Below are positions 1 through 64,000 of a DNA stretch of 64,000 bases, piece after piece. A program made the position numbers and the translations under genes. The first letter of the stretch is position 1. Each line of letters begins with the position of its first letter. The DNA is taken from contig NZ_CP150269.1 of the NCBI RefSeq assembly GCF_037976825.1, forward strand, positions 4,477,501 through 4,541,500. The letters are read 5' to 3'. A model generated the notes under the pieces. That model did no database searches. It was not told where the DNA came from and saw nothing but the letters and a program-made list of their open reading frames with translations. The stretch is from Paenibacillus sp. FSL K6-1330 (GTDB lineage Bacteria > Bacillota > Bacilli > Paenibacillales > Paenibacillaceae).

Positions 1-542
1 GGTTTAATAAGAATTAGAAAAGAATTGATGATATCTGAAGATGATATGACCATGTTAAACCAACAAATATATAACATGAGTGATTTCATGAATCCGCTCA
101 TACCTATTGAAGCAAAAGCTGGAACTATAGACAACATCATAAGCGGAAGACTCATGAATAACCAAAACCTCTTTTTAGAAAGAGGAGTATCAGTATTAAG
201 CCAAAAAAATATGCCGCTAAAAGTCAAACTTATATCACCAAGCTTATAGATAACTATAATGTGAAAGAACTCATGTATCACGAATATACAAGCACTAAAT
301 AGGATTAATGTTATATAAAACACAACACTACTACTGGAACTGATAATTTCTTGATTGGTTTCCGTGATCAATTGTGAGATTAAATCAACGCCAAAAACAA
401 GGCCAGGTGCTAATGCAATACTTATCATTAACAAATATACAAACTTCATATAATGTGTTCGGAACCAAGGCTTTCGAATAAAAGGAATCCATGAAGAAAA
501 ATCAGTATCTGTTGCAGGAAGATTTTTAAACCATAAAATCAT
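1..542 (-). CDS. DUF3267 family membrane zincin-like protein (C-terminus cut by window edge)
   Basis: The reverse strand reads open from an ATG at 542 to the window edge (180 codons). AAGGAG lies about 12 bases upstream of the ATG. The product has hydrophobic segments near residues 36-50 and 76-92, then HEFFH at about 90-94, which fits the HExxH zinc-protease signature, and further membrane segments around 127-145 and 153-180. A later N-x6-D pattern (NMVISSSD) resembles the second conserved motif of DUF3267 (putative zincin peptidase). This is a membrane protein; substrate unknown. A short plus-strand reading frame over it is a shadow. The stop lies outside the window. Confidence 0.75.
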   Translation of the reverse strand, partial: MILWFKNLPATDTDFSSWIPFIRKPWFRTHYMKFVYLLMISIALAPGLVFGVDLISQLITETNQEIISSSSSVVFYITLILFSACIFVIHEFFHIIVIYKLGDISLTFSGIFFWLNTDTPLSKKRFWLFMSLPLMMLSIVPAFASIGMSGFMKSLMLYICWFNMVISSSDIINSFLILIK

Positions 543-645
543 GTGTTAATTTCGCTCCTTTTCCAATTCAATCGGTACCTCTTTGATGCACGACCACTAC
601 ATAGTTCCCGTTAATGATCATCCATCATATGTTCTTGTAGCGGGG

Positions 646-688
646 CTTCTTCCATGATTATACATCTGTCCACAAAAAGGCGACAGCC
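646..688 (+). repeat. Copy of the sequence found at 6793-6834
   Basis: The stretch TTCTTCCATGATTATACATC, followed by a partly matching GGCGA-containing tail, recurs in the same orientation at 6793-6834 beside the cassette-like array. A shorter version (CTTCTTCCTGATTATACAT) is at 6868-6886. Copies are clearly related by eye but not identical. This copy lies upstream of the DUF3267 gene, as the other lies upstream of the DUF6886 remnant. Confidence 0.6.
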
Positions 689-830
689 AGAAATTACAGA
701 AGAGATCAACTTCTCTTCTCAGAAACCATACATTGGGATTTTATTCAAAAAGTTAAACCCTTTTTTATCCAAATGTGGTAAAGTAGAAGTCGAAAGTATA
801 AGCGGTTTAACTTTTGGAAAGGAGGAATTC

Positions 831-899
831 ATGATTCATTGTTTGTCAAAGCCTTCCCCTGTTGTCATTCCAAAAATTAAAAAGGAAGTGTCGCGATGA
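831..899 (+). CDS. Possible 22-residue leader peptide coupled to the sugar dehydrogenase gene
   Basis: An ATG at 831 is preceded by a very strong AAAGGAGG (818-825) at normal spacing. It opens a 22-codon frame whose TGA overlaps the ATG of the next gene (ATGA, 896-899). The overlap suggests translational coupling or a leader-peptide arrangement. The peptide resembles nothing I recognise and could be chance. A longer in-frame start at 654 lacks comparable support. The rest of 543-830 contains only the repeat at 646-688 and no clear gene. Confidence 0.35.
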   Translation: MIHCLSKPSPVVIPKIKKEVSR

Positions 900-3160
900 T
901 CACACGAAGCAAAATGATGGTCTTAAGTCTCTGCATTTGTATGTTGATCACATTATTTCCTGCATCGGGCTTTGCTGAGGCAGAGGTTGAGGAAGAAACG
1001 GCAGCTGCTGCTGTGCCGAGTCCGTGGAAGCAACAAAATATCGGTTCACCGTCGGTGAAAGGCAATGCATCTTATGATCCAACTGCTGATCAATTTTCCG
1101 TAAGCGGTGCGGGCAAGGACATCTGGGGTAAATCAGATCAGTTTAACTATGTGTACCAGCCCTGGACGGGAGACGGCGCAATTATCGCCCTTGTCTCTTC
1201 TCAAACCAATTCACACGAATTCGCCAAGGCCGGTATCATGATAAGGGAAACGCTGAATGCTGATTCCAAGCATGTCGATTTGCTGTTGACACCTTCGAAC
1301 GGGTTCACATTCCAGTATCGGGCAGAAACAGGCGGAACTTCCCAAAGCGAGAAAATTGCATCGACGAGCCCAGCCTGGATAAAGCTAGAACGTAAAGGTA
1401 ACGTCATTAAAGGATATGTATCCAACAACGGATTGAACTGGGGCGATTTAGGCAATGTGACTCTAAACATGAATGCCTCGTTGTATGTAGGATTGGCTGT
1501 CAGCAGCCATAATGAGTCTAAATTAAGCACGGCTATTTTTGACAAGGTGAAGGTAAATGCGTCAGGTGATGTATACCCGCCTACCGAACCGACCCACTTG
1601 CAAGCAACCAGTGTAACAGATACAACGGCAAGCATATCCTGGACTGCATCATTGGATGATGTTGGCGTGAAGGATTATGACGTGTATAAAGACGATGTGT
1701 TGGCGCAAGCGAATGTAACGGATACTTCCTACACCTTTACCGGTTTAACCCCGAATACCACATATAATTTCACGGTCAGGGCAAGAGATACAGCAGGGAA
1801 TATTTCCAATGCCAGCAGTCCTCTCACCGTGAAAACGACGAACCAAACCGATACTCAGGCGCCGACTGCCCCGACAGAACTTGAAAGCTCAAGCAAAACA
1901 TCTTCATCAGTCCATTTGACCTGGACGGCATCGACAGATGACGTAGGCGTGTACGAGTACGATATTTATAGAAACGGCTCATTAGCAGGCAGCACGTCTG
2001 CCACATCCTTCAAGGTAACAGGACTTACGGCAAATACCACATACAGCTTCACCGTTAAAGCCAGGGATTTAGCAGGAAATATATCTGAGGCCAGCCAAGC
2101 GTTGTCGGTTAAAACGAACCCTGCCTCTTCCGATCCATATACACCAGAGGTTGTCGCTAACAACTTGGAAACGCCATGGGCTATCGATTTCGCACCGGAT
2201 GGACGGATCTTCTTCACGGAACGCAACAGCGGCAGAGTTCGTGTCGTTGAGAACGGGAATTTGAAATCAACACCGGTCATTACGCTCAGCTCTCCTTTTT
2301 ATTATATGCCTAAGAGTGAAGGCGGCTTATTGGGACTGGCGCTTGATCCTAATTTTGCCACCAATCATTACATGTATATCTATCATTCCTACAAAACATC
2401 CGACAACAAAGTAGCCAACAGAGTTGTTCGTCTTAAAGAGAATAACAACAAGGCTACAATTGACAAGGTTCTGATCACTAATCTCCCTGGTGCGGTCTAT
2501 CACAATGGCGGCCGCTTGAAAATAGGTCCGGACAACAAACTGTATTTCGGTGACGGCAACTACGGAAATAAAGATGATACACTCTCTTACCTCGGAGGGA
2601 AGATATTCCGCCTGAATTTGGACGGTACCATTCCTGCCGACAATCCATTTGGCGCCTCTTCTCCGATCTATAGCCGTGGACACCGGAACCCTCAAGGATT
2701 AGCATGGCAGCCTGGAACGAACCGTCTCTTTGAATCGGAGCATGGTGAATCCTCCAAGGACGAAATCAACTTCATAGAGCCCGGTAACAATTACGGCTGG
2801 CCTAAATATGAGGGCGGGAATCAGAATCAAACTGGCATTACACCTCCTCTGATTTATGCAAGCGGTACAACCTGGGCTCCCTCCGGCATGACCTTTGTAA
2901 CTCAAGGGCCATGGGCAGGCAATCTTCTTGTTACCAACCTAAAAGGTAAACAGATCATCCGCATGGTCATTGGAGAGCAGAACGGAAAGCCGACGATCAA
3001 CAGTAGTGATCTTAATTATCTGTTTGTGAATAAATACGGCCGCATTCGCGACATTGTCGAAGCGCCGGACGGTTCGCTTTACTTCGTTACCAGTAACAAC
3101 GGCGACAAAAATGGTGACGGCTCTCCAGATAAACTTGTTCGATTGGTTCCTAACTTCTAG
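896..3160 (+). CDS. Secreted PQQ-type glucose/sorbosone dehydrogenase-like protein with FN3 domains
   Basis: This 754-residue protein starts with a signal peptide (hydrophobic residues 8-25, cleavage probably after GFAEA). Then come a concanavalin A-like or DUF1349-like module (about 45-220), two fibronectin type III domains (about 228-315 and 322-408), and a C-terminal beta-propeller of the soluble glucose/sorbosone dehydrogenase family (about 415-754). Propeller marks are PWAIDFAPDG, GGLLGLALDPNF, HNGGRLKIGPD, RGHRNPQGLAW and NNYGWP. Family members oxidise sugars with PQQ; the substrate here is unknown. The first and FN3 domains suggest attachment to polysaccharide or the cell surface. GAAGG-type RBS precedes the ATG, and a hairpin follows the stop. 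Confidence 0.85.
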   Translation: MITRSKMMVLSLCICMLITLFPASGFAEAEVEEETAAAAVPSPWKQQNIGSPSVKGNASYDPTADQFSVSGAGKDIWGKSDQFNYVYQPWTGDGAIIALVSSQTNSHEFAKAGIMIRETLNADSKHVDLLLTPSNGFTFQYRAETGGTSQSEKIASTSPAWIKLERKGNVIKGYVSNNGLNWGDLGNVTLNMNASLYVGLAVSSHNESKLSTAIFDKVKVNASGDVYPPTEPTHLQATSVTDTTASISWTASLDDVGVKDYDVYKDDVLAQANVTDTSYTFTGLTPNTTYNFTVRARDTAGNISNASSPLTVKTTNQTDTQAPTAPTELESSSKTSSSVHLTWTASTDDVGVYEYDIYRNGSLAGSTSATSFKVTGLTANTTYSFTVKARDLAGNISEASQALSVKTNPASSDPYTPEVVANNLETPWAIDFAPDGRIFFTERNSGRVRVVENGNLKSTPVITLSSPFYYMPKSEGGLLGLALDPNFATNHYMYIYHSYKTSDNKVANRVVRLKENNNKATIDKVLITNLPGAVYHNGGRLKIGPDNKLYFGDGNYGNKDDTLSYLGGKIFRLNLDGTIPADNPFGASSPIYSRGHRNPQGLAWQPGTNRLFESEHGESSKDEINFIEPGNNYGWPKYEGGNQNQTGITPPLIYASGTTWAPSGMTFVTQGPWAGNLLVTNLKGKQIIRMVIGEQNGKPTINSSDLNYLFVNKYGRIRDIVEAPDGSLYFVTSNNGDKNGDGSPDKLVRLVPNF

Positions 3161-3189
3161 CGAGTTTGAATCAAGTTAATAGCTATACA

Positions 3190-3229
3190 AACCAGCGCGT
3201 GCCGATACCACATTGGCACACGCTGGTTT
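3190..3229 (+). terminator. Hairpin after the sugar dehydrogenase gene
   Basis: Arms AACCAGCGCGTGCC (3190-3203) and GGCACACGCTGGTTT (3215-3229) pair almost fully around an 11-base loop, 30 bases after the stop. There is only a weak T run, so termination is probable rather than certain. It lies between convergent genes. Confidence 0.6.
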
Positions 3230-3261
3230 AAGTTACAGCTGAAACCACAGATCATATAATT

Positions 3262-5025
3262 TCATCGACTTGCTGTATCTAAGCAACGAGCTCCTTGTAT
3301 AGCATCCTTTTGGAGCACCTTGTTCGATAATGTGGTGCACTCGCGGAAAGCAAAATGTTTACATCCTAAACATTGGTTATGATCCAATCGGGATAATGCG
3401 TAATCAATCGCCTCACCCGTATGCCAAAAGAAGTGAGCCGCCCCAATAAAATCAAACAAGCCAGTTCTCTTCAATACTTCCATTGGCTGTGGTTGGACAC
3501 CTGTAATAAGAACCATCCCCCCAAACTTCTCGAAGTGTTTAACCAAGCTGGCTAAATTGTGCTCCCCTGTTGTATCCATAAAGGGTACTTTCCCCATACG
3601 TAGAATTAAGACTTTAGGTCTTTGATGAATCGTATCCATGATCGACATCTCAAACATGTTCGCGGCACCAAAAAAAAGCGGACCTTCAATTGTGTACATA
3701 CCGATTTGGGGACAATCATGCCCCTCGGTTACCATGTGTGCCTTTACTTTTTCATGGTTATTAGCTGGATCGGGAAGCACTTTAGTTACTCTCAAAACGT
3801 CACTCATTCGTTTCACAAACAGAATGACAGCCAAGATTAATCCCACTTCAACAGCAGTCGTTAAATTCGTAAATACGGTTAGTATAAATGTAATGAGGAG
3901 TACAATGGAATCGCTCGTTTTGGTTTTCAAGACGTGAGCAAATTCTCTTCGTTCGCTCATATTCCAAGCAACCAGCATCAGGATGGGAGCCATACTGGCA
4001 AGTGGAATCTCAGATGCATAAGGTGCAAACAAAATGAGTACCAAAAAAACAACAATACCATGTATTATTCCGGACATAGGCGAGACAGCACCGCTTTTGA
4101 TATTGGTTGCTGTCCGTGCAATGGCACCAGTTGCTGGAATGCCTCCAAATAGAGGTGTCACCATATTCGCGATGCCTTGCCCAATCAGTTCACGACTGCT
4201 ATGATGACGACTGCCGGTCATGCCATCGGCTACAACTGCCGATAACAAAGACTCGATACCACCCAACATCGCGATAATAAAAGCGGGACGAATCAGCGTT
4301 TCAATACGGTCCCAGGTTATTTGCGGAAAATGGAATTGAGGTAATGTACTAGGAATTGCTCCGAATGATGATCCAATCGTTGCTACGTCTCCTTTGAAGA
4401 ACACAGCCGCAACCACACTGGATACGACAAGCCCCACTAAGGAACCCGGAACCTTCGGCATAATTCTGGGTGTAAGGAGAAGGACAACCAAACAAACCCC
4501 GGCTGTTATGACGCTGTAGATATTCGTGGTTGTCAGATGCATCACAATTTCCTTCATGTTAGGCAGAAAATTTTCATGTTTCTCGATACCACTTAGACCC
4601 AAAAAATTAGCAATTTGTCCGCTGAAAATAATTACTGCGATTCCAGCCGTAAATCCAATGGTTACCGGGCGAGGAATAAACTTAATCAACGTGCCAAGTT
4701 TAAATAATCCCATTAAGACAAGGATGATGCCAGCCATGAATCCGGCAATCAGCAAATTTTCGTATCCATATTGCATGACTATAGCGAAAAGGATGGGGAT
4801 GAATGCACCGGTCGGTCCCCCAATTTGAAATTTAGAGCCTCCGAGCAAAGAAATTAAAATACCGGCAACGATGGTTGTATAAATACCATACTCGGGTTTG
4901 ACACCAGCAGCAATAGCAAACGCCATTCCTAATGGAATGGCGATAATACCAACAATCAGGCCTGAAATAAGATCTTTACGAAATGCGGATGCATGATATC
5001 CCTCAAATCTTCCCGTCCATTTCAT
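3262..5025 (-). CDS. SulP/SLC26-family anion transporter with STAS domain
   Basis: An integral membrane protein of about 587 residues with the SulP fold: an N-terminal sulfate transporter domain (GLIVGIIAIPLGMAFAIAAG, then the GGPTGAF segment and multiple membrane helices) and a C-terminal STAS domain (from PLFFGAANMFE to VLKRTGLFDFIG). SulP proteins move sulfate, bicarbonate or related anions. The short tail after STAS holds CLGCKHFAFREC plus two more cysteines, unusual for the family and possibly metal or redox related. I chose the ATG at 5025, which has AAGG upstream, over a TTG at 5091 because the longer form would run through the operator at 5047-5070. Probably repressed by the neighbouring ArsR protein. 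Confidence 0.85.
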   Translation of the reverse strand: MKWTGRFEGYHASAFRKDLISGLIVGIIAIPLGMAFAIAAGVKPEYGIYTTIVAGILISLLGGSKFQIGGPTGAFIPILFAIVMQYGYENLLIAGFMAGIILVLMGLFKLGTLIKFIPRPVTIGFTAGIAVIIFSGQIANFLGLSGIEKHENFLPNMKEIVMHLTTTNIYSVITAGVCLVVLLLTPRIMPKVPGSLVGLVVSSVVAAVFFKGDVATIGSSFGAIPSTLPQFHFPQITWDRIETLIRPAFIIAMLGGIESLLSAVVADGMTGSRHHSSRELIGQGIANMVTPLFGGIPATGAIARTATNIKSGAVSPMSGIIHGIVVFLVLILFAPYASEIPLASMAPILMLVAWNMSERREFAHVLKTKTSDSIVLLITFILTVFTNLTTAVEVGLILAVILFVKRMSDVLRVTKVLPDPANNHEKVKAHMVTEGHDCPQIGMYTIEGPLFFGAANMFEMSIMDTIHQRPKVLILRMGKVPFMDTTGEHNLASLVKHFEKFGGMVLITGVQPQPMEVLKRTGLFDFIGAAHFFWHTGEAIDYALSRLDHNQCLGCKHFAFRECTTLSNKVLQKDAIQGARCLDTASR

Positions 5026-5046
5026 CTGCTTTACCTTCTTTTTTTC

Positions 5047-5070
5047 ATATATTTGATTATTTGAATATAT
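5047..5070. promoter_or_regulatory. ArsR-type operator box upstream of the SulP gene
   Basis: The 24-base AT-rich imperfect palindrome contains ATATTTGA and TTTGAATAT half-sites, close to the CadC/SmtB-style operator with TCAAATA and TTTGAA arms. Related boxes occur at 5545-5564 and 5653-5672 in the arsR/Cys-rich gene intergenic region. Location and similarity suggest binding by the ArsR-family protein encoded at 5184-5519. Confidence 0.65.
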
Positions 5071-5131
5071 GTGAGATGTTACTCCTGCCAATGAATAATG
5101 TCAATCGCTAAAATCGTCTATTCTATAAACG

Positions 5132-5181
5132 AAAAAAACAAGGTGCTCCTGAGTATTGCTCACGGATGCCCTTGTTTTTTT
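5132..5181 (-). terminator. Bidirectional-looking terminator after arsR
   Basis: AAAAAAACAAGG (5132-5143) pairs with CCTTGTTTTTTT (5169-5180), with a further inner TGAG/CTCA pairing. On the minus strand it ends in a T run right after the arsR stop. It separates arsR transcription from the downstream SulP gene, which therefore needs its own promoter. Confidence 0.85.
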
Positions 5182-5183
5182 AG

Positions 5184-5519
5184 TTATGGTTCATTTCGGA
5201 TGACCTCAAGCAAAGAAATCGCATCAACGAGATGATTATCGAATATTTGCTTTGTAACAGCTAGCAATTCTTTAATCAACGGGTCACGTAAGGAATAAAT
5301 GACCGATGTTCCGTCTTTTAAGCCAGTAACTACATTTTTATTTCGTAATACTGACAATTGTTGAGAAACGGCTGAACCTTCTGAACCCAAAATACTTTGC
5401 AATTCGTTGACGTTTTTATCTCCTTCGCTCAGCACCTCAAGAATTCGAATTCTCATCGGATGAGCCAGCGCTTTAAAAAAATCAGCTTTAAACTGTTGAA
5501 TATTTTGATTTTGGTTCAT
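5184..5519 (-). CDS. ArsR/SmtB-family winged-helix repressor
   Basis: A 111-residue protein matching the whole length of small ArsR-family regulators: ALAHPMRIRILEVL (helix 1-2), the recognition region SAVSQQLSVLRNKNVV, and the wing KDGTSVIYSL. It contains no cysteine, so the usual CxC metal site of ArsR/CadC is absent; sensing must use other residues or a ligand not bound by thiols. It sits between the SulP gene and a divergent Cys-rich protein gene, and similar palindromic boxes precede all three starts, so it probably controls them and itself. Confidence 0.88.
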   Translation of the reverse strand: MNQNQNIQQFKADFFKALAHPMRIRILEVLSEGDKNVNELQSILGSEGSAVSQQLSVLRNKNVVTGLKDGTSVIYSLRDPLIKELLAVTKQIFDNHLVDAISLLEVIRNEP

Positions 5520-5544
5520 GGCTATACTCCCTCAGTGGCTAAAC

Positions 5545-5564
5545 TTTTGAATATATGAATATAA
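5545..5564. promoter_or_regulatory. ArsR-type operator box in the arsR promoter
   Basis: The sequence TTTTGAATATATGAATATAA contains two TGAATATA words and lies 25-45 bases upstream of the arsR start. It resembles the boxes at 5047-5070 and 5653-5672. Likely autoregulatory site. Confidence 0.6.
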
Positions 5565-5652
5565 TAACACAACCGTATACCAAACATCGCGTAAAAAAGA
5601 AACGCCTGAGCATCGATTGTTATTTGGTTGCAACTATCGTATAATACCCCTT

Positions 5653-5672
5653 ATATTCAAATTTTTGAATAT
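5653..5672. promoter_or_regulatory. ArsR-type operator box upstream of the Cys-rich protein gene
   Basis: ATATTCAAATTTTTGAATAT is a near-perfect 20-base palindrome (9 of 10 pairs) 40-60 bases upstream of the start at 5712. It is the cleanest of the three boxes and matches the TCAAA/TTTGA arms known for CadC/SmtB-like repressors. Confidence 0.7.
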
Positions 5673-5711
5673 TTGATTTTATACCATTAATAAATAAGGA
5701 GTGGATGCGAA

Positions 5712-6344
5712 ATGTCAGGCTTTATGGTTAATGATCCATCACAACAAGATTCGCTATCCATTCACCCATCGTTGTTAAAAAAAGTGAGCAGGCAATCTGT
5801 CATTACGATTGGTATTCAAGCTCTGCAAGAGGTCGGATCCGATCCTATTTGCAAAGTCTGCATTGCCAATGGAGGCTCCTGCTGTAATAGTTGCAGGCAT
5901 CTTGCGGACGGAATTGGATGTCAGCAACGTAATACAAGTTGTACGGCATGGTTATGTGGGTTTCTTAAATTTTTGTTGTATGAAACAGGCCTGTTACGAG
6001 AATGGAATGACTTTTGGGACCAAGTACCGGGACAAGGTTTTCGTGAGGATTTCACCCCAGAAGTTTTCTTCGTGGAAAAGTCGTTACACCTTCCGGACAT
6101 TCGAAATCTTAGCGAAGCTTTGGCTGCTGATCTTCAGGAGTTAGCCAGAACTCACATTGCGATTGGGTTCATACTTACACTTCGGGAAAAAATAGATAAA
6201 AATATTGACCAATTGGAGTATTTTGAAGATGATCCAAAAAAGCAAATCAGCCTGAAAAGAAGCATTAAAATGTTATCAGGTCCTTTTTATCGTTTTCAAA
6301 AAGAACTACATGATTATCGTCAAAAGCTTCAGAACACTAAATAA
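5712..6344 (+). CDS. Cysteine-rich protein of unknown function, divergent from arsR
   Basis: A 210-residue soluble protein with eight cysteines packed into residues 47-82 (PICKVCIANGGSCCNSCRHL, then GC, SC and LC), followed by a helical, charged C-terminal half. The cluster (CxxC, CCxxC) suggests a zinc or Fe-S centre. It vaguely recalls YkgJ-type CxCxxCC proteins but I cannot assign it. An ATG is preceded by AAGGAG. It is divergent from arsR and has its own ArsR-type box, so it is probably co-regulated with the SulP transporter. Confidence 0.7.
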   Translation: MSGFMVNDPSQQDSLSIHPSLLKKVSRQSVITIGIQALQEVGSDPICKVCIANGGSCCNSCRHLADGIGCQQRNTSCTAWLCGFLKFLLYETGLLREWNDFWDQVPGQGFREDFTPEVFFVEKSLHLPDIRNLSEALAADLQELARTHIAIGFILTLREKIDKNIDQLEYFEDDPKKQISLKRSIKMLSGPFYRFQKELHDYRQKLQNTK

Positions 6345-6391
6345 CACCCGCAGGTTCTAGATCTGCTAGTTTACGGAGCATCTGCTCCCTC

Positions 6392-6783
6392 CTACAATTT
6401 CTTGGCATTATTAAACCTATGTATTCCATATCCCTTAAAATCTGAAGAAACTATTGATTCCCTAAGAGGACATAAATTGGGTGTAAACCTTAATTCAATT
6501 CCCTTACTTAACAGTCTCTCAACCAGTCAATCAATCTTCTCTATACCCATTGGTTTTACGGTTTGATAGGAAATATAATATCCTGCAGTCTTATCAAAAA
6601 CTTCAAACCCCTCGTCTTCAAATTGGTCATACGATTCGCGGACAATCCCTTGGGAAGTAATAGGAGAATTCATGTTCCGCATCGATTGCCCAAACAACTG
6701 CCGGGAAATCCGGTCGATTCTGTTTTTCTCTTGGGATGAAGATTTCAATATCAGCCTCTTCGCTAAAATGAAAAAGCATTCAT
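6392..6783 (-). pseudogene. DUF6886 family gene, degraded
   Basis: Conceptual translation of the minus strand gives the family's recognisable N-terminal part (HFSEEADIEIFIPR, PAVVWAIDAEHEFSYYFPRD, CPRIV). A frame jump follows, then FEVFDKTAGYYISYQTVKP, then a stop at 6527-6529, then a conserved tail (LVERLLSKGIELRF, TPNLCPLRESI) to the TAG at 6392. Damage: a +1 shift just after the start (6771-6774), loss of a central segment with a frame change near 6637-6640, and a nonsense codon. The 94-residue open frame across it (6527-6811) is an artefact of these lesions. An ATG at 6783 with GAGG upstream is the probable ancestral start. Confidence 0.75.
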
Positions 6784-6792
6784 GCACCTCAT

Positions 6793-6886
6793 TTCTTCCA
6801 TGATTATACATCTATCAACCAAGGGGCGATAACCATAATGTGTTAATTGATTGTTAGTTGAAGTATACTTCTTCCTGATTATACAT
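6793..6886 (-). repeat. Cassette spacer A between kinase stop and DUF6886 remnant
   Basis: It begins directly after the kinase stop codon. It carries the word ACCAAGGGGC shared with spacers at 8242-8416 and 12224-12327, and two direct copies of a TGTATAATCA-GGAAGAA motif (minus strand) at its ends. Minus-strand AACTAAC and TTAACAC resemble attC R-type boxes but the ends are not clean. It is probably a diverged member of the spacer family. Confidence 0.45.
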
Positions 6887-7540
6887 TTAAAGATTTCTAA
6901 TTGTTCTAAGTATTTCTCTTTTTACTTTCTCTACCACGCTATTTTTTTCTTGATTTGCATCAATTATGAGATCTGCCTTTTCCTTTACCCGGATTCCATT
7001 GAGTAAATACATCTCCTTGACTCCTCCATATAAATAATCCGATAAAAAATGATCTAGCAAGCTTATTAAAACTTCCGGATCATGCTTTAAGTTCTTAATC
7101 AGATCATAGATTCTTCTTCCAAGAGATACCTCGGGACTAACATCCAGGTAAATTACTAAATCTATGAGATCTGCCACTTCATCCCTTTCCTTTCCAAAAG
7201 GCTCTTCAAGTAATATGATCTCACCAGGTTTTAATTCTAGTTTTTCTTTTGGTTTCAAATTACCATACTCTTCTGCCCAACCAATTCCCTTATTTAGGAT
7301 TACGGATTCACCATTTATAAGACAGATTAAATGTTCTCTAAGCAATGGTGTTTTAATTTCATTTGGATCTCCTCCACTGTGAATCCAACTAACAATACTC
7401 TCTGGAAAGTCTTTTCTTGATACGTAGTCATCGAAAAACAATGTTACGCAAGACAGTAGCTCTTTAGCTAATTCAATAACCAATGTACTCTTTCCAGACC
7501 CGGAATAACCGCTAACTGCAACTACTAAAGGTCTTTGCAT
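6887..7540 (-). CDS. Uridine kinase-like P-loop NTPase
   Basis: A 217-residue cytosolic protein with Walker A GYSGSGKST (10-18), a DD pair after the second strand (FFDDYVSRKDFP), and an EEPFGKERDE segment before the strand IDLVIYLDVSPEVSLGRRI, as in uridine kinase/AAA_18-type nucleoside or small-molecule kinases. The substrate cannot be told. ATG with TAGGAGATG upstream. It is one gene of the cassette-like array; a hairpin with a T run (7565-7596) sits in its leader and spacer A directly follows its stop. Confidence 0.75.
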   Translation of the reverse strand: MQRPLVVAVSGYSGSGKSTLVIELAKELLSCVTLFFDDYVSRKDFPESIVSWIHSGGDPNEIKTPLLREHLICLINGESVILNKGIGWAEEYGNLKPKEKLELKPGEIILLEEPFGKERDEVADLIDLVIYLDVSPEVSLGRRIYDLIKNLKHDPEVLISLLDHFLSDYLYGGVKEMYLLNGIRVKEKADLIIDANQEKNSVVEKVKREILRTIRNL

Positions 7541-7564
7541 CTACATCATCTCCTATAAAAAATA

Positions 7565-7596
7565 TAAGAGCAGATCTCAGTAGAGATCCGCTCTTA
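7565..7596 (-). terminator. Hairpin with T run in the leader of the kinase gene
   Basis: Arms TAAGAGCAGATCTC (7565-7578) and GAGATCCGCTCTTA (7583-7596) form a 14-pair stem with one mismatch and a 4-base loop, followed on the minus strand by ATATTTTTT. It ends the upstream NUDIX transcript or attenuates the kinase; its position 25 bases before the kinase start allows either. Confidence 0.7.
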
Positions 7597-7604
7597 TTGT
7601 TGAT

Positions 7605-7710
7605 CATCATAACATAGAAATTGTGCATTTCAAGTACTACTAAAGATTTTAATGCCTCGAACAGACTGAGTGCAGAACGTCCTGCAGCGTAAGCATATGG
7701 TTAGATGATG
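7605..7710 (-). repeat. Cassette spacer B, attC-like, after the NUDIX gene
   Basis: Read on the minus strand it begins CATCATCTAAC (7710-7700) and ends GTTATGATG (7613-7605), complementary outer ends with ATCTAAC matching the attC R'' pattern RYYYAAC. The body contains GCTTACGCTGCAGG, related to the GCGTAAACGC / GCTGCG parts of spacer E2. It starts 30 bases after the NUDIX stop. Confidence 0.55.
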
Positions 7711-7739
7711 TATGCAGCGTCTTTATATACTTTATACTC

Positions 7740-8165
7740 TCATATATTCTTCTCGTCATTAAATTCAATACAAAACGGTTGCGTTTCTGGGCTTAAACAG
7801 CACTCAATTCTTTGTCTAAAATCTTTCCATTCAACTTTTTTCAGTGCTTCTTCTATTGAAAAAAAGCCTGACTCCAAGCTCTCTGATGATTGTATTAATT
7901 CTCCACCTATAGGCTTCGCTAAAAATAGTGTATTGCAAATTGAATTTCCTACGTTCTGAAATATTCCACAGAATTTGATGATTTCTATGTCTATCCCTGA
8001 CTCCTCTTTGGTTTCTCTTATGGCTGCTTGACTTAAAGATTCTCCTACTTCAACTTGACCACCAGGCATCTCCCAGCCTCTTCTTGGTCCTTTAATAAGC
8101 AACAATTCGTTCTTTTCATTTATTACAATGGCAGCAGCCGAAACAATATGCTTGGGTGGATTCAT
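7740..8165 (-). CDS. NUDIX hydrolase
   Basis: A 141-residue protein with an intact Nudix box (GGQVEVGESLSQAAIRETKE then ESGI, residues about 35-58), the Mg-binding loop for hydrolysis of nucleoside diphosphate-linked substrates. The N-terminal strand HIVSAAAIVINEKNELLLIK is standard. Substrate unknown. ATG with AAGGAGAG upstream. Part of the cassette-like array, with attC-like spacers on both sides. Confidence 0.88.
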   Translation of the reverse strand: MNPPKHIVSAAAIVINEKNELLLIKGPRRGWEMPGGQVEVGESLSQAAIRETKEESGIDIEIIKFCGIFQNVGNSICNTLFLAKPIGGELIQSSESLESGFFSIEEALKKVEWKDFRQRIECCLSPETQPFCIEFNDEKNI

Positions 8166-8241
8166 AAAAGTCTCTCCTTAGTCGTTTGATGTAATTATGA
8201 TCTAAGGTATTTTTGTTTCTAAATGCTCTTTCACAGGTTTC

Positions 8242-8416
8242 ACCTAACTTTCTTGTATTCACGACGTCGATCTCCCTTAGATCGTTCCTATCTTAGGGAG
8301 ATCGATGTGTCCAACTGATTCCGTTCCCTATTATCTGAGCTCGCTCCGGGCGAATCCTCTTCAACCCCGGCCGGACCAAGGGGCATTTGCCCCGATGCGT
8401 GAATATGGTGTTGTAT
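8242..8416 (-). repeat. Cassette spacer C, attC-like, after the DUF1963 gene
   Basis: Outer inverted arms TATTCACG (8256-8263) and CGTGAATA (8398-8405) are perfect. The distal end carries GTTAGGT on the minus strand (8248-8242), a perfect match to attC R' (GTTRRRY), and the proximal end ATACAAC (8416-8410). An internal 15-pair hairpin (8268-8304, one mismatch) adds bulk. ACCAAGGGGC and GCCCCGATGCGTGAA link it to spacers A, E1, E2 and G. Confidence 0.55.
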
Positions 8417-8450
8417 GACGTACTCAACTTCTGTGAGACTCTTAAACCAA

Positions 8451-9272
8451 CTAAGTGCCCACTCGACTAGTCATAATGTGATCAAAATTCAGATTTATTA
8501 AATCCTCTTTCTTAATAAAGAAATATAAAAGACCTGATAAATCCCACTCCATCCCAATATCGCTATCAGAGTCACATTGGAATAATAGCGTTTCAGTTAA
8601 TGGATAACTACCAAATTGTAAAGTATCTATGTGTCCAAGAAATCTATATCCTATTCCTAGACTATACTTATCTAAAAATTCCGGTCTAAACTTAGACCAG
8701 TACAATTCGAGGGTCTCTTTATCAAGGATTATCTGATTATCTTGTAGATAATCGGAATCTGGAATCGTTAACTCTACATTGAAATTTACCGAACAGCTCT
8801 CAAAAATTTGGACTCCGCTTAATTCATTTGATGCAGTAACTCTCTGTAGCTGTGAGGTTGTTGGATGGTATAGAACCTTTCCATTCTTATATTGATCAAA
8901 ATCAAACTCTGGGTCTTCATACCATATTTCATCGTTATAAACATAAAAGAAATATAACACGCCTTCCCTCAGATATTTCTCGTTAAAAGACTGCATTGGT
9001 AATTCACTCAAGTTAATTTGAGCTAAAAATGACATGGGTATGTCTCTCCAATGCGGCCAAGAAAAAGATGAGGGTACATCGGGACTCCCCCCAATCTTAC
9101 TTTTGCCAATCTCAATGTTAATTTCTGCTGTCGGTACGGGTGTTAAAAAAATGCCCGGTTCAATCAATGGCTTAAAGGCATCCCAATAATTTCCTAACCC
9201 CGAATCTGTAAATAATTCTTTGATATCATTATAATTTGCTGGACCTATGTATGTGGGCGAGACATCTGACAT
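8451..9272 (-). CDS. DUF1963 (YwqG-like) protein
   Basis: About 273 residues with the DUF1963 pattern: GKSKIGGSPDVPSSFSWP, PMSFLAQINLSEL, the strand LYFFYVYND, and a C-terminal LFQCDSDSDIGMEWDLSGLL, as in B. subtilis YwqG. Function of the family is unknown. I prefer the ATG at 9272 with GGAG upstream. An upstream in-frame ATG at 9353 would add a hydrophobic lipoprotein-like leader ending MTSC but has no RBS. It follows the DUF2785 gene closely and probably shares its transcript. Confidence 0.75.
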   Translation of the reverse strand: MSDVSPTYIGPANYNDIKELFTDSGLGNYWDAFKPLIEPGIFLTPVPTAEINIEIGKSKIGGSPDVPSSFSWPHWRDIPMSFLAQINLSELPMQSFNEKYLREGVLYFFYVYNDEIWYEDPEFDFDQYKNGKVLYHPTTSQLQRVTASNELSGVQIFESCSVNFNVELTIPDSDYLQDNQIILDKETLELYWSKFRPEFLDKYSLGIGYRFLGHIDTLQFGSYPLTETLLFQCDSDSDIGMEWDLSGLLYFFIKKEDLINLNFDHIMTSRVGT

Positions 9273-9382
9273 TTTACGTTCACTCTCCGAGTCATGATCA
9301 GAATCATATGTACAACTTGTCATAATATAGATTACGACAATGAAACAAACCATTCGATTTAGCTAGAATTAGACTTGTTTTT

Positions 9383-10195
9383 TTAAAGCTGTTTTAATGT
9401 TTTTATTATTTCATTTGTTATAACTTCAGATCCGCTAATATCCAGTAATTTAAAATAGACACTTCGTAAAAGGTTTTTGGTATTTCCTCTTATAATCTCA
9501 TCTTGAGGATATATTCCCAATCTTTCAAAACCTCCAAGTTGTTGCACCCAATTAATTATAATATCTTTCTTTAGAGTATTACGTTTTACAATTTGAAGAA
9601 CGACTTCGGCTATCCTTTCATCTTCACCGTTTGTAAAATAATAGTTATTAACACAAGCCTTTTCCCCTATCAATTCTAAAATAAACAATATCTGTTTATG
9701 AGAATAATAGGACGAGGCGACGATTGAATCTAAAGCATCAGCCGCATGTGCAATCGAATGTGCCCATCCCTTGTCTAATACATATCCTCTAAAATCCTTT
9801 TCAAGTTCAAAATATAAAGTCACTCTAGAGTATATATATTCATAATCCGTTTCAGTTAAATAATTGGAGATATCGTTGTAATGTAAAGCAAGTGGTATGA
9901 ACAATACTGAAAAAGAACGCGTAAATACGGTATCTTGATCGTTATCCCCAATTCCATAGAATAAATGATCATCATCTAAGGTAACGTATAATACTTTTCT
10001 TACTGTTTCTATACTTAGTTCTTGATTCATTATCCATTTACTTAAAGTTCCATAAATGAGTTGATCCCTTAATTCCTCATCGATCGACCCAATGTGTTGA
10101 ATCATTTCTTGAACTACTTGATCAATATCTGTTCCCTCAGGAACCTTATAATTATTATCTCTTACATCTCTCAGAAAGCTTTTAATGTTGTTCAT
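9383..10195 (-). CDS. DUF2785 family protein
   Basis: A 270-residue, mainly helical cytosolic protein. The diagnostic stretch is a RSFSVLFIPLALHYND helix followed by EKDFRGYVLDKGWAHSIAHA (about 138-157), typical of DUF2785. The conserved RGY, W and His residues suggest an active or ligand-binding site, but no activity is established to my knowledge. ATG preceded by AAAAGGAGAAA. It lies between spacer E1 and the DUF1963 gene without a spacer between the two, suggesting a two-gene cassette or a lost spacer. Confidence 0.75.
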   Translation of the reverse strand: MNNIKSFLRDVRDNNYKVPEGTDIDQVVQEMIQHIGSIDEELRDQLIYGTLSKWIMNQELSIETVRKVLYVTLDDDHLFYGIGDNDQDTVFTRSFSVLFIPLALHYNDISNYLTETDYEYIYSRVTLYFELEKDFRGYVLDKGWAHSIAHAADALDSIVASSYYSHKQILFILELIGEKACVNNYYFTNGEDERIAEVVLQIVKRNTLKKDIIINWVQQLGGFERLGIYPQDEIIRGNTKNLLRSVYFKLLDISGSEVITNEIIKTLKQL

Positions 10196-10220
10196 TTTTT
10201 TCTCCTTTTGTTTAGGGGTT

Positions 10221-10301
10221 CAGGTACTAAGGTTGCGATATCTCCATCAGGAATACAGGATCGGGAAGCTATTTGCCCTGCTCGGGAACGTAATGTTAGA
10301 C
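10221..10301 (-). repeat. Cassette spacer E1, attC-like, after the 55-residue ORF
   Basis: On the minus strand it opens with GTCTAACATTACGTTC (10301-10286), which matches both the consensus R'' box RYYYAAC and the following L'' region of classical attC sites (for example the GTCTAACAATTCGTTC end of aadA cassettes). It starts 21 bases after the stop of the 55-codon ORF. The 3' end is less clear (CTTAGTACC near 10233-10225). Confidence 0.55.
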
Positions 10302-10322
10302 GATTTTATTAACCTTGATTCA

Positions 10323-10490
10323 TTAACTGTCAAATAATCCTATGTATCGTTTTTCTAATTCCTTATTAAATAAATCTATAGGTCTAAAATATTCTCGTTG
10401 ATTATTTAGATCTATCGATTTGTAAACTCTATCATTATTCCATCTATTTAAATCATTATAATTATCAAATTCTTTTCTTACTTCCTGCAT
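10323..10490 (-). CDS. Small 55-residue protein of unknown function
   Basis: ATG at 10490, GGAG 13 bases upstream, TAA at 10323-10325. The product is charged and soluble (MQEVRKEFDNYNDLNRW near the start, PIDLFNKELEKRYIG near the end), without membrane segments. I do not recognise it. Its codon use and AT richness match the neighbouring array genes, and it is bracketed by attC-like spacers E1 and E2, exactly where a cassette gene should be. This is the best evidence that it is real. Confidence 0.6.
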   Translation of the reverse strand: MQEVRKEFDNYNDLNRWNNDRVYKSIDLNNQREYFRPIDLFNKELEKRYIGLFDS

Positions 10491-10510
10491 GATTAGAACA
10501 CACTCCTATT

Positions 10511-10597
10511 GTTAGTTGTTGTATAAACAGCTTCCTCGAAGTCTCTCCAACAGCCCACGGGCGTCAGCATGCCCGCTGCGTAAACGCATTGTTATGC
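10511..10597 (-). repeat. Cassette spacer E2, attC-like, after satA
   Basis: Minus strand begins GCATAACAATGCGTTTACGC (10597-10578), resembling the R''-L'' end of attC sites, contains an inner hairpin CGGGC/GCCCG (10558-10575) and ends near AACTAAC (10517-10511). It starts 39 bases after the satA stop. GCCCGCTGCGTAAACGC relates it to spacers B and C. Confidence 0.55.
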
Positions 10598-10635
10598 GAT
10601 TCCCTTGCCCATCTTCCAAACTGCTTCAACCTTTA

Positions 10636-11163
10636 TCAATCTTCAAATTTGTTATACCAGAATACTGCTTTTTCATTAGCTGTCGGAAATTTTGAATAAA
10701 GCATATTATCAACTCCACCGATAATAAAATTGTTCTTGGAGTAAAACCTACATGCTGAAATATTAACATCTTGAGTTTCGAGCATAAGACCGATAAGTTT
10801 ATTCTCCTTTGCCCATTCAATTGCTTTCTCTAGTAGTATTTTCCCAATCCCTTTGTTTCTCCAATTCTTTGCAACAGCGATATCTTCTAATAAAGCATAG
10901 CCATTCCAATGAGTACTAAGTTGTATTTGGCCTACACAATTATTGTCAACATAGTAGAAGTAGACAGCTTTTTTATCGTTATCTATATAAATTACGTCGA
11001 TGTCTTCATTGTCATATCCCTTAGTATATTGTTCAGAGAATAGTTCTTCCGTGTAAGTCCAAATATCGTCTTCGTATTTAGGAATTATCCTTCCGAATAC
11101 TGTCAATTCTTCATTAGCCTTATTAAAATCCTCTATATTTTCATGTGTCATTTTAATAATCAT
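10636..11163 (-). CDS. satA: Streptothricin N-acetyltransferase (SatA-like GNAT)
   Basis: A 175-residue GNAT enzyme whose whole length follows the SatA/Sat4 family: N-terminal MIIKMTHENIEDFNKANEEL, IIPKYEDDIWTYTEEL, acetyl-CoA loop EDIAVAKNWRNKGIGK, then GLMLETQDVNISACRFYSKN and ending NEKAVFWYNKF. These enzymes acetylate the beta-lysine amino group of streptothricin and confer resistance. ATG with AAGGAGAT upstream; no lesion seen. It lies inside the cassette-like array, a notable parallel to sat genes carried in classical integrons. Confidence 0.85.
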   Translation of the reverse strand: MIIKMTHENIEDFNKANEELTVFGRIIPKYEDDIWTYTEELFSEQYTKGYDNEDIDVIYIDNDKKAVYFYYVDNNCVGQIQLSTHWNGYALLEDIAVAKNWRNKGIGKILLEKAIEWAKENKLIGLMLETQDVNISACRFYSKNNFIIGGVDNMLYSKFPTANEKAVFWYNKFED

Positions 11164-11185
11164 AATCCCAAGTATCTCCTTAGAT

Positions 11186-11233
11186 AGTTTACGTTTACTC
11201 AGATTTGCAAGGGAGTCGTAACTGCGGTTAGGG
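11186..11233 (-). repeat. Cassette spacer F, short, after the broken GNAT gene
   Basis: Minus strand starts CCCTAAC (11233-11227), close to the R'' box, followed by AGTTACG (11223-11217) that pairs with CGTAAACT (11193-11186). At about 50 bp it is the shortest spacer. It starts 40 bases after the end of the upstream gene and stops just before the satA RBS. Confidence 0.4.
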
Positions 11234-11273
11234 AGTTGAATATGGTTGCTGAGTCCGCTTCTTCGAAATGCTG

Positions 11274-12162
11274 CTAATACATCTCGTCGGGCGGTCTACT
11301 CAATCGGCTGTCCGGTCTATAATATTTAGTTACGATATGGTACAAGGATTTTTCCTTGAAGCCGAGACTCTCGTACAGCGTTTTCGCAGGATTGCCTTTG
11401 ACTACCTCAAGCTTAACGATCTTTTCACCACGATGCATCATCTCATTCAAAAGAAATGAGACGAAGGCTTTACCGTATCCACGAGATTGCATCTGGCCGA
11501 ACGGCCACCTGACGCAGCTCACAGCCGTCAATAACTCCACATGCCGCTATTTCACCATCGATATCCATTACAAATCTGTTGTTTCTATCTTTCAAAAAAT
11601 GATTCCGTTCCCATTCTGAAGGAGCAATATAATACGATGGGAGAATACCAACTCGTTCACGCATTTTGTAAAAAGCCATTTCGCGAATAACATGCCACAC
11701 AGGATAATCATCATCTTCATACTGCCTGATAGGAAAATGACTTTCAGGAAGAATTTCTCCTTCACGCACCATGATATAAGAAGAATGAAGTATATGGTAA
11801 CCGTTCTTACATACAAATTGCAGAGAAGACCGATCGCCGTCCATACATGCACCAATCGAACGTTCGACTGCCTCGTATTGATTAAGTAATTGTTCTGCGT
11901 TTTCAATAAGCTTGCTACCGATGCCTTTTCCTCTATATTCCTTTCTTACAAAGATTGTCATCTCGGTTCCTCTCCCCTTAAAACCGCTAAAGGAGAGAAA
12001 TCCCACGGTCACATTGTTGTAACAAGCAACAAATATACCTTCAGGAAAATTGATTTCGGTCTCCAGAAACTTTTCCTTAAAGTATTCATCCCCAAACAAC
12101 ATGGCTTGGATAGCGGATATATCCCTTTCGGGTTTGTAGGGTTCTATTATTAGATTCTCCAC
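11274..12162 (-). pseudogene. Two-domain GNAT acetyltransferase gene broken by a frameshift
   Basis: Two reading frames together encode a tandem GNAT. The first domain (about 1-135) has the acetyl-CoA loop VRKEYRGKGIGSKLIE. The second begins near residue 143 and continues to VAVRPD, where the frame is lost. The other frame resumes at once with QSRGYGKAFVSFLLNEM and ends with ESLGFKEKSLYHIV. A 2-base deletion near 11489-11493 (VRPD-M-QSRGYGKA expected) explains it. The start is a GTG at 12162 with AAGGA upstream. Loss of the second acetyl-CoA loop from the main product should inactivate that domain; the first may still fold. Confidence 0.8.
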
Positions 12163-12223
12163 CTCGATAATCCTTTCAATTAATAGGGAGGTAACATCAC
12201 CGTTTTGTGTGTTTTATCCCCTC

Positions 12224-12327
12224 GTTATAATCATGACATCAATGTATCGCCTGAATCCTATTCCTCGAACCATCTACGTCGACCAAGGGGCGAATGCCTC
12301 GCAGTAGGAATGTCATGTGAGTTGATG
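12224..12327 (-). repeat. Cassette spacer G, attC-like, after the second NUDIX gene
   Basis: Perfect outer arms CATGACAT (12232-12239) and ATGTCATG (12310-12317) enclose about 70 bases containing ACCAAGGGGC, shared with spacers A and C. GTTATAA (plus strand) lies at 12224-12230 beside the distal arm. It starts about 30 bases after the NUDIX stop. Confidence 0.5.
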
Positions 12328-12355
12328 TAATTGCCATCTCCAAAATACCGTTAAA

Positions 12356-12817
12356 TCATGTTTCCCTTATATGTACTTCTTTCTCTCCATCTTCCCAAAC
12401 CACATGAATTTCGAATGTCCCATCTTGGAAAAAGAAGGGCATTCTTCTTCTGATAGATTGTTGCATAGGTAAATGTTCTAAATCTGAAATCTTCACCCAC
12501 TCTGGTATACCTTCTGTGAAATCCGACAATAATTCTCCAGAAAAATCGTTTGTTAAGTAATTTAAAATAATGTGTCTATCATTGGCTTCTTCATTTACAT
12601 ACTCATAGATCCCTTTAAACCTCAGATTTTTAACAATAAGTCCTGTTTCTTCTTTTACTTCTCTGATCGCACCTTCAATTGGACTTTCAGGAAATTCCAA
12701 TTTACCTCCAGGAGCAATATATCCCTTAAAATTATCATGGGTTCTATTAAGCATTAAAACCCTATCCTCATCTTGCACCATACATAGAGTCCACATCTTA
12801 TAATTTACATCTTTCAT
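12356..12817 (-). CDS. NUDIX hydrolase, MutT/8-oxo-dGTP diphosphatase type
   Basis: A 153-residue protein with a full Nudix box (GGKLEFPESPIEGAIREVKE then ETGL). The start MWTLCMVQDEDRVLMLNR and the tail WVKISDLEHLPM resemble MutT/MutX-type 8-oxo-dGTP diphosphatases, though specificity cannot be fixed from sequence. ATG with GAGGTG upstream. It is the first gene, in transcription order, of the cassette-like array. Confidence 0.85.
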   Translation of the reverse strand: MKDVNYKMWTLCMVQDEDRVLMLNRTHDNFKGYIAPGGKLEFPESPIEGAIREVKEETGLIVKNLRFKGIYEYVNEEANDRHIILNYLTNDFSGELLSDFTEGIPEWVKISDLEHLPMQQSIRRRMPFFFQDGTFEIHVVWEDGEKEVHIRET

Positions 12818-13028
12818 AATTCACCTCATCGATATAACTTCTTCGCAAAAGTAAACGGATTGATCAGGTAATTTCATATTCTCAGCTACTCCATTTATGT
12901 ATTCAATATCTCCTCTTTATCTGATAATTTCATAACGTCAAATCCATCTTCATTGTGCATTCGCTCCTCTGCCGTCTGACTGGTTATTTTCGCCTATCAT
13001 ACCATAATCATCTATCACGAGACATGAC
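12818..13028. other. Intergenic region upstream of the cassette-like array
   Basis: Probably holds the promoter of the array. A small minus-strand frame (MHNEDGFDVMKLSDKEE, ATG near 12962 with GAGGAG upstream) runs about 21 codons. After a one-base frame change it would continue (DIEYINGVAENMKLP) to a TGA next to the NUDIX start. This looks like a decayed small gene. No integrase or attI-like site was recognised. Confidence 0.3.
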
Positions 13029-13058
13029 AAAAAAAGACCAGAAACGAACTCCTGGTCC
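13029..13058 (-). terminator. Terminator of the radical SAM gene
   Basis: Minus strand: GACCAG and CTGGTC pair around GAG-TTCG-TTT and are followed by seven T. It lies about 70 bases after the stop at 13131. Confidence 0.85.
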
Positions 13059-13130
13059 TGGCCTAAACCTATCATAATCTATCTAATCCATAGATCACGC
13101 ATCATCTTCTCAAACTTGCTAACCTAAACC

Positions 13131-13958
13131 TTAAGGTTCAAAACCCTTCTGGCTCACAAACAACTGCTCCTCCGGAAACTCCCTGCTAAATCGGTCATAG
13201 ACCACCTGATAAGCAGCTGGATCGTACCATTCGTGCTCCCCAAGCTCCTCGTACAGAGCCTGAACCGGCAGTCTTTTTGTACGTTTCCCGCCACTGCCAT
13301 CCCCCATAAAATAATCGTCGATGCACACGCGAGTCACGAGCGGCCGCAGGATCTGTGGGAAAGCCTCCGTGCTCGGAAGCACGGGTGCAATCGCTGCTTG
13401 AACGGGAATTCCTGCGTCTCTCAGGAGTGCCAGGACTTTCAGTCTCGCTTGGATCGGCGGGGCTGATGGCGTAAAATGCTTGCGCATCTCATCACGGTCC
13501 GTCTCGACCGTCATGCTTACCCGCACGCGTTCTCCTAACTGCTGCAGCAGATCAATATCCCGCCGGACCAACGGACTGCGTGTCTGTACGAGCAGAAAAT
13601 CCGGCGGTTCGCTGACCATCACCTCAAGCAATGCACGAGTCACTTCTTCCTTGGCCTCAACCGACTGGTAAGGATCGGTGCTGGAAGACATGAAAATCGT
13701 GACGGGTCCCTTGGACTTGGCACGCTTCAGTTCTTTACGCAGGATGGCAGCAGACTCGAGTTTAACGTCAACCCAGCTCCCCCATTCCTGATTGCGGAAT
13801 ATCGATACCGGCATTTGCCGGACATAGCAGTAAGAACAAGCGAAGGTGCAACCCGTATACGGGTTCAATGTATGGCTGTATCCATTCAGGAATCCCGTTC
13901 CTTTATTGAGCAGGGTCTTCGGCGTTTTATAGAGCACTTCTTGTTTCACCTCGGACAC
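13131..13958 (-). CDS. SPL-like (Rv2578c-type) radical SAM protein
   Basis: A 275-residue radical SAM enzyme. The 4Fe-4S motif CTFACSYC (CxxxxxCxxC spacing CTFACSYCYV, about residues 37-46) follows YSHTLNPYTG, the usual start of the spore photoproduct lyase-like/Rv2578c group. SSSTDPYQSVE and the RVSMTVETD strand belong to the same fold. The reaction of this subgroup is not firmly known; its place beside alkylation-repair genes fits a nucleic-acid role. Start is a GTG at 13958 (GAAATGGG upstream) or a GTG three codons later; no ATG is in frame. Confidence 0.82.
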   Translation of the reverse strand: MSEVKQEVLYKTPKTLLNKGTGFLNGYSHTLNPYTGCTFACSYCYVRQMPVSIFRNQEWGSWVDVKLESAAILRKELKRAKSKGPVTIFMSSSTDPYQSVEAKEEVTRALLEVMVSEPPDFLLVQTRSPLVRRDIDLLQQLGERVRVSMTVETDRDEMRKHFTPSAPPIQARLKVLALLRDAGIPVQAAIAPVLPSTEAFPQILRPLVTRVCIDDYFMGDGSGGKRTKRLPVQALYEELGEHEWYDPAAYQVVYDRFSREFPEEQLFVSQKGFEP

Positions 13959-14035
13959 CCCATTTCTACACTTTCTTCTATTATACTATTTCTCTCCTCA
14001 CAACCCATAATGAATGAGTAAACACACGCGCCCCT

Positions 14036-14749
14036 CTACTTTGCATCATGAAAAATAATCCCGAGGCTGTATCTGGTACCCGACGTAATCGTGCTGACGC
14101 CATGCCGGAGCGTGGTCCGGTAATACCCCCGTGTTCCCTGAACGGGACGATGGTTGGTCGGAAAGATCAACCCCGCTCCTTGTTCCAAGGTGATTACATG
14201 GCCCCGGCTCTGTGCCCGCGGCCGCTGCTCGATAAGCAGAAACTCTCCTCCCGAATAATCGACTTCCTTCTCATTCAGAACAAACACCACTTGAAACGGG
14301 AAAAATTCATCTCCGTACAAATCCTGATGCAAGCAATTATAGCCGCCCTCTTCATATTTCAAAATCAACGGCGTCGAACGCTTTTGCCCCTGAGCATGGC
14401 ACATCTCAAGAAACTCATCCAAGCTCGCCGGATACCTCTTCTCATGTCCAAGCTGCGTCAACCAACGGTTAGCCGTCAGCGCAAGCTCTGGATAGAAGCC
14501 TTCCCGAAGCTGCTGCAGCGATTCTGGCAGCGGAGCTTGATAATACTTGTACTCTCCGAGCCCGAACCGGTGCCGAGCCATATTGATCGTGCTTCGAAAC
14601 CGATCCTCTTCCGAATAGGTGTTGATAATCTCTGTACACTCTTCAGAGAGCAGCAGCTTTGGTAGGACAGCATATCCCTGTTCATCCAAAGCTCCTTGTA
14701 TCCCCGTCCAATCGAGCCCTGCTATGCGTTGCGGCAATGAATTAGGCAT
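14036..14749 (-). CDS. 2OG-Fe(II) oxygenase, third gene of the ada operon
   Basis: A 237-residue iron/2-oxoglutarate dioxygenase. The HxD iron motif is in NCLHQDLYGDEFFPFQ, the distal His in TTLRHGVS, and the 2OG-binding Arg in GTRYSLGIIF. The start overlaps the adaB stop by 8 bases, so the three genes adaA-adaB-this one form an operon. Association with methyltransferases suggests an AlkB-like oxidative demethylase of DNA or a related repair role, but it is not a classical AlkB sequence, so this is inference. Confidence 0.8.
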   Translation of the reverse strand: MPNSLPQRIAGLDWTGIQGALDEQGYAVLPKLLLSEECTEIINTYSEEDRFRSTINMARHRFGLGEYKYYQAPLPESLQQLREGFYPELALTANRWLTQLGHEKRYPASLDEFLEMCHAQGQKRSTPLILKYEEGGYNCLHQDLYGDEFFPFQVVFVLNEKEVDYSGGEFLLIEQRPRAQSRGHVITLEQGAGLIFPTNHRPVQGTRGYYRTTLRHGVSTITSGTRYSLGIIFHDAK

Positions 14750-15290
14750 AATTCATCGTCTCCCTCATCCTGGCTCGCTCACCCTCAAGCTCCAGCAGCC
14801 GGGTCTTCATGGCAAGCCCCCCGCGATACCCCGTCAATGCGCCGCTTTTGCCAATTACCCGATGACAAGGAACTGTTATCAGCAGCGGATTAGCCCCAAT
14901 AGCCGCTCCTACAGCTCGAACTGCTGCCGGCTTTCCGATCTGGTTGGCGATGTCAGAATACGTAAAAGTCTGCCCATACGGGATCTGGCATAGCGCATTC
15001 CATACCGCCATCTGAAAAGCGGTCCCCTTGTAATCCAAAGCCAACTCAAACCGATCGCGTGTCCCCTGAAAATACTCCATCATCTCGGCGGCATATGGCT
15101 GCATAGCTTCATCATTCTGCACGATTTCACAGCCAGGGAATTTTGCTTGTACCCAGTCCTCCAACTCTGTTAAAGGCTTATCCTGTGATCCGACGTAGCA
15201 TAATCCCTGCTCCGTGGCCGCGATGTATACACTCCAGTTATCATGGCGCAGTTGAGTCCAGTTAATGGTAATCGAATGATTGGATTTCAT
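14742..15290 (-). CDS. adaB: Methylated-DNA--protein-cysteine methyltransferase
   Basis: A 182-residue O6-methylguanine-DNA methyltransferase with the active-site PCHRVIG (Cys accepts the methyl group irreversibly), the helix-turn-helix YGQTFTYSDIANQIG, and the Asn/Arg-hinge segment AVRAVGAAIGANP. The ATG at 15290 is chosen for its GGAGGTG; an upstream GTG lacks that. The start lies inside adaA (29-base overlap), showing translational coupling. It repairs O6-alkylguanine, as in B. subtilis AdaB. Confidence 0.93.
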   Translation of the reverse strand: MKSNHSITINWTQLRHDNWSVYIAATEQGLCYVGSQDKPLTELEDWVQAKFPGCEIVQNDEAMQPYAAEMMEYFQGTRDRFELALDYKGTAFQMAVWNALCQIPYGQTFTYSDIANQIGKPAAVRAVGAAIGANPLLITVPCHRVIGKSGALTGYRGGLAMKTRLLELEGERARMRETMNYA

Positions 15291-15873
15291 GATCGTGCAC
15301 CTCCGCACTCGTATTTTTTAAATATTGCCCGCGATAGCTAAGGGGGGTCATCCCCGTTTTCTTCTTAAACAGCGTGATAAAATAAGCCGTGTTCTCCATG
15401 CCCACTTTATGGCCGATATCCGAGATCGCCAAGCTGGAATTCGTCAGGAGCTCCTTGGCCTTGCCGATCCGGTAATCCTGAATGTATTCCATCGGGGTCT
15501 GACCTTTGACACGCTTAAATATCCGGTGTAGATGGTACGGACTGCCGTGGCTCACATCGGCCAATACATCAAGCGACAAATGATCCATGTAGTGTGTATC
15601 GATATACTCGGTGACAAGTTCAATCCATTCGTGGTCCGGCAGACGTTCTCCCGTCGGCTTGCACCTTTTGCATGGCCGGAAACGCTCAGCTTTCGCTTCA
15701 TCCGCTGATTGAAACACGCGCACATTTTCAAACTTCGGGGGTCTGGATTTACAGGATGGTCTGCAGAAGATCTTTGTTGTCTGCACCGCATAGAAAAACT
15801 TGCCGTCACTGTCCTTGTCGTTGTTGATAATGGCCTGCCACTGGGCTTCGGTCGGTTGTATTCGGTTTGCCAC
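15262..15873 (-). CDS. adaA: AdaA: methyl-sensing transcriptional activator
   Basis: A 203-residue protein combining an Ada zinc-binding N-terminal domain (FCRPSCKSRPP and RPCKRCKP, four Zn-binding cysteines, the first being the methylphosphotriester acceptor) with an AraC-type double helix-turn-helix (about 95-190). When methylated on Cys it activates the ada regulon. It is divergent from alkA and heads the operon with adaB and the 2OG oxygenase, as in Bacillus. Likely start ATG or GTG with GGAGGTGAG upstream. Confidence 0.93.
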   Translation of the reverse strand: MANRIQPTEAQWQAIINNDKDSDGKFFYAVQTTKIFCRPSCKSRPPKFENVRVFQSADEAKAERFRPCKRCKPTGERLPDHEWIELVTEYIDTHYMDHLSLDVLADVSHGSPYHLHRIFKRVKGQTPMEYIQDYRIGKAKELLTNSSLAISDIGHKVGMENTAYFITLFKKKTGMTPLSYRGQYLKNTSAEVHDHEIQSFDYH

Positions 15874-15914
15874 GTATCCTCACCTCCGCTAACATTATAA
15901 CCACAGGATAATCC

Positions 15915-15982
15915 AGTTGTACGCTTTTTGGAATAGAAGAGCAAGATAACAAAATTATACGGTCTGCATTTATGGTACAACT
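15915..15982. promoter_or_regulatory. Inverted repeat in the adaA-alkA divergent promoter region
   Basis: AGTTGTAC (15915-15922) and GTACAACT (15975-15982) are perfect inverted copies spaced 52 bases, between the divergent adaA and alkA starts. A TATAAT on the minus strand (15959-15954) lies 15 bases from the right copy. Likely sites for AdaA or the two -35 regions; not proven. Confidence 0.45.
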
Positions 15983-16014
15983 AGTATGGAAGAGTTCAGG
16001 AGCGAAAGGAAACG

Positions 16015-17001
16015 ATGAAGATGCAGAAGCGAAACCAGATACATGACGATAAGCCCTATACTATGGAGAACCACCCCCCCCGGGACAGCTGGGAAGATCA
16101 TGCCGAAGCCATAAGGCTGTTCGTACCGAAGGAGTTCAGTTTTACGGAGAACCTCAATTATTTGCAAAGATCGCCGAACGAATGTCTTTTTCATATCCGG
16201 AATGACAGCATCTACCGGGCTATCCCGCTTGATGGTGACATCGCTGTGATTGAAGTCAGTGCGGAGCCTCAAGAACAGGCGATCCTTGTTCGGTTTTTGG
16301 GGAATACCGCCCCCTCCGATCCCTGCAAGCGGGCGGAAGTAGCGGGTTATGTTCGGGACTGGTTCGATCTGAATACCGATCTCGTACCGTTCTATACGAT
16401 GGCGGAAGCAGATCCATTACTCAGTCAAGCCGTTCAATCCTTCTACGGGCTTCGCAATATGGGTATTCCCGATCTGTTCGAGGCTTTGTGCTGGGGCATT
16501 CTGGGGCAGCAGATTAACCTGGCCTATGCCTATACGTTAAAAAGACGTTTCGTAGAAGCCTTCGGCCGCCGCGTGGAATGTGAAGGAGAGGTTTATTGGA
16601 TTTTTCCAAGACCTGAGGACATTGCACCGCTGCGTGTTGAAGACCTGGACGGGCTTCGGATGACCGTGAAAAAAGGCGAGTATCTTATCGGAGTGGCCCA
16701 GCTTATGGTAGAAGGAAAATTGACCAAGGAGCAGCTGCTTGAAGCAGGTAGCTTGAAACAAGCGGAGAAACAACTGGTCAGCATTCGCGGGATCGGACCA
16801 TGGACGGCCAATTATGTGTTGATGCGCTGTTTGCGAATACCGGCCGCTTTTCCCATCGATGATGTGGGTTTGCACAACGCCATCAAACATCTGCTGGGCT
16901 TGGAGGTCAAACCGACGAAGAAGGAAATACTGGAGCTGTCGGCAGCATGGGCGAACTGGGAATCCTACGCCACCTTTTATCTGTGGAGGTTTCTCTATTA
17001 A
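16015..17001 (+). CDS. alkA: DNA-3-methyladenine glycosylase II
   Basis: A 328-residue HhH-GPD base-excision glycosylase. The helix-hairpin-helix IRGIGPWTANYVLMRCL and the catalytic Asp in AFPIDDVGL are in place, preceded by the AlkA N-terminal domain (YLQRSPNECLFHI) and LCWGILGQQINLAYA. It removes 3-methyladenine and other alkylated purines. ATG with GAAAGG upstream. Divergent from adaA and presumably activated by methylated AdaA. Confidence 0.93.
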   Translation: MKMQKRNQIHDDKPYTMENHPPRDSWEDHAEAIRLFVPKEFSFTENLNYLQRSPNECLFHIRNDSIYRAIPLDGDIAVIEVSAEPQEQAILVRFLGNTAPSDPCKRAEVAGYVRDWFDLNTDLVPFYTMAEADPLLSQAVQSFYGLRNMGIPDLFEALCWGILGQQINLAYAYTLKRRFVEAFGRRVECEGEVYWIFPRPEDIAPLRVEDLDGLRMTVKKGEYLIGVAQLMVEGKLTKEQLLEAGSLKQAEKQLVSIRGIGPWTANYVLMRCLRIPAAFPIDDVGLHNAIKHLLGLEVKPTKKEILELSAAWANWESYATFYLWRFLY

Positions 17002-17018
17002 AGTTCAAACATAATAAA

Positions 17019-17065
17019 GAGGACGTCTCCCTCTTCTGCCATCACTGACAGCAGGGAGACCTCCC
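17019..17065 (+). terminator. Hairpin after alkA
   Basis: GTCTCCCT (17025-17032) pairs with AGGGAGAC (17053-17060), with flanking GAGG/CCTC-like pairs. Only a weak T run follows. It separates the convergent alkA and secreted-protein genes. Confidence 0.6.
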
Positions 17066-17098
17066 CTATTTAGCAAACCCTTTGATCCGAAGAATCAA

Positions 17099-17578
17099 CT
17101 ATTCGATGAAGTACAGTTTACCGTCAACCTCGAGTGAGATCGCGGATTGCGACAAATCGTCTTTAAGCTTCTTCGCATAATCCACCACTTGATTAAGCGA
17201 GTCCTTGTCAAGCTTCTCGGCAAACGCGTACACGATCGTTACTTTTTCCTTGATCAGTGTTTTGTTATTGTCCACCCATGCCCCTTCACCCGGAATCGCC
17301 GTTGCCCCGCCAAACCAGCCGGACAGCTTTGTCAGTGTTTGGTCAACAAACTTCTGATGAGCTGCATCCGTAATCGGAATATCTCCCTTCACCGTTGAAG
17401 GCACGTAAATCTTAACGACATGATCCAAATGGAACTGATCGTTCAGAGCACTCTGTGTAATGGCGGTTGCCGTAGGATTGCCCTCTGCACTAAAAGACTG
17501 CTGAACCGGTACTACGATAAGTGTTAACAATAATGCCGCTGCAAAAGCGATAAGCCAACCTTTTCTCTTCATGTCCAT
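17099..17578 (-). CDS. Secreted protein of unknown function
   Basis: A 159-residue protein with a signal peptide (KRKGWLIAFAAALLLTLIVV, cleavage probably near SFSA). The mature part has an alpha/beta pattern: HVVKIYVPSTVKGD, GGATAIPGEGAWVDNN, EKVTIVYAFAE. It carries no cysteines and no motif I can assign. ATG with AAAGGAG upstream, although the third codon is also ATG. Monocistronic by appearance. Confidence 0.65.
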   Translation of the reverse strand: MDMKRKGWLIAFAAALLLTLIVVPVQQSFSAEGNPTATAITQSALNDQFHLDHVVKIYVPSTVKGDIPITDAAHQKFVDQTLTKLSGWFGGATAIPGEGAWVDNNKTLIKEKVTIVYAFAEKLDKDSLNQVVDYAKKLKDDLSQSAISLEVDGKLYFIE

Positions 17579-17797
17579 TTCTCCTTTATGTATGGTCTCG
17601 TATCCCGTACAAGCATGGCATTTCAGTTCTCCAGTGCAACCTTCCTGCCATCCGCACGATACAAACTAGCACATATTATATACTGGCCTTTGCTTATCAG
17701 CTATGGGACATACGGATTATATTATGCGGAATCATGTAAAAAAGCCGATATTCCCGATAAACAAACTACGAGAATTCGACTTTTGATGATTACAGCG

Positions 17798-18844
17798 CTA
17801 TTTTATCGATCCGATCCAGGATAAACTCTCCACCGAACGATGATCCATGCTGCCGTTCAAAATAGCTTGAACATCATGCAGCGTATCCTGCAAATGCACC
17901 CGCTCGCCAGGTAACCCGGTGTAAGCCTCGGCAACGTAAAAAGGCTGCGTAAGATAAGCCTCAAGCCGTGCTCCACGCTCATAAACCTCCGTCTCGGATG
18001 CCGGAATGGCCTGCAATCCTCGCACTTGAACCAGTGAACGCAGCTCGCGATAACGGCGCAGCAGCTTCTGGGCCCGCTGTTGGACCGATAAGTGAGCCTG
18101 ATCCAGATGAACGCCTTCCGATACGGAAGATGTAGAATATAACGGGTTCACGGCAGGAAACATATGTCTGGCCGCCAGATCGGCATCGAAATACCACAGC
18201 GTCTCCAGCGGACCGTAAGGCATGTCTTCATCGACAACCGCACCTTTAAGGTCCACAAGAAAAGTCGTGACCTGCCTCAAACCCTCTTGTTGGAGACGTT
18301 CCTGGAGGTCATAGATTTTGCCGGTCAAGACATGCTCCCGGTCCGCTGCAAACACAATCTCTTTATCGGGATTTGCATTCGTCACAATGGAATAGGTTTC
18401 TCCTATAGAATTGGCAACCCGTTCTACATCATTCAGCATATCCTGCAGCTCGGGATATTCGCCTTCCGGCTTCAGCAGAATCGTCATATACCCTTCCTGC
18501 TTGAAGTGATGAAACAATTCACCGAGCAGCACCAATTGGCCCATTCCGGGACGGGCGACCAGCCCGACGGTACCGCCTTTGGCCAGAGGAGCAAATAGAT
18601 CAAGGGGCTTAATGCCCGTTTCGATCATCTCCACGCTTTCCCCGCGCAGGATCAGTTCATCCAGACTGCATTTTGCCAGAGATGCCAATGCGGCAATGGT
18701 GCGGACTTCCGCCCGACCAACGGGAATTTTTCCTGTGCATAGGTTGGAGACCGTGGCTGGCCGTAATCCCACGGATTTGGCTGCGCTGGTCAGGTTCGGA
18801 ACCCTTTGTCGTAAAAGTGATACATTCAGCTTCAGATTGTCCAA
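17798..18844 (-). CDS. HTH protein fused to a degenerate F1-ATPase beta-like domain
   Basis: A 348-residue protein. Residues 5-65 form a Cro/C1-type helix-turn-helix (SAAKSVGLRPATVSNLCTGK). Residues 72-335 align with the ATP synthase beta subunit: ETGIKPLDLFAPLAKGG, then VGLVARPGMGQLVLLGEL where beta has GLFGGAGVGKTVLIQEL, then a Walker B-like FLVDL, MFPAVNPLYSTS (beta: IYPAVDPLDSTS), and YLTQPFYVAEAYTGLPG. The Walker A Lys-Thr are replaced by Gln-Leu and the segment with the catalytic loops is shortened, so ATP hydrolysis is unlikely. The start is TTG with AAGGGTG upstream. Inferred role: a transcriptional regulator using an F1-type fold to bind a ligand. Confidence 0.75.
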   Translation of the reverse strand: MDNLKLNVSLLRQRVPNLTSAAKSVGLRPATVSNLCTGKIPVGRAEVRTIAALASLAKCSLDELILRGESVEMIETGIKPLDLFAPLAKGGTVGLVARPGMGQLVLLGELFHHFKQEGYMTILLKPEGEYPELQDMLNDVERVANSIGETYSIVTNANPDKEIVFAADREHVLTGKIYDLQERLQQEGLRQVTTFLVDLKGAVVDEDMPYGPLETLWYFDADLAARHMFPAVNPLYSTSSVSEGVHLDQAHLSVQQRAQKLLRRYRELRSLVQVRGLQAIPASETEVYERGARLEAYLTQPFYVAEAYTGLPGERVHLQDTLHDVQAILNGSMDHRSVESLSWIGSIK

Positions 18845-18883
18845 GTGCGTACACCCTTTTTAGTGATAGATTGATGGTTCTGC

Positions 18884-19594
18884 CTAATCTCTTTTTAGAA
18901 AAGAGTCTGCGGTGCGGACAAACACATCCACATCCGGTTCAAAAATATTATGATCATGCTCCTCGAACGCCACGATGCTTGCCTGAGGCAGCGACAGCTT
19001 ATATTGTTCCACTGCTTCTAATGATAACCCGGGATGTGGTTTTACGCCACGGATAATAAGGACTGGGCATGTCAATCGGGTTAAGTCGTTCCACAATTCG
19101 ACCTTAGCCGATTCATGTTGCAGCGCCTGTAAAGCCGATGTTTTCATACGGTCGGACAGCTTCTTTCCTCTCCAAGACGGTAGCGAAGCGAAGAATTCCA
19201 CCCATCCCGCTAGCAGCTGGGTATGAACCGCGGGATAGTCTCCGATGATCAGGCCTTGAATGCGTTCCGGATTCTGAACCGCGTAGCCTAACTGATAGGA
19301 CACCCCTCGGGAGTATCACATGAGTACGAATTGCTCAAGTTCAAGATGACGAATGGCTGCATCAATGTCGCTAATATGGTATTCAAGCGTATATCCCAAA
19401 ACAGGCGAATCACTTCGGCCCCGGCCACGAAGTGTGATGACAACGATATGTCTGGGCGTCAGCTTTTCCATTATGGCGATGTAATCCTCAGCCGACTCGG
19501 ACAATCCCGGGATGATGACCAGTGAGGTTTGTTCATTCCTAAGCTCCCGATGTACCTCCGTAACGTGAATATGCACCCCTTGGTTATTGACCAT
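18884..19594 (-). pseudogene. Alpha/beta hydrolase gene with a nonsense codon at the nucleophile elbow
   Basis: One frame of 237 codons encodes an alpha/beta hydrolase: LVIIPGLSESAEDYIAIM (oxyanion region), VITLRGRGRSDSP, EQFVLM, then TGA (19318-19316), then YSRGVSYQLGYAVQNPERIQGLI and a His near the end in EEHDHNIFE. The expected elbow is GYSRG, so a GGA to TGA change replaced the first Gly of the GxSxG motif. No other lesion is seen, suggesting recent inactivation. Without readthrough, the product ends before the catalytic Ser. The clearest ATG (19594) lacks a close RBS; an upstream AGGAGG suggests a non-ATG start. Confidence 0.8.
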
Positions 19595-19707
19595 CTTCTC
19601 GTATAACTGCAGAATAGACCTCCTGAAAAATTGTTGTTTATCTATGCAGTGTGATCATAGGGTTATCTCTCTTTTTATCCTTCTGAGCCATCCCCCTGCA
19701 CTCCCTT

Positions 19708-20664
19708 TCACCTCAACGCCCCAAAAGGTAAAAATGCGTGCACGCCCTTAAGGATGTTCACGATCTGAGTTACCCGCAGATCCAATGTTAAGGTGGCGTA
19801 GGCATACGCCTCCGTTCTTGAAATAGTGTAAAGCTCGGTCATGAGATCAAGCATCCCGCTTAAGGCCATCCACATGGCTTCGTCCAGATCCTCGTGGAAC
19901 CCCATCGTAAGCCACCCGGTACTCGTCTTGGCTCTGGGCATCGTTATGGGCATGTCGTCACGGACATGAAAGGTTAGACACACCTTATCCATGGGGCATT
20001 CCAGGGCGGGACCGCTAACTTCGCCGTCGCCCTGAGCCGCATGTCCATCCCCTGTTGAGAACAGCCCGCCATCCACAGGAATCGGCAGGTACAACGTGCT
20101 GCCAGCTGTCAACTCTTTGCAATCGAGATTGCCTCCATATGGGCGCGGCACAAAAGTCGTATGCTTGCCTTTTTCCTTCGGCGGCATGCCCATAACCCCC
20201 ATAAACGGTTTCAGGCCGATGCTGTACTTGAAATCTCCGAACTGACTTCTGCCTGTCATTGTCCTGGCATCCAATTCAAAATCCAGCGTCACTTCCTTGG
20301 TGTTGGTCATGCCCAGCTTCTCGTTCCAATAACTCGGAAAACCTCCGGCAGAGGTCCACCCCCACGATCCGGGAATTACTTCGTTGATCTGAATCTCCAA
20401 TGTAAGTCCGGGTTTAGCCCCTTGAATATGGACGGGACCCAATAACGCATGCCCAAAATGCTCCTCCTGCCGCTCCGGCTTGCGCTCCGTAAACTTCGTT
20501 CTCGCCGCGCCCGGGGCAGCACGCTTCTCCAGTCCCCAACCCGCATCTAAAGTTTGATACACGACAGTATCCCCAGACTGAATGTATAGGGCAGGCTCCA
20601 GTTCCCTGCTAAAAAATCCATGAAGCGTATGAATATCCGGTTGTAGCATATGAACCTGTGACAT
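19708..20664 (-). CDS. Acetamidase/formamidase family protein
   Basis: About 318 residues of the FmdA_AmdA family: PALYIQSGDTVVYQTLDAGW, GPVHIQGAKPGLTLEIQINE, GVMGMPP, the GGNLDCKELTAGSTLYLPI loop and GDGHAAQGDGEVSG, in the usual order. The family hydrolyses formamide, acetamide or related amides to ammonia. I chose the ATG at 20664, preceded by AAGGGAGAAAG, over upstream starts. Four TTACT(C/T) words at 22-base steps lie upstream and may be activator sites. Confidence 0.85.
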   Translation of the reverse strand: MSQVHMLQPDIHTLHGFFSRELEPALYIQSGDTVVYQTLDAGWGLEKRAAPGAARTKFTERKPERQEEHFGHALLGPVHIQGAKPGLTLEIQINEVIPGSWGWTSAGGFPSYWNEKLGMTNTKEVTLDFELDARTMTGRSQFGDFKYSIGLKPFMGVMGMPPKEKGKHTTFVPRPYGGNLDCKELTAGSTLYLPIPVDGGLFSTGDGHAAQGDGEVSGPALECPMDKVCLTFHVRDDMPITMPRAKTSTGWLTMGFHEDLDEAMWMALSGMLDLMTELYTISRTEAYAYATLTLDLRVTQIVNILKGVHAFLPFGALR

Positions 20665-20725
20665 CCATCTTTCTCCCTTCACAGCCATAATCAGAGTGGT
20701 CATTTCATGTCTCATATTCACTCTG

Positions 20726-20798
20726 TTACTCTATAAGGTATTTTAAATTACTCTTAGAGTCAATAATAAATTACTTCAAAACGCAAAAATAATTACTC
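20726..20798. repeat. Four helically phased TTACTC repeats upstream of the amidase gene
   Basis: TTACTC at 20726, 20748 and 20793 and TTACTT at 20771 are spaced 22, 23 and 22 bases. A perfect ACTCT-T-AGAGT palindrome (20750-20760) overlaps the second copy. They lie 62-134 bases before the amidase start. Spacing of two helical turns suggests cooperative regulator binding. The remainder of 20799-21100, apart from the terminator at 20852-20892, shows nothing recognisable. Confidence 0.5.
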
Positions 20799-20851
20799 TC
20801 AATACATTCTGTTGCTCAATTCCGATTGATACTAAAGGGTCGTTGCAGCAC

Positions 20852-20892
20852 AAAAAAACCGTCCGCTGCGCAGCTTCACTGCGAGGGACGGT
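20852..20892 (-). terminator. Terminator after the GH172 operon
   Basis: On the minus strand AACCGTCC and GGACGGTT pair around a GC-rich loop and are followed by a run of T (plus strand AAAAAAA at 20852-20858). It lies about 210 bases after the GH172 stop. Confidence 0.8.
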
Positions 20893-21100
20893 TCATCACC
20901 ATGTTCACTTAAATTTCATATCAGCTAATGATTGAGCGTTCATGGGAATTATGCCCGTTACTATACTTCCCATCATTTTCATTGCACTCTATCAGGTTGA
21001 TCTGGCGCATAGTTCTTCTTTGGAAACGCCATGTGCACCCTTAAAGAGCTCCATTTATTCACACTATCACCTTACCGGCAGGTAAGCAATAACACCTCCT

Positions 21101-22183
21101 TTATATAACCTCCCGCTCATCATTATCCGGAAGCTCTGGGAATGGCGCATGAGGCTCGGCCTGATACCAGAACGCCGTCGATGCAATATCGCTCTGCTGC
21201 GGAAGATACCTTCCTCCCGACCTCCAGCCGAGATCCTGAATGGTCACGCGAAGATCGCTTTGAAAGCGGATCGGATCCATGACATGCCATCGATACATGC
21301 CAAAACGCTGCTGACTTCGATACAATCCGTCCGGCTTCAGCACTTGGTGCATCCCCAGATATGGCGTCGAGTAGGTTCTATAGGTACCCATCGGCTGCTC
21401 CCAGTTCCAGGCTCCGCCAAAATAATCTTCCGTTCCCGTACCGCATAGGGTCGGATAATCCTGATCCCCGTCCATATAGAATTTGATCTCGCCTTCGCCC
21501 CACCAGCCGTTATTGTTCACCTGCCAGGCGAGGTATGTCCCTACATAGTGCCCGTGTCCAGTCACCCCATCCAGAATGGTGTAAACCTCTTTATAAGGAA
21601 CGGGATTCGTTCTCCGCCACTGCGCATGAAAATAAGCCTCATCTTCCGGGATGTCCGTCAGCGTATAGTCAATTTGATAGTAAAGGACTGCCTTTTCCGG
21701 CGCACGGTTCTCCATCGTCAATCGGGCTTGCTTGCGAAAGGGCATCTGCCAGTAGCTGTTCATGCCGCCGGCCGGATTCACGGCAACCGGAATCGAATTG
21801 ACGTCGCTGCGCTCGCCCCATCCGTTACAGAACAAATCGCCGACGGGTACCTCAACCGAAGGGTCTTTCTCATCATCCCAATACATTCGGATAATCAGAT
21901 TGCGCCACAGTGTTGGATGACAGGTAAGCCAGATATGCTGAATCGCCCCGGGGCCCTGAATGTCACCCATCGTAAAGGTTTCTCCCGGTAAAATCTCCAC
22001 GGAAGGGGAGACCTTCCAGCCCACGCCTAAATCCCTGGAAGCCGCTGCACCCGTGCCATCGGTGGCCATGCCGCCCTTTCCTTTTTCACCGGTAAAATTC
22101 TCCGCGCTGATGGATCTCGTCTGCGCATTGGACAGCCGGGATAAATTTCCGAGGTGCATGTTGAGCCCATTAAAGTTCATCAT
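21101..22183 (-). CDS. GH172 (DUF2961) glycoside hydrolase family protein
   Basis: A 360-residue protein of the DUF2961 family, now glycoside hydrolase family 172: TGAAASRDLGVGWKVSP, IWLTCHP, DDEKDPSVEVPVGDLFCNG, GTGTEDYFGGAWNWEQP (a strongly conserved block with likely acidic active-site residues) and a double jelly-roll pattern. Characterised members act on fructofuranose or arabinofuranose linkages. No signal peptide, so the enzyme is cytoplasmic and may act on imported oligosaccharides. It follows araB in one operon; RBS AAGGGAG. Confidence 0.82.
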   Translation of the reverse strand: MMNFNGLNMHLGNLSRLSNAQTRSISAENFTGEKGKGGMATDGTGAAASRDLGVGWKVSPSVEILPGETFTMGDIQGPGAIQHIWLTCHPTLWRNLIIRMYWDDEKDPSVEVPVGDLFCNGWGERSDVNSIPVAVNPAGGMNSYWQMPFRKQARLTMENRAPEKAVLYYQIDYTLTDIPEDEAYFHAQWRRTNPVPYKEVYTILDGVTGHGHYVGTYLAWQVNNNGWWGEGEIKFYMDGDQDYPTLCGTGTEDYFGGAWNWEQPMGTYRTYSTPYLGMHQVLKPDGLYRSQQRFGMYRWHVMDPIRFQSDLRVTIQDLGWRSGGRYLPQQSDIASTAFWYQAEPHAPFPELPDNDEREVI

Positions 22184-22197
22184 CTGTTATCGCTCCC

Positions 22198-22287
22198 TTA
22201 GTATGTGATATCGTATCCGTACCGCTCTTTCATGACGAACGAGGCCTGCAAAGCGGCCATCCCGCGTTCATTTAGGTGTTCATTCAT
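22198..22287 (-). CDS. Possible 29-residue peptide between araB and GH172
   Basis: An ATG at 22287 overlaps the araB TGA (ATGA). The frame runs 29 codons ([16 protein letters not shown] to ERYGYDITY) and its TAA is followed directly by the GH172 ribosome binding site. It could be a small real gene, a remnant of a lost gene or chance. No similarity is recognised. Confidence 0.3.
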
Positions 22288-23966
22288 GCATTCATTCCGG
22301 GTTTACCGCTCCTTAATGCCTTCAAGCGTTTCAGCACCCCATTTTCGCCTCTGCCCAAATAATCATGAAGTCCTTTATATTCCTTGTATAATTGGTCATA
22401 CACACGAACATGAGCTTCGTTCGGCTTAAAAGTGTCTTCTCGAACACGGGCCATCGCTTCCGCCGCCTCTACGATGCTCGCAAAGCCTCCTTGCTCTTTG
22501 CCTGCCACCACGGCGCCGAACATGGCTGCGCCAAAAGCAGCCGTCTGGATGGTATCCGCTACTTTGATTTCTTTGCCGGTAACGTCAGCATAAATCTGCA
22601 TCAGCAGCCGGTTTCGCTGCGGCAATCCGCCGCAAGCATAAAGCTCATCGACTTCTACGCCGCTTTCGGTAAAAGCCTCGATGATCGCCCGCGTTCCAAA
22701 GGCAGTGGCCTCCAGCAGCGACCGGTATATTTCCGCCGGCTTGGTCTTCAGGGTCAATCCAAGGATGACACCGCTAAGATCAGCGTCCATCAGGACGGAA
22801 CGGCTTCCATTCCACCAGTCGATAGCCAGCAGTCCACTTTGGCCAGGCGCATATTGCGCCGCTTCCTTCTCAAGCCACTCATGAATGCCAAGGCGCTCTT
22901 CGGCAGCCTTGCGCCGGACATATTCTGGCACTGCCTCATCCACATACCAGGCGAATATATCGCCAACGGCCGATTGTCCGGCCTCATACCCGTAATAACC
23001 GGGAATGATCCCGTCCTCGACGACACCGCAAATGCCTTCACCCGTCACTTCCTTGTCGCTTAAAACCAAGTGGCAAGTAGAGGTGCCCATGGCAAGCACC
23101 ATCTTACCGGGGGTTACTGCACTGACAGCCGGCACCATGGCATGGGCATCGATGATAGCTACAGCTACCGCAGTGCCCGGCAGAAGCCCGGTTAAGGCTG
23201 CCATCGACTCGGTTAATCCGCCCGCTTTTGAACCCAGTGGCTTGATCGGGCCTCTCAGCTTCGTCTCCACAAGGGACCCGAACCTCGGATCAAGCGACTG
23301 CAGGAACTCCTTGGACGGATATCCCTCCCTTTTATGCCAATTGGCTTTGTAGCCTGCGGTGCAGCTGCTCCGTGCGAGCTGACCGGTCAATTGCATGACC
23401 ACCCAATCGGCAGCCTCCATAAATAGTACAGCTTGCTCATACAGCTCAGGAGATTCATTCAGAATCTGTAAAGACTTCGCAAGCATCCACTCCGAGGACA
23501 GCTTTCCACCATAGCGTGCAAGGAATTTCTCCCCTCGCCGCTTAGCGGCTTCATTGATCAGGTTCGCTTCATCCTGCGCCGCGTGATGCTTCCACAGCTT
23601 TACCCAGCTGTGCGGATTGTCCCTCCATTCCTCCAGCAAGCACAGCGGAGTCCCGCCAGCATCCAGTGGCATCATCGTGCATGCCGTGAAGTCAATACCG
23701 ATTCCGATGACTTGATCCGGTGATACGTTTGCCTCCGACAGCACACGCGGGATGGATTGCCGAAGCACCTCTATGTAGTCGTCCGGATGCTGCAGCGCCC
23801 AATCCTGCTCCAGCTTCAAACCCGAGAGGACCAGCACCTCGTCCATGACTCCGTGCGTGTACGGCGTAACATGGGTAGCAACTTCTTGCCCTGTCGTGAT
23901 ATCAACCAGTAGAGCTCTGCCCGATTCCGTACCGAAATCCACGCCAATGGTGTATAACTGTTTCAT
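22284..23966 (-). CDS. araB: Ribulokinase
   Basis: A 560-residue FGGY-family sugar kinase of AraB length. It shows [16 protein letters not shown] (phosphate 1), [14 protein letters not shown], the SEWMLAK and [12 protein letters not shown] segments specific for ribulokinases, and [20 protein letters not shown] with the ATP-binding [10 protein letters not shown]. It phosphorylates L-ribulose in arabinose use. ATG with AGGAGGCAG upstream. First gene after the LacI regulator; araA and araD are not in the window. Confidence 0.93.
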
Positions 23967-24114
23967 GTTATCTGCCTCCTATTTGTACAAAGGACCATAA
24001 GCTGTGCATGCCCGGTATTCGGCCGAGACCGGCTCCAGTCAGCCGAAAGCGGTCAGGCGCTTGGCCGGAATATCAGTGCCTCCTGTGCATGCATACTGGA
24101 ATGCGGAGTATCAA

Positions 24115-25122
24115 TCAATTTAATTGTTTCACTTCATTGCGGTATATCTCAAAAGCCGGTTCGGACAGCGGAGCTTCTTGGCGAATTCGGTGTAGAAGAA
24201 TCTCTCCGGCTTTGATTCCCATGTCATAAGGATGCTGTTCTAGGTAAAAGAGTCCCGATTCCTTAAGTAATGGACCGGCCTCTACCTCACCGAAAGAGGC
24301 TACAGCCATGTCGGTCGGAATCTTGAGACCGCTGCGTACAATCTCAAGCAGAACGCCAAGACTCATGCGGTTATTCAGGGATATAATAGCGGTTGGCCGA
24401 TGCTCCGACCCCAGAAAATGCCGTACTGCTCGGATTCCGTCCTCTGTAGAAAAGTCACCGTTATACACCTTGGGTTCCTCATTCAACCCGTATTCCTTCA
24501 TCGCCTTCCGAACACCGTCAAGACGTTCCCTGCCCGTGCTGGATCTTGTCGGACCGTTTACCACACCAATAACCGTATGCCCATCCTCAAGCAGCTTCCG
24601 GGTTAGGCGGGATGCGCTTTCGGTATTGTCCTCGGCTACCAGATCGAGATTCATCCCCGTTTCCTGAGAGTCCAGCTTCCGGTCTACGAGAACGATCGGC
24701 ATTTTGGAATCCGCCAGCTGCTTGATCGCTGGATCATTACCGCCTGACGTCGCCAGTACGACAGCGTCCACGCGCTTTTCCTGCATAAGCTTAAGCAATC
24801 GTCTTTCCTTGTCGGGATTCTCATCCGAGCTGCAGAAAATAAGTTGAAAGCCCTCTTTGCCTACAATATCCTCAATGCCTCTGGAAATGCCCATAAAATA
24901 AGGGTTGGAAATATCGGGAACGATGACGCCGATCATATAGGTTCGGTCCTGCTTCAGACTGCGGGCGATGGCGCTTGGACGGTAATTCAACTGGTTCACC
25001 GCCGCCATCACTCGCTCTTTAATCTCATCGCTTACATAATCGCTGTCGTTCAGCACTCTTGAAACGGTTGCCGTGGATACTTCTGCTGCCGCTGCTACTT
25101 GTTTAATCGTTGCTTTTGCCAA
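24115..25122 (-). CDS. LacI-family transcriptional regulator
   Basis: A 335-residue LacI/GalR repressor: N-terminal DNA-binding domain TIKQVAAAAEVSTATVSRVL with hinge NYRPSAIARSL, then the periplasmic-binding-protein-like sugar domain (IGVIVPDISNPYF, VDAVVLATS, DGHTVIGVVNGP). It lies upstream of araB and GH172 in the same direction and probably regulates them in response to an arabinose-derived sugar. Two perfect 12-base palindromes upstream of its start are candidate operators. Confidence 0.92.
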   Translation of the reverse strand: MAKATIKQVAAAAEVSTATVSRVLNDSDYVSDEIKERVMAAVNQLNYRPSAIARSLKQDRTYMIGVIVPDISNPYFMGISRGIEDIVGKEGFQLIFCSSDENPDKERRLLKLMQEKRVDAVVLATSGGNDPAIKQLADSKMPIVLVDRKLDSQETGMNLDLVAEDNTESASRLTRKLLEDGHTVIGVVNGPTRSSTGRERLDGVRKAMKEYGLNEEPKVYNGDFSTEDGIRAVRHFLGSEHRPTAIISLNNRMSLGVLLEIVRSGLKIPTDMAVASFGEVEAGPLLKESGLFYLEQHPYDMGIKAGEILLHRIRQEAPLSEPAFEIYRNEVKQLN

Positions 25123-25157
25123 ACATTGTTCACCTCAAAACGTTATGATACCTATAT

Positions 25158-25181
25158 GTAATCGATTACGTAAACGTTTAC
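25158..25181. promoter_or_regulatory. Twin LacI-type operators upstream of the LacI gene
   Basis: GTAATCGATTAC (25158-25169) and GTAAACGTTTAC (25170-25181) are adjacent perfect palindromes with central CG, the typical LacI-family operator form. They lie 36-59 bases before the regulator start, fitting autoregulation; CcpA could also use the second. Confidence 0.65.
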
Positions 25182-25324
25182 ATTCACAGAGTACAAGATG
25201 GGACGTGCTTATGTCAACCCTCTTTATTAAAACTTCGGAGAGAAGTTTAATCGAGCTTTTTGTAGAGCTTCAACTTATCTCAATCTTGGTGGATTGGAAG
25301 GCTTATCACGCTCAAATTCTAATA

Positions 25325-25370
25325 GAAAAAAAGCCCCGTACCATCATGCACAATGGTTATAGGGGGCTCG
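25325..25370 (-). terminator. Terminator of the APH operon
   Basis: On the minus strand GAGCCCC and GGGGCT with inner ACCAT/ATGGT pairs form a hairpin followed by seven T. It lies about 70 bases after the APH gene stop at 25438. Confidence 0.85.
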
Positions 25371-25437
25371 ATGTACTGCTGCAAGATTCCACAACTGTCC
25401 ACCTCTTATTTGGGAACCAGACTGTGTTATTTTGGGA

Positions 25438-26292
25438 TCAGACTTCAAGAGGCTTGAATTTTAAATACGTGTTGCTCTTCAATATCGAACTGACCCTTGC
25501 GATCGTATCCTTTCTAATGGGTAGGCGGGCCACTTTACTAAGCAAAACCCAGCGCAGACAGGCTATAGCTTCAAAAAGCTCGAGCTCATCTGCTTCGTAA
25601 CGGTTCTCGGTACAAAATACAGCACGGTAGAAAGAAGCTCGCTTTTCGCTCACATATATCCACATTAAGAATATCGACCAAGCGATGTCATACCTGGGAT
25701 CGCCCATTTGGACATTAGTCCAATCGATGACGGTCAACTCGTCTTCCATCTCAAGAATATTGCCCAGATGGTAGTCGCCATGGATGACACAATCTTGTTT
25801 CATGTTCGCACGCTGAACAAGCTCCATCAATGGCTGTTTGATATCGGGAAACTCATCAATTCGAGGATAAAAATAGGAGATGAAATCATATCTCTTCAAC
25901 CCAGAGCCTCTCTGGCTATCCAGGGGAAGCTTATGTATATCCATTAGCATCTTAGCAAGTTTCATTAGTTTAGGCTGATTCACATTTTGAACGGGAGTAC
26001 CATCGTAACTGGTCAGCAAAACTGGGTTGCCATTCCGGTCTGTCCCCCAGCCTAAAGGTTTCGAAACCGCGCTTCCATGCGTGCACAATGCATTCAATAT
26101 GTGATATTGCATCTGAACGTTGGGCTTGGAATCTTTATTCCAAACCTTTAGTACATAGTCTGCCGTTAATGTGGTGATCATCATCACTTCTGCCTCCATC
26201 CCGGAATCTAATGGGACGGCATGGAATGAAGTTTCATGCTTGAGCAATGACTCAAGCGTCTCGTTTTTCTCCAACCAATTTATTTCTCGCAA
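25438..26292 (-). CDS. Aminoglycoside phosphotransferase (APH)-family kinase
   Basis: About 284 residues with the APH/choline kinase fold: YVLKVWNK (ATP-binding Lys), CVIHGDYHLGNIL (catalytic Asp and Asn), VIDWTNVQMGDPRYDIAW (metal Asp). The substrate is unknown and need not be an antibiotic. I favour a TTG start at 26292, directly after the stop of the upstream gene and preceded by GGAGG at 7 bases; an ATG at 26310 lacks an RBS. Third gene of a small operon with two membrane or secreted proteins. Confidence 0.8.
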   Translation of the reverse strand: MREINWLEKNETLESLLKHETSFHAVPLDSGMEAEVMMITTLTADYVLKVWNKDSKPNVQMQYHILNALCTHGSAVSKPLGWGTDRNGNPVLLTSYDGTPVQNVNQPKLMKLAKMLMDIHKLPLDSQRGSGLKRYDFISYFYPRIDEFPDIKQPLMELVQRANMKQDCVIHGDYHLGNILEMEDELTVIDWTNVQMGDPRYDIAWSIFLMWIYVSEKRASFYRAVFCTENRYEADELELFEAIACLRWVLLSKVARLPIRKDTIARVSSILKSNTYLKFKPLEV

Positions 26293-26293
26293 A

Positions 26294-26827
26294 TTACGTT
26301 CCTCCGTCATTATGCAACGACTCGATGGTCGTGAAAATATGGGAATAGACAGCTTTAATATTGGTCTCATTCATTACGTCATTGTACAAACCGTAACCCC
26401 AGTATTGATCACCCTTGCCATAGTATCCTGTTGCGTACATATCCGTTGAAAGATCCGGAACCTCATCGTAGGACAATTCTTCGATCGTGAAGGGGACATG
26501 AGATTTTTTAGACTCGATATAGAAAAAAGGCACTTCAGCCTGATGATAAACTTTTGTATACTTGGGCTCAGAAGCTTCCACCAGATGTTCTTTGGTTATG
26601 AAAACAGCGTCAAGCTCCGCGGAAAGGTCTAGATCCTCTAGCTGCTGAAACGTAACCTCCCTAAAATCCACATGCCCCTTCTCCCTAACTTGCGGTGTTT
26701 CTCCGATCACACCAATAACGAGGCTTCTGCCCTTATAAAGGGGCATATCGATCGAATCTCGTTGAGCATTGCCATTTATCAGAATAACAAATACAAGCAA
26801 TAGGATTACTATTATTTTTCTCTTCAT
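26294..26827 (-). CDS. Membrane-anchored or secreted protein of unknown function
   Basis: About 177 residues. ATG at 26827 with AAGGAGATC. An N-terminal hydrophobic segment KRKIIVILLLVFVILI serves as signal or anchor. The outer part has KGRSLVIGVIGETP, a strand-turn typical of a Rossmann-like or periplasmic fold, and ELDAVFITKEHLVEA and VPFFYIESKKS. I have a sense of similar uncharacterised Bacillus proteins but cannot name a family. Its stop is next to the APH start, so they are co-translated. Confidence 0.65.
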   Translation of the reverse strand: MKRKIIVILLLVFVILINGNAQRDSIDMPLYKGRSLVIGVIGETPQVREKGHVDFREVTFQQLEDLDLSAELDAVFITKEHLVEASEPKYTKVYHQAEVPFFYIESKKSHVPFTIEELSYDEVPDLSTDMYATGYYGKGDQYWGYGLYNDVMNETNIKAVYSHIFTTIESLHNDGGT

Positions 26828-26885
26828 GAGATCTCCTTCGTCAATTTTCCCTTTCTCACCAACGCATTCCATGTCTCTTATCCCA

Positions 26886-27173
26886 TTACTCTTTCTTTTT
26901 TATACTTCTTCCTAGCGACAACAACATGCGTATTATCCAATAAATCACCATTACATTTAAAAAATAAAGCAGCAGTTGAATGTGAACGCCTTTAATAAAC
27001 CAAGGACTGCTATCCATGTGATCCGGATAATACTTGATAAAAAATCTGAACGGAAATCCATATTCGATTCGTGGTGTACTCTCACCCTCTGCCCATATTT
27101 TACCCGGGAACACAAGGATGGTTAACAGAGCCAGCCATGCCGAGATATTCAATATCCTCTTATCTATTCTCAT
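26886..27173 (-). CDS. Small membrane protein
   Basis: A 95-residue protein with two hydrophobic helices (about 8-28, possibly a cleaved signal, and 66-88, LLLYFLNVMVIYWIIRMLL) and a basic C-terminus. No family recognised. It starts the three-gene operon with the secreted protein and the APH-like kinase (58-base gap to the next start). Confidence 0.6.
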   Translation of the reverse strand: MRIDKRILNISAWLALLTILVFPGKIWAEGESTPRIEYGFPFRFFIKYYPDHMDSSPWFIKGVHIQLLLYFLNVMVIYWIIRMLLSLGRSIKKKE

Positions 27174-27356
27174 ACGATCACCTCCATATGGATGATTTCT
27201 AACATCTGAGCACGAGATCCAACACCATCTTTTCTAATAACTCCATATTATGTGTATTCCTGAGCTTCGTAAACATTTATCTTAACCTTTGAAAACATAT
27301 CTGTATAACAAAAAAACCGCGATCCACGCAATTTTTCGATGGTTCAATCCATTTAA

Positions 27357-29237
27357 TTATTTCTTAGCGACTCTTCTCCGCTCCCCGATAAGAGGAAATT
27401 CACCGATCCGAAGCCTGGCGCTTCCGTACGGAACTAACTCCAATTCCGTAATGGGCTGTCCGTCCGTGTTCGGATGCAGCGGAGGGTTTCCGGCATTATT
27501 GCCTTCCATTTTCCAATCCCGAATCAGTTGACCTTTAACCTTCACCCTGACAGGTGCATCCTTCGCCAGGAACGGCTGGCGGACCATATCCTGCTCAAGT
27601 ACCTCGAATGACGTATCGGCGACCAAACCGTACTTCCACGGGGATGCAGGGTATATCTCCCAATCGTGGAACATGTCGCGCTGCCGGATCATCTGCCAGT
27701 TCTCCTTCACGGGTAGCACATACACCAGCGGCCCTCTTTCAATGCTGGTAGCGTACATGCTGCGCGACACGGTCTTCACTTCCATGGGCAAATGAATGTC
27801 CAATCGGTCGCCGTTCTGCCAGTTCTGCACGATTCTTGTATAACCGGACTCCACCTGGAATGGCAATTCGCGCCCATTCAGAGTTATGAGTGGATCGTCA
27901 CACCAAGCCGGGATGCGCAGCGAAAGAGGAAACGATGCCGCGGATTCCAACGACAATTTAATTTGAATCCGATCCTTGAACGGATATTCTCCGGTTACCT
28001 CGACGACAGCCGGAACTCCTTGACGACCGGCCGTGGTCCTCACCGTGCATGGGGCATAGGAAACCGCAACAAGCCCGTCCTCCTGATCCTTCATCCACAG
28101 ATGCGATGTCAGCTTGGGCCAGCCTTGATGCATATTGGCCGTGCAGCATCCGAAGTTCGGCTCCAGACCGAAGACGTTGGCGTCCGGACTGTTGCTCCAG
28201 GCTCGCGGAGCGACATTGCAGATCATCTGGTTGACTTGCTGATCATACTGATGCGAGGTCCAATCCGGGGAGATGGCGGCAGGCAGTGCATTAAATGCAA
28301 CCTTCTCCAAAATATCCCCGAAACGTCCGTCCCCGAAAATACGCGTCAGCTGCTCCATCGAGAACATATACTCCACGACGGCACATAATTCTACGCCTTG
28401 ACTCGGATGGGTGCCGGATAACCATTCGTCTCCGGAGAACATGCCATGCGCTTGGCCGTGATACGTCATCAGGGAATCGATGCCTCGATGTACACTTTCC
28501 CGCTCCACCGAATCGCCATTCAGTTCAAACAATACGCCCGGCGTTTTGATTCCCATCGCCACATTCACGACATGGGTTGTCCAATCCCACTCTTCGACCT
28601 TGCGCCAGAACGGAAAATCATGAAAGATGTCGCTCCAGTCCGTTGTTTGTCCGGCAACGATATCTGCAAGCTCTAACAGAAAGGGTTGCGCCGTACGTTT
28701 ATGCAGCCACACGATGCACAGCAGCATCTCCGCTCCCCTTGTTTGGGCCCAGCCCCGCAGCGGCTGTTCCTCGATAACCGAATGGACATAAGTAAAAAAC
28801 TTCGTCAGAAAAGGGACGATCCGTTCATCGCCCGTTGCTTCCTCATGCTGCATCATCACTTTCAGCATGATCATGTAATGCCACCAGTCCTGCTCCTTAT
28901 CGATATCCTGGTTCACGGAGGTAATGCGCACCGGACCGAACATGCCATTCTCCTGCTGGCTCGCAAGCGACCACTCGATCCACCGATTCGCTTTGGCAAT
29001 CAAAGACTCATCTTCGAGCAAATAAGCTAACGGAAGCAAGCCGTCGACATAATACGGTCCCCGTTCCCAGCTCTCTCCCTGGCCTCCAAGCCACCCGTTC
29101 TCATCCCCTACGTCTTTCCACTGTTCTTCCAAATGTCCGGTAAACCCGCTTGCTTGAATCTCCAACTGACTCTTAAGCCAGCCAGCCGGTTTAATTGCTC
29201 CTAATGGCAAGCTGTTAAACGCAGTCTCATGCAGCAT
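27357..29237 (-). CDS. GH127 family glycoside hydrolase (beta-L-arabinofuranosidase type)
   Basis: About 626 residues of the GH127 (former DUF1680) family: LPLGAIKPAGWLKSQLEIQA at the N-terminus, GGQGESWERGPYYVDGLLPL, and the zinc-site block NFGCCTANMHQGWPK with the nucleophile-associated paired cysteines. Family members release beta-L-arabinofuranose from plant glycans; no signal peptide, so it is cytoplasmic. ATG at 29237 with GGAG. The divergent AraC regulator at 29430 and the araB/GH172 operon nearby support a role in arabinose-containing glycan use. Confidence 0.88.
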   Translation of the reverse strand: MLHETAFNSLPLGAIKPAGWLKSQLEIQASGFTGHLEEQWKDVGDENGWLGGQGESWERGPYYVDGLLPLAYLLEDESLIAKANRWIEWSLASQQENGMFGPVRITSVNQDIDKEQDWWHYMIMLKVMMQHEEATGDERIVPFLTKFFTYVHSVIEEQPLRGWAQTRGAEMLLCIVWLHKRTAQPFLLELADIVAGQTTDWSDIFHDFPFWRKVEEWDWTTHVVNVAMGIKTPGVLFELNGDSVERESVHRGIDSLMTYHGQAHGMFSGDEWLSGTHPSQGVELCAVVEYMFSMEQLTRIFGDGRFGDILEKVAFNALPAAISPDWTSHQYDQQVNQMICNVAPRAWSNSPDANVFGLEPNFGCCTANMHQGWPKLTSHLWMKDQEDGLVAVSYAPCTVRTTAGRQGVPAVVEVTGEYPFKDRIQIKLSLESAASFPLSLRIPAWCDDPLITLNGRELPFQVESGYTRIVQNWQNGDRLDIHLPMEVKTVSRSMYATSIERGPLVYVLPVKENWQMIRQRDMFHDWEIYPASPWKYGLVADTSFEVLEQDMVRQPFLAKDAPVRVKVKGQLIRDWKMEGNNAGNPPLHPNTDGQPITELELVPYGSARLRIGEFPLIGERRRVAKK

Positions 29238-29429
29238 CAACTTCCACGCTCCTTGTTTCTGTCTTGTTGGTGCACACTCTGGTAGAAATATACCATCTGG
29301 GCCAGGCGTTACCCTATACACAGAAACAACATCTTTTTATCCGATTGCAACATGCTGTCTTATTGAATCCGGAACAGTAAAACGATTATCATAGAGAAAA
29401 GTTCGTTTGAGGAGGAGGCCTGGTCGCAG

Positions 29430-30290
29430 ATGATCTTCCAGTTCACAGCGCCGCCGCTACCGCACTATATGATTTGTGGAGAAGATACCTATCAGGTAGG
29501 AGACCAACATCCGGATCGCTATAACATTGGGGTCTTTGATCTGATTCTGGTGACAAAAGGGGCGTTATTTCTGGAGGAGAACGGAGTTGCTTACAGGGTA
29601 AAGAGCGGCTGTCACTTGATTTTAAGACCCGATGCCGCGCACCGTACGTATCTGCCCTGTCAGGAGGAGACCCACTTTTATTGGCTGCATTTTCAGACGT
29701 GCGGTCGTTGGATTGAAACGGAGGAACTGACCCTTTTTGCCTTATCGCAAACCGATCAGCCTATTGTACAGATCGAGAGTTTCTCTTTTTATATACCCAA
29801 GTACGGAGAGCTACCTTCGATAGAGCAAGCGAGACTCCTGATAGAGCAATTTCAGAACCTTCAGCCATTGTCTTCTTCGTCGGCACGCTGGAAGCAGGAG
29901 CAGCTGCTGCATGAGCTGCTCCTGCTGTTTCAAGCCGAAGAGGATGGAATCCAGCATCAGAATCCTCAATATGCCATAGCCGAACGAACCGCCAACTATT
30001 TGAGACAACATTACAAAGAACCGGTTAGCTATCAGAGATTATCCGATGCCATGCACTTCCACCAGAACTATCTGTCGATCTGCATGAAAAAAACGTTCGG
30101 CTGCACGCCCCTGGAATATCTGACACGGCATCGGATCGAACAAGCCAAGCGATTATTGATCCACACCAACGATCCGATCGGACGCATTGCGGAAGAATCC
30201 GGATTCGGCTCTTTTCCGTATTTCATTCGCTGCTTTATTCGTTATACAGGCTTCAAACCCAAATCCTTTAGGCAGAAATACCGTTCCTAA
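29430..30290 (+). CDS. AraC-family transcriptional regulator
   Basis: A 286-residue protein with an N-terminal cupin-like sensor (DLILVTKGALFLEENG, HLILRPDAAHRTYLP) and a C-terminal double HTH (RLSDAMHFHQNYLSICMKK and IGRIAEESGFGSFPYFIRCF). Divergent from the GH127 gene with 190 bases between, so it likely activates that gene in response to a sugar. ATG with GAGGAGG upstream. Confidence 0.9.
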   Translation: MIFQFTAPPLPHYMICGEDTYQVGDQHPDRYNIGVFDLILVTKGALFLEENGVAYRVKSGCHLILRPDAAHRTYLPCQEETHFYWLHFQTCGRWIETEELTLFALSQTDQPIVQIESFSFYIPKYGELPSIEQARLLIEQFQNLQPLSSSSARWKQEQLLHELLLLFQAEEDGIQHQNPQYAIAERTANYLRQHYKEPVSYQRLSDAMHFHQNYLSICMKKTFGCTPLEYLTRHRIEQAKRLLIHTNDPIGRIAEESGFGSFPYFIRCFIRYTGFKPKSFRQKYRS

Positions 30291-30316
30291 CAGAGCGTTC
30301 ACAGCACCTCGGTTGC

Positions 30317-31111
30317 TTAGAATACGCTTCGTACCAAGCCCCCGTCGATTCGAAGCGCTGAACCGTTAATCGCCGAGGATTTGGGACTGCTGAGATACGT
30401 AACAAAATCCGCAACCTCCTCCGGTCGAATCAATCGCTGAATAATGGAAGTCGGCCGATTCTCCTTCATAAACCGCTGCTCGGCTTCTTCGATCGATAGA
30501 TCCTCATCCGGATATAGCGTATTCAGCATCGTTTCAACGCCTTCCGTAAGAGTGGATCCAGGCATGACGGTATTCACCGTGACGCGGGTTCCTGTCGTCA
30601 GCTCGGCCAAGCTCCGGGAAAGGGACAGCTGCATCGTCTTGGTTGCGCTGTAATGCGCCATCTCCTGAGACGGCATGACGGCTGCTTCACTCGCGATAAA
30701 AATAATTCGACCTTCATTGCGATTGATCATGTTCTTCAAATAGTGCCGGGTTAACCGAACACCGCTCATAATATTGGTCTCGAAGAACCTAAACCACTCC
30801 GCATCAGGGATATCGAAAAATTCAGCAGGCTCAAAGATCCCTAAATTGTTGATCAGAATATCGACGACCGGAGCAGCTTCCCTGACCTGATGACAGCCCT
30901 CCTCCGTTCCGAGATCCGCCACAGCAATACGCAGCTCGGCGTCCGGATGCACAGCGTGAATGTCATGGATCGTCTGCTTTACTTTGTCCTCATGTCTTCC
31001 ATTTATTATGACGGATGCTCCCTCGGCTGCAAGCGACATGGCAATCGCTTTGCCAATGCCGGATGTCGAACCCGTTACCAATGCGACTTTTCCCTTCAGA
31101 TCCAAATTCAT
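30317..31111 (-). CDS. Short-chain dehydrogenase/reductase
   Basis: A 264-residue classical SDR: TGSTSGIGKAIA (cofactor loop), LINNLGIF (NNxG), catalytic Ser in FIASEAAV and YSATK (YxxxK), and a C-terminal NGSALRIDGG. It oxidises or reduces an unidentified alcohol/ketone using NAD(P). RBS GGAGAG before the ATG. Next to an aldo/keto reductase gene in the same direction. Confidence 0.9.
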   Translation of the reverse strand: MNLDLKGKVALVTGSTSGIGKAIAMSLAAEGASVIINGRHEDKVKQTIHDIHAVHPDAELRIAVADLGTEEGCHQVREAAPVVDILINNLGIFEPAEFFDIPDAEWFRFFETNIMSGVRLTRHYLKNMINRNEGRIIFIASEAAVMPSQEMAHYSATKTMQLSLSRSLAELTTGTRVTVNTVMPGSTLTEGVETMLNTLYPDEDLSIEEAEQRFMKENRPTSIIQRLIRPEEVADFVTYLSSPKSSAINGSALRIDGGLVRSVF

Positions 31112-31229
31112 TATACTCTCTCCTTCCGTTATGTAGGAATGGACCCTCCTGATTCCCGTCGTTACCGCCCGAGGTCCAGGAGAGTCACAATATTTATTAC
31201 ACTACTATCCTTGCGTAAACGCAGATTTT

Positions 31230-32075
31230 TCAGAAATCAAAATGGTCCGGGTCCGGTCCCACTCTGTGATTTTGATTCAAGCTGTCGATGCGCTGCATCT
31301 CTTCATCGGACAATTCAAAATCAAAGATTGCCGCATTCTCCGCAATCCGATGTTCTTTGGTCGATTTCGGAATCGTGACAACGCCGTTTTGTAAATCCCA
31401 ACGAAGAATGATCTGAGCGATGGATTTATGATGCTTTTCTGCAATTTGCTGAAGATCCTCTTGATCCAGCAGCTTTCCTTGCATTAATGGAGACCATGCT
31501 TCGAGCTGAATTCCATTCGTACGGCAGAACGCCTGCAGTTCTTTTTGCGTTAGTCTTGGATGATATTCGACCTGGTTCAACATCGGTTTAATTTCCGTTT
31601 CCTTCATTAACTTCTCCAGATGATGGATTTGGAAATTACTCATGCCAATGGCTCTCACGCGTCCTTCCTTGTACAACGTTTCTAACGCCTTCCACGCATC
31701 TATATATTTCCCTTCAACCGGCCAGTGTATAAGGTACAGATCCAAATATTCCAGACCCAGCTTCCGAAGGCTCTCCTCGTAAGCCTTCATAGTCGATTCA
31801 TAACCTAGATCGGCATTCCACACTTTGGATGTGACAAACAGATCTTCCCGCTTGATACCGGCAGCTTCCAACCCCTCGCGAATGCCTTGTCCGACGCCCT
31901 CTTCATTGCCGTATATGGCGGCCGTGTCCACGCTGCGATACCCATACTGGATGGCCGTACGGACGGCATTCACCAGCTCCGGTCCTTCTTCTACCTTAAA
32001 TACGCCTAATCCAAACCAAGGCATGTTGACGCCATTATATAAAGTGGTTGTATCTTGTAAGTGTTGTGCTGTCAT
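31230..32075 (-). CDS. Aldo/keto reductase (YvgN-like)
   Basis: A 281-residue AKR with the catalytic tetrad contexts SVDTAAIYGNE (Asp, Tyr), VTSKVWN (Lys) and LYLIHWPVEG (His), then MSNFQIHHLE, NQVEYHP and VVTIPKSTKEHRI (NADPH binding). Resembles B. subtilis YvgN/YtbE glyoxal reductases. ATG preceded by GGAGG-like sequence. Acts on aldehydes in the cytosol. Confidence 0.9.
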   Translation of the reverse strand: MTAQHLQDTTTLYNGVNMPWFGLGVFKVEEGPELVNAVRTAIQYGYRSVDTAAIYGNEEGVGQGIREGLEAAGIKREDLFVTSKVWNADLGYESTMKAYEESLRKLGLEYLDLYLIHWPVEGKYIDAWKALETLYKEGRVRAIGMSNFQIHHLEKLMKETEIKPMLNQVEYHPRLTQKELQAFCRTNGIQLEAWSPLMQGKLLDQEDLQQIAEKHHKSIAQIILRWDLQNGVVTIPKSTKEHRIAENAAIFDFELSDEEMQRIDSLNQNHRVGPDPDHFDF

Positions 32076-32200
32076 GTTGATAAACCTCCGAACATTTTTT
32101 TGGGTTGTGATGTTGTGATGAAAGTTAACCTATATTGAAGTATCTCCGATAAAACGCTTTGACATCACCTCCCTTCACCATAAAATAATCATTCAGGCAT

Positions 32201-33406
32201 TCAGGCCGCTTGCTTTTCCGGCTTCTCCGAGTTCTTCCGTTCCAGCTTCAAGCTCCATCCGGTGAGAACGACCGCGCCGAGCACCATCAGTGCCCCGATC
32301 CATGCCGTATGAATCAGGCCCATGGAGTTCGTGATCAAGCCGCCCAGAAAAGCGCCGATGGCGATGCCGGCATTAAATGCGGCAATGTTCAGCGCGGAAG
32401 CCATATTCACTGCCCCGGGTGCAAACCGCTCAGCCAGCATTACGACATAAACCTGTAGTCCCGGCACATTCATGAAAGCCAGAAATCCCATGAGAATAAT
32501 CGTGATCAATCCCGCCACTTGATACGGTGCGGTAAACGTAAGCGTGAACAGCACCAGCGCTTGCGCGATGAACATATAGAATAGTGCTCGAAGGGGGTTG
32601 CGATTGGCTGCCTTCCCGCCGATCACATTACCGACCGCAATGGCGATCCCATATACAAGCAGGATAATGGCCACCGTATTTTCCTTGAAGCCTGTTATAT
32701 CCTGCAGCAATGGGGATAAATAAGTGAAGACCACGAAGGTCCCGCCATAACCGAGAGCCGTAATCAGGAGCATAAGCAGCAGTCTTCCATTCGTCAGCAA
32801 TTTAGCCTGGTCACGGAATGAAGTTCGTTCTCCCCTAGGCAAGTCCGAAGGGACCAGGATACTGTTCGCGATCAGCGCAACAATACCGACCACAACAATG
32901 GCGACAAAAGCAAGTCTCCATCCCCATTGTTGACCTATAAACGTTCCAAGCGGAACGCCGGTAACCGTAGCTACCGTCAGCCCCGTAAACATAATGGAGA
33001 TTGCGGACGCCCTGCGGTTCTCAGGCACCACGTTTGCGGCAATGATCGAGCCGATCGACATAAATACGCCATGCGAAAAGGCCGAAAGCACGCGTGCTGC
33101 AAGCAGGATACCAATGGAAGCTGCGCCCGCTGCCAAGCTGTTACCAATAATAAAAATGATCATGATCCAGAGCAGCAAAGTCTTCCTGGACATCCTTGAT
33201 GTCAGCGACGTAAGGATCGGCGCACCGAAGGTAACGCCAAGCGCATACATCGAAACGGTTAATCCGGCTGTCGTCACCGATATATTCATATCCTCCGCAA
33301 TCAACGGCAGCAGCCCTACGCTGATAAATTCCGTTGTTCCGATGGCGAAGGCACTGATTGCAAGCGCCAGCAGCGCCAGCAAACTTCTTCTTTTATCTAT
33401 CATCAT
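32201..33406 (-). CDS. MFS transporter (AraJ/YdhP-like DHA1 group)
   Basis: A 401-residue protein with 12 hydrophobic helices. The first is SLLALLALAISAFAIGTTEF, followed by the conserved motif A-like loop GAPILTSLTSRMSRKTLLL, and motif C-like GVPLGTFIGQQWGW. This matches drug or sugar efflux members of the DHA1 group. Divergent from an HxlR-type regulator that probably represses it; the substrate is unknown. Confidence 0.88.
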   Translation of the reverse strand: MMIDKRRSLLALLALAISAFAIGTTEFISVGLLPLIAEDMNISVTTAGLTVSMYALGVTFGAPILTSLTSRMSRKTLLLWIMIIFIIGNSLAAGAASIGILLAARVLSAFSHGVFMSIGSIIAANVVPENRRASAISIMFTGLTVATVTGVPLGTFIGQQWGWRLAFVAIVVVGIVALIANSILVPSDLPRGERTSFRDQAKLLTNGRLLLMLLITALGYGGTFVVFTYLSPLLQDITGFKENTVAIILLVYGIAIAVGNVIGGKAANRNPLRALFYMFIAQALVLFTLTFTAPYQVAGLITIILMGFLAFMNVPGLQVYVVMLAERFAPGAVNMASALNIAAFNAGIAIGAFLGGLITNSMGLIHTAWIGALMVLGAVVLTGWSLKLERKNSEKPEKQAA

Positions 33407-33541
33407 GGTGTTGATATTTCCCCCTATCCTATTCTCTTGCTTGTATATTGTAAAAATATTGAGTATGGTTTAATCCAGCCGGCAAATGCTATTATGATCT
33501 ATATCATTTATTGTGTGAAGAACGTACTTTTTTGTAATGTA

Positions 33542-33557
33542 GGTACCTGATAGTACC
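33542..33557. promoter_or_regulatory. Candidate HxlR operator
   Basis: GGTACCTGATAGTACC forms inverted GGTAC/GTACC arms with a 6-base spacer, followed by GATACTTTTTAGTGCC, a weaker similar repeat. It lies 40-56 bases before the HxlR-type start and between the divergent MFS and regulator genes. Confidence 0.5.
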
Positions 33558-33597
33558 CTAGATACTTTTTAGTGCCTATTAAAATAGGAGGATGAAT

Positions 33598-34002
33598 ATG
33601 CAAACGAAGAAATACAACATCGCCGTCGAAGCGACATTGGAAGTGATCGGGGGCAAATGGAAATGCGTGATCCTCTGCCATCTGACCCATGGACGTAAAC
33701 GAACCAACGAGCTGAAGCGTCTCATGCCGAACATTACGCAAAAAATGCTGACGCAGCAGCTGCGGGAGCTCGAGGACGATGGCGTGATCAATCGGATTAT
33801 TCATAATCAAGTGCCGCCTAAAGTGGAGTATGAGTTGAGCGATTACGGCATGAGTTTGAGTGGAATTCTCGATATGCTCTGTGCATGGGGCGAAAAACAT
33901 ATCACGAAAGTATACGGAGACAAATTCAGCGTGCTTGAGGACAGTATCCTGAATGATAAACTGAAAGTCTCGGACGAGCCCACAACCACAGATACACGCT
34001 AG
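33598..34002 (+). CDS. HxlR-family transcriptional regulator
   Basis: A winged-helix protein of about 134 residues: TLEVIGGKWKCVILCHL, RTNELKRLMPNITQKMLTQQ, LRELEDDGVINRIIHN and the YELSDYGMSL wing, all HxlR features. Includes a Cys in the IGGKWKC helix, which in some relatives (HypR-type) senses oxidants or aldehydes. Start ATG 33598 has AGGAGG at 6 bases; an ATG at 33592 abuts the RBS. Probably represses the divergent MFS gene. Confidence 0.9.
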   Translation: MQTKKYNIAVEATLEVIGGKWKCVILCHLTHGRKRTNELKRLMPNITQKMLTQQLRELEDDGVINRIIHNQVPPKVEYELSDYGMSLSGILDMLCAWGEKHITKVYGDKFSVLEDSILNDKLKVSDEPTTTDTR

Positions 34003-34035
34003 ACCTGATTTATAAGCAATACTGATACAAAAACA

Positions 34036-34070
34036 ATGGCAAGGTCCGTGATCACGGACCTTGCCATTTT
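34036..34070 (+). terminator. Terminator after the HxlR-type gene
   Basis: ATGGCAAGGTCCGTG (34036-34050) pairs with CACGGACCTTGCCAT (34053-34067), followed by TTTT. Strong hairpin about 35 bases after the stop. Confidence 0.9.
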
Positions 34071-34243
34071 CATATACACCCTCTTCTATGACATCTTCGA
34101 AGATAGCAAATCATAAGAAATTTAGACATATCGTGAATGCTATACTGATCCCGGAATAACGTTTTTCGTAAATACGAGTCAATACAGGGAACTAAAGAAA
34201 TATAGGCAACAAGGAAATTTCCGGATGGAAGGTGAACCAATCC

Positions 34244-34873
34244 ATGTCTCAAGTTATTGCTGAAATGTCGATGTCATTGGACGGATATATTACAGGCCCG
34301 AATCATAGCGCACGGCTGCCCCTAGGCAAGGGAGGTGAACGACTGCACGAATGGATCTATGAGCTCACCAGCTGGCGCGAACTGCATGGCCTGGCCGGGG
34401 GCGAGTTTAATCAAGACGCGGAGTTGATCGCCGAATCCAATCGCAGAACGGGCGCTGTCATCCTCGGCCGTACGATGTTCGATCACGGCCATCCATTTTG
34501 GGGAGATACCCCTCCATTTCATATGCCGGTGTTTATACTGACTCACGAAGCTCGCCCCGCAGAAATCAAGAATGGCGGCACGACTTATACCTTCGTTACG
34601 GATGGAATCGAACGCACATTGGAACATGCCAAAGCTGCGGCGGGGAGTAAAGACGTTAAAATTGCCGGAGGCGCCAACGTGATACAGCAATTTATCGGAG
34701 CAGGTCTGCTGGATGAGCTCCTGATCACGCTGGTACCGATCCTCCTCGGCAACGGTCAGAAATTGTTCGAACATATCCACTCGCCGAATATCGAATTTGT
34801 TCGGACCGCTGTCATCGAATCTCCGAATGTCACGCATCTGAGATTCCGACTGTTCCATCACACGAACGCATAA
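34244..34873 (+). CDS. RibD C-terminal/dihydrofolate reductase-like family protein
   Basis: About 209 residues of the RibD_C/DHFR-like fold: IAEMSMSLDGYITGP (start of the fold), GAVILGRTMFD, PVFILTHEA, and KIAGGANVIQQFIGAGLLDE with LVPILLGNG. Stand-alone members are NADPH-dependent reductases of unknown substrate, like B. subtilis YyaP. ATG 34244 with GGAAGG upstream; a GTG at 34232 is possible. Confidence 0.85.
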   Translation: MSQVIAEMSMSLDGYITGPNHSARLPLGKGGERLHEWIYELTSWRELHGLAGGEFNQDAELIAESNRRTGAVILGRTMFDHGHPFWGDTPPFHMPVFILTHEARPAEIKNGGTTYTFVTDGIERTLEHAKAAAGSKDVKIAGGANVIQQFIGAGLLDELLITLVPILLGNGQKLFEHIHSPNIEFVRTAVIESPNVTHLRFRLFHHTNA

Positions 34874-34919
34874 TAGCGGCCCGTATTCCTGGCACTGAAC
34901 TAATATTCATGAGAACACA

Positions 34920-34953
34920 AATGGCAGACCGCTCTTGTTCAGGGTCTGCCATT
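34920..34953 (+). terminator. Terminator between the DHFR-like gene and the siderophore operon
   Basis: AATGGCAGACC (34920-34930) pairs with GGTCTGCCATT (34943-34953). It serves the convergent genes on both sides; T runs are weak. Confidence 0.7.
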
Positions 34954-34994
34954 GCCGTCCATCACTATCCGTGCGGTATCACCGAGCTCGCTGG

Positions 34995-35993
34995 TTATTT
35001 CGCGTTTTCCTTCTCTTTTTGGCTGACGATCATTTCCGTCACTTCCTCCGCCTGAGCTAGGACAGCAATCGGATCAAACGGCCAAAATCGTTTGGCATCG
35101 AGATAAAACACGCGATCCTGCTTCACCGCTTCAATCGAAGTCCACACCTTGTCCTTCTTATCCATCTCGGCGCCGTTAGACTCATCAAAGAAGATATAAT
35201 CGCCTGCATAATCTTTGAGTACTTCCATGGAAACCTCTTTGTAAGTCACGTTAGCATCAATCAATTCTTTTTGGATCGTTGCCGGAGGCGTTAGCTGGAG
35301 CTCCTTGTAGATCGCCAAGCCTCCTCGATAAATGCCATCTCCGTAGAGATAGAAGGTTTTACCGAATGCGCCAAAGATCGAGAACGTCTCTCCCTCTTCC
35401 AACACACCGCTCACTTTTGTGCGCAGCGCATCTATTTTTTCATCGAAACCGGCGAGCCATTCTTTTGCTTCTTTTTCTTTGCCCAGTATAGCACCGAGTC
35501 CCTCCACTTCTTCGTGCACGCCTCGATAGGTTTCATAAGGGAGAATGACCGTCGGTGCGATTTTGGACAATTTCTCGTATAATTCCGGGTCCGAGTTAGC
35601 GCTGATAATCAGGTCTGGGTTCAATTCCACAATCTTTTCCGGAGCGCTTTCCCCCGTGTTCTCTATGCCCTCAATCATGTCTTGAATATGGACGTTCTCG
35701 AGATCCGTCGCTGTCGCGCCGACCGGCTTTTCTCCGAGCAACAGCAGAGTTGGCAGGTAGGCATCAACTACAATTCGCTCGGGAGCGGCCGGAATTTCGA
35801 TTTCTCCGTTAATCGTATCCACCTCTCTAGTCGTGGGCGCTGAGGCCTCAGTCTGGGGCTTGTCCGTGCCCGCAGCTGTTTCACCGGCAGAGCCGCCATT
35901 ATTCACGGTATTCCCATTCCCGCTGCATGCCGAAATAACGATCGAGCATAAGACGAGCGTGGAGAGCATGACACGTATTTTAGACTTGAACAT
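34995..35993 (-). CDS. Iron-siderophore ABC transporter substrate-binding lipoprotein
   Basis: A 332-residue lipoprotein: signal LSTLVLCSIVISAC with the lipobox Cys at about residue 23, then a Ser/Gly-rich linker and a class III binding-protein fold (PERIVVDAYLPTLLLLGEKP, ELNPDLIISANSDPE, VFYLDAKRFWPFDPIA). Similar to FhuD/YfiY-type receptors for hydroxamate or citrate-type siderophores. Last gene of the Fur-box operon. Confidence 0.88.
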   Translation of the reverse strand: MFKSKIRVMLSTLVLCSIVISACSGNGNTVNNGGSAGETAAGTDKPQTEASAPTTREVDTINGEIEIPAAPERIVVDAYLPTLLLLGEKPVGATATDLENVHIQDMIEGIENTGESAPEKIVELNPDLIISANSDPELYEKLSKIAPTVILPYETYRGVHEEVEGLGAILGKEKEAKEWLAGFDEKIDALRTKVSGVLEEGETFSIFGAFGKTFYLYGDGIYRGGLAIYKELQLTPPATIQKELIDANVTYKEVSMEVLKDYAGDYIFFDESNGAEMDKKDKVWTSIEAVKQDRVFYLDAKRFWPFDPIAVLAQAEEVTEMIVSQKEKENAK

Positions 35994-36024
35994 GTTTTAT
36001 CCTCCTATAAAATGATAGCTGGAT

Positions 36025-37740
36025 TTAAGCCCCGAATTGGGCTCGATGTAATCGGCTGTATATGCCGTGCGCCGCGAGCAGTTCTTCGTGGATGCCTTGT
36101 TCGGCAATGCCTTTGTCAGCAACAACCACAATCCGATCTGCGTTCTTGATGGTAGCGAGCCGGTGTGCAATTATAAGTGTCGTCCGACCTTCCGACAATT
36201 CGGCCAATGCCTGCTGAATCGCCGCTTCGGTCTCCGCATCCAATGCGGACGTCGCTTCGTCCAGAATAAGAATCGGCGGATTCTTGAGGAACATACGGGC
36301 TATCGACAGGCGCTGCTTCTGTCCGCCGGACAGCTTGACGCCTCTCTCGCCAATTAAGGTGTCCAGCCCATCCGGAAGTGAAGCGACCAGCTCCTCAAGC
36401 TGGGCACGGCTCATGGCTTTCATAATATCGCTATCGTCAGCGTCAAGTCGGCCATAGGCAATATTTTCGCGAATGCTGCCGTCAAACAGGAATACATCCT
36501 GCTGCACGATGCCAATATGGGAACGAAGGGATTGCAGCGTCATGTCTCGGATATCGATCCCGTCAATCGTAATCCGGCCAGCGTCTGTATCATAGAAACG
36601 CGGCAGCAATGAACATAACGTTGTTTTGCCCGCTCCGGACGGCCCCACAAGCGCAACGGTTTCACCGGCACTTATGGACAAACTGACATCCTGCAGCACT
36701 TGATCTTTGTTCTCATACCCGAAGGATACCCCGTGAAAGGCAATGTCTCCCCGCAGACCGTGAACCGGCTTTGCATTAGGCGTATCCGCAACGTCCGGTT
36801 CGCTCTCAAGCAGCTCCAAATAACGCTTAAAGCCGGCGATTCCCTTCGGATACATCTCAATGACCGCATTAATCTGTTTAATCGGGCCGAGGAAGACGTT
36901 GGACAGCATGACAAAAGCGATGAATTCCCCGTTGGTCATCCGGCCTTCGATCACGAACCAAGTACCGCACACCAAAACGAACAGGGAGATGAATTTCATC
37001 AGGATAAAGCTAATCGAAGAGTTCCACGCCATAATGCGGTAGGCAATCAGCTTTGTCACGCGGAAACGGTTGTTGTTCTCGGCGAAACGAGCCATTTCAT
37101 GCTCCTCATTCGAGAAGGCTTGAACCACGCGGATACCGCTGACGTTGTTCTCCACCCTTGCGTTGTAATCGGCGATATCGGAGAACATGCGCTTGAACGC
37201 AGCCGACATTTTTCCACTGAAATAGAGTGATAAATAGACCATCAGAGGTACTATCACAAACGTCATCACCGCAAGCTCCCAGTTAATCCCGAGCATAATG
37301 CCCAAGGCTCCGGCAAGCGTCATAAGGGCAATGAACAGATCTTCCGGACCGTGGTGGGCAATTTCCCCGATATCCATCAGGTCGTTTGTCATCCGCGAGA
37401 CGAGATGTCCCGTCTTGTTGTTGTCAAAAAAACGGAAGGATTGCTTCTGAACCCGATCAAACAGCTTTTTGCGCATATCCGTCTCAATGTTGATGCCGAG
37501 TTTATGCCCCCAATAGGTGACCACGTAATGCAAGAAGGAACTGACAACATAAATGCCGAGAAGACCCAAACAAGCGTATAAGATCCACTTCCAGTTACCA
37601 CTCGGCAGCAAGTCGTCAATCACGCGGTTGACGGCAACCGGGAATATCAATTCAAGTAAAGCCGCAAAGATAGCGCAGCAAAAATCCAGGATGAACAGCC
37701 TTTTATAAGGCTTGTAATAGGAAAAAAATCGACGCAGCAT
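36025..37740 (-). CDS. ABC exporter, fused membrane and ATPase domains
   Basis: A 571-residue half-transporter: six-helix ABC membrane domain (about 1-310) and an ATPase domain with Walker A GPSGAGKTTLC, signature LSGGQKQRLS, Walker B ILILDEATSALD and the H-loop IAHRL. It acts as a homodimer or heterodimer. ATG 37740 with AAGGAGG at 5 bases. It sits inside a siderophore uptake operon, so it may export a siderophore or handle its intermediate; alternatively it is a hitchhiking multidrug exporter. Confidence 0.88.
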   Translation of the reverse strand: MLRRFFSYYKPYKRLFILDFCCAIFAALLELIFPVAVNRVIDDLLPSGNWKWILYACLGLLGIYVVSSFLHYVVTYWGHKLGINIETDMRKKLFDRVQKQSFRFFDNNKTGHLVSRMTNDLMDIGEIAHHGPEDLFIALMTLAGALGIMLGINWELAVMTFVIVPLMVYLSLYFSGKMSAAFKRMFSDIADYNARVENNVSGIRVVQAFSNEEHEMARFAENNNRFRVTKLIAYRIMAWNSSISFILMKFISLFVLVCGTWFVIEGRMTNGEFIAFVMLSNVFLGPIKQINAVIEMYPKGIAGFKRYLELLESEPDVADTPNAKPVHGLRGDIAFHGVSFGYENKDQVLQDVSLSISAGETVALVGPSGAGKTTLCSLLPRFYDTDAGRITIDGIDIRDMTLQSLRSHIGIVQQDVFLFDGSIRENIAYGRLDADDSDIMKAMSRAQLEELVASLPDGLDTLIGERGVKLSGGQKQRLSIARMFLKNPPILILDEATSALDAETEAAIQQALAELSEGRTTLIIAHRLATIKNADRIVVVADKGIAEQGIHEELLAAHGIYSRLHRAQFGA

Positions 37741-37834
37741 AAGGACCTCCTTAATCCGTAATTCCATTATAGAAATGAGCAAGTCCTTTCCTTTAATAAA
37801 GCGCACATTTTAGATCAGTTACGATCTTATCCTG

Positions 37835-38869
37835 TTACGCTCTCGACCTGGATAACAGGTACAGGAAATAGGGAGCACCAATCACCGCAACCACGATCCC
37901 CGTCGGAATCTCAGATGGTTGGATGATCCAACGTCCCAGAGTATCGGCTGTGATGACCAGCAGTGCACCGACCAGCGCCGTTACCGGCAGCAGCATCTGA
38001 TGCTTCGCACCGACCAACCGTCTGGACAGGTGGGGCGCGATAAGTCCGACAAATCCAATTCCGCCGCTTACCGCAACGCATGAGGCTGCCAAGCCCACCG
38101 CCGCTGCCAACAGCTTCAGCTGCTCCCTTGTGACGGAAGCACCGAGTCCCGTCGCCATCGGTTCTCCAAGATTGAGCACGTTCATCACCTGCGCTTTATA
38201 CATGACGAAGGGCAGAAGCACAAGGATCCATGGGAGCAATGCCAATACAAACTTCCAGCTGGAACCCCAAATGCTGCCCGCTAGCCAAGTGGCAACAAAC
38301 TGATATTTTTCAGGACTCAAGCGCAGCGTTAGCACGATCATAGCCGCACTAATGCCCGCCGCAACGGCAATCCCTGTTAACAGGAGCCCCGTCGGCTTAA
38401 AACCCTGATTTTTCTTATAGGCCAGCACGCATATTAATGCAGCGGTTAAGCTGGCCCCAATCAATGCAAGCACCGGCAGTAGATAGACAGGGGCCGCCGT
38501 CGTGCTTGGAAAAAATGAAATGAACAGCATCACCATCAAGCCTGCTCCTGCATTAATCCCCAAGATTCCCGGATCCGCCAGCTCATTACGGGATATTCCC
38601 TGCATCACACATCCCGATATCGCTAGCCCGGCCCCAATAAGCAGCGAGATGACGATCCGCGGCAAGCGGAATTCGAACAGCACCAGCTCCTGCTTATCCG
38701 TCCCGCTGCCAAACAAGGTTTTGATGACCTCAAGTGGCGATAAACGAATGACTCCCGTGTTCATACTGATCAGAAATACCAAAACGATCAGTGCAGCCAG
38801 CACAGACAGGGTTATGATTTTGCGCTTCTTGTCTTTTCGCCCATGCATGGTGTTTGTGATGGTCTCCAT
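37835..38869 (-). CDS. FecCD-family siderophore ABC permease
   Basis: About 344 residues with roughly nine membrane helices; FecCD hallmarks are FRLPRIVISLLIGAGLAISG, MQGISRNELADPGILGINAG and GGIGFVGLIAPHLSRRLVG. The ATG at 38869 overlaps the stop of the preceding permease (TAATG), with GGAGGG upstream. With its partner at 38869-39927 it forms the membrane channel of an iron-siderophore importer (YfhA-like). Confidence 0.92.
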   Translation of the reverse strand: METITNTMHGRKDKKRKIITLSVLAALIVLVFLISMNTGVIRLSPLEVIKTLFGSGTDKQELVLFEFRLPRIVISLLIGAGLAISGCVMQGISRNELADPGILGINAGAGLMVMLFISFFPSTTAAPVYLLPVLALIGASLTAALICVLAYKKNQGFKPTGLLLTGIAVAAGISAAMIVLTLRLSPEKYQFVATWLAGSIWGSSWKFVLALLPWILVLLPFVMYKAQVMNVLNLGEPMATGLGASVTREQLKLLAAAVGLAASCVAVSGGIGFVGLIAPHLSRRLVGAKHQMLLPVTALVGALLVITADTLGRWIIQPSEIPTGIVVAVIGAPYFLYLLSRSRA

Positions 38870-39927
38870 TACAGTTCCCTCCTTTCTTTGCGTGCCAAGT
38901 AGAGGAAGAAGGGCACCCCGATCAACGCGATGATCGCGCCCACCGGTGTCTCGTAAGGAGGGTTCACCATTCTTGCTGCTAAGTCGGCAATGACGACCAG
39001 CAAGCTCCCAAGAACAGCCGAGCAAGGAATGATGAGGCGATAATCCACACCGACCAGCTTGCGCGTGACATGCGGAATCATGAGACCGACAAAGCCTACC
39101 GCACCGACAACCGAGACGGCAGCCCCTGCCAGCACCAGCACGATCACCGTTCCGGCCAGCTTGACAAGTCCCGTTCGCTGCCCGAGCCCGCGGGCGATCT
39201 CATCGCCGAGGCTGAGCATGGTAATGGAGCGTGACAATGCAATAGCTCCCAATATAGCAGCGACGATCCACGGCAGCATAATCTTCAGATGGATCCACTT
39301 AATCCCCGCCGTCCCGCCGGCATACCAGAACGCCATGTCCTGTCCGACCTGAAAATACAATGCGATACCTTCGCTAAGCGCACTTAACAGAGCACTAAGC
39401 GCAGCACCCGCTAGAACAAGACGTACCGGTGTCAGACCGCCTTTTGCCATGGAACTGACACCATACACGAGGACCGCACCTAATCCTGCCCCAAGGAATG
39501 AGAACAGAATCAGGTACATATAAGGCAGCCCTGGAAAAAACGAAAAACAGAGGGCAATGGCAAAACCCGCTCCCGCATTTAATCCGAGCAAACCTGAATC
39601 AGCGAGCGGATTCCGAGTCATTCCCTGCATGATCGCGCCCGATACCGCAAAGCAGGCACCCACCATCGCTCCACCGAGGACTCTCGGCAAGCGCAGTTCC
39701 TGTATGATCTGATGCTCCGTCACATCGGGATTAAAGAAAAACACCGCCTCCCATACATTTCGCAGATCAATCTCGGCCGCTCCGAGCGATATCGATAGAG
39801 CTATGCCAAGCACCAGCGCTGCCACGCCTCCGGTAAGAATCAGGGTCGCAGCCCATGGCCGCCCCTTGAGTTTAACGTGGGTCTTGGAATCTGTAAGACT
39901 TGGATTGGACGTGTTTGATGACATCAT
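38869..39927 (-). CDS. FecCD-family siderophore ABC permease
   Basis: A 352-residue permease: LRLPRVLGGAMVGACFAVSG, MQGMTRNPLADSGLLGLNAG, VGAVGFVGLMIPHVTRKLVG, typical of FecC/FecD and of B. subtilis YfiZ. First gene of the operon, directly after the Fur box. No ATPase of the FecE/FhuC type is in the window; such importers in Bacillus often share the YusV/FhuC ATPase from elsewhere. Confidence 0.92.
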   Translation of the reverse strand: MMSSNTSNPSLTDSKTHVKLKGRPWAATLILTGGVAALVLGIALSISLGAAEIDLRNVWEAVFFFNPDVTEHQIIQELRLPRVLGGAMVGACFAVSGAIMQGMTRNPLADSGLLGLNAGAGFAIALCFSFFPGLPYMYLILFSFLGAGLGAVLVYGVSSMAKGGLTPVRLVLAGAALSALLSALSEGIALYFQVGQDMAFWYAGGTAGIKWIHLKIMLPWIVAAILGAIALSRSITMLSLGDEIARGLGQRTGLVKLAGTVIVLVLAGAAVSVVGAVGFVGLMIPHVTRKLVGVDYRLIIPCSAVLGSLLVVIADLAARMVNPPYETPVGAIIALIGVPFFLYLARKERREL

Positions 39928-39943
39928 TTTCCCCTCAATACTT

Positions 39944-39964
39944 TGATATTGATTCTCATTATCA
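39944..39964. promoter_or_regulatory. Fur box upstream of the siderophore uptake operon
   Basis: GATATTGATTCTCATTATC (39945-39963) matches the classical 19-base iron box GATAATGATAATCATTATC at 16 positions, 18 bases upstream of the first permease ATG. It indicates Fur repression under iron sufficiency. Confidence 0.85.
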
Positions 39965-40163
39965 TCTGTAACTATAAAATAAAGGTCTTTCCTGCGTCCA
40001 TGGACATCTTGAATTTCTCATCTGAAAAAAGTCCATGCCCAAGTCAAGCACTTTTTTCCAAATAAAAGCGATATTTCTTTGGGCTTAATAAAAAGCTCCG
40101 CTCCTATGGATTGTGCCATTGACAGTGAAACCTCTATTCCATTACAATAAATGCTAATTGAAT

Positions 40164-40215
40164 GAGGCGATGGAGTTCGCCATAACCGCTTCAATAGCTA
40201 ATGACTCCTACCAGA
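40164..40215 (+). ncRNA. Fluoride riboswitch (crcB motif)
   Basis: GGCGATGGAGTTCGCCATAA (40166-40185), followed by CCGCTTCAATAGCTAATGA and CTCCTACC, matches the fluoride (crcB) aptamer: a conserved GGCGATGG-loop-CGCC stem, the A-rich joining segment, the GCUAAUGA-type block and a pseudoknot. The 3' part doubles as the 5' arm of a terminator at 40203-40245. It lies 80-130 bases before a CLC-type channel gene, the typical partner. Fluoride would stabilise the aptamer and allow readthrough. Confidence 0.88.
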
Positions 40216-40245
40216 GGTCGCTTTCCTGGTAGGAGTCTGTTTGTG
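40203..40245 (+). terminator. Expression-platform terminator of the fluoride riboswitch
   Basis: GACTCCTACCAG (40203-40214) pairs perfectly with CTGGTAGGAGTC (40226-40237), followed by TGTTTGTG. The 5' arm overlaps the 3' end of the aptamer, so terminator formation and fluoride binding exclude each other. Confidence 0.85.
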
Positions 40246-40292
40246 TATTGAAGAAGGGTTAGCGGCGAATATATAGAAACGGGTGAATTTGC

Positions 40293-41615
40293 ATGATTAA
40301 AAAATGGTTTGAAGGTACCGAAAAATGGCCATACGCCTTGTTGTCCGGTTACTTCATCAAATGGATCGTTCTGGGAAGTGTTGTTGGATTGATGACGGGC
40401 AGTGCTTCCGCCTTCTTTCTTTACAGTCTGGACTATGTAACCTCCCTTCGCATGGAGAACCCTTGGCTGCTGTTCTTCCTTCCCTTGGGAGGAGCCGTGG
40501 TCAGCCTCCTCTATTACAAGTTTGGCAAGAGCAGCACCAAGGGGAATAATCTCATCCTTGAACAAATCCATGGCGGTACGGAATCCGTTCCATTGCGAAT
40601 GGCACCTTTAGTTCTAATCGGAACATTAATCACGCATCTGTTTGGGGGCTCTGCAGGACGTGAGGGTACTGCCGTTCAGATGGGAGGAAGTTTATCGGAG
40701 TGGTTCGGGAAGCTTATCCGCGTCACGCCGGCGGATCGAAAAATACTGCTGATCTGCGGAATTAGCGGCGGTTTCGGATCCATCTTCGGCACGCCGCTAG
40801 CGGGAACGCTATTTGGACTAGAAGTCCTTGCCATCGGACTGATCTCGCATCAAGCCCTATTACCTGCATTCGTAGCCAGCTTGGTCGGGAATCTGATCGC
40901 CACCTCCCTATGGGGCGTCAGCCATCTGCATTATCCGATCGGAGAAATTCCGGCTTTGAGTTTCCTGGTGATCCTAAAGGTGATTTTCGCCTCGATACTC
41001 TTTGGTCTGACAAGCCGACTATTCAGTGAGCTAACCCATTCCTTGAAGCGGTGGTACAGTTATTTCTTCCGCAATCCGATGATCAAAAGCGCTGTCGGCG
41101 GCATCATCATCATTGGGCTGGTTTATCTGCTTGGGACACGCGATTATTTGGGACTGGGTCTCCCCCTGATAGAAGCCTCCTTCACAGACGAGGTATCACC
41201 TCTCGCCTTTCTCGGCAAAATCATCTTTACCTCGCTGACGCTCGGGGCAGGGTTCCAAGGTGGAGAAGTAACCCCGCTGTTTGCCATCGGGGCAACGCTG
41301 GGTAACGCGTTATCGGAATGGATCGGATTATACGCCCCGTTCCTGGCTGCATTAGGATTTATTGCTGTCTTCTGCGGAGCAACGAACACCCCGATTGCTT
41401 GCTTTATTATGGGAATCGAACTGTTCGGCAGTGATGGCGCCGTGTATATGTTTATGGCCTGTGTGATCAGTTACCTGTTCTCCGGGCACTCCGGCATCTA
41501 CACCTCCCAACAAATCGGCATATCCAAACACCTGCTCCTCTCGTTCCCGCTGGGCACCACGCTTGCGGGAGCGAAGACGTTAAAAAAACAGAAGCACAAA
41601 AAGACGTCCGAGTAA
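40293..41615 (+). CDS. CLC-F type fluoride/proton antiporter
   Basis: A 440-residue CLC-family channel/transporter with roughly ten membrane helices. Selectivity regions are GGSAGREGTAVQMGG, where canonical chloride CLCs have GSGIP and GKEGP-type motifs, and FQGGEVTPLFAIGATLG; also GFGSIFGTPLAGTLFGLE. It lacks CBS domains. The upstream fluoride riboswitch makes fluoride export the likely role. It may use a start with weak GGTGAATTTGC spacing at 40293. Its original terminator is the palindrome that was triplicated by IS insertion. Confidence 0.88.
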   Translation: MIKKWFEGTEKWPYALLSGYFIKWIVLGSVVGLMTGSASAFFLYSLDYVTSLRMENPWLLFFLPLGGAVVSLLYYKFGKSSTKGNNLILEQIHGGTESVPLRMAPLVLIGTLITHLFGGSAGREGTAVQMGGSLSEWFGKLIRVTPADRKILLICGISGGFGSIFGTPLAGTLFGLEVLAIGLISHQALLPAFVASLVGNLIATSLWGVSHLHYPIGEIPALSFLVILKVIFASILFGLTSRLFSELTHSLKRWYSYFFRNPMIKSAVGGIIIIGLVYLLGTRDYLGLGLPLIEASFTDEVSPLAFLGKIIFTSLTLGAGFQGGEVTPLFAIGATLGNALSEWIGLYAPFLAALGFIAVFCGATNTPIACFIMGIELFGSDGAVYMFMACVISYLFSGHSGIYTSQQIGISKHLLLSFPLGTTLAGAKTLKKQKHKKTSE

Positions 41616-41624
41616 TCGGACGTC
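41603..41624 (+). terminator. Terminator palindrome, copy 1 (IS target)
   Basis: GACGTCCGA, loop GTAA, TCGGACGTC, a perfect 22-base hairpin preceded by AAAAA. The same 22 bases occur at 43183-43204 and 44763-44784, so this is the target sequence duplicated by the IS1182-type elements. Confidence 0.85.
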
Positions 41625-43182
41625 TCAGGCTGTCGAGAAAGTCTCGACAGCTCTTTTTTGTATATTTAATTCAACACGACACCGCGTTAATATTATATAA
41701 TATTAGTAAATAAACCGTTCGGAAGGGTGTTAAATATGTTGCGTTCTAACCGAGAAAAACAGCAGGCTTACGAGTTTGTTTCGATTGAAGAATTGGTTCC
41801 TCAAGATCATCTGCTCCGTAAAGTGGACAAGTATATCGATTTCTCTTTCATCGACGAAAAGGTCCGTCCGCTTTACTGTGCTGATAACGGGCGACCAGCC
41901 ATCGACCCTGTTGTGTTATTTAAGATGATTTTCCTCGGTTATTTTTACGGCATCCGTTCCGAACGTCAACTCGAACGTGAAATTCAGACCAACCTCGCCT
42001 ATCGCTGGTTTTTGGGGTTAGGTCTGACCGACAAAGTGCCGGACCATTCTACGATTAGCTGGAATCGTCGCACTCGTTTTAAAGATACGGAGATTTTTCA
42101 AGAGGTCTTTGATGAGATTGTGCTGCAAGCCATTCAGCACCGTATGGTAGGTGGACGCGTCCTGGTTTCCGATTCGACCCATGTCAAAGCGAATGCGAAT
42201 AAGCATAAGTACACAAAGGAACAGGTTTTACAAAACACCCGTGATTATGTAGGTGAACTTAATGCCGCCGTAGAGGCCGACCGGAAGGCACATGGAAAAA
42301 AGCGCTAAAGCCTAGAGAGGACGTGATGGAGGAAAAGGAAGTCAAAGTGAGCACGACAGATCCGGACAGCGGTTATATGATCCGCGATGGGAAACCGGAA
42401 GGATTTTTCTACTTAGACCACCGTACCGTAGACCTGAAATACAATATGATTACGGATGTACATGTCACTGCGGGAAATGTCCATGATTCTATACCCTATT
42501 TGTCCCGTTTGGATCGTCAACAACAACGATTTGGTTTTAAAGTAGAAGCTGTTGCTCTGGATTCCGGGTACTTGACTTCACCTATCTGCAAAGGGCTGCA
42601 AAGCCGAAACATATTTGCTGTTATTGCTCACCGAAGATTCCATCCGACTCAAGGTTTATTCCCAAAATGGAAGTTCACGTATGAAGCAGAGCGTAACCTT
42701 TATATCTGCCCGGCAGAGCACGAACTGCAATACAAGACGACCAACCGCGAGGGATACCGGCAGTACGCTTCAGATCCTCAGCACTGCAAGAGGTGTCCGT
42801 TATTAAACGAATGCACGCGGTCTCGCAACCACCGAAAGGTGGTAACCCGTCACGTCTGGGAGGACAGCAAAGAATGGGTGCGAGGCAACCGGTTGAGTCG
42901 ATCCGGGAAATATCTCTACCGAAAACGAAAAGAAACGATTGAGCGAAGCTTCGCGGACGCAAAAGAGCTCCACGGGTTTCGCTATTGTCGTTTGCGCGGG
43001 TTGCAGAACGTCAGGGAGCAAGCCCTGATGACAGCAGCCGTACAGAATATGAAGAAGATGGCGATCCACCTGGATCGCCTGGAAAACAGGGGGTAAACCC
43101 CATTCCCCCCTTTTGAAGTGACCATTTGAAATGTGAGAAACCCTGTACTTTGAAAAAAGTACAGGGTTTCTCGACAATCTGA
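41625..43182 (+). mobile_element. IS1182-family insertion sequence, copy 1
   Basis: About 1,558 bp bounded by inverted ends CAGGCTGTCGAGAAA (left) and the complement of TTTCTCGACAATCTG (right), flanked by identical 22-base palindromes. It carries one split transposase gene, a left-end hairpin (GGCTGTCGAG/CTCGACAGCC with TTTTTT) that acts as an insulating terminator, and a right-end hairpin AAACCCTGTACTT/AAGTACAGGGTTT. The boundaries are uncertain by one or two bases. Confidence 0.9.
41736..43096 (+). CDS. IS1182 transposase, two frames joined by probable -1 frameshift
   Basis: Frame 1 (41736-42308) encodes the DUF772-type N-terminal domain (SIEELVPQDHLLRKVDKYID, RPAIDPVVLFKMIFLGYFYG, VPDHSTISWNRRTR). 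Frame 2 (about 42303-43096) encodes the DDE catalytic C-terminal part (DSGYMIRDGKPEGFFY, YRKRKETIERSFADAKE). At the end of frame 1 the codons GGA-AAA-AAG form the slippery heptamer A_AAA_AAG (42296-42302) in the correct phase, with GGAAGG about 9 bases upstream. A -1 slip gives one ORF of about 450 residues. Start ATG 41736. Confidence 0.8.
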
Positions 43183-43204
43183 GACGTCCGAGTAATCGGA
43201 CGTC
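43183..43204 (+). repeat. Terminator palindrome, copy 2, between the two IS elements
   Basis: Identical to the 22-base palindrome at 41603-41624 and 44763-44784. It serves as the right flank of IS copy 1 and the left flank of IS copy 2. Confidence 0.9.
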
Positions 43205-44762
43205 TTAGGCTGTCGAGAAAGTCTCGACAGCTCTTTTTTGTATATTTAATTCAACACGACACCGCGTTAATATGGTATAATAATAGTAAATAAACCGTTC
43301 GGAAGGGTGTTAAATATGTTGCGTTCGAACCGAGAAAAACAGCAGGCTTACGAGTTCGTTTCGATTGAAGAATTGGTTCCTCAAGATCATCTGCTCCGTA
43401 AAGTGGACAAGTATATCGATTTCTCTTTCATCGACGAAAAGGTCCGTCCGCTTTACTGTGCTGATAATGGGAGACCAGCCATCGACCCTGTCGTGTTATT
43501 TAAGATGATTTTCCTCGGTTATTTTTACGGCATCCGTTCCGAACGTCAACTCGAACGTGATATTCAGACCAACCTCGCCTATCGCTGGTTTTTGGGGTTA
43601 GGTCTGACCGACAAAGTGCCGGACCATTCTACGATTAGCTGGAATCGTCGCACTCGTTTTAAAGATACGGAGATTTTTCAAGAGGTCTTTGATGAGATTG
43701 TGCTGCAAGCCATTCAGCACCGTATGGTAGGTGGACGCGTCCTGGTTTCCGATTCGACCCATGTCAAAGCGAATGCGAATAAGCATAAGTACACAAAGGA
43801 ACAGGTTTTACAAAACACCCGTGATTATGTAGGTGAACTTAATGCCGCCGTAGAGGCCGACCGGAAGGCACATGGAAAAAAGCGCTAAAGCCTAGAGAGG
43901 ACGTGATGGAGGAAAAGGAAGTCAAAGTGAGCACGACAGATCCGGACAGCGGTTATATGATCCGCGATGGGAAACCGGAAGGATTTTTCTACTTAGACCA
44001 CCGTACCGTAGACCTGAAATACAATATGATTACGGATGTACATGTCACTGCGGGAAATGTCCATGATTCTATACCCTATTTGTCCCGTTTGGATCGTCAA
44101 CAACAACGATTTGGTTTTAAAGTAGAAGCTGTTGCTCTGGATTCCGGGTACTTGACTTCACCTATCTGCAAAGGGCTGCAAAGCCGAAACATATTTGCTG
44201 TTATTGCTCACCGAAGATTCCATCCGACTCAAGGTTTATTCCCAAAATGGAAGTTCACGTATGAAGCAGAGCGTAACCTTTATATCTGCCCGGCAGAGCA
44301 CGAACTGCAATACAAGACGACCAACCGCGAGGGATACCGGCAGTACGCTTCAGATCCTCAGCACTGCAAGAGGTGTCCGTTATTAAACGAATGCACGCGG
44401 TCTCGCAACCACCGAAAGGTGGTAACCCGTCACGTCTGGGAGGACAGCAAAGAATGGGTGCGAGGCAACCGGTTGAGTCGATCCGGGAAATATCTCTACC
44501 GAAAACGAAAAGAAACGATTGAGCGAAGCTTCGCGGACGCAAAAGAGCTCCATGGGTTTCGCTATTGCCGTTTGCGCGGGTTGCAGAACGTCAGGGAGCA
44601 GGCCCTGATGACAGCAGCCGTACAGAATATGAAGAAGATGGCGATCCACCTGGATCGCCTGGAAAACAGGGGGTAATCCCCCACTTCCCCTTTTGAAGTG
44701 ACCATTTGAAATGTGAGAAACCCTGTACTTTGAAAAAAGTACAGGGTTTCTCGACAATTTGA
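43205..44762 (+). mobile_element. IS1182-family insertion sequence, copy 2
   Basis: About 1,558 bp, same orientation and length as copy 1 and nearly identical. Differences cluster in the first roughly 260 bases and near the right end, while the central part appears identical. Left end TAGGCTGTCGAGAAA, right end TTTCTCGACAATTTGA. Confidence 0.9.
43316..44676 (+). CDS. IS1182 transposase, copy 2, with the same frameshift signal
   Basis: Same organisation as copy 1: frame 1 (43316-43888) and frame 2 (to 44676) with the heptamer A_AAA_AAG at 43876-43882. One amino-acid change (Glu to Asp in QLERDIQTN) is visible in frame 1. The conserved interruption in both copies argues for programmed frameshifting rather than decay, though both could descend from one damaged parent mobilised in trans. 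Confidence 0.8.
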
Positions 44763-44784
44763 GACGTCCGAGTAATCGGACGTC
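44763..44784. terminator. Terminator palindrome, copy 3
   Basis: Third identical 22-base hairpin, followed by TTTT. Before IS insertion it ended the CLC-F gene; it also ends the convergent ABC permease gene (stop at 44792). Confidence 0.85.
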
Positions 44785-44791
44785 TTTTGCC

Positions 44792-45475
44792 TTACACCGA
44801 GCTTTTACGAATCGAGCGGTAGCTGACGAGTGCGAGGATAACCGAGATGGGAATGAGCCACAGGGACAATTCAAAGGCAGTATGTTTGACAACCCAGTCA
44901 ATCACTTGCCCCCACCAGCCGTATTGGGTAACCAGAACGCTGGCCCCCGACAATATAATGAAATAGGCCGCAAACATGATAAATGTCTTAATGCCGCGAT
45001 GACGAAGATAGAACACGCCGATTCCTATTCCGATAAAGGCAAATGTAAGAAGCAATATGAAATAAATGATGAATTGTTCAAATAACGTGCCGTCATTCAA
45101 ATACGGCAGTTTGAAGAACGATATCCGGTCTCCCCAAGAACTCGTAAAGCGTTCAATTTCGGCTAATGCCAATAATATAATCGACGTTATGACGCTGTAC
45201 GCTACCACCATCAGAACAGAGCCCAGATAGAAGTCCGTTCTTCGAATGCTGAATCCGAGGGAAAAGGGAAACAGCTGCAGCACCGATACAAGAGCCGCGA
45301 TAAACACATAGATAAAGATTGTTGCCAATCCCCCGGCATAGAACGCTTCACCATTAACCAACACGCTGATCATGTAGTTGATCAGAAAGCTGAATGCCGT
45401 GATGGCCCAGGGCAAATAAAACCAGGATAGTTTCTGTCTCGAATAAATATGGATTACGCCAGGAATTCCGTTCAT
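44792..45475 (-). CDS. ABC transporter permease (ABC-2 like)
   Basis: A 227-residue membrane protein with six hydrophobic helices (for example FYLPWAITAFSFLINYMISV and YFIILSGASVLVTQYG). No sequence motif is strongly diagnostic; identification rests on the overlap with the ATPase gene (start at 45475, ATPase stop at 45472) and the GntR-ABC-permease order, as in B. subtilis ytr-type operons. Probably exports a lipid-linked or antibiotic substrate or signals cell-envelope stress. Confidence 0.75.
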   Translation of the reverse strand: MNGIPGVIHIYSRQKLSWFYLPWAITAFSFLINYMISVLVNGEAFYAGGLATIFIYVFIAALVSVLQLFPFSLGFSIRRTDFYLGSVLMVVAYSVITSIILLALAEIERFTSSWGDRISFFKLPYLNDGTLFEQFIIYFILLLTFAFIGIGIGVFYLRHRGIKTFIMFAAYFIILSGASVLVTQYGWWGQVIDWVVKHTAFELSLWLIPISVILALVSYRSIRKSSV

Positions 45476-46362
45476 GGTTGGATCCCCACCTTTTCGTGCT
45501 TAGTTAAATATACGATCAATTGTTGAAGGGAAACGGGGGTTGTTTCTAAGCCCAATTCCTCCGCCTCTTTATGCAACTTCGTTGTCGCGCTTCCCATCAC
45601 CGTGACGGATAACATGGAAGCGAACGACTCCCGATGTATCACTTCCAGCCCTTGGATAAACGATTCAACCGTTCCGGAGGGACCAACGATCTTAAACGCA
45701 CGTCCCCGCAAGTCATCCGTAGCATCGTCAAGTAAAATTCGACCGGAATCAATGACGATAATATGCTCCAGCAATCTGCTAACCTCATCAATCAAATGCG
45801 TGGACAGAATAATCGTGCGCGGATGATTGGTGTAATCCTCGATCAGATGATCATAGAACAGCTCTCTGGCCACGGCGTCGAGTCCGAGGTAAGGCTCATC
45901 AAAGATCGTGATCGGTGCGCGGCTGGCGAGTCCGACAATGATACCGACCGACGACAGCATGCCGCGGGACAATCTCTTTACGAGTCGTTTCATAGGCAGC
46001 CGGAATACCTCGATCAGTTTGTTCGCATATGCCGCATCCCAATTCGGATAAACGTTAGCGGCAATTCCCATAACGTCCTTGACCGTAAAGATATCCGGAT
46101 ATTTCTGGCCTTCCTTAATGAAGCATACCTGCCGGATCACCTTCTGATTTTCGTATGGATGCTCTCCGAATACGCGAATCTCCCCTTGGCTTGGGAACAG
46201 CTGCGCCGTTATCATCTGCATGATGGTCGTTTTGCCCGCGCCGTTCCTGCCCAGCAATCCATAGATCTTATTCGCCTCAATGGTAAAGCTCACATTATCG
46301 ACAGCCGTCGCATCCTTGTATGCCTTGCTCAAATTCTTGACTTCGATCACGGTTTGGCTCAT
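45472..46362 (-). CDS. ABC transporter ATP-binding protein
   Basis: A 296-residue ATPase: Walker A GRNGAGKTT, signature-like LSRGMLSSVGIIVGLASRAP, Walker B ITIFDEPYLGLD, H-loop STHLIDEV. The signature LSRGM is slightly unusual versus LSGGQ but typical of YtrB/BcrA-like subgroup members. Coupled by 4-base overlaps to the GntR gene upstream and the permease gene downstream. Confidence 0.92.
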   Translation of the reverse strand: MSQTVIEVKNLSKAYKDATAVDNVSFTIEANKIYGLLGRNGAGKTTIMQMITAQLFPSQGEIRVFGEHPYENQKVIRQVCFIKEGQKYPDIFTVKDVMGIAANVYPNWDAAYANKLIEVFRLPMKRLVKRLSRGMLSSVGIIVGLASRAPITIFDEPYLGLDAVARELFYDHLIEDYTNHPRTIILSTHLIDEVSRLLEHIIVIDSGRILLDDATDDLRGRAFKIVGPSGTVESFIQGLEVIHRESFASMLSVTVMGSATTKLHKEAEELGLETTPVSLQQLIVYLTKHEKVGIQP

Positions 46363-46730
46363 CAGTCTTGCTCCCCTCTGCGGATCATTTCCGATAATTG
46401 ATCTTTGGTAATCCCAAGTTTGGCCGCTTCCTTAACCATGGCGACAACGTACTGTTCATAAAACTCCGTCTTGCGCTTTTCCATCAGCAATTCACGAGCC
46501 CCTGAAGCTACAAACATGCCAATCCCCCGTTTCTTGTACAAAATCCCTTGATCCACCAGCAGATTTACGCCTTTGGCAGCCGTTGCCGGATTGATCTGGT
46601 AAAAGGCTGCAAACTGATTCGTTGATGGAACCTGTGTCTCCTCAGGCAGCCGGGCTTCGATGATGTCGTCTTCAATTTTGTCGGCAATTTGCATGAATAT
46701 CGGTCTGCTGTCATCAATCTGAAATGCCAT
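46362..46730 (-). CDS. GntR-family (YtrA-type) regulator
   Basis: A 122-residue short GntR protein: PIFMQIADKIEDDIIEARLP, TQVPSTNQFAAFYQINPATA (HTH), AKGVNLLVDQGILYKKRGIG (wing), with a short helical tail as in YtrA/YhcF. Probably represses its own ABC operon and is relieved by cell-wall antibiotics, as for YtrA. The palindrome at 46771-46796 upstream is the likely operator. Confidence 0.92.
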   Translation of the reverse strand: MAFQIDDSRPIFMQIADKIEDDIIEARLPEETQVPSTNQFAAFYQINPATAAKGVNLLVDQGILYKKRGIGMFVASGARELLMEKRKTEFYEQYVVAMVKEAAKLGITKDQLSEMIRRGEQD

Positions 46731-46770
46731 TTACCTCACCAACTTTCATTTATAACCTTCATTACATCAT

Positions 46771-46796
46771 TGGTTAGTTACTCATGTAATTAACCA
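46771..46796. promoter_or_regulatory. Operator-like palindrome for the GntR regulator
   Basis: TGGTTA and TAACCA arms with inner GTTAC/GTAAT around a TCAT centre, 41-66 bases upstream of the GntR gene start. Position and symmetry suggest autoregulation. Confidence 0.65.
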
Positions 46797-46964
46797 TATA
46801 AGAGATGAGGTTAAATGTCAATGGGTTATCGGAATTTATTTACAAAAACAAGACAGGAATTGGACTTTTGTCCTAAATAAATAGTCCTTATCTTCCGATA
46901 AAGTATAGGCACAAATCCTGCGTTGCCCAATACAGATAAAGAGAAGAGGAGCTTGAGAGGAAAC

Positions 46965-48098
46965 ATGAAAAGAATTATTGCAATCGTTGTACTAGCCATG
47001 CTGACGGTAATAACGCCGCTGTATGCCGCATCCGCACCCAAGAATTTGGCTTATGTGGATAAGAACAGCCAATCCTATATTTCGATTGGGGTACTCAAGA
47101 CCTATGACGGCGTAAAGGTGGCGTATACAGCCGCTGAAAAAAAACTCACTATTACTCGCGAAGATACAGCTCTCACGCTATACCTGGGCAGCCTCAATGC
47201 CTATGTAAATGGCAAGAAGGTTCAGGCTAAAGCAGCCCCGTTCTCCGAGAACGGCTCTACTTATGTACCGCTGCAATTTGTCAGCCAGCATCTGGGTTTA
47301 CAGCTATCCTGGAGCCAAAATAGATCCACCCTGAACATCACGGATGGGAATGTAGCAAACACCCTCCCCGTTCTTTCGGGGAACATGATGACCCGTTCAT
47401 CCAAGGCCGTGACGTCGGCCAGAAAAACATTTAAGGTGGGCTCCCGTTCCTTCAGTGCACAGGTGGTTACCGTTTCACTTCTCCATCCGAAGGTGGAACT
47501 GGACGTCGTTCTGGCAGGCAATAAAGCAGGGAAGGTCGAGGATTTGCGCAGTATAGCCAAGCGTAGTAACGCCGTAGTGGCTATAAACGGTACGTTCTTT
47601 GATGCCTACACTTCCGGTGCATACAAAGCACCTTACGGCTATTTGGTCAGCAAAGGCAATATTTTGCACAAGGCCTCGGGGGATAATCGGACGATCTTCA
47701 CCTATGACAGCAACAATCTGGCCACCATGATTCCTGGACTTGATTTCAGATCCATATATGATGCCGGACATTTGGAAGGGGCACTTCAAGGTGGCCCGCG
47801 TCTACTGACTGACGGCAAGGTAACCCTGGATGTCAAGAAGGAAGGCTTCAAAGATCCGAAGATTCTAACAGGCGGCGGCGCACGAAGCGCGCTCGGTATC
47901 ACGAAGGATCATAAGCTGATTTTGTTAACGACAGGCGGAGCAACCATTCCACAGCTTGCTGAAATTATGAAACAAGCTGGGGCGTACCAAGCGATGAATC
48001 TGGATGGTGGTGCCTCCAGCGGCTTGTATTATAATGGATCTTACTTAACGGCCCCTGGGCGTCAGGTCAGTAATGCCATCGTCGTAAAATATAAATAG
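46965..48098 (+). CDS. Secreted phosphodiester glycosidase-domain protein with copper amine oxidase-like N-domain
   Basis: About 377 residues. Signal peptide KRIIAIVVLAMLTVITPLYA. Residues about 20-105 form a copper amine oxidase N-terminal-like (SLH-like stalk) domain (GSTYVPLQFVSQHLGLQLSW). The rest is a phosphodiester glycosidase (NAGPA/DUF2233) domain with AVVAINGTFFDAY, GALQGGPRLLTDG, RSALGITKDHKLIL and AMNLDGGASSGLYY. Such enzymes cleave phosphodiester-linked sugars at the cell surface, for example in wall or spore polymers. ATG 46965 has GAGGAG upstream but AGAGGAAAC closer. Confidence 0.85.
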   Translation: MKRIIAIVVLAMLTVITPLYAASAPKNLAYVDKNSQSYISIGVLKTYDGVKVAYTAAEKKLTITREDTALTLYLGSLNAYVNGKKVQAKAAPFSENGSTYVPLQFVSQHLGLQLSWSQNRSTLNITDGNVANTLPVLSGNMMTRSSKAVTSARKTFKVGSRSFSAQVVTVSLLHPKVELDVVLAGNKAGKVEDLRSIAKRSNAVVAINGTFFDAYTSGAYKAPYGYLVSKGNILHKASGDNRTIFTYDSNNLATMIPGLDFRSIYDAGHLEGALQGGPRLLTDGKVTLDVKKEGFKDPKILTGGGARSALGITKDHKLILLTTGGATIPQLAEIMKQAGAYQAMNLDGGASSGLYYNGSYLTAPGRQVSNAIVVKYK

Positions 48099-48107
48099 TT
48101 ACCTCCT

Positions 48108-48157
48108 CTCCCCTGGTTATCCGGATATTCTGCCGGCTGATCAGGGGTTTTCTTTTT
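48108..48157 (+). terminator. Terminator after the glycosidase gene
   Basis: CCCCTG (48110-48115) pairs with CAGGGG (48142-48147), with an inner GCCGG/CCGG element, followed by TTTTCTTTTT. Confidence 0.8.
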
Positions 48158-48288
48158 AGGCAGCACTACCTCTGCTTGGAGCCGCATATGCTGATCAAGA
48201 AAATGTTTCACGATGAGGACCCATTGTGTAAATATATAGCAAACTGTCTTTTGTGAACGTTCTAAGCTAATGGTTCATTCAGCGGGGG

Positions 48289-50460
48289 GTGGATTCCATT
48301 ACATCGTCTATTGCGGTCATTCGGACGAGAATTAGAGACACGGTGGAGGGGATATATCGGGTTTGGAGGGAATGGATTGGGAGATACCCTTTCATTGCCA
48401 AAGTGTATCACTTATTTTCCTGGCTTTCCCTGCTGGTGCTCGTTTTAAGTCTGATTCTGATTGAAGAATCGCGGACCATGCTTGTTCAATATTTGTGGTC
48501 TTTCTACGTACTGCTGCAATTTTGGCTGCTCAGCCGAAGCAAAACCGTTACCTGGAAGCAGGTCAGCTTGTTTGTTCTCTCAGGGATTCTTTTGGTCATT
48601 CCCTTGACCAATGGGACCATGCAGGGACTTCATTTGATCTTTGGAGGACGGACTAACGACACATGGTCATTCGCCGTCATGACCCCAGTCGTTGAGGAAA
48701 TCTACAAGCTATTGCCTCTGGGATTGTATTTATTTTTTTCAAGAAGAGCTACTTCGTTAAGTCTGAGCGATTATGTTGTATTAGGGGCTGCTCCCGGCAT
48801 TGGCTTTCAATTTATGGAGGAGCTGTCGAGGCGCTTAGTCCAAAGCAATTACGGGGTGTCTTTTCTCGGCGGCAAAACGCTCCATTGGGAGTTCTTCGAT
48901 TGGTTTCCGGGCTACTTCGAGGAAAGCTTTATTCCGACTATGATGAATGTTACGCATCCTGTACATAGTGCCATGATCGCACTCGGAATTGGCATCACTT
49001 TCCGGTACGCCAAACGCCTCTCACGCTGGGCCTATGCATTTCCGGCTGTCCTTCTGCTATGGGCTATCCTGAATCATGCAGCCTGGAATGGGCAGAATCG
49101 GCTGCCGGAGTGGGTGCTGACTATTCATGAATGGACCGGTGAGGGCTACCGAACCGAAGGCTTCTTCCTGGTCCTGCTGGTTGCAGGGTTGTTCATCGAC
49201 TATTTCGATCTGTATCGAATCCGTGATCGTCTCCCGGTTCTGAAGGGTGAGGCCCTCATCAATCCATTAACGGAGTGTTGGCAGATGACGCGGGCTCTCT
49301 TTACGGACAGGAAACGCCTCGGTTACTTGATTGGATTCTACCGAGAACGACGCGAGCTCGGATATTCGATTTTATATGGCAATCTCGAAGCAGCAGGCCA
49401 AAGGGATCAGGTCCAGGAAAATGTAAGAAAGTATACTGCCGTTCTGGGAGCCATCGGCATCCTCATACTTTCTGCCGGGATCCTGTCCAATATCGGAGCT
49501 ACGATGATAGCCGGCGACTCCTCTTGTTTCGCGTGCTTGTTCGACTCACTCCAGAACTGGTGGGATCGGCTTAGCGGCTGGGAACAAGCGGGTATGATAT
49601 TGGGAGCCTTTGCCCTTTCCCTGCTGTTTGTCAGCTTCTGGCCCGCTCTTGGTATTGCCATGACCGGTGCAGGCATTGCCGGTGGCGGACACGAAATTGC
49701 CGGATACATCCGCGACCCGAAGAAGCTGCTATCCCCACAAAATGCGGCCGCTGCCGTGTTAGCCGTTATCCTCAGCCGGATTCCGATAGGTAAAGGGGTA
49801 TCTTGGCTGTCCAATAAGCTGGGTCCCCGTGCAAGAAGGTGGATGGATACGCTTTCCGAGAAGATCGGTTTGAAAACGCGCGATGAGCCGGATACTCTCT
49901 CTGGCCGATCTCGCGATGATCGAAAGCCTGACGGTACGAATGAACAACCGGAAGAGAATCCGCGGAAGCCGGATGATGACCATGAGAATAAACCTGATGA
50001 TGATAAGCCGAATCCAGATCAACCTGACACCGAAAAGCCGGATGAAGATAAACCTAAAGACAAACCCGATGAAGATAAACCTGACGAAGCTGAAGGAACA
50101 GCGCAAGAGGTGCCGAGATATTCCGGTGAGCTGCAGAAGGTTAACAAGCCGGATGCTGCCGCGGACGCGCTTGCGGAGCGACTTGGTGGAGAATCGAGAA
50201 TGAAGTTTGATTCCGACCCGATCGGGCGGGAATTCGACGCGGTTAGCGATGAATATATTGCCCAGACCAAGCCTGCCCTGCAGCAGGTTAACAAAAAGGT
50301 CCGTGATCAAATGAAAGCGACCTTTGAAGCAGCGGAGCAAACCGGAAGGAAAGTCTATTATCATTTTGAAGGGGAGCCTGCCCAATCGGTTATTGACAAA
50401 TTACATGAATACAGCCAAAGATATGGAATAGAAGTCCACATTGATACCGATCCATTATAA
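48289..50460 (+). CDS. PrsW-like intramembrane protease fused to a C-terminal nuclease-type toxin domain
   Basis: A 723-residue membrane protein. The N-terminal part (about 40-310) has eight or so helices with the PrsW/CPBP motifs VVEEIYK (EExxK, 135-140), FQFMEE (173-178), HPVHS (223-227) and LNHAAW. Two more helix pairs lie at about 385-405 and 435-475, then a soluble, acidic Asp/Pro/Lys-rich linker (about 535-600). The last roughly 100 residues (AERLGGESRMKFDSDPIGRE, FDAVSDEYIAQTKPA, KVYYHFEGEP, YSQRYGIEVHIDT) match the restriction endonuclease-fold toxin domain seen at the C-termini of Bacillus polymorphic toxins. GTG start with GGGGGG adjacent is odd. Immunity gene follows. Confidence 0.8.
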   Translation: MDSITSSIAVIRTRIRDTVEGIYRVWREWIGRYPFIAKVYHLFSWLSLLVLVLSLILIEESRTMLVQYLWSFYVLLQFWLLSRSKTVTWKQVSLFVLSGILLVIPLTNGTMQGLHLIFGGRTNDTWSFAVMTPVVEEIYKLLPLGLYLFFSRRATSLSLSDYVVLGAAPGIGFQFMEELSRRLVQSNYGVSFLGGKTLHWEFFDWFPGYFEESFIPTMMNVTHPVHSAMIALGIGITFRYAKRLSRWAYAFPAVLLLWAILNHAAWNGQNRLPEWVLTIHEWTGEGYRTEGFFLVLLVAGLFIDYFDLYRIRDRLPVLKGEALINPLTECWQMTRALFTDRKRLGYLIGFYRERRELGYSILYGNLEAAGQRDQVQENVRKYTAVLGAIGILILSAGILSNIGATMIAGDSSCFACLFDSLQNWWDRLSGWEQAGMILGAFALSLLFVSFWPALGIAMTGAGIAGGGHEIAGYIRDPKKLLSPQNAAAAVLAVILSRIPIGKGVSWLSNKLGPRARRWMDTLSEKIGLKTRDEPDTLSGRSRDDRKPDGTNEQPEENPRKPDDDHENKPDDDKPNPDQPDTEKPDEDKPKDKPDEDKPDEAEGTAQEVPRYSGELQKVNKPDAAADALAERLGGESRMKFDSDPIGREFDAVSDEYIAQTKPALQQVNKKVRDQMKATFEAAEQTGRKVYYHFEGEPAQSVIDKLHEYSQRYGIEVHIDTDPL

Positions 50461-50479
50461 CGACAAGGAGTGAGCATTC

Positions 50480-50881
50480 ATGTATGAATTTCACGGCTGG
50501 GCTACTATCCAGGAAAATCCTGCGGAAGCGGATGCCGGGCAGCTCGACATGATTATTCAGAAAATACAGCTTAAGATGACCGAATTTGCATGGGGCAGCG
50601 GCTTGCTATCCTTAAATGCGGCTAACGGCTTCTATTACCTTCATGTCGGAGGTTTTACGAACCGCAAGGGAGCCGAGGCTGCCGAGATCGTGGCGCTGTA
50701 CCAATTGATTGGAGAAATCGCTCCCGGTTCATACGGTCTTCTGTATACCAGAGATGATGAGAATCTGGAGGGTTATGATAACGAGTTCCGGGTTCAGGTG
50801 CTGGCACGCGGACAATTACGGGAACAACGTGATCCGTTTCTCTCCCCTTGCGTCCCGGTAATCGAAGATGCAGTCGATTAA
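50480..50881 (+). CDS. Imm7-family immunity protein
   Basis: A 133-residue protein with the Imm7 pattern: YEFHGWATIQENP at the start, GGFTNRKGAEAAEIV, IAPGSYGLLYTRDDEN, NEFRVQVLARGQL and FLSPCVPVIED at the end. Imm7 proteins neutralise C-terminal nuclease toxins encoded directly upstream. ATG with AAGGAG, 19 bases after the toxin stop. This strongly supports the toxin reading of the upstream gene. Confidence 0.88.
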   Translation: MYEFHGWATIQENPAEADAGQLDMIIQKIQLKMTEFAWGSGLLSLNAANGFYYLHVGGFTNRKGAEAAEIVALYQLIGEIAPGSYGLLYTRDDENLEGYDNEFRVQVLARGQLREQRDPFLSPCVPVIEDAVD

Positions 50882-50912
50882 TGACATGATGTATAGAGTT
50901 AGAAAATAAAAA

Positions 50913-50969
50913 AAATCCCGTTACTCGCTATGTCATGATGTTCTCATGGATGGCGGGTTACGGGATTTA
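50913..50969 (+). terminator. Terminator after the immunity gene
   Basis: AATCCCGTTACTCGC (from 50914) pairs with GCGGGTTACGGGATT (to 50968) around a loop of about 25 bases. It separates convergent Imm7 and pcp genes. Confidence 0.75.
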
Positions 50970-51036
50970 TTGTTTGTTAATCATGTATTCGATCATGTAT
51001 CTACCACTCATTGCGTAAGGGCTGAGCGACCGTGAC

Positions 51037-51675
51037 TTAAGCTCGTCCGTTCAATTCATCCATCGTGGCCTGTACGATGATCCGCAGGCCTTTCAACATC
51101 GTTTCATGGGATAAAGTCGGCAAGGACGGCTTCTCCACGGCCATCTCTATCGAAGCCGGAAAATGCACAAATCCGCCAATGGCAGATTTTTGCTTAAGGC
51201 GAATATCGTTCAAAATCGCATACATCGTATTATTGCAAATATACGTTCCGGCTGTATTGGATACCGTAGCTGGAATTCCCGCTTCCTTCAACCGGTTGAC
51301 CATCAAACGGATGGGAAGGGTTGAAAACAGTCCGTCCGGTCCGTCAGCGTCTATGGGCTCGTCTTGAGGTCTTACACCCCGATTATCCGAAATCGTCGAT
51401 TCCGGCGGTATATCCTTGATATTAATGGCGATCCGTTCCGGTGTAATGGCGGTCCGTCCACCCGCTACGCCGCAGGCAATGACCGCATCGGGCTCGTATG
51501 CCTTCATCTGTTGCAGCAGTATTTCCGCACACTCATCATAATGTACGGGAAGCAGCAGCGTTCTGATCTCTGCACCGGGGAAGGATTCGTGCTTGATCTC
51601 CTCAACCAGTCTCTCCGTTGGATTGATAGAGCTTCCGCCAAATGGTTCAAAGCCTGAAATTAATATTTTTAGCAT
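51037..51675 (-). CDS. pcp: Pyroglutamyl-peptidase I
   Basis: A 212-residue cysteine peptidase C15: MLKILISGFEPFGGSSINPT, the Glu region AITPERIAINI, and the catalytic Cys in TVSNTAGTYICNNTMY, followed by the His in IGGFVHFPAS. It removes N-terminal pyroglutamate from peptides. It is followed upstream by pxpA, pxpC and pxpB, which convert the released 5-oxoproline to glutamate, a clear pathway unit. ATG with GGAGATATG upstream. Confidence 0.94.
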   Translation of the reverse strand: MLKILISGFEPFGGSSINPTERLVEEIKHESFPGAEIRTLLLPVHYDECAEILLQQMKAYEPDAVIACGVAGGRTAITPERIAINIKDIPPESTISDNRGVRPQDEPIDADGPDGLFSTLPIRLMVNRLKEAGIPATVSNTAGTYICNNTMYAILNDIRLKQKSAIGGFVHFPASIEMAVEKPSLPTLSHETMLKGLRIIVQATMDELNGRA

Positions 51676-51740
51676 ATATCATATCTCCTGTACTCGTTTA
51701 TGTAAGCTGCCGGGTCACAAAAATAGCATCCTAACTTTTA

Positions 51741-52499
51741 TTATAACAGCGCTTGAACGCTTATGCCTTCTGCTTCAAGCCGTGATCGCAAGGTGCTGGC
51801 GAATAACGATGCATGCGCGCCATCTCCATGAATGCAGACGGTATCTGCCGTAATGGGAATCACCTTGCCGCTCAGAGAAACTACCACTCTGTCTTTCACC
51901 ATCCGTACGACTTGCGTAACCGCAGCTTCGGGATCCGTTATCATGGCATCCGGCAGATGTCTCGGCGTGAGGGTGCCGTCATCCTGGTAAGTACGATCCG
52001 CAAACACTTCGCTTGCTGTGCGAAGCCCTGCCCTTTCCCCCGCCGCGATTAACTCGCTGCCCGCCAACCCATACAGAATGAGTGTTGGATCGATATGCTT
52101 GATCGCCGATGCAATCGCATCCGCAAGGGGTCTGGAGGTTGCTGCCATATTATACAGAGCACCGTGAGGTTTTACATGCTGCAGCCCAGACCCTTCCTGT
52201 ATCGCAAAAGCCATCAGGGCTCCAATCTGATAGGTTACCATGTCATAAGCTTCGGCAGGCGTTATCTCCATTCTTCTTCTTCCGAAGCCAGCCAGATCGG
52301 GCAAGCCAGGGTGCGCGCCGATTGCGGCACCGCTCTCAATCGCTTGACGGACCGTTGCCCTCATGACAGCCGGATCACCTGCATGAAATCCGCAAGCAAT
52401 GTTTGCCGAAGTTATACAGCGAAGAAGCTCCGTATCATGGCCTAACTTGTAAGCACCGTAGCTCTCTCCCATATCGCAGTTCAGGTCCACTCGAACCAT
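51741..52499 (-). CDS. pxpA: 5-oxoprolinase subunit A (LamB/YcsF)
   Basis: A 252-residue LamB/YcsF protein: [61 protein letters not shown] and [13 protein letters not shown], all conserved. With PxpB and PxpC it forms the ATP-dependent bacterial 5-oxoprolinase. Starts 6 bases after pxpC. Confidence 0.94.
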
Positions 52500-52505
52500 G
52501 CTGAC

Positions 52506-53507
52506 TCACCACTCCTTTAATTTAAGCTTGATCATGGCCTCCAACATCCGAAACTCTCGAACGTGAGCCGTATAAAGCTGTTCTGCTTCTGCCAACGAAA
52601 TACCCGCAAAACGAATTGCTGCCCCAGGAGACAGCTGAGCGATCAGCGAAATATCAACGGTCGCCACTTGCGCAATTTTGGGATAACCTCCAAGCGTCTG
52701 CCGATCCGCCATTAGAATGATGGGCCGGCCATCTGCGGGTACCTGTACCGTTCCAAGGGCTACCGGCTCGGATATATATTCCTTTGCATGGCTTAGTTGA
52801 AGCGGCGGACCGGACAACCTGTAGCCCATACGGTCCGATTGCGGAGTTACGGTGAACTGTTCTTCGAACAGCGCCTGCTTGCTGATGGCGTCAAAGTCAT
52901 CATATTGACGCCCTTTCAGCACGCGTATCACCGCCTCCTGCCTTGAACCAGGATACCCTTCAGCAGAAACGGCCCAATTCACGGTGAGGAAACCGCCGTA
53001 ATCATCAAGGTAGCGTTCAGACATGACCAGAGGAAGCTGAGAAGGATGAGCAAATAGTGAATCTCCTTTCTTCAACGGCCTCCCTTCATATCCTCCGATT
53101 CCGGCCCTTAAATACGTACTCCTGCTGCTCATTACCTGGCAGACATCAAATCCGCCCGATACAGCCATATAAGCGCGGCAACCCGTTACCGGCTGTTGAA
53201 AGCTCAGAACACGGCCCGCTTTGATCAGCACGGGACGCCACATTGGAACTTTCACACCTTCAATCGAGAGTGATAGATCCCCGCCTGTAATGGCAACCCA
53301 CCGATCGCTATGAAATTCAACCGCGAATCCTGACCATGTAATTTCCAGAACGGCCTGTTCATTCTCATTGCCAACTAGTCGATTGGCGATCCGATAAGCG
53401 GAATTATCCATTGCTCCTGCCGTGATAATCCCGTATCTGCCGTAACCCCGTCTTCCCGCATCCTGAAGAGTAACAAGAAGTCCTGACTTTAGTACGGTTA
53501 TACTCAT
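52506..53507 (-). CDS. pxpC: 5-oxoprolinase subunit C (KipA family)
   Basis: A 333-residue biotin-dependent carboxyltransferase-like AHS2 protein: VLKSGLLVTLQDAGRRGYGR, GAMDNSAYRIANRLVGN, GCRAYMAVSGGFDV and PIILMADRQTLGGYPKIAQV. It pairs with PxpB, whose stop overlaps its start (ATGA). Confidence 0.93.
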   Translation of the reverse strand: MSITVLKSGLLVTLQDAGRRGYGRYGIITAGAMDNSAYRIANRLVGNENEQAVLEITWSGFAVEFHSDRWVAITGGDLSLSIEGVKVPMWRPVLIKAGRVLSFQQPVTGCRAYMAVSGGFDVCQVMSSRSTYLRAGIGGYEGRPLKKGDSLFAHPSQLPLVMSERYLDDYGGFLTVNWAVSAEGYPGSRQEAVIRVLKGRQYDDFDAISKQALFEEQFTVTPQSDRMGYRLSGPPLQLSHAKEYISEPVALGTVQVPADGRPIILMADRQTLGGYPKIAQVATVDISLIAQLSPGAAIRFAGISLAEAEQLYTAHVREFRMLEAMIKLKLKEW

Positions 53508-54223
53508 AGGCCCACTTCCCTTAACCGTTCAAATTCCTCAACTTGAATAGGCCGAAACCGGATATATTGCCCGCTCTTCAACAGCGTTGGCGGCTCGGCT
53601 TCGGGACGAAATAAAACGAGCGGCGTCCGGCCGATAATCTGCCACCCGCCCGGCGTTTCGATCGGATAAATGCCGGTTTGCGTGCCGGCGATTCCTACGG
53701 ATCCAGCCGGGATTTGCAGCCGGGGAGTCTGTTTCCTCGGTGTCGCAATCTGCTCCGGGATACCTCCGACATAGGGGAAGCCGGGCGCGAATCCGATCGC
53801 GTAGATTAAGTAATCCTGCCCGGAATGAATACGAATGACATCCCTGGGAGATAGGTGGTTCTGCTGAGCCACTTCGTCCAGATCCGGCCCATAGTCGCCC
53901 CCATAACAAACCGGAATGTCAACAACCTCATATTTCGTGATGGTCTTCTCGCAAGCGCACGCCTCCATCCGCTGCTCCAGCATCGAACAGACGTAAGCAA
54001 ACACGGTATCGAACCTCTCTGGCTTGCCGATCTTATCATAATCATAGTAAACCGCTACGCTCGTATACGAAGGGATGCATTCGATCCAGCCTGGAAAAGG
54101 GTTCTGTTCCATTCGCCTCGTCATAGCTGTGACCTGGCGATGCACCTTCTCGCTCACGATGTCTTCGAATTGAACGAGAACAGCCGAATCCCCTAAAGGG
54201 AAGAACGAATAAGACTTGCTCAT
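53504..54223 (-). CDS. pxpB: 5-oxoprolinase subunit B (KipI family)
   Basis: A 239-residue AHS1/KipI protein: SFFPLGDSAVLVQFED at the start, YTSVAVYYD, YAIGFAPGFPYVGGIPEQ, GSVGIAGTQTGIYP and ETPGGWQIIGRTPL. ATG 54223 with GGAACGGAG. First gene of the pxpBCA-pcp operon, and all four lie in one direction. Confidence 0.93.
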   Translation of the reverse strand: MSKSYSFFPLGDSAVLVQFEDIVSEKVHRQVTAMTRRMEQNPFPGWIECIPSYTSVAVYYDYDKIGKPERFDTVFAYVCSMLEQRMEACACEKTITKYEVVDIPVCYGGDYGPDLDEVAQQNHLSPRDVIRIHSGQDYLIYAIGFAPGFPYVGGIPEQIATPRKQTPRLQIPAGSVGIAGTQTGIYPIETPGGWQIIGRTPLVLFRPEAEPPTLLKSGQYIRFRPIQVEEFERLREVGL

Positions 54224-54458
54224 AGTACATTCTCCGTTCCATATGTACTGCGGATTATCGTCAAACATTGAACGATTATTCCTATGATAGCAGAGAAACA
54301 GGCATCCGTTGAATATGAAGTTAAATATTTGACGATAGAATCAGGAACAGCTGGCTCTCTTCGGATCATGCCAAGCGTTAATGCCGTTTTTCTGCATAAT
54401 TTTAGGGAATGGTTGGCAAAATACAGAAGACGTACTTTGATAAGGAGGTGCCGCCAAC

Positions 54459-54635
54459 ATGAGCCAACAAAACCATAACAGTAACGAACCGACAAAAGCA
54501 GAAGTTCAAACCACGAAATTGAACAAAATGCCGATTCCAGGTGAATTTGACACCAAAATCTCCGCAGAAGAAGCAGCCGAGGTATTTAAACAGCAGCAGC
54601 CAAACGCTGGTCATAGCTCCGAGAATCAACAATAA
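54459..54635 (+). CDS. Small 58-residue hydrophilic protein
   Basis: ATG at 54459 with a perfect AAGGAGGTG 8 bases upstream, TAA at 54633-54635, and a strong terminator just after. The protein is very hydrophilic (SQQNHNSNEPTKAEVQTTKL, EEAAEVFKQQQPNAG), Gln/Asn-rich and without Cys or membrane segments. The composition recalls small sporulation proteins, but no family is recognised. RBS and terminator show it is a real gene. Confidence 0.7.
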   Translation: MSQQNHNSNEPTKAEVQTTKLNKMPIPGEFDTKISAEEAAEVFKQQQPNAGHSSENQQ

Positions 54636-54646
54636 TACAAGTAGAA

Positions 54647-54695
54647 GACCTCACGGAAGATCCGTTGTTTACAGGATCGTCTGTGAGGTCTTTTT
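54647..54695 (+). terminator. Terminator after the 58-residue gene
   Basis: GACCTCAC (54647-54654) pairs with GTGAGGTC (54683-54690), with GATCC/GGATC inside, followed by TTTTT. Confidence 0.9.
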
Positions 54696-54718
54696 CGCGC
54701 TCCGTTTATACTTCCGAT

Positions 54719-55930
54719 TCATATCCCCTTGGTGCCTAACCTCTTCGCTAATTCCGCCAGATCATGCCCTTTAAGGGCGCCTTCCACCAGCTGCGGTAGA
54801 AGTGCAGGGGTGCACGCAAAGCAAGGTGTCCCGTCTCTGGACAGTAATTTGGCTACCTGCTCATCATAGAACGGTTTTCCCTCGTCGGATAATGCGAGGA
54901 GACACATCGTCTTGACTCCCGCTTCCCGCAGTTCACGCATTCGCCGGATCAGCCCGGCTTGATTGCCGCCTTCATACAGATCCGAAATGATGATAAACAG
55001 CGTTTTTTTCGGTTCATCAATAAACTGCTCGCAGTAAGCGACCGATTTATGAATATCCGTGCCGCCGCCGAGCTGGATACCGAATAACATATCCACCGGA
55101 TCATTGGCACACTGCTCCGTCAGGTCAACGACCTCCGTATCGAATACGACCACACGGGTGTCGAGCGAGGGTATGCTTGCAAATATGGATCCGATAACGG
55201 AAGCCCAGATCACGGATTCCGCCATGGAACCGCTCTGGTCGATATCCACGATAACGGTCCATTCTTTGCTCCGTCTTGCCCTGTCAAAATAATAAAAACG
55301 CTCCGGCACGATCTGCTTGCGGTCCGCATCATAATTTTTCAGATTTCGCTGTATCGTCCGCTTCCAGTCAATACCGCTGAGCGAAGGAAGCGGTGTATGC
55401 TGTCTGCGGTTCAAGGCACCTGTCACAGCCCGGCGAATATCTTCCTGCAGACGCTGGACAAGCTCATCCACAACCGCCTTCACCAGCAGGCGCGCCGTAT
55501 CCTTGGTTTTCTCGGGAATCTTGCCTTTCAGGGACAGCAGCGTGCCAACCAGCTGTATATCCGGCTTGACCGTAGCCAGAACCTCCGGTTCAAACAGCAG
55601 CTGCTTCCAGCCCTTTCGTTCCATGGCATCATTCTGGATAATGGACACCACGTCTTCGGGAAAAAAGGAGCGGACATCCCCCAGCCACTGCGCAAGCCGG
55701 GGAGCCGACTTTCCTTGCCCGGCTGCCCGCTGCCCCGCGGCCGCACTTCCCGCTTCCGCTCCGCCGTCCGTATTATCATAAATCGCGGCCAGCGCACGGT
55801 CCATAATCATCTCTTCCTCCGACAGCTGTATGCTCCCTCCGGGGCTGTAGCCCGCCAGCTGAGGTTCAGCCGACTGGCCCAGAATGAGCCGCCAACGTGA
55901 TATTTGGTTTGGTTCCGGTATGCAGCTCAT
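54719..55930 (-). CDS. VWA-domain protein (YehP-like)
   Basis: A 403-residue protein. The C-terminal von Willebrand A domain has the MIDAS motif VDIDQSGSMAES, then GGGTDIHKSV (second Thr/Asp site) and IIISDLYEGG. The N-terminal region is helical (LSGIDWKRTIQRNLKNYDAD). Similar in length and order to E. coli YehP. Fifth and last gene of the MoxR-VWA operon; starts 3 bases after the DUF5682 stop. Probably a metal-dependent adaptor for the MoxR ATPase. Confidence 0.85.
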   Translation of the reverse strand: MSCIPEPNQISRWRLILGQSAEPQLAGYSPGGSIQLSEEEMIMDRALAAIYDNTDGGAEAGSAAAGQRAAGQGKSAPRLAQWLGDVRSFFPEDVVSIIQNDAMERKGWKQLLFEPEVLATVKPDIQLVGTLLSLKGKIPEKTKDTARLLVKAVVDELVQRLQEDIRRAVTGALNRRQHTPLPSLSGIDWKRTIQRNLKNYDADRKQIVPERFYYFDRARRSKEWTVIVDIDQSGSMAESVIWASVIGSIFASIPSLDTRVVVFDTEVVDLTEQCANDPVDMLFGIQLGGGTDIHKSVAYCEQFIDEPKKTLFIIISDLYEGGNQAGLIRRMRELREAGVKTMCLLALSDEGKPFYDEQVAKLLSRDGTPCFACTPALLPQLVEGALKGHDLAELAKRLGTKGI

Positions 55931-55933
55931 CGC

Positions 55934-58288
55934 CTAAAAATCCTCAAAGTCAAAATCATTCAAATCGTCAATCATCTTCGCTTCTTCCTCCTTCAGGTCA
56001 CCGGTCAAAATCTCGGCAGCCTGCTCTGCATTCACGCCCCATAGCTCGCCAAGCAGTTCGGCAATCATCGTCTTCTCCTTCGCCGAAAAGCTGCTGAACG
56101 CCCGGCGTAGAAATACAAGCGCACGAGTGAATTCATCATCCTCCAGGGACTGGATGTATTCATTCAGTTGCTCCCACAGACTTAACCGCGAGAGAAGAGC
56201 ATACCTGTTCCGCATCGATAAGCCTTCAAACCATCCTGCACCCAAATCGGCCGGAATGCCGGGGGATAATCTGCGCGACACTTCTTCGGCACACTGCCCG
56301 GCGGAAATCGCATTCCGCTCCATCAATACCGCACACGCATATCCTGACAACCGGGCGTTCAGGTCATCTCTTTCGGACAAATGCCCGAGCTCTTGCAGCC
56401 AAAGTTCCTCATCCACCTGCTCCGCATGCTCCATGGCGACACTGTTCAGTTCATTCATGGCGGTGATCATCGGGCCTGATACCTCGTCGCTGCACTGGCT
56501 GCCATCGAGCAGAAACAAGCAAGCGCGCATAAAGAGCTGCTGCAGCAGCGGTACTAGCGGCTCCGTATCCATCCGCCTGATCCCGCCGAAACGGATCAGC
56601 ACGGATAACTCCCGGGAAGCTGCCGCAATCTGAACGACATCGCGGCTGTCCACAGCAAGCTTTTGCAGGGTCTGCCGACCCGCTTCCATCTGATGAATCA
56701 TCCCGCATTCATAGGCGATCCGGATAAGCGTAGAGGCTTCGGCAATCGAGCTGCAGCCCGCCAGCTTTTGCTGGAGCATATAAGCGGCAGCCACCTCTAC
56801 CGTCTCCCCCAGCAGCGTCGATTCAACGACCTGAATTTCAACCTCCGGTGCCCATTGCACAACCCAGTGCTCGGCCCACGCACCTTGCTCCTGCCCGCTG
56901 GGCCTGGCTTTAACAAAATCAATTCCCAAGAGCTTCAAGCGATGAAACAAAAAGGACCGGTTCAAATCGAGATACGCGGACTCTTTCGAGGTTACTCTCC
57001 GGTTCTCGCGCAAATCCAAGATTAAATCGTTGGCAACAACCGATTTATACTTCTCCAGCTTCAGCCTCTTCAACTGACGGTTCAGGTCGTCCTGGATCGG
57101 GGTCTGGCTGACGCCTTCCGCCAGTTCGCCGATCGCCGTGCCGATCTCCACACGTGCAAGCTCCTCTGCCACGACGGCAAGTTCGCCGCGCCCAAGCAGC
57201 GTCTGGGCCGCATCCCGCAAATCCCGCAGTGTCGGGAGACCGCCCCCGTGGAGCGCTGCCAGCGACTCCGCTAGCCGGACGGCTTCGATCACCTCCGCCG
57301 TGGAGCGGTGGGTACCGTTCTTTCTCATCGAGCCCGCCACCATGGATAAATAATGATGCGGCAATTCCGCTAAAGAGCCCTCCTTCATTCGTTCCCACAT
57401 CATCTCAAAATAATGGGGAGCGATATTTCCGGCACCATAACCGGAAATGGACGACAGTTTATAATAGGAATATGGCATTAGCGTCAGCTTGGTTATCCGG
57501 GAAGGAAGCTGATTCAAATCCTCGTCGCTCATCGGACTGGACAACTCGCTAAGGGCCGAGGCATGGTAAGCCCCGCACACGACTACAATGCGCTCGGGGT
57601 TATGCCCCGCCGCAATCGCTTCAACAATCTGACGGCGCATATACGACTCCCGGACGGCATTGTAGGCGTATTCCACAGTATCCTCACGCCGCTCTTTTTC
57701 CTCCGACAGTTCTCTCATCTGCATGGAAAAAGCCGATATGGATTTCCGGTAAGATCCTTCGCTCAAATTATGTTCGTAACTCCGCTCCCAGTACATATCG
57801 TAATCGTATTCGCCGGCAAGCTCGGCAATCAGCTCATATACGGATTTTTCGTCCGGCCGGCTCTCGTCCATCGGCTCAGCTGGTCCCGAGCCGGATCCAT
57901 GATCCTCGCCTCCAAGCTCTTCCCCGTCCGCTTCACCCTCCGAGCTGCGGCGCAGCTCCTGCATGCAAACGGCTGTGGATGAGGGCAGATCGATGAATGC
58001 CGCATAAGCTCCGCGCTTCTGCGCCCATCTCATGGCCTGATATTCCGGGGAGTATACCGCAAAAGGCCACAAAATCGTTCGTACGGGCAGTTCTTCGGTA
58101 AACGCCAATATGGCTATCGGCGGCTTCGTTGTTGCCTGGGTCAGATGACGTATTTCCCCGCTTGCATCCGCCGGCCCTTCGATGAGCACCGCCGTAGGGT
58201 TGATCTCATCCAGAAAATCCAGTACATGCTTCGCACCGGCGGGCGACAAATGCCGAACTCCAAAAACATGTATGCCGGCAGCATTCAC
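55934..58288 (-). CDS. DUF5682 family protein (YehM-like)
   Basis: A 784-residue protein of the DUF5682 family: HVFGVRHLSPAGAKHVLDFL, AVLIEGPADAS, ILWPFAVYSPEYQAMRWA and a PERIVVVCGAYHASAL strand, recalling the TraB-like (erythromycin esterase-like/ChaN-fold) catalytic pattern with conserved Glu and His. The size matches E. coli YehM. I set the start at GTG 58288, which overlaps the MoxR stop (GTGA) with AAGGAG 8 bases upstream. Function unknown; operon partner of MoxR and VWA proteins. Confidence 0.82.
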   Translation of the reverse strand: MNAAGIHVFGVRHLSPAGAKHVLDFLDEINPTAVLIEGPADASGEIRHLTQATTKPPIAILAFTEELPVRTILWPFAVYSPEYQAMRWAQKRGAYAAFIDLPSSTAVCMQELRRSSEGEADGEELGGEDHGSGSGPAEPMDESRPDEKSVYELIAELAGEYDYDMYWERSYEHNLSEGSYRKSISAFSMQMRELSEEKERREDTVEYAYNAVRESYMRRQIVEAIAAGHNPERIVVVCGAYHASALSELSSPMSDEDLNQLPSRITKLTLMPYSYYKLSSISGYGAGNIAPHYFEMMWERMKEGSLAELPHHYLSMVAGSMRKNGTHRSTAEVIEAVRLAESLAALHGGGLPTLRDLRDAAQTLLGRGELAVVAEELARVEIGTAIGELAEGVSQTPIQDDLNRQLKRLKLEKYKSVVANDLILDLRENRRVTSKESAYLDLNRSFLFHRLKLLGIDFVKARPSGQEQGAWAEHWVVQWAPEVEIQVVESTLLGETVEVAAAYMLQQKLAGCSSIAEASTLIRIAYECGMIHQMEAGRQTLQKLAVDSRDVVQIAAASRELSVLIRFGGIRRMDTEPLVPLLQQLFMRACLFLLDGSQCSDEVSGPMITAMNELNSVAMEHAEQVDEELWLQELGHLSERDDLNARLSGYACAVLMERNAISAGQCAEEVSRRLSPGIPADLGAGWFEGLSMRNRYALLSRLSLWEQLNEYIQSLEDDEFTRALVFLRRAFSSFSAKEKTMIAELLGELWGVNAEQAAEILTGDLKEEEAKMIDDLNDFDFEDF

Positions 58289-59388
58289 TGGTTGATCTCC
58301 TTGCATGCGTTATATAAGCCCCGCCACTCGGTCCCGCGTTTCTTCATGATATTATCAAGATATTCCTTCCATACGAGCCGGTCTTTATCATCATCCTTAA
58401 CAATCGCCCCTTGAAGTCCCGCTGCCAAATCCTCGTCCGTCAACTCACCGCTGCCAAAACTCGCAGCCAGCGCCATGCTGTTTGTCAGGAGCGAAATCGC
58501 TTCGGCCGTCGAGATCACCCCGGCCGGGGACTTCACCTTTTCCTTTTTATCCAGCGTCATGCCGCTGCGCAGCTCACGAAAGATCGTCACAACCTTGAGC
58601 AGTGCTTCATCTGCGGGAGCAGCAGCCTGCAGATCATAAGAGGAGGCAATCTCCGACACCCGTTTCTTTACGATTTCGATTTCGGTATTCAGATCCGCTG
58701 GAGCGGGAAGAACGATAATATTGAAACGGCGCTTGAGCGCCGTTGACATCTCATTGACCCCGCGGTCTCTGGTATTTGCAGTGGCGATAATAGAGAAGCC
58801 TTTCCGGGCGTTCATTTCTTTACCGAGCTCAGGCACCGATAACGTCTTTTCGGACAAAATGGAGATCAGCGCATCCTGTACCTCCGAAGCGCAGCGGGAA
58901 ATCTCTTCAAAACGGGCTATCCCTCCCGATTCCATCGCCCGCATGATCGGACTCTGCACCAACGCTTCGGGAGTCGGGCCTTGTGCGAGCAGCATGGCAT
59001 AGTTCCACGAATACCGGACATGCTCTTCACTCGTTCCTGCCGTTCCCTGAACGACCAGCCCGGAATTCCCGTAGATCGCTGCCGCCAGATTTTCGGACAG
59101 CCAGGATTTGGCCGTACCTGGTTCCCCGATCAATAATAGAGCACGGTCGGTTACCAAGGTAGCGACCGCCATCTCGATCAGCCGCTTGTTCCCGATATAT
59201 TTAGGCGTGATCTCCGTTTTGCCTGCCTTGCCGCCGACGATAAATTTGAGTACGGATTGCGGCGACATCTGCCATCCGGCGGGAATGTTCCCGGAATCCT
59301 CCTTACGCAGCGCTTCCAGCTCGTGACGGAACAGTATTTCCGCCGGCTGCCGCATGATATCTTGTAATTGCTCTTGGCCTGCTGCCAT
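58285..59388 (-). CDS. MoxR-type AAA+ ATPase (YehL-like)
   Basis: A 367-residue AAA+ protein: Walker A IGEPGTAKSWLSE, Walker B-like FEEISRC, sensor 1 FSIIATANTRDRGV, arginine finger region STALKRRFN. GxxGTAKS in place of GKT/S is typical of this subfamily, close to E. coli YehL. MoxR ATPases remodel substrates with a VWA partner, here the product of 54719-55930. ATG with GGAGTG. Confidence 0.9.
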   Translation of the reverse strand: MAAGQEQLQDIMRQPAEILFRHELEALRKEDSGNIPAGWQMSPQSVLKFIVGGKAGKTEITPKYIGNKRLIEMAVATLVTDRALLLIGEPGTAKSWLSENLAAAIYGNSGLVVQGTAGTSEEHVRYSWNYAMLLAQGPTPEALVQSPIMRAMESGGIARFEEISRCASEVQDALISILSEKTLSVPELGKEMNARKGFSIIATANTRDRGVNEMSTALKRRFNIIVLPAPADLNTEIEIVKKRVSEIASSYDLQAAAPADEALLKVVTIFRELRSGMTLDKKEKVKSPAGVISTAEAISLLTNSMALAASFGSGELTDEDLAAGLQGAIVKDDDKDRLVWKEYLDNIMKKRGTEWRGLYNACKEINQ

Positions 59389-59403
59389 GGGCGTTTCACT
59401 CCT

Positions 59404-61266
59404 TTAAATGTCTTGTTCCTTCATCATCCGAAGGATGTAACGAAGCTGATCCTCGGCGTTGTCACGATAGTTGCCCAGCGCCGCATAAACGCGGTCATAA
59501 TACCCTGCAGGCAATCGGCAAAGCTGCTTGAAAATAAATGGTTCAATCATGTAACAGTCGTGATTGCGCTTATCTTCCAGTGCGGCCACGATAGCTTCAA
59601 ATAACGCTTCATCCTTCATGCCAGAACGAACAAGCCCCATGATGATCAAATTGGCAAAACGGTTGCGGAATTCCGGAGAATTCTTCAGCTTCGCCTGTAA
59701 ATAAGACTCGGCTTTGTGATGTCCCCGGCGGGCGAACGCACTTACCAGCGCAAGCTCATCCTGCTCGATAAACAACTCCAGCCATCTGTCATCCCAGCTT
59801 GCTTGCAGCTGCTCCTGCGGGAGCATTTCCACGTAATACGTGTAGCTCTCCTTCCCCGTAAACGGCATGACTTCCTCATATGGTTTATACTGCCGATGGA
59901 TAACCATATCCGACAGGGTGTCCAAAAGCCTTTTTCGTTCTTTGGCCGCCTTGCCAAGCGACGAGGAGGCGAAGCCTTGCATCAGAACGTCCTTGTATTG
60001 TTCATATACGCGGTCCGGCGGCAGCACGCGCGCGGCTTTTTGGAATACCTCGCGGACATATGAGCTGCTATGTCTGTATTGCTCCAAATCGTTCTCCGCG
60101 TTTTGGCGAAGCAGTTCCCTGGCTTCCTCGGAATCCACGCGATTCATGTAAATGACCGCTTCATTTATAAGGTATGTCCAGCCCAAAGACTTGATATATA
60201 AGGAATATTGCTGAAGCACGTTCCGGTATAGCTCTTCGAGCGCCGGACTTTGTTTGTCGTGCAGTGCCCACAAGCAGCGCTTCACCTTGCTCCAGCTCTC
60301 CTCCAGCTTTTGCTTGTCATCCGGAAATTCGGAAACCGCTTGAAGCTCGGCGGACATATCTCGTACAAGCCAATCCGTCAACAAGACGGAACGGCATTTG
60401 CCCAGGGCAGGGTTAACCAGCTCTTTGTCTTTTCCTTGAGCGGCTTCATACAATCGCTCCACAGCCTGATCCGAACCGTTCTCTGCCAGTGCGCCATAAG
60501 CCGCTTCTCGGATGACTTTCTTCTTGCTCTTGCTCCATTCCATCAGATCAGCTTCATACTCTTCGTAGCGGGCAAGCAATTTAATCGCCATGCACCGCAC
60601 CTCATCGCTGCCGGTCTCGGCCGCTTGGCGAATCAGTTCCGCTATTTCCTTACCGCCAGTTTGCGTCATCACCTTCAGCTTCCGCGACTCCGACCTTCCG
60701 CCTGCGGGATCAAAGCTTTCCAGCAGAAATGGAATGATTTCCGGGCCATACGACGGCAAAATCTCATTGGCCGCAAGCTCTCCAATCTCCACATAAGGGT
60801 CATTCAAGGCTTCAATCGCAAGGTATACCAGCCGGAAATCCCGGAACAAGCCCTCCTTCCATGCTTCTTCTATGATCTCGTAACGACCGCCGCCCGTTGT
60901 GGTCAGCGCTGTCTGTACAGCGGAAAGCTTGCGGAAGGATAAATGGGATGACAGTGAAACCGGATGATGCTCTACCGGGTGGAGCTCTCCTTCAGGGGCT
61001 GTCGTTCCTTGCGTATGCAGCACGGAGCTCAACAGCTGGTTCAAATCCTGAAGCAGCTGTGCCGACGGAGTCTCCTTCCCGGATTCCGGTTCGATTAAAG
61101 CGCTGATTCCTTCACCCAATCTCTTGAACACGGTAGCGCGCTCTCCAAGCTGCTGAAACTGCGGCACCAGCCGCTTGAGGCGAAAGTCGCCGGCTGCGAG
61201 TTCGCTGCCGGCAATATATAAACGCCTAACCTCCTGGTTAAGCTCCTGCAATAATGCCGTACTCAT
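59404..61266 (-). CDS. HEAT-like repeat protein
   Basis: A 620-residue helical protein with repeated HEAT/Armadillo-like units, for example VYLAIEALNDPYVEIGELAA, SDEVRCMAIKLLARYEEYEA and KVIREAAYGALAENGSDQAV. No catalytic motif; a scaffold function is likely. It is second in the operon and has no obvious counterpart in the four-gene E. coli yehLMPQ set. ATG with GAAGGAGG upstream. Confidence 0.75.
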   Translation of the reverse strand: MSTALLQELNQEVRRLYIAGSELAAGDFRLKRLVPQFQQLGERATVFKRLGEGISALIEPESGKETPSAQLLQDLNQLLSSVLHTQGTTAPEGELHPVEHHPVSLSSHLSFRKLSAVQTALTTTGGGRYEIIEEAWKEGLFRDFRLVYLAIEALNDPYVEIGELAANEILPSYGPEIIPFLLESFDPAGGRSESRKLKVMTQTGGKEIAELIRQAAETGSDEVRCMAIKLLARYEEYEADLMEWSKSKKKVIREAAYGALAENGSDQAVERLYEAAQGKDKELVNPALGKCRSVLLTDWLVRDMSAELQAVSEFPDDKQKLEESWSKVKRCLWALHDKQSPALEELYRNVLQQYSLYIKSLGWTYLINEAVIYMNRVDSEEARELLRQNAENDLEQYRHSSSYVREVFQKAARVLPPDRVYEQYKDVLMQGFASSSLGKAAKERKRLLDTLSDMVIHRQYKPYEEVMPFTGKESYTYYVEMLPQEQLQASWDDRWLELFIEQDELALVSAFARRGHHKAESYLQAKLKNSPEFRNRFANLIIMGLVRSGMKDEALFEAIVAALEDKRNHDCYMIEPFIFKQLCRLPAGYYDRVYAALGNYRDNAEDQLRYILRMMKEQDI

Positions 61267-61292
61267 GGTCGTTCCTCCTTCGTTAACCCTGC

Positions 61293-62729
61293 TCAGTACA
61301 ACAGCCGGATGATTTCGTTATTCGTAATAATGGTCAGCGGCTGCGCCAAGAGACGGCCCGTGGTCAGGCTGTGCTCAAACATAACCAGCATGGAGACGCC
61401 GCTCAGCTTCTCCTCCGGCAGATACCGCAGCATTGGTACCGTCGATTGTAAGAATACGTCGCCAAGTGCAATCGATTGTCCGGCTTCATCCGTGATGGCA
61501 TATTGGCCTTCGTCGTTCCGGCTGATCCGGGAAACATGAAGCAGTATCACGGGCTGACTGTCAGCGAGCGGATTTTTCAGCTGGTTCTTTACTTTTTTAA
61601 CGGCTTCAGCATAAGAACACGCTGCATATTCGTGAATCCAAACCAAATCCTCCCCGGTCACCGGAATTGAAGCCATCTCTTCAAAGCGGACCCGTCGGTT
61701 CATGTCCCCCGGATAACGGTAAAGCACTGGGATTCGGGCTTTTTCGAAAAAGCTGTCTTCCTCACGCATCAGCTTGGCGGCCTTATAGGGACGGTACTGA
61801 ATCGTTCGGTGAATTTCGCCGCTGTCCTTTTGAATCCAGTACCCGATATCCACATGCTCCAGCCGTGCATCGTCGGCATAACTCAGAAAGGAAAGCTGTA
61901 TCAACTCCGCCTGTTCGCTTACGAGTCCGAAACTTTGCAGCTCCGTCAGCTGCCAGGCATGCCCCAGCCATTCCTCAATCGTCGACTCATGGTCCAGCGC
62001 CATATCCGGATCCTCAAGCTTTGAAGCCAGGTATTGCCTGCCTTTTTTAATGATTGCATTCATAACGGCAAGCTGCTCAACCGCATATGTATAAGCTTTC
62101 TCCTGGTCTTTGTCCGACAACACCAGCGCCAGGCGGCGAAGTTCCGACTGAGCACCCGATAAATAATAGTTGCCCATCTGTTTTACATGTTCCTGGATCA
62201 GCTTTTGTTCCTTTTTATCCAATGTTCCTAATCCGTTCCGGATCAACGAGTGGATCAGCTTCTCCAATACGTCCAGACCTTCCAGCTGCGCATTGATTTT
62301 CTTTTTTAATGCCGATTTGTTGACCTTCTTCGGTTTGGGCGCTGCCCCTTCGGCAGATTCTTTGAGCTTGCGCTCTTCCCGCTTCTCCGCTTTCTCCCGC
62401 TTGGCGGCCAAATCCTCCGGTACCTCGGCGGATGAAAACGACGCTCCGCCCGCATACGCATAAAGCAGTCCAAGCACATGCTTGCACGGAAACTGCCGGC
62501 TCGGGCAAGTACACCGCATAACCGGCTTCTCCGGTACCGCAAAATCGGCAGACGGCTGGTAGTCGGAACTTCCGCTGCCTGCACACGTGCCAAAAAGTAC
62601 GGCATGATCCTCCGAATGATGGAGCTGCAGAAACCGCCCTTTTTTGACAAGCCCCTGTCCATTCTTTATGGCTGCACTATTCGGTGCCTGCGAATCGATC
62701 CATGACTCTGTAATCTCAACCAAACTCAT
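61293..62729 (-). CDS. SWIM zinc-finger protein (YehQ-like)
   Basis: A 478-residue protein with a SWIM finger MRCTCPSRQFPCKHVLGLLY (CxC...CxH, about 72-91), then a Lys/Glu-rich coiled region, KKEQKLIQEHVKQMGNYYLS and a C-terminal globular part. SWIM fingers bind DNA or protein. First gene of the five-gene operon. ATG with TAGGAGGG. Confidence 0.85.
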   Translation of the reverse strand: MSLVEITESWIDSQAPNSAAIKNGQGLVKKGRFLQLHHSEDHAVLFGTCAGSGSSDYQPSADFAVPEKPVMRCTCPSRQFPCKHVLGLLYAYAGGASFSSAEVPEDLAAKREKAEKREERKLKESAEGAAPKPKKVNKSALKKKINAQLEGLDVLEKLIHSLIRNGLGTLDKKEQKLIQEHVKQMGNYYLSGAQSELRRLALVLSDKDQEKAYTYAVEQLAVMNAIIKKGRQYLASKLEDPDMALDHESTIEEWLGHAWQLTELQSFGLVSEQAELIQLSFLSYADDARLEHVDIGYWIQKDSGEIHRTIQYRPYKAAKLMREEDSFFEKARIPVLYRYPGDMNRRVRFEEMASIPVTGEDLVWIHEYAACSYAEAVKKVKNQLKNPLADSQPVILLHVSRISRNDEGQYAITDEAGQSIALGDVFLQSTVPMLRYLPEEKLSGVSMLVMFEHSLTTGRLLAQPLTIITNNEIIRLLY

Positions 62730-62917
62730 ACCCTCCTAAATCAAGTCGCTGCTAGTCATGCACAGCAAAATTATCCATTACTCTTAATCATATCGAATCT
62801 GCGGCTGACTCCCTACCCTTCTTAAGACCTATTTAAGAACATTCATTCCTATTTAATCGATCACCTTCATCCTTTAATAGATAATAATGTAAAATAAATT
62901 TATGCGATGGGTGACAT

Positions 62918-62980
62918 AAGAAAAACGTCTATCGACGTACTTTCTCAGTAGACAGACCGCATTTAGCGGAAGTTTTTCTT
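62918..62980. other. Predicted three-way-junction structure upstream of the SWIM operon
   Basis: AAGAAAAAC (62918-62926) pairs with GTTTTTCTT (62972-62980). Inside are GTCTA (62927-62931)/TAGAC (62949-62953) and CCGC (62957-62960)/GCGG (62966-62969), making three perfect stems with short joins. A competing ACGTC/GACGT hairpin overlaps the second stem. A further GAGATAAG/CTTATCTC pair (62983-62990, 63019-63026) lies to its right. On the minus strand it would lie in the leader of the SWIM operon. No riboswitch class is recognised; a dispersed repeat is an alternative. The rest of 62730-63027 shows nothing else. Confidence 0.4.
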
Positions 62981-63027
62981 GCGAGATAAGGATGCTAAGC
63001 TTTGGAAGTTTATACTTTCTTATCTCT

Positions 63028-63057
63028 AAAAAAAAGAGCCAGCATCACCGGCTCTTC
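63028..63057 (-). terminator. Terminator of the metallophosphoesterase gene
   Basis: AAGAGCC and GGCTCTT arms around AGCATCACC, followed on the minus strand by eight T. About 20 bases after the stop at 63075. Confidence 0.9.
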
Positions 63058-63074
63058 AGAAATCGATATTATCC

Positions 63075-63806
63075 TTAGTCTTTACTTGCTTGATACCGCC
63101 CCGTTCTAACCTCGAGAATATAGTCCTCAGGGGAAGGCATGCCGGATTCCAAGGCATCCTGTACGGCTTGTTCAATAGGGTATGGCACGCGAATAAATTG
63201 AATGTTGAAAGAAGCCAGTTCTTCGCTGTCATAAATTCCGTCCAAAATGACATAGGAGGCTTCTGGCATTTCAAGGGGATTGCCGACGCTGCCGGTATTA
63301 AACAGCGTTCTCCCGTCCAGATGCTGGTGATATGCGTTATGAATATCCGCGTAACCGGCGACGTCCGCGATTCTCGGGTCTCCGCACAGCGGGGAACTGT
63401 GAAACAAGGTTTCCAGCTTCTCCTGGTCATCCCATGGTTGTATTCGCTCGTACACGCTGCGGGGCGATGCATGAAACAACCGGATCCATTTGCCGCTCAT
63501 CATGAACTCAAGGATATACGGAAGTTCGGCAAGATATTGAAGCCTCTCGCTTCCAAGTCTATGCTGATGCCATTGGAGGACCGGATCATCGGTTTCCTTA
63601 CCTATAAAGTCGTCCCAATTCCCCTTGATGACTTGCTGGCAATGGGTTCTGACCAGATCAACCGCGATATCTCCGTGCGGACCTTTCCCAATCAAGTCAC
63701 CCAGGCAATAGATGGTTTCGATTTCACGTTGTTTGATATCCTTCAGAACGGCCTCCAAGGCAGGAATGTTTCCATGTATGTCGGAGATCAATGCAATTTG
63801 CGTCAA
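63075..63806 (-). CDS. Metallophosphoesterase (YfcE/calcineurin-like)
   Basis: A 243-residue protein with metal-site motifs ISDIHGN, YCLGDLIGKGP, VIKGNWDDFIG and LFHASP, in order; the GNHD motif is GNWD here. Tail residues HAYHQHLDGRT complete the site. Hydrolyses phosphoesters, substrate unknown. Start TTG at 63806 is favoured by GGAGG at 8 bases; the longer TTG start at 63821 overlaps that RBS. Confidence 0.85.
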   Translation of the reverse strand: MTQIALISDIHGNIPALEAVLKDIKQREIETIYCLGDLIGKGPHGDIAVDLVRTHCQQVIKGNWDDFIGKETDDPVLQWHQHRLGSERLQYLAELPYILEFMMSGKWIRLFHASPRSVYERIQPWDDQEKLETLFHSSPLCGDPRIADVAGYADIHNAYHQHLDGRTLFNTGSVGNPLEMPEASYVILDGIYDSEELASFNIQFIRVPYPIEQAVQDALESGMPSPEDYILEVRTGRYQASKD

Positions 63807-63828
63807 TGAACCCGCCTCCAAACTTCGT

Positions 63829-64000
63829 TTATTTCGGATTCCCGAGGTTATGGTTTAGTGAATCCCGTAATTCATCATATGCGTCTCGAAGCCAAGGATG
63901 GACTACCTTCAGCAATTCACGCCGATTCCATAAGTATTGAATATATTCAAATGCGGCATGATCCAGCGAGGTTTGCAACTGCTCCGTAATCTCCTCTAAA
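63829..64000 (-). CDS. Protein of unknown function (N-terminus outside window)
   Basis: A minus-strand open frame from the window edge to the TAA at 63829-63831, giving 57 codons: LEEITEQLQTSLDHAAFEYI, QYLWNRRELLKVVHPWLRDA, then a short polar tail. The stop is 22 bases before the TTG start of the metallophosphoesterase, so an operon is likely. No family recognised. Confidence 0.55.
   Translation of the reverse strand, partial: LEEITEQLQTSLDHAAFEYIQYLWNRRELLKVVHPWLRDAYDELRDSLNHNLGNPK

Follow-up and report, generated by a model that had tools for sequence, protein, structure and literature searches.

Positions 6392 to 12817 of the window, the whole 64,000-nucleotide stretch of chromosome that was analysed, hold a run of small genes on the minus strand. 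The G+C content of this run is 0.364 versus 0.503 for positions 13131-20000, bearing out the description of these genes in the earlier note as richer in AT than their neighbours. The run comprises a DUF6886 gene split over two frames (6527..6811; a 170-aa ORF lies at the same place in strain G070), a uridine-kinase-like kinase gene (6887..7540; PF00485, E 6e-7), a NUDIX cassette gene (7740..8165; PF00293, E 5.7e-19), a DUF1963 cassette gene (8451..9353; PF09234, E 3.1e-34), a DUF2785 cassette gene (9383..10195; PF10978, E 5.1e-46), a 55-aa ORF with no Pfam family (10323..10490), a GNAT gene resembling streptothricin acetyltransferases (10636..11163; PF00583, E 1.7e-20), a GNAT gene broken into two frames (11268..12162; a 309-aa ORF in G070) and a second NUDIX cassette gene (12356..12817; PF00293, E 9.8e-16). 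Pfam confirms the GNAT, NUDIX and kinase cargo claimed for the run, while the best match of gene 10636..11163, the Sat4 streptothricin acetyltransferase model NF000360, reaches 180 bits, under its cut-off of 380. The run ends at an array edge (12926..12944, minus strand), where a gene breaks off after 18 bp, at G|TTATGAAATT. G070 has a 254-aa ORF at this point, which from its N-terminal motif we take to be SDR-like, and synteny with genomes G066 and G033 breaks at the same base. The window lacks an integrase, as had been said: a TIGR02249 scan of the whole genome at E<=1e-10 lists none there. Rfam at gathering scores matches only a fluoride riboswitch in the 64 kb.

The spacers between the genes carry the boxes that first suggested integron cassettes. 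The quoted minus-strand words are all present, namely GTCTAACATTACGTTC at 10286-10301, ATCTAAC within 7693-7706, GCATAAC within 10585-10597, CCCTAAC within 11222-11233 and GTTAGGT within 8236-8248, as is the recurring word GCCCCTTGGT (equivalent to ACCAAGGGGC) at 6818, 8375 and 12282. One spacer contains a whole attC-like site (8242..8416, minus strand), with R'' ATACAAC, a three-hairpin body, R' GTTAGGT and a motif scan score of 13. The training set of covariance model R1, 29 sites, includes six from this genome's main array and none from the window; the model returns this site as its single hit in the 64 kb (42.9 bits, E 9.4e-9), which places it beyond chance. In the search of the whole genome, which scored 150 of 2,120 candidates, the site is not among the matches listed.

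The other spacers are remnants of such sites. With filters off, a setting that gives long sites low scores, the next-best window spacer for R1 is 12242-12323 at 10.9 bits and E 0.49, which is background. The earlier observation of four spacers with inverted outer arms is not confirmed, and the covariance check that the note called for yields one significant site. Remnants, all on the minus strand, lie in spacers 6782..6886 (GCCCCTTGGT at 6818-6827), 7541..7739 (by eye an R'' ATCTAAC at 7700-7706 and a 5' arm, with no R1 hit), 10196..10322 (R'' GTCTAAC at 10295-10301), 10491..10635 (R'' GCATAAC at 10591-10597), 11164..11267 (CCCTAAC at 11227-11233) and 12163..12355, which holds the 12242-12323 segment, not significant alone, and GCCCCTTGGT at 12282-12291; spacer 9354..9382 is truncated to 29 nt. 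The remnant ATCTAAC at 7700-7706 belongs to the NUDIX cassette of gene 7740..8165, whose 5' end is GTTAGGTGAAACC at 8236-8248. The available text of PMC9024848 describes a CALIN as attC sites clustered without an integrase, with a default of at least two sites in IntegronFinder 2.0. The window resembles a CALIN in having cassette-like genes and no integrase, and differs in that R1 finds one whole site, of a non-classical kind.

The same locus in G070, a strain of the same species, has three R1 sites at E<0.001 and one more at E 0.14. The counterpart of truncated spacer 9354..9382 is an attC-like site there (L166, 10061-10208, 34.6 bits), the DUF1963 gene 8451..9353 is missing at the same place as a synteny gap, and a further unit stands at spacer 11164..11267. 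The GTTATGC at the start of the same cassette in G070 is exactly complementary to the remnant GCATAAC at 10591-10597. Several window junctions with G070 fall within site remnants, not at site ends, and the short shared word CCCTTG marks the end of one or more window deletions.

The window spacer motif led to an array of about 42 kb, 1.37 Mb distant in the same chromosome (3,111,673 to about 3,154,700), with a tyrosine recombinase at its head and an attI-like joint. This array has about 47 small genes, 44 of them on one strand, and 41 folded attC-like sites. A motif scan of 100 kb, used in place of an earlier regex scan that was too blunt and gave 11 sites, finds 41 hits on the gene strand and 2 on the other, against 0-2 per shuffle in five shuffles. 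Eight of the 47 proteins match PF00583, one is HepT-like, and a BsrG-type RNA is also present. The insertion point lies just downstream of the recombinase gene, on the same strand: among the 19 inspected of 31 HSPs (all of 250 bases or more), homology to G070, G033 and G007 ends at one base, 12 past the G of GTTA, and behind this joint the first cassette differs in each of G000, G070, G033 and G007. An attI-like joint beside the recombinase gene is thus found at one position in four genomes.

Short sites fold as an R/L stem closing three hairpins. In alignment A3 (42 of 45 sites), 12 of 16 pairs carry two-sided changes, with 100 such cells versus 27.6 after shuffling; in A2 (29 sites out of 30 picked, from 10 genomes) the figure is 11 of 25. 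Paired cells amount to 92.7% in A2 and 92.5% in A3, versus 28-47% when the alignment is slid, and further pair types do not exceed shuffles (reached in 357/500 for A2 and 58/500 for A3). A further alignment, A4 (23 of 30 sites plus the window site), fed no model. The sites thus have the inverted R''-L''...L'-R' arms, kept structure and varying sequence of attC, and differ in detail by their three hairpins and a fully paired L arm. Among 297 R' boxes, for which the scan required GTT, at least 284 have A as fourth base and at least 186 have T as fifth, so GTTRRRY fits a minority.

In the 20 regions fetched beside recombinase relatives (19 places, mostly single-contig assemblies, and one piece of G088), the sites always lie on the recombinase strand. 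The same orientation holds in 350 of 351 cases over 45 loci, the sole opposite-strand motif hit being in L110. In these 20 regions the arrays lie on the downstream side of the recombinase, although the DNA fetched was mostly downstream and upstream DNA was hardly compared. A generic arm scan is clearly above shuffles (0-4) in many regions and not clearly so in L106-L108, L110, L112, L117, L120 and L121, where the motif scan finds 2-9 sites. Rfam at gathering scores reports nothing in L019, L020, L021, L115 and L170 beyond BsrG and a piece of a group II intron.

A match between sites and their own cassettes speaks for movement. In the main array, leaving out one spurious motif hit (3,130,130) and site 3,173,074, the reverse complement of R'' agrees with the 5' R' box of the cassette it belongs to at all four variable positions in 27 of 38 cases, versus 6 of 38 for the R' of its own site. 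None of 20,000 permutations reaches the observed match; R'' also fits the R' of its own site somewhat above chance (reached by 293 of 20,000). Six of the 11 misses are cassettes over 1,150 bp. Ten other genomes pooled give 50/81 versus 11/123, with two genomes yielding no pair and a <1,150-bp limit applied to offset -1 only; with the limit, G000 gives 24/29. Such agreement between a site and the start of its cassette points to units moved as circles, and with the constant joint it supports a G|TT joint.

Turnover between genomes is consistent with such movement. Only 3 of 36 cassettes under 1,800 bp are present in G070, with flanks 93-98% identical, and five relatives share six matches in all (three in G070, one in G033, two in G007). 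Five of the six right ends and three of the six left ends coincide with a unit boundary (8/12 in all), within tolerance windows chosen after the HSP ends were inspected. The earlier prediction that breakpoints fall at spacer ends holds for most of these ends between genomes at the main array, and does not for several window junctions, which lie inside remnants. A mobile cassette is a gene with its own site that moves as a circle; the units here fit this description, with the movement read from sequences.

The spacers could instead be terminators, attenuators or REP-like repeats of a hypervariable operon, turned over by homologous recombination between repeats. Hairpins do follow the genes, shared repeats could aid exchange, and CCCTTG stands at one or more of the window deletions. 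This reading predicts neither that R'' should match its own cassette rather than the next, nor a fixed insertion point behind a recombinase, nor the near-uniform site strand. The circle signature rules out ordinary operon spacers or terminators, leaving the reading very improbable.

The recombinase at the head of the array answers the earlier proposal of a tyrosine recombinase for these cassettes, which stood as far as its presence in the same genome; it is not a classical IntI. It scores 201.5 bits against TIGR02249, in two stretches, missing the cut-off of 265, and passes that of NF040815 (227.6 vs 220). It thus passes as a XerA-type protein but heads a cassette array. The name of NF040815, 'site-specific tyrosine recombinase/integron integrase', covers XerA and integron integrase alike. 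The accessible part of PMC9668308 defines the integron recombinase by an IntI-specific additional domain around patch III and states that this domain is necessary for integron recombination; in an alignment with five IntI, all 19 family members lack the insertion. A first tree had long branches. In the rebuilt one IntI stands as a separate clade; a clade uniting PB+IntI is rejected marginally (p-AU 0.042), and one of PB+BA+IntI is not (p-AU 0.34). As judged from alignment and tree, the recombinase lacks the IntI insertion and groups apart from IntI.

A classical integron with IntI, attI and ordinary attC sites, acquired by Paenibacillus, is accordingly unlikely. In its favour are the similar layout and the top PDB match, by sequence and by fold, to V. 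cholerae IntI4 (2a3v). That alignment also comes in two stretches, with 26 query residues versus 68 IntI4 residues between them. The missing insertion and the cut-offs not reached rule out classical IntI, its separate clade adds to this, short sites have three hairpins, and most R' boxes, with T as their fifth base, depart from GTTRRRY.

Of 295 genomes from the host's taxonomic family, 81 encode a member of the recombinase family, which has an extra N-terminal stretch and is also present in other Bacilli. The recombinase beside the main array begins within this stretch (337 aa versus 375 for P0002, 381 for P0005 and 371 for P0008), and in-frame stops occur in 8 of 20 genomes, so many copies may be dead. 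Phage relatives (241 records at E<=1e-15) are all below 60% identity. LexA boxes follow a CGAACNNNNGTTCG-type consensus. LexA control was rejected: the 700 bases upstream of the recombinase of this genome hold no such box within one mismatch, nor do the first 1,200 bases of nine other regions, which cover only part of their upstream DNA; these sequences together give two hits with two mismatches.

The best explanation, with a probability of about 0.88, is that the window stretch is a decaying satellite whose parent is a chromosomal integron-like system of recombinase, attI-like joint and units in which a folded site follows the gene on its 3' side. The recombinase would bind one folded strand of the site, with the R/L stem closing three hairpins, and cut beside G|TT of the R' box; excised units would be circles, re-inserted mostly at attI, and the satellite in this strain would have lost most of its sites through deletions. 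The computations show the architecture, the circle signature, how genomes differ unit by unit, compensatory changes in the sites and a constant insertion point; the protein responsible, the strand used and present activity are inferred. The system appears to work like an integron, yet by its missing insertion it falls outside IntI. The earlier reading of integron-type cassettes in a Firmicute chromosome was largely right; its correction is that the window copy is a decayed outlier with one whole site. Each unit might also be a separate non-autonomous element moved by an Xer-like recombinase with no platform, as lone sites (266,301-266,442 and 3,173,074) and satellites lacking a recombinase, the window included, would allow. 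The constant joint in four genomes and the arrays downstream of the recombinase in the mostly downstream DNA of 20 regions leave this little credence.

Relatives of the recombinase occur in Bacteroidota, presumably including the gene adjoining tet(X3), called xerD. The Paenibacillaceae and Bacteroidota sets join at 85/90 in the rebuilt tree, and the Bacteroidota proteins (Chryseobacterium, Flavobacterium) have by eye a similar N-terminal stretch and likewise no insertion. L136 and L170 diverge directly after the same GTT behind the recombinase, and L170 shows a circle match by eye at two of three cassette joints, a comparison of two plasmids with no chance control. The site sequence differs from that in Paenibacillus, and R1 finds no sites in L134-L137 (L170 was not given to it). 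These joints are a lead only.

Vibrio superintegrons have a recombinase at the head, an attI and tens of units, each a gene with its site, mostly on one strand, with many acetyltransferases and some toxin-antitoxin-like genes. The present system shares the head recombinase, attI-like joint, long one-strand cassette runs and this kind of cargo. It differs in its recombinase, which lacks the IntI insertion, has an N-terminal extra and lies on the same strand as the cassettes, whereas most classical intI genes point away from theirs, and in its sites, which have three hairpins and an R-L spacing of 4/6 nt. No paper describing this recombinase-cassette system was found in the literature searched. 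Integron-finding software relies on the IntI membership test. We lean towards a second lineage of integrons over Bacillota and Bacteroidota, with recombinases lacking the IntI-specific domain and bearing their own N-terminal domain, and three-hairpin sites in Bacillota. Such a lineage would have escaped notice since finders demand the IntI domain and classical attC, and it would take in the recombinase gene adjoining tet(X3).

According to the available text of PMC9024848, integrons are extremely rare among Firmicutes; its survey of complete genomes has a single complete case, in Limnochorda pilosa. If the system is active, cassette capture would be ordinary in a large Gram-positive family and that statement would need revision, as would the statement of necessity in the accessible part of PMC9668308, since folded sites would be recombined without the IntI domain. 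The system offers a direct test of folded-site reading by a recombinase without this domain, and, if it is active, a large unread stock of cassette genes would be open to survey.

The window stretch from 6392 to 12817 contains about nine small AT-rich genes on the minus strand that alternate with spacers, largely as the earlier note had described, and has a G+C content of 0.364 against 0.503 at 13131–20000. Its Pfam families are two NUDIX, two GNAT, DUF2785, DUF1963, a PRK-type kinase and a split DUF6886. The NUDIX, GNAT and kinase cargo proposed earlier is present; the proposed streptothricin acetyltransferase, a GNAT gene at 10636–11163 (minus), is Sat4-like only and scores under that model's cut-off. 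The spacers had also been read as attC-like, and a single one is a whole site: R1, a covariance model trained on 29 short sites from ten genomes, finds one site in the window (8242–8416, minus, E 9.4e-9) and no second. A fluoride riboswitch lies at 40157–40217 (plus, 61.3 bits).

The decamer GCCCCTTGGT occurs three times in window spacers and 17 times in the whole 7.43-Mb genome (reversed pattern, 10). Seven of the genomic copies are found on a single strand, from 3,115,780 to 3,173,106; in the surrounding 100 kb, small genes, mostly at 27–42% G+C, follow one another with long spacers between. This is the main array (3,111,673–3,154,700), headed by a 337-aa tyrosine recombinase on the same strand (3,111,673–3,112,686) and followed by an attI-like joint, about 47 cassette ORFs and 41 sites. 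It measures 41.9 kb from joint to last site; its G+C is 36.2%, that of the left flank 48%. Of the 47 ORFs entered in the family scan, 44 run on the plus strand. Three 95-aa ORFs oppose this direction on the minus strand (9081–9368, 7691–7978 and 2991–3278 of array regions L019, L020 and L021, respectively). Among the matches listed, which cover 25 of 55 cargo families, PF00583 occurs in 8 of the 47 proteins scanned, together with methyltransferases, AAA kinases, GrpB, a PALP enzyme, ankyrin repeats, a HepT-like protein and a PF00144 (beta-lactamase family) protein. Toxin cassettes stabilise arrays in Vibrio, and a BsrG-type type I toxin RNA inside the main array (L020 12484–12725, minus, 83.1 bits) may act in the same manner.

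The spacers have a common layout: NNNTAAC, 4 nt, TATTCACGC ... CGTGAATAC, 6 nt, GTTANNN. A scan for these arms, allowing at most three mismatches and requiring pairing, found 41 sites on the gene strand of the main-array region, 2 on the opposite strand and 0–2 in each of five shuffles. With R1, the plus strand of L019–L021 yields 41 sites at E<0.001, six of them training sites; on the minus strand, two weak echoes of trained sites pass this threshold too. Away from the arrays, R1 recovers lone sites at 3,173,074–3,173,219 (plus, 49.4 bits) and 266,301–266,442 (minus, 33.5 bits).

RNAalifold folds the short sites into a clover-leaf-like form, an L-arm stem enclosing three hairpins. Under the stated structure, paired cells reach 92.7% in alignment A2 (29 sites) and 92.5% in A3 (42 sites), against 32–42% and 28–47% for slid partners; because a row-derived structure is favoured over slid partners and related rows can surpass shuffles, weight was put on the counts of two-sided cells, 52 in A2 against 17.4 shuffled and 100 in A3 against 27.6. 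Two-sided changes affect 11 of 25 pairs in A2 and 12 of 16 in A3, and additional pair types in both alignments are no more numerous than in shuffles. In the 160-nt site class, two-sided support is limited to the L stem, the first hairpin and part of the third. Selection seems to act on the folded form of the sites.

When an integron cassette is a circle, its 5' end and the 3' site of its gene pair with each other, so that R'' should complement the R' opening its own cassette and not the R' behind it. All four variable positions match in this way in 27 of 38 comparisons in the genome (mean 3.5 of 4), against 6 of 38 for the site's own R' and 1–4 for other offsets from −5 to +5; none of 20,000 permutations attained the observed sum. 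Cassettes longer than 1,150 bp, in which a site probably escaped notice, account for six of the 11 misses. Ten other genomes, pooled with a cassette length limit imposed on offset −1 alone, give 50/81 at offset −1, 11/123 at 0, 4/113 at +1 and 13/104 at −2. No operon or terminator model known to us would predict this signature.

The main array was compared with other genomes, including G070 of the same species. The left flank is collinear through the GTTA of the attI-like joint, homology ends at the identical base in G070, G033 and G007, and the first cassette differs in each; on the right, the flank in G070 shows 97% identity. A search for the 36 cassettes shorter than 1,800 bp recovered 3 in G070, 1 in G033, 2 in G007 and none from the compared stretches of G049 and G071. 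In these six matches, 5 of 6 ends and 3 of 6 starts fall at a unit boundary.

The flanks of the window stretch are about 96% identical to those in G070 (region L166), which has four R1 matches there (three with E<0.001), additional units, and open ORFs in place of the broken ones. In G070, GTTATGC stands at the opening of the GNAT cassette; the remnant that closes this cassette in the window, GCATAAC, is the exact complement. The expectation of breakpoints at spacer ends holds only in part, since several window junctions lie inside site remnants, one with CCCTTG microhomology. At the array edge (12926–12944, minus), an SDR-like gene that reads open in G070 breaks off 18 bp in, between G and TTATGAAATT, and synteny with G066 and G033 ends at the same base, 12926. 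This edge has the look of a recombination event involving a secondary site, or of a deletion running from such a site to the start of a cassette. The window stretch itself is a worn satellite of the main array.

The recombinase scores 227.6 bits against NF040815 (cut-off 220) and 201.5 bits, in two stretches, against TIGR02249, under its cut-off of 265. Its top PDB match is IntI4 2a3v (6.9e-38), without the insertion and level with XerA-like 4a8e. An AlphaFold model of P0005, a 381-aa relative (mean pLDDT 87.1, pTM 0.56), also returns 2a3v first in Foldseek (E 9.2e-17), with XerA next. The IntI-specific insertion is absent from 19 of 19 aligned family members. These proteins, mostly 360–430 aa, carry about 95 residues ahead of the SAM-like domain, with a motif like IPGRKWxxExxxWxIPYT in P0002, P0005 and relatives that was seen in none of five aligned IntI; this stretch could be a site-binding part. 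The recombinase of the present genome starts within it, so this copy may be impaired. A second tree joins the Paenibacillaceae set (95/99) with a Bacteroidota set at 85/90 and keeps IntI as a separate clade (99/99), whose position relative to the other sets it does not fix.

Bacteroidota-type recombinases of this family lie at L134 3064–3929, L136 2875–4660 and L170 7001–11260, and one adjoins tet(X3) on an Acinetobacter plasmid. L136 and L170 diverge directly after the same GTT downstream of the recombinase. Two pairs match in L170, GTTACCTA (9527) with TAGGTAAC (10117) and GTTACCAG (10416) with CTGGTAAC (11254); CGTATAAC (9401) and the first joint do not match.

Within the genus, 20 of 100 genomes carry the recombinase at E<=1e-75, 8 of them with in-frame stops. 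The 3' arm pattern occurs in 74 of 100, with a control match too in 33; a safer count is the 42 genomes with at least five matches, a level at which controls never exceed four. The host's family, taken from named records to be Paenibacillaceae, has matches at E<=1e-70 in 81 of 295 genomes and in 12 of 19 genera. On the recombinase strand, one or more sites occur in all nineteen regions fetched from other genera and in a 3-kb piece of G088; over all 45 loci scanned, 350 of 351 sites lie on that strand. At class level, matches occur in 21 of 398 genomes, of which five fall outside the host's family: G653 has 8 R1 matches, G369 one strong and three weak, G380 one weak (E 0.027), and G388 no R1 match and two generic sites with matching boxes; the generic scan found no site in a 1.4-kb piece of G425.

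Passages in PMC9024848 give Firmicutes one complete integron and a few CALIN, and passages in PMC9668308 describe the IntI domain as defining and necessary and state that IntegronFinder requires it. Among the papers that literature searches listed, no title or abstract opening treats Paenibacillus integrons or such recombinases; this silence is a weak sign of novelty because bioRxiv and most subscription journals lie outside the coverage. The system, known here by computation, resembles integrons in its working at nearly every computable point and differs in that its recombinase fails the defining IntI test.
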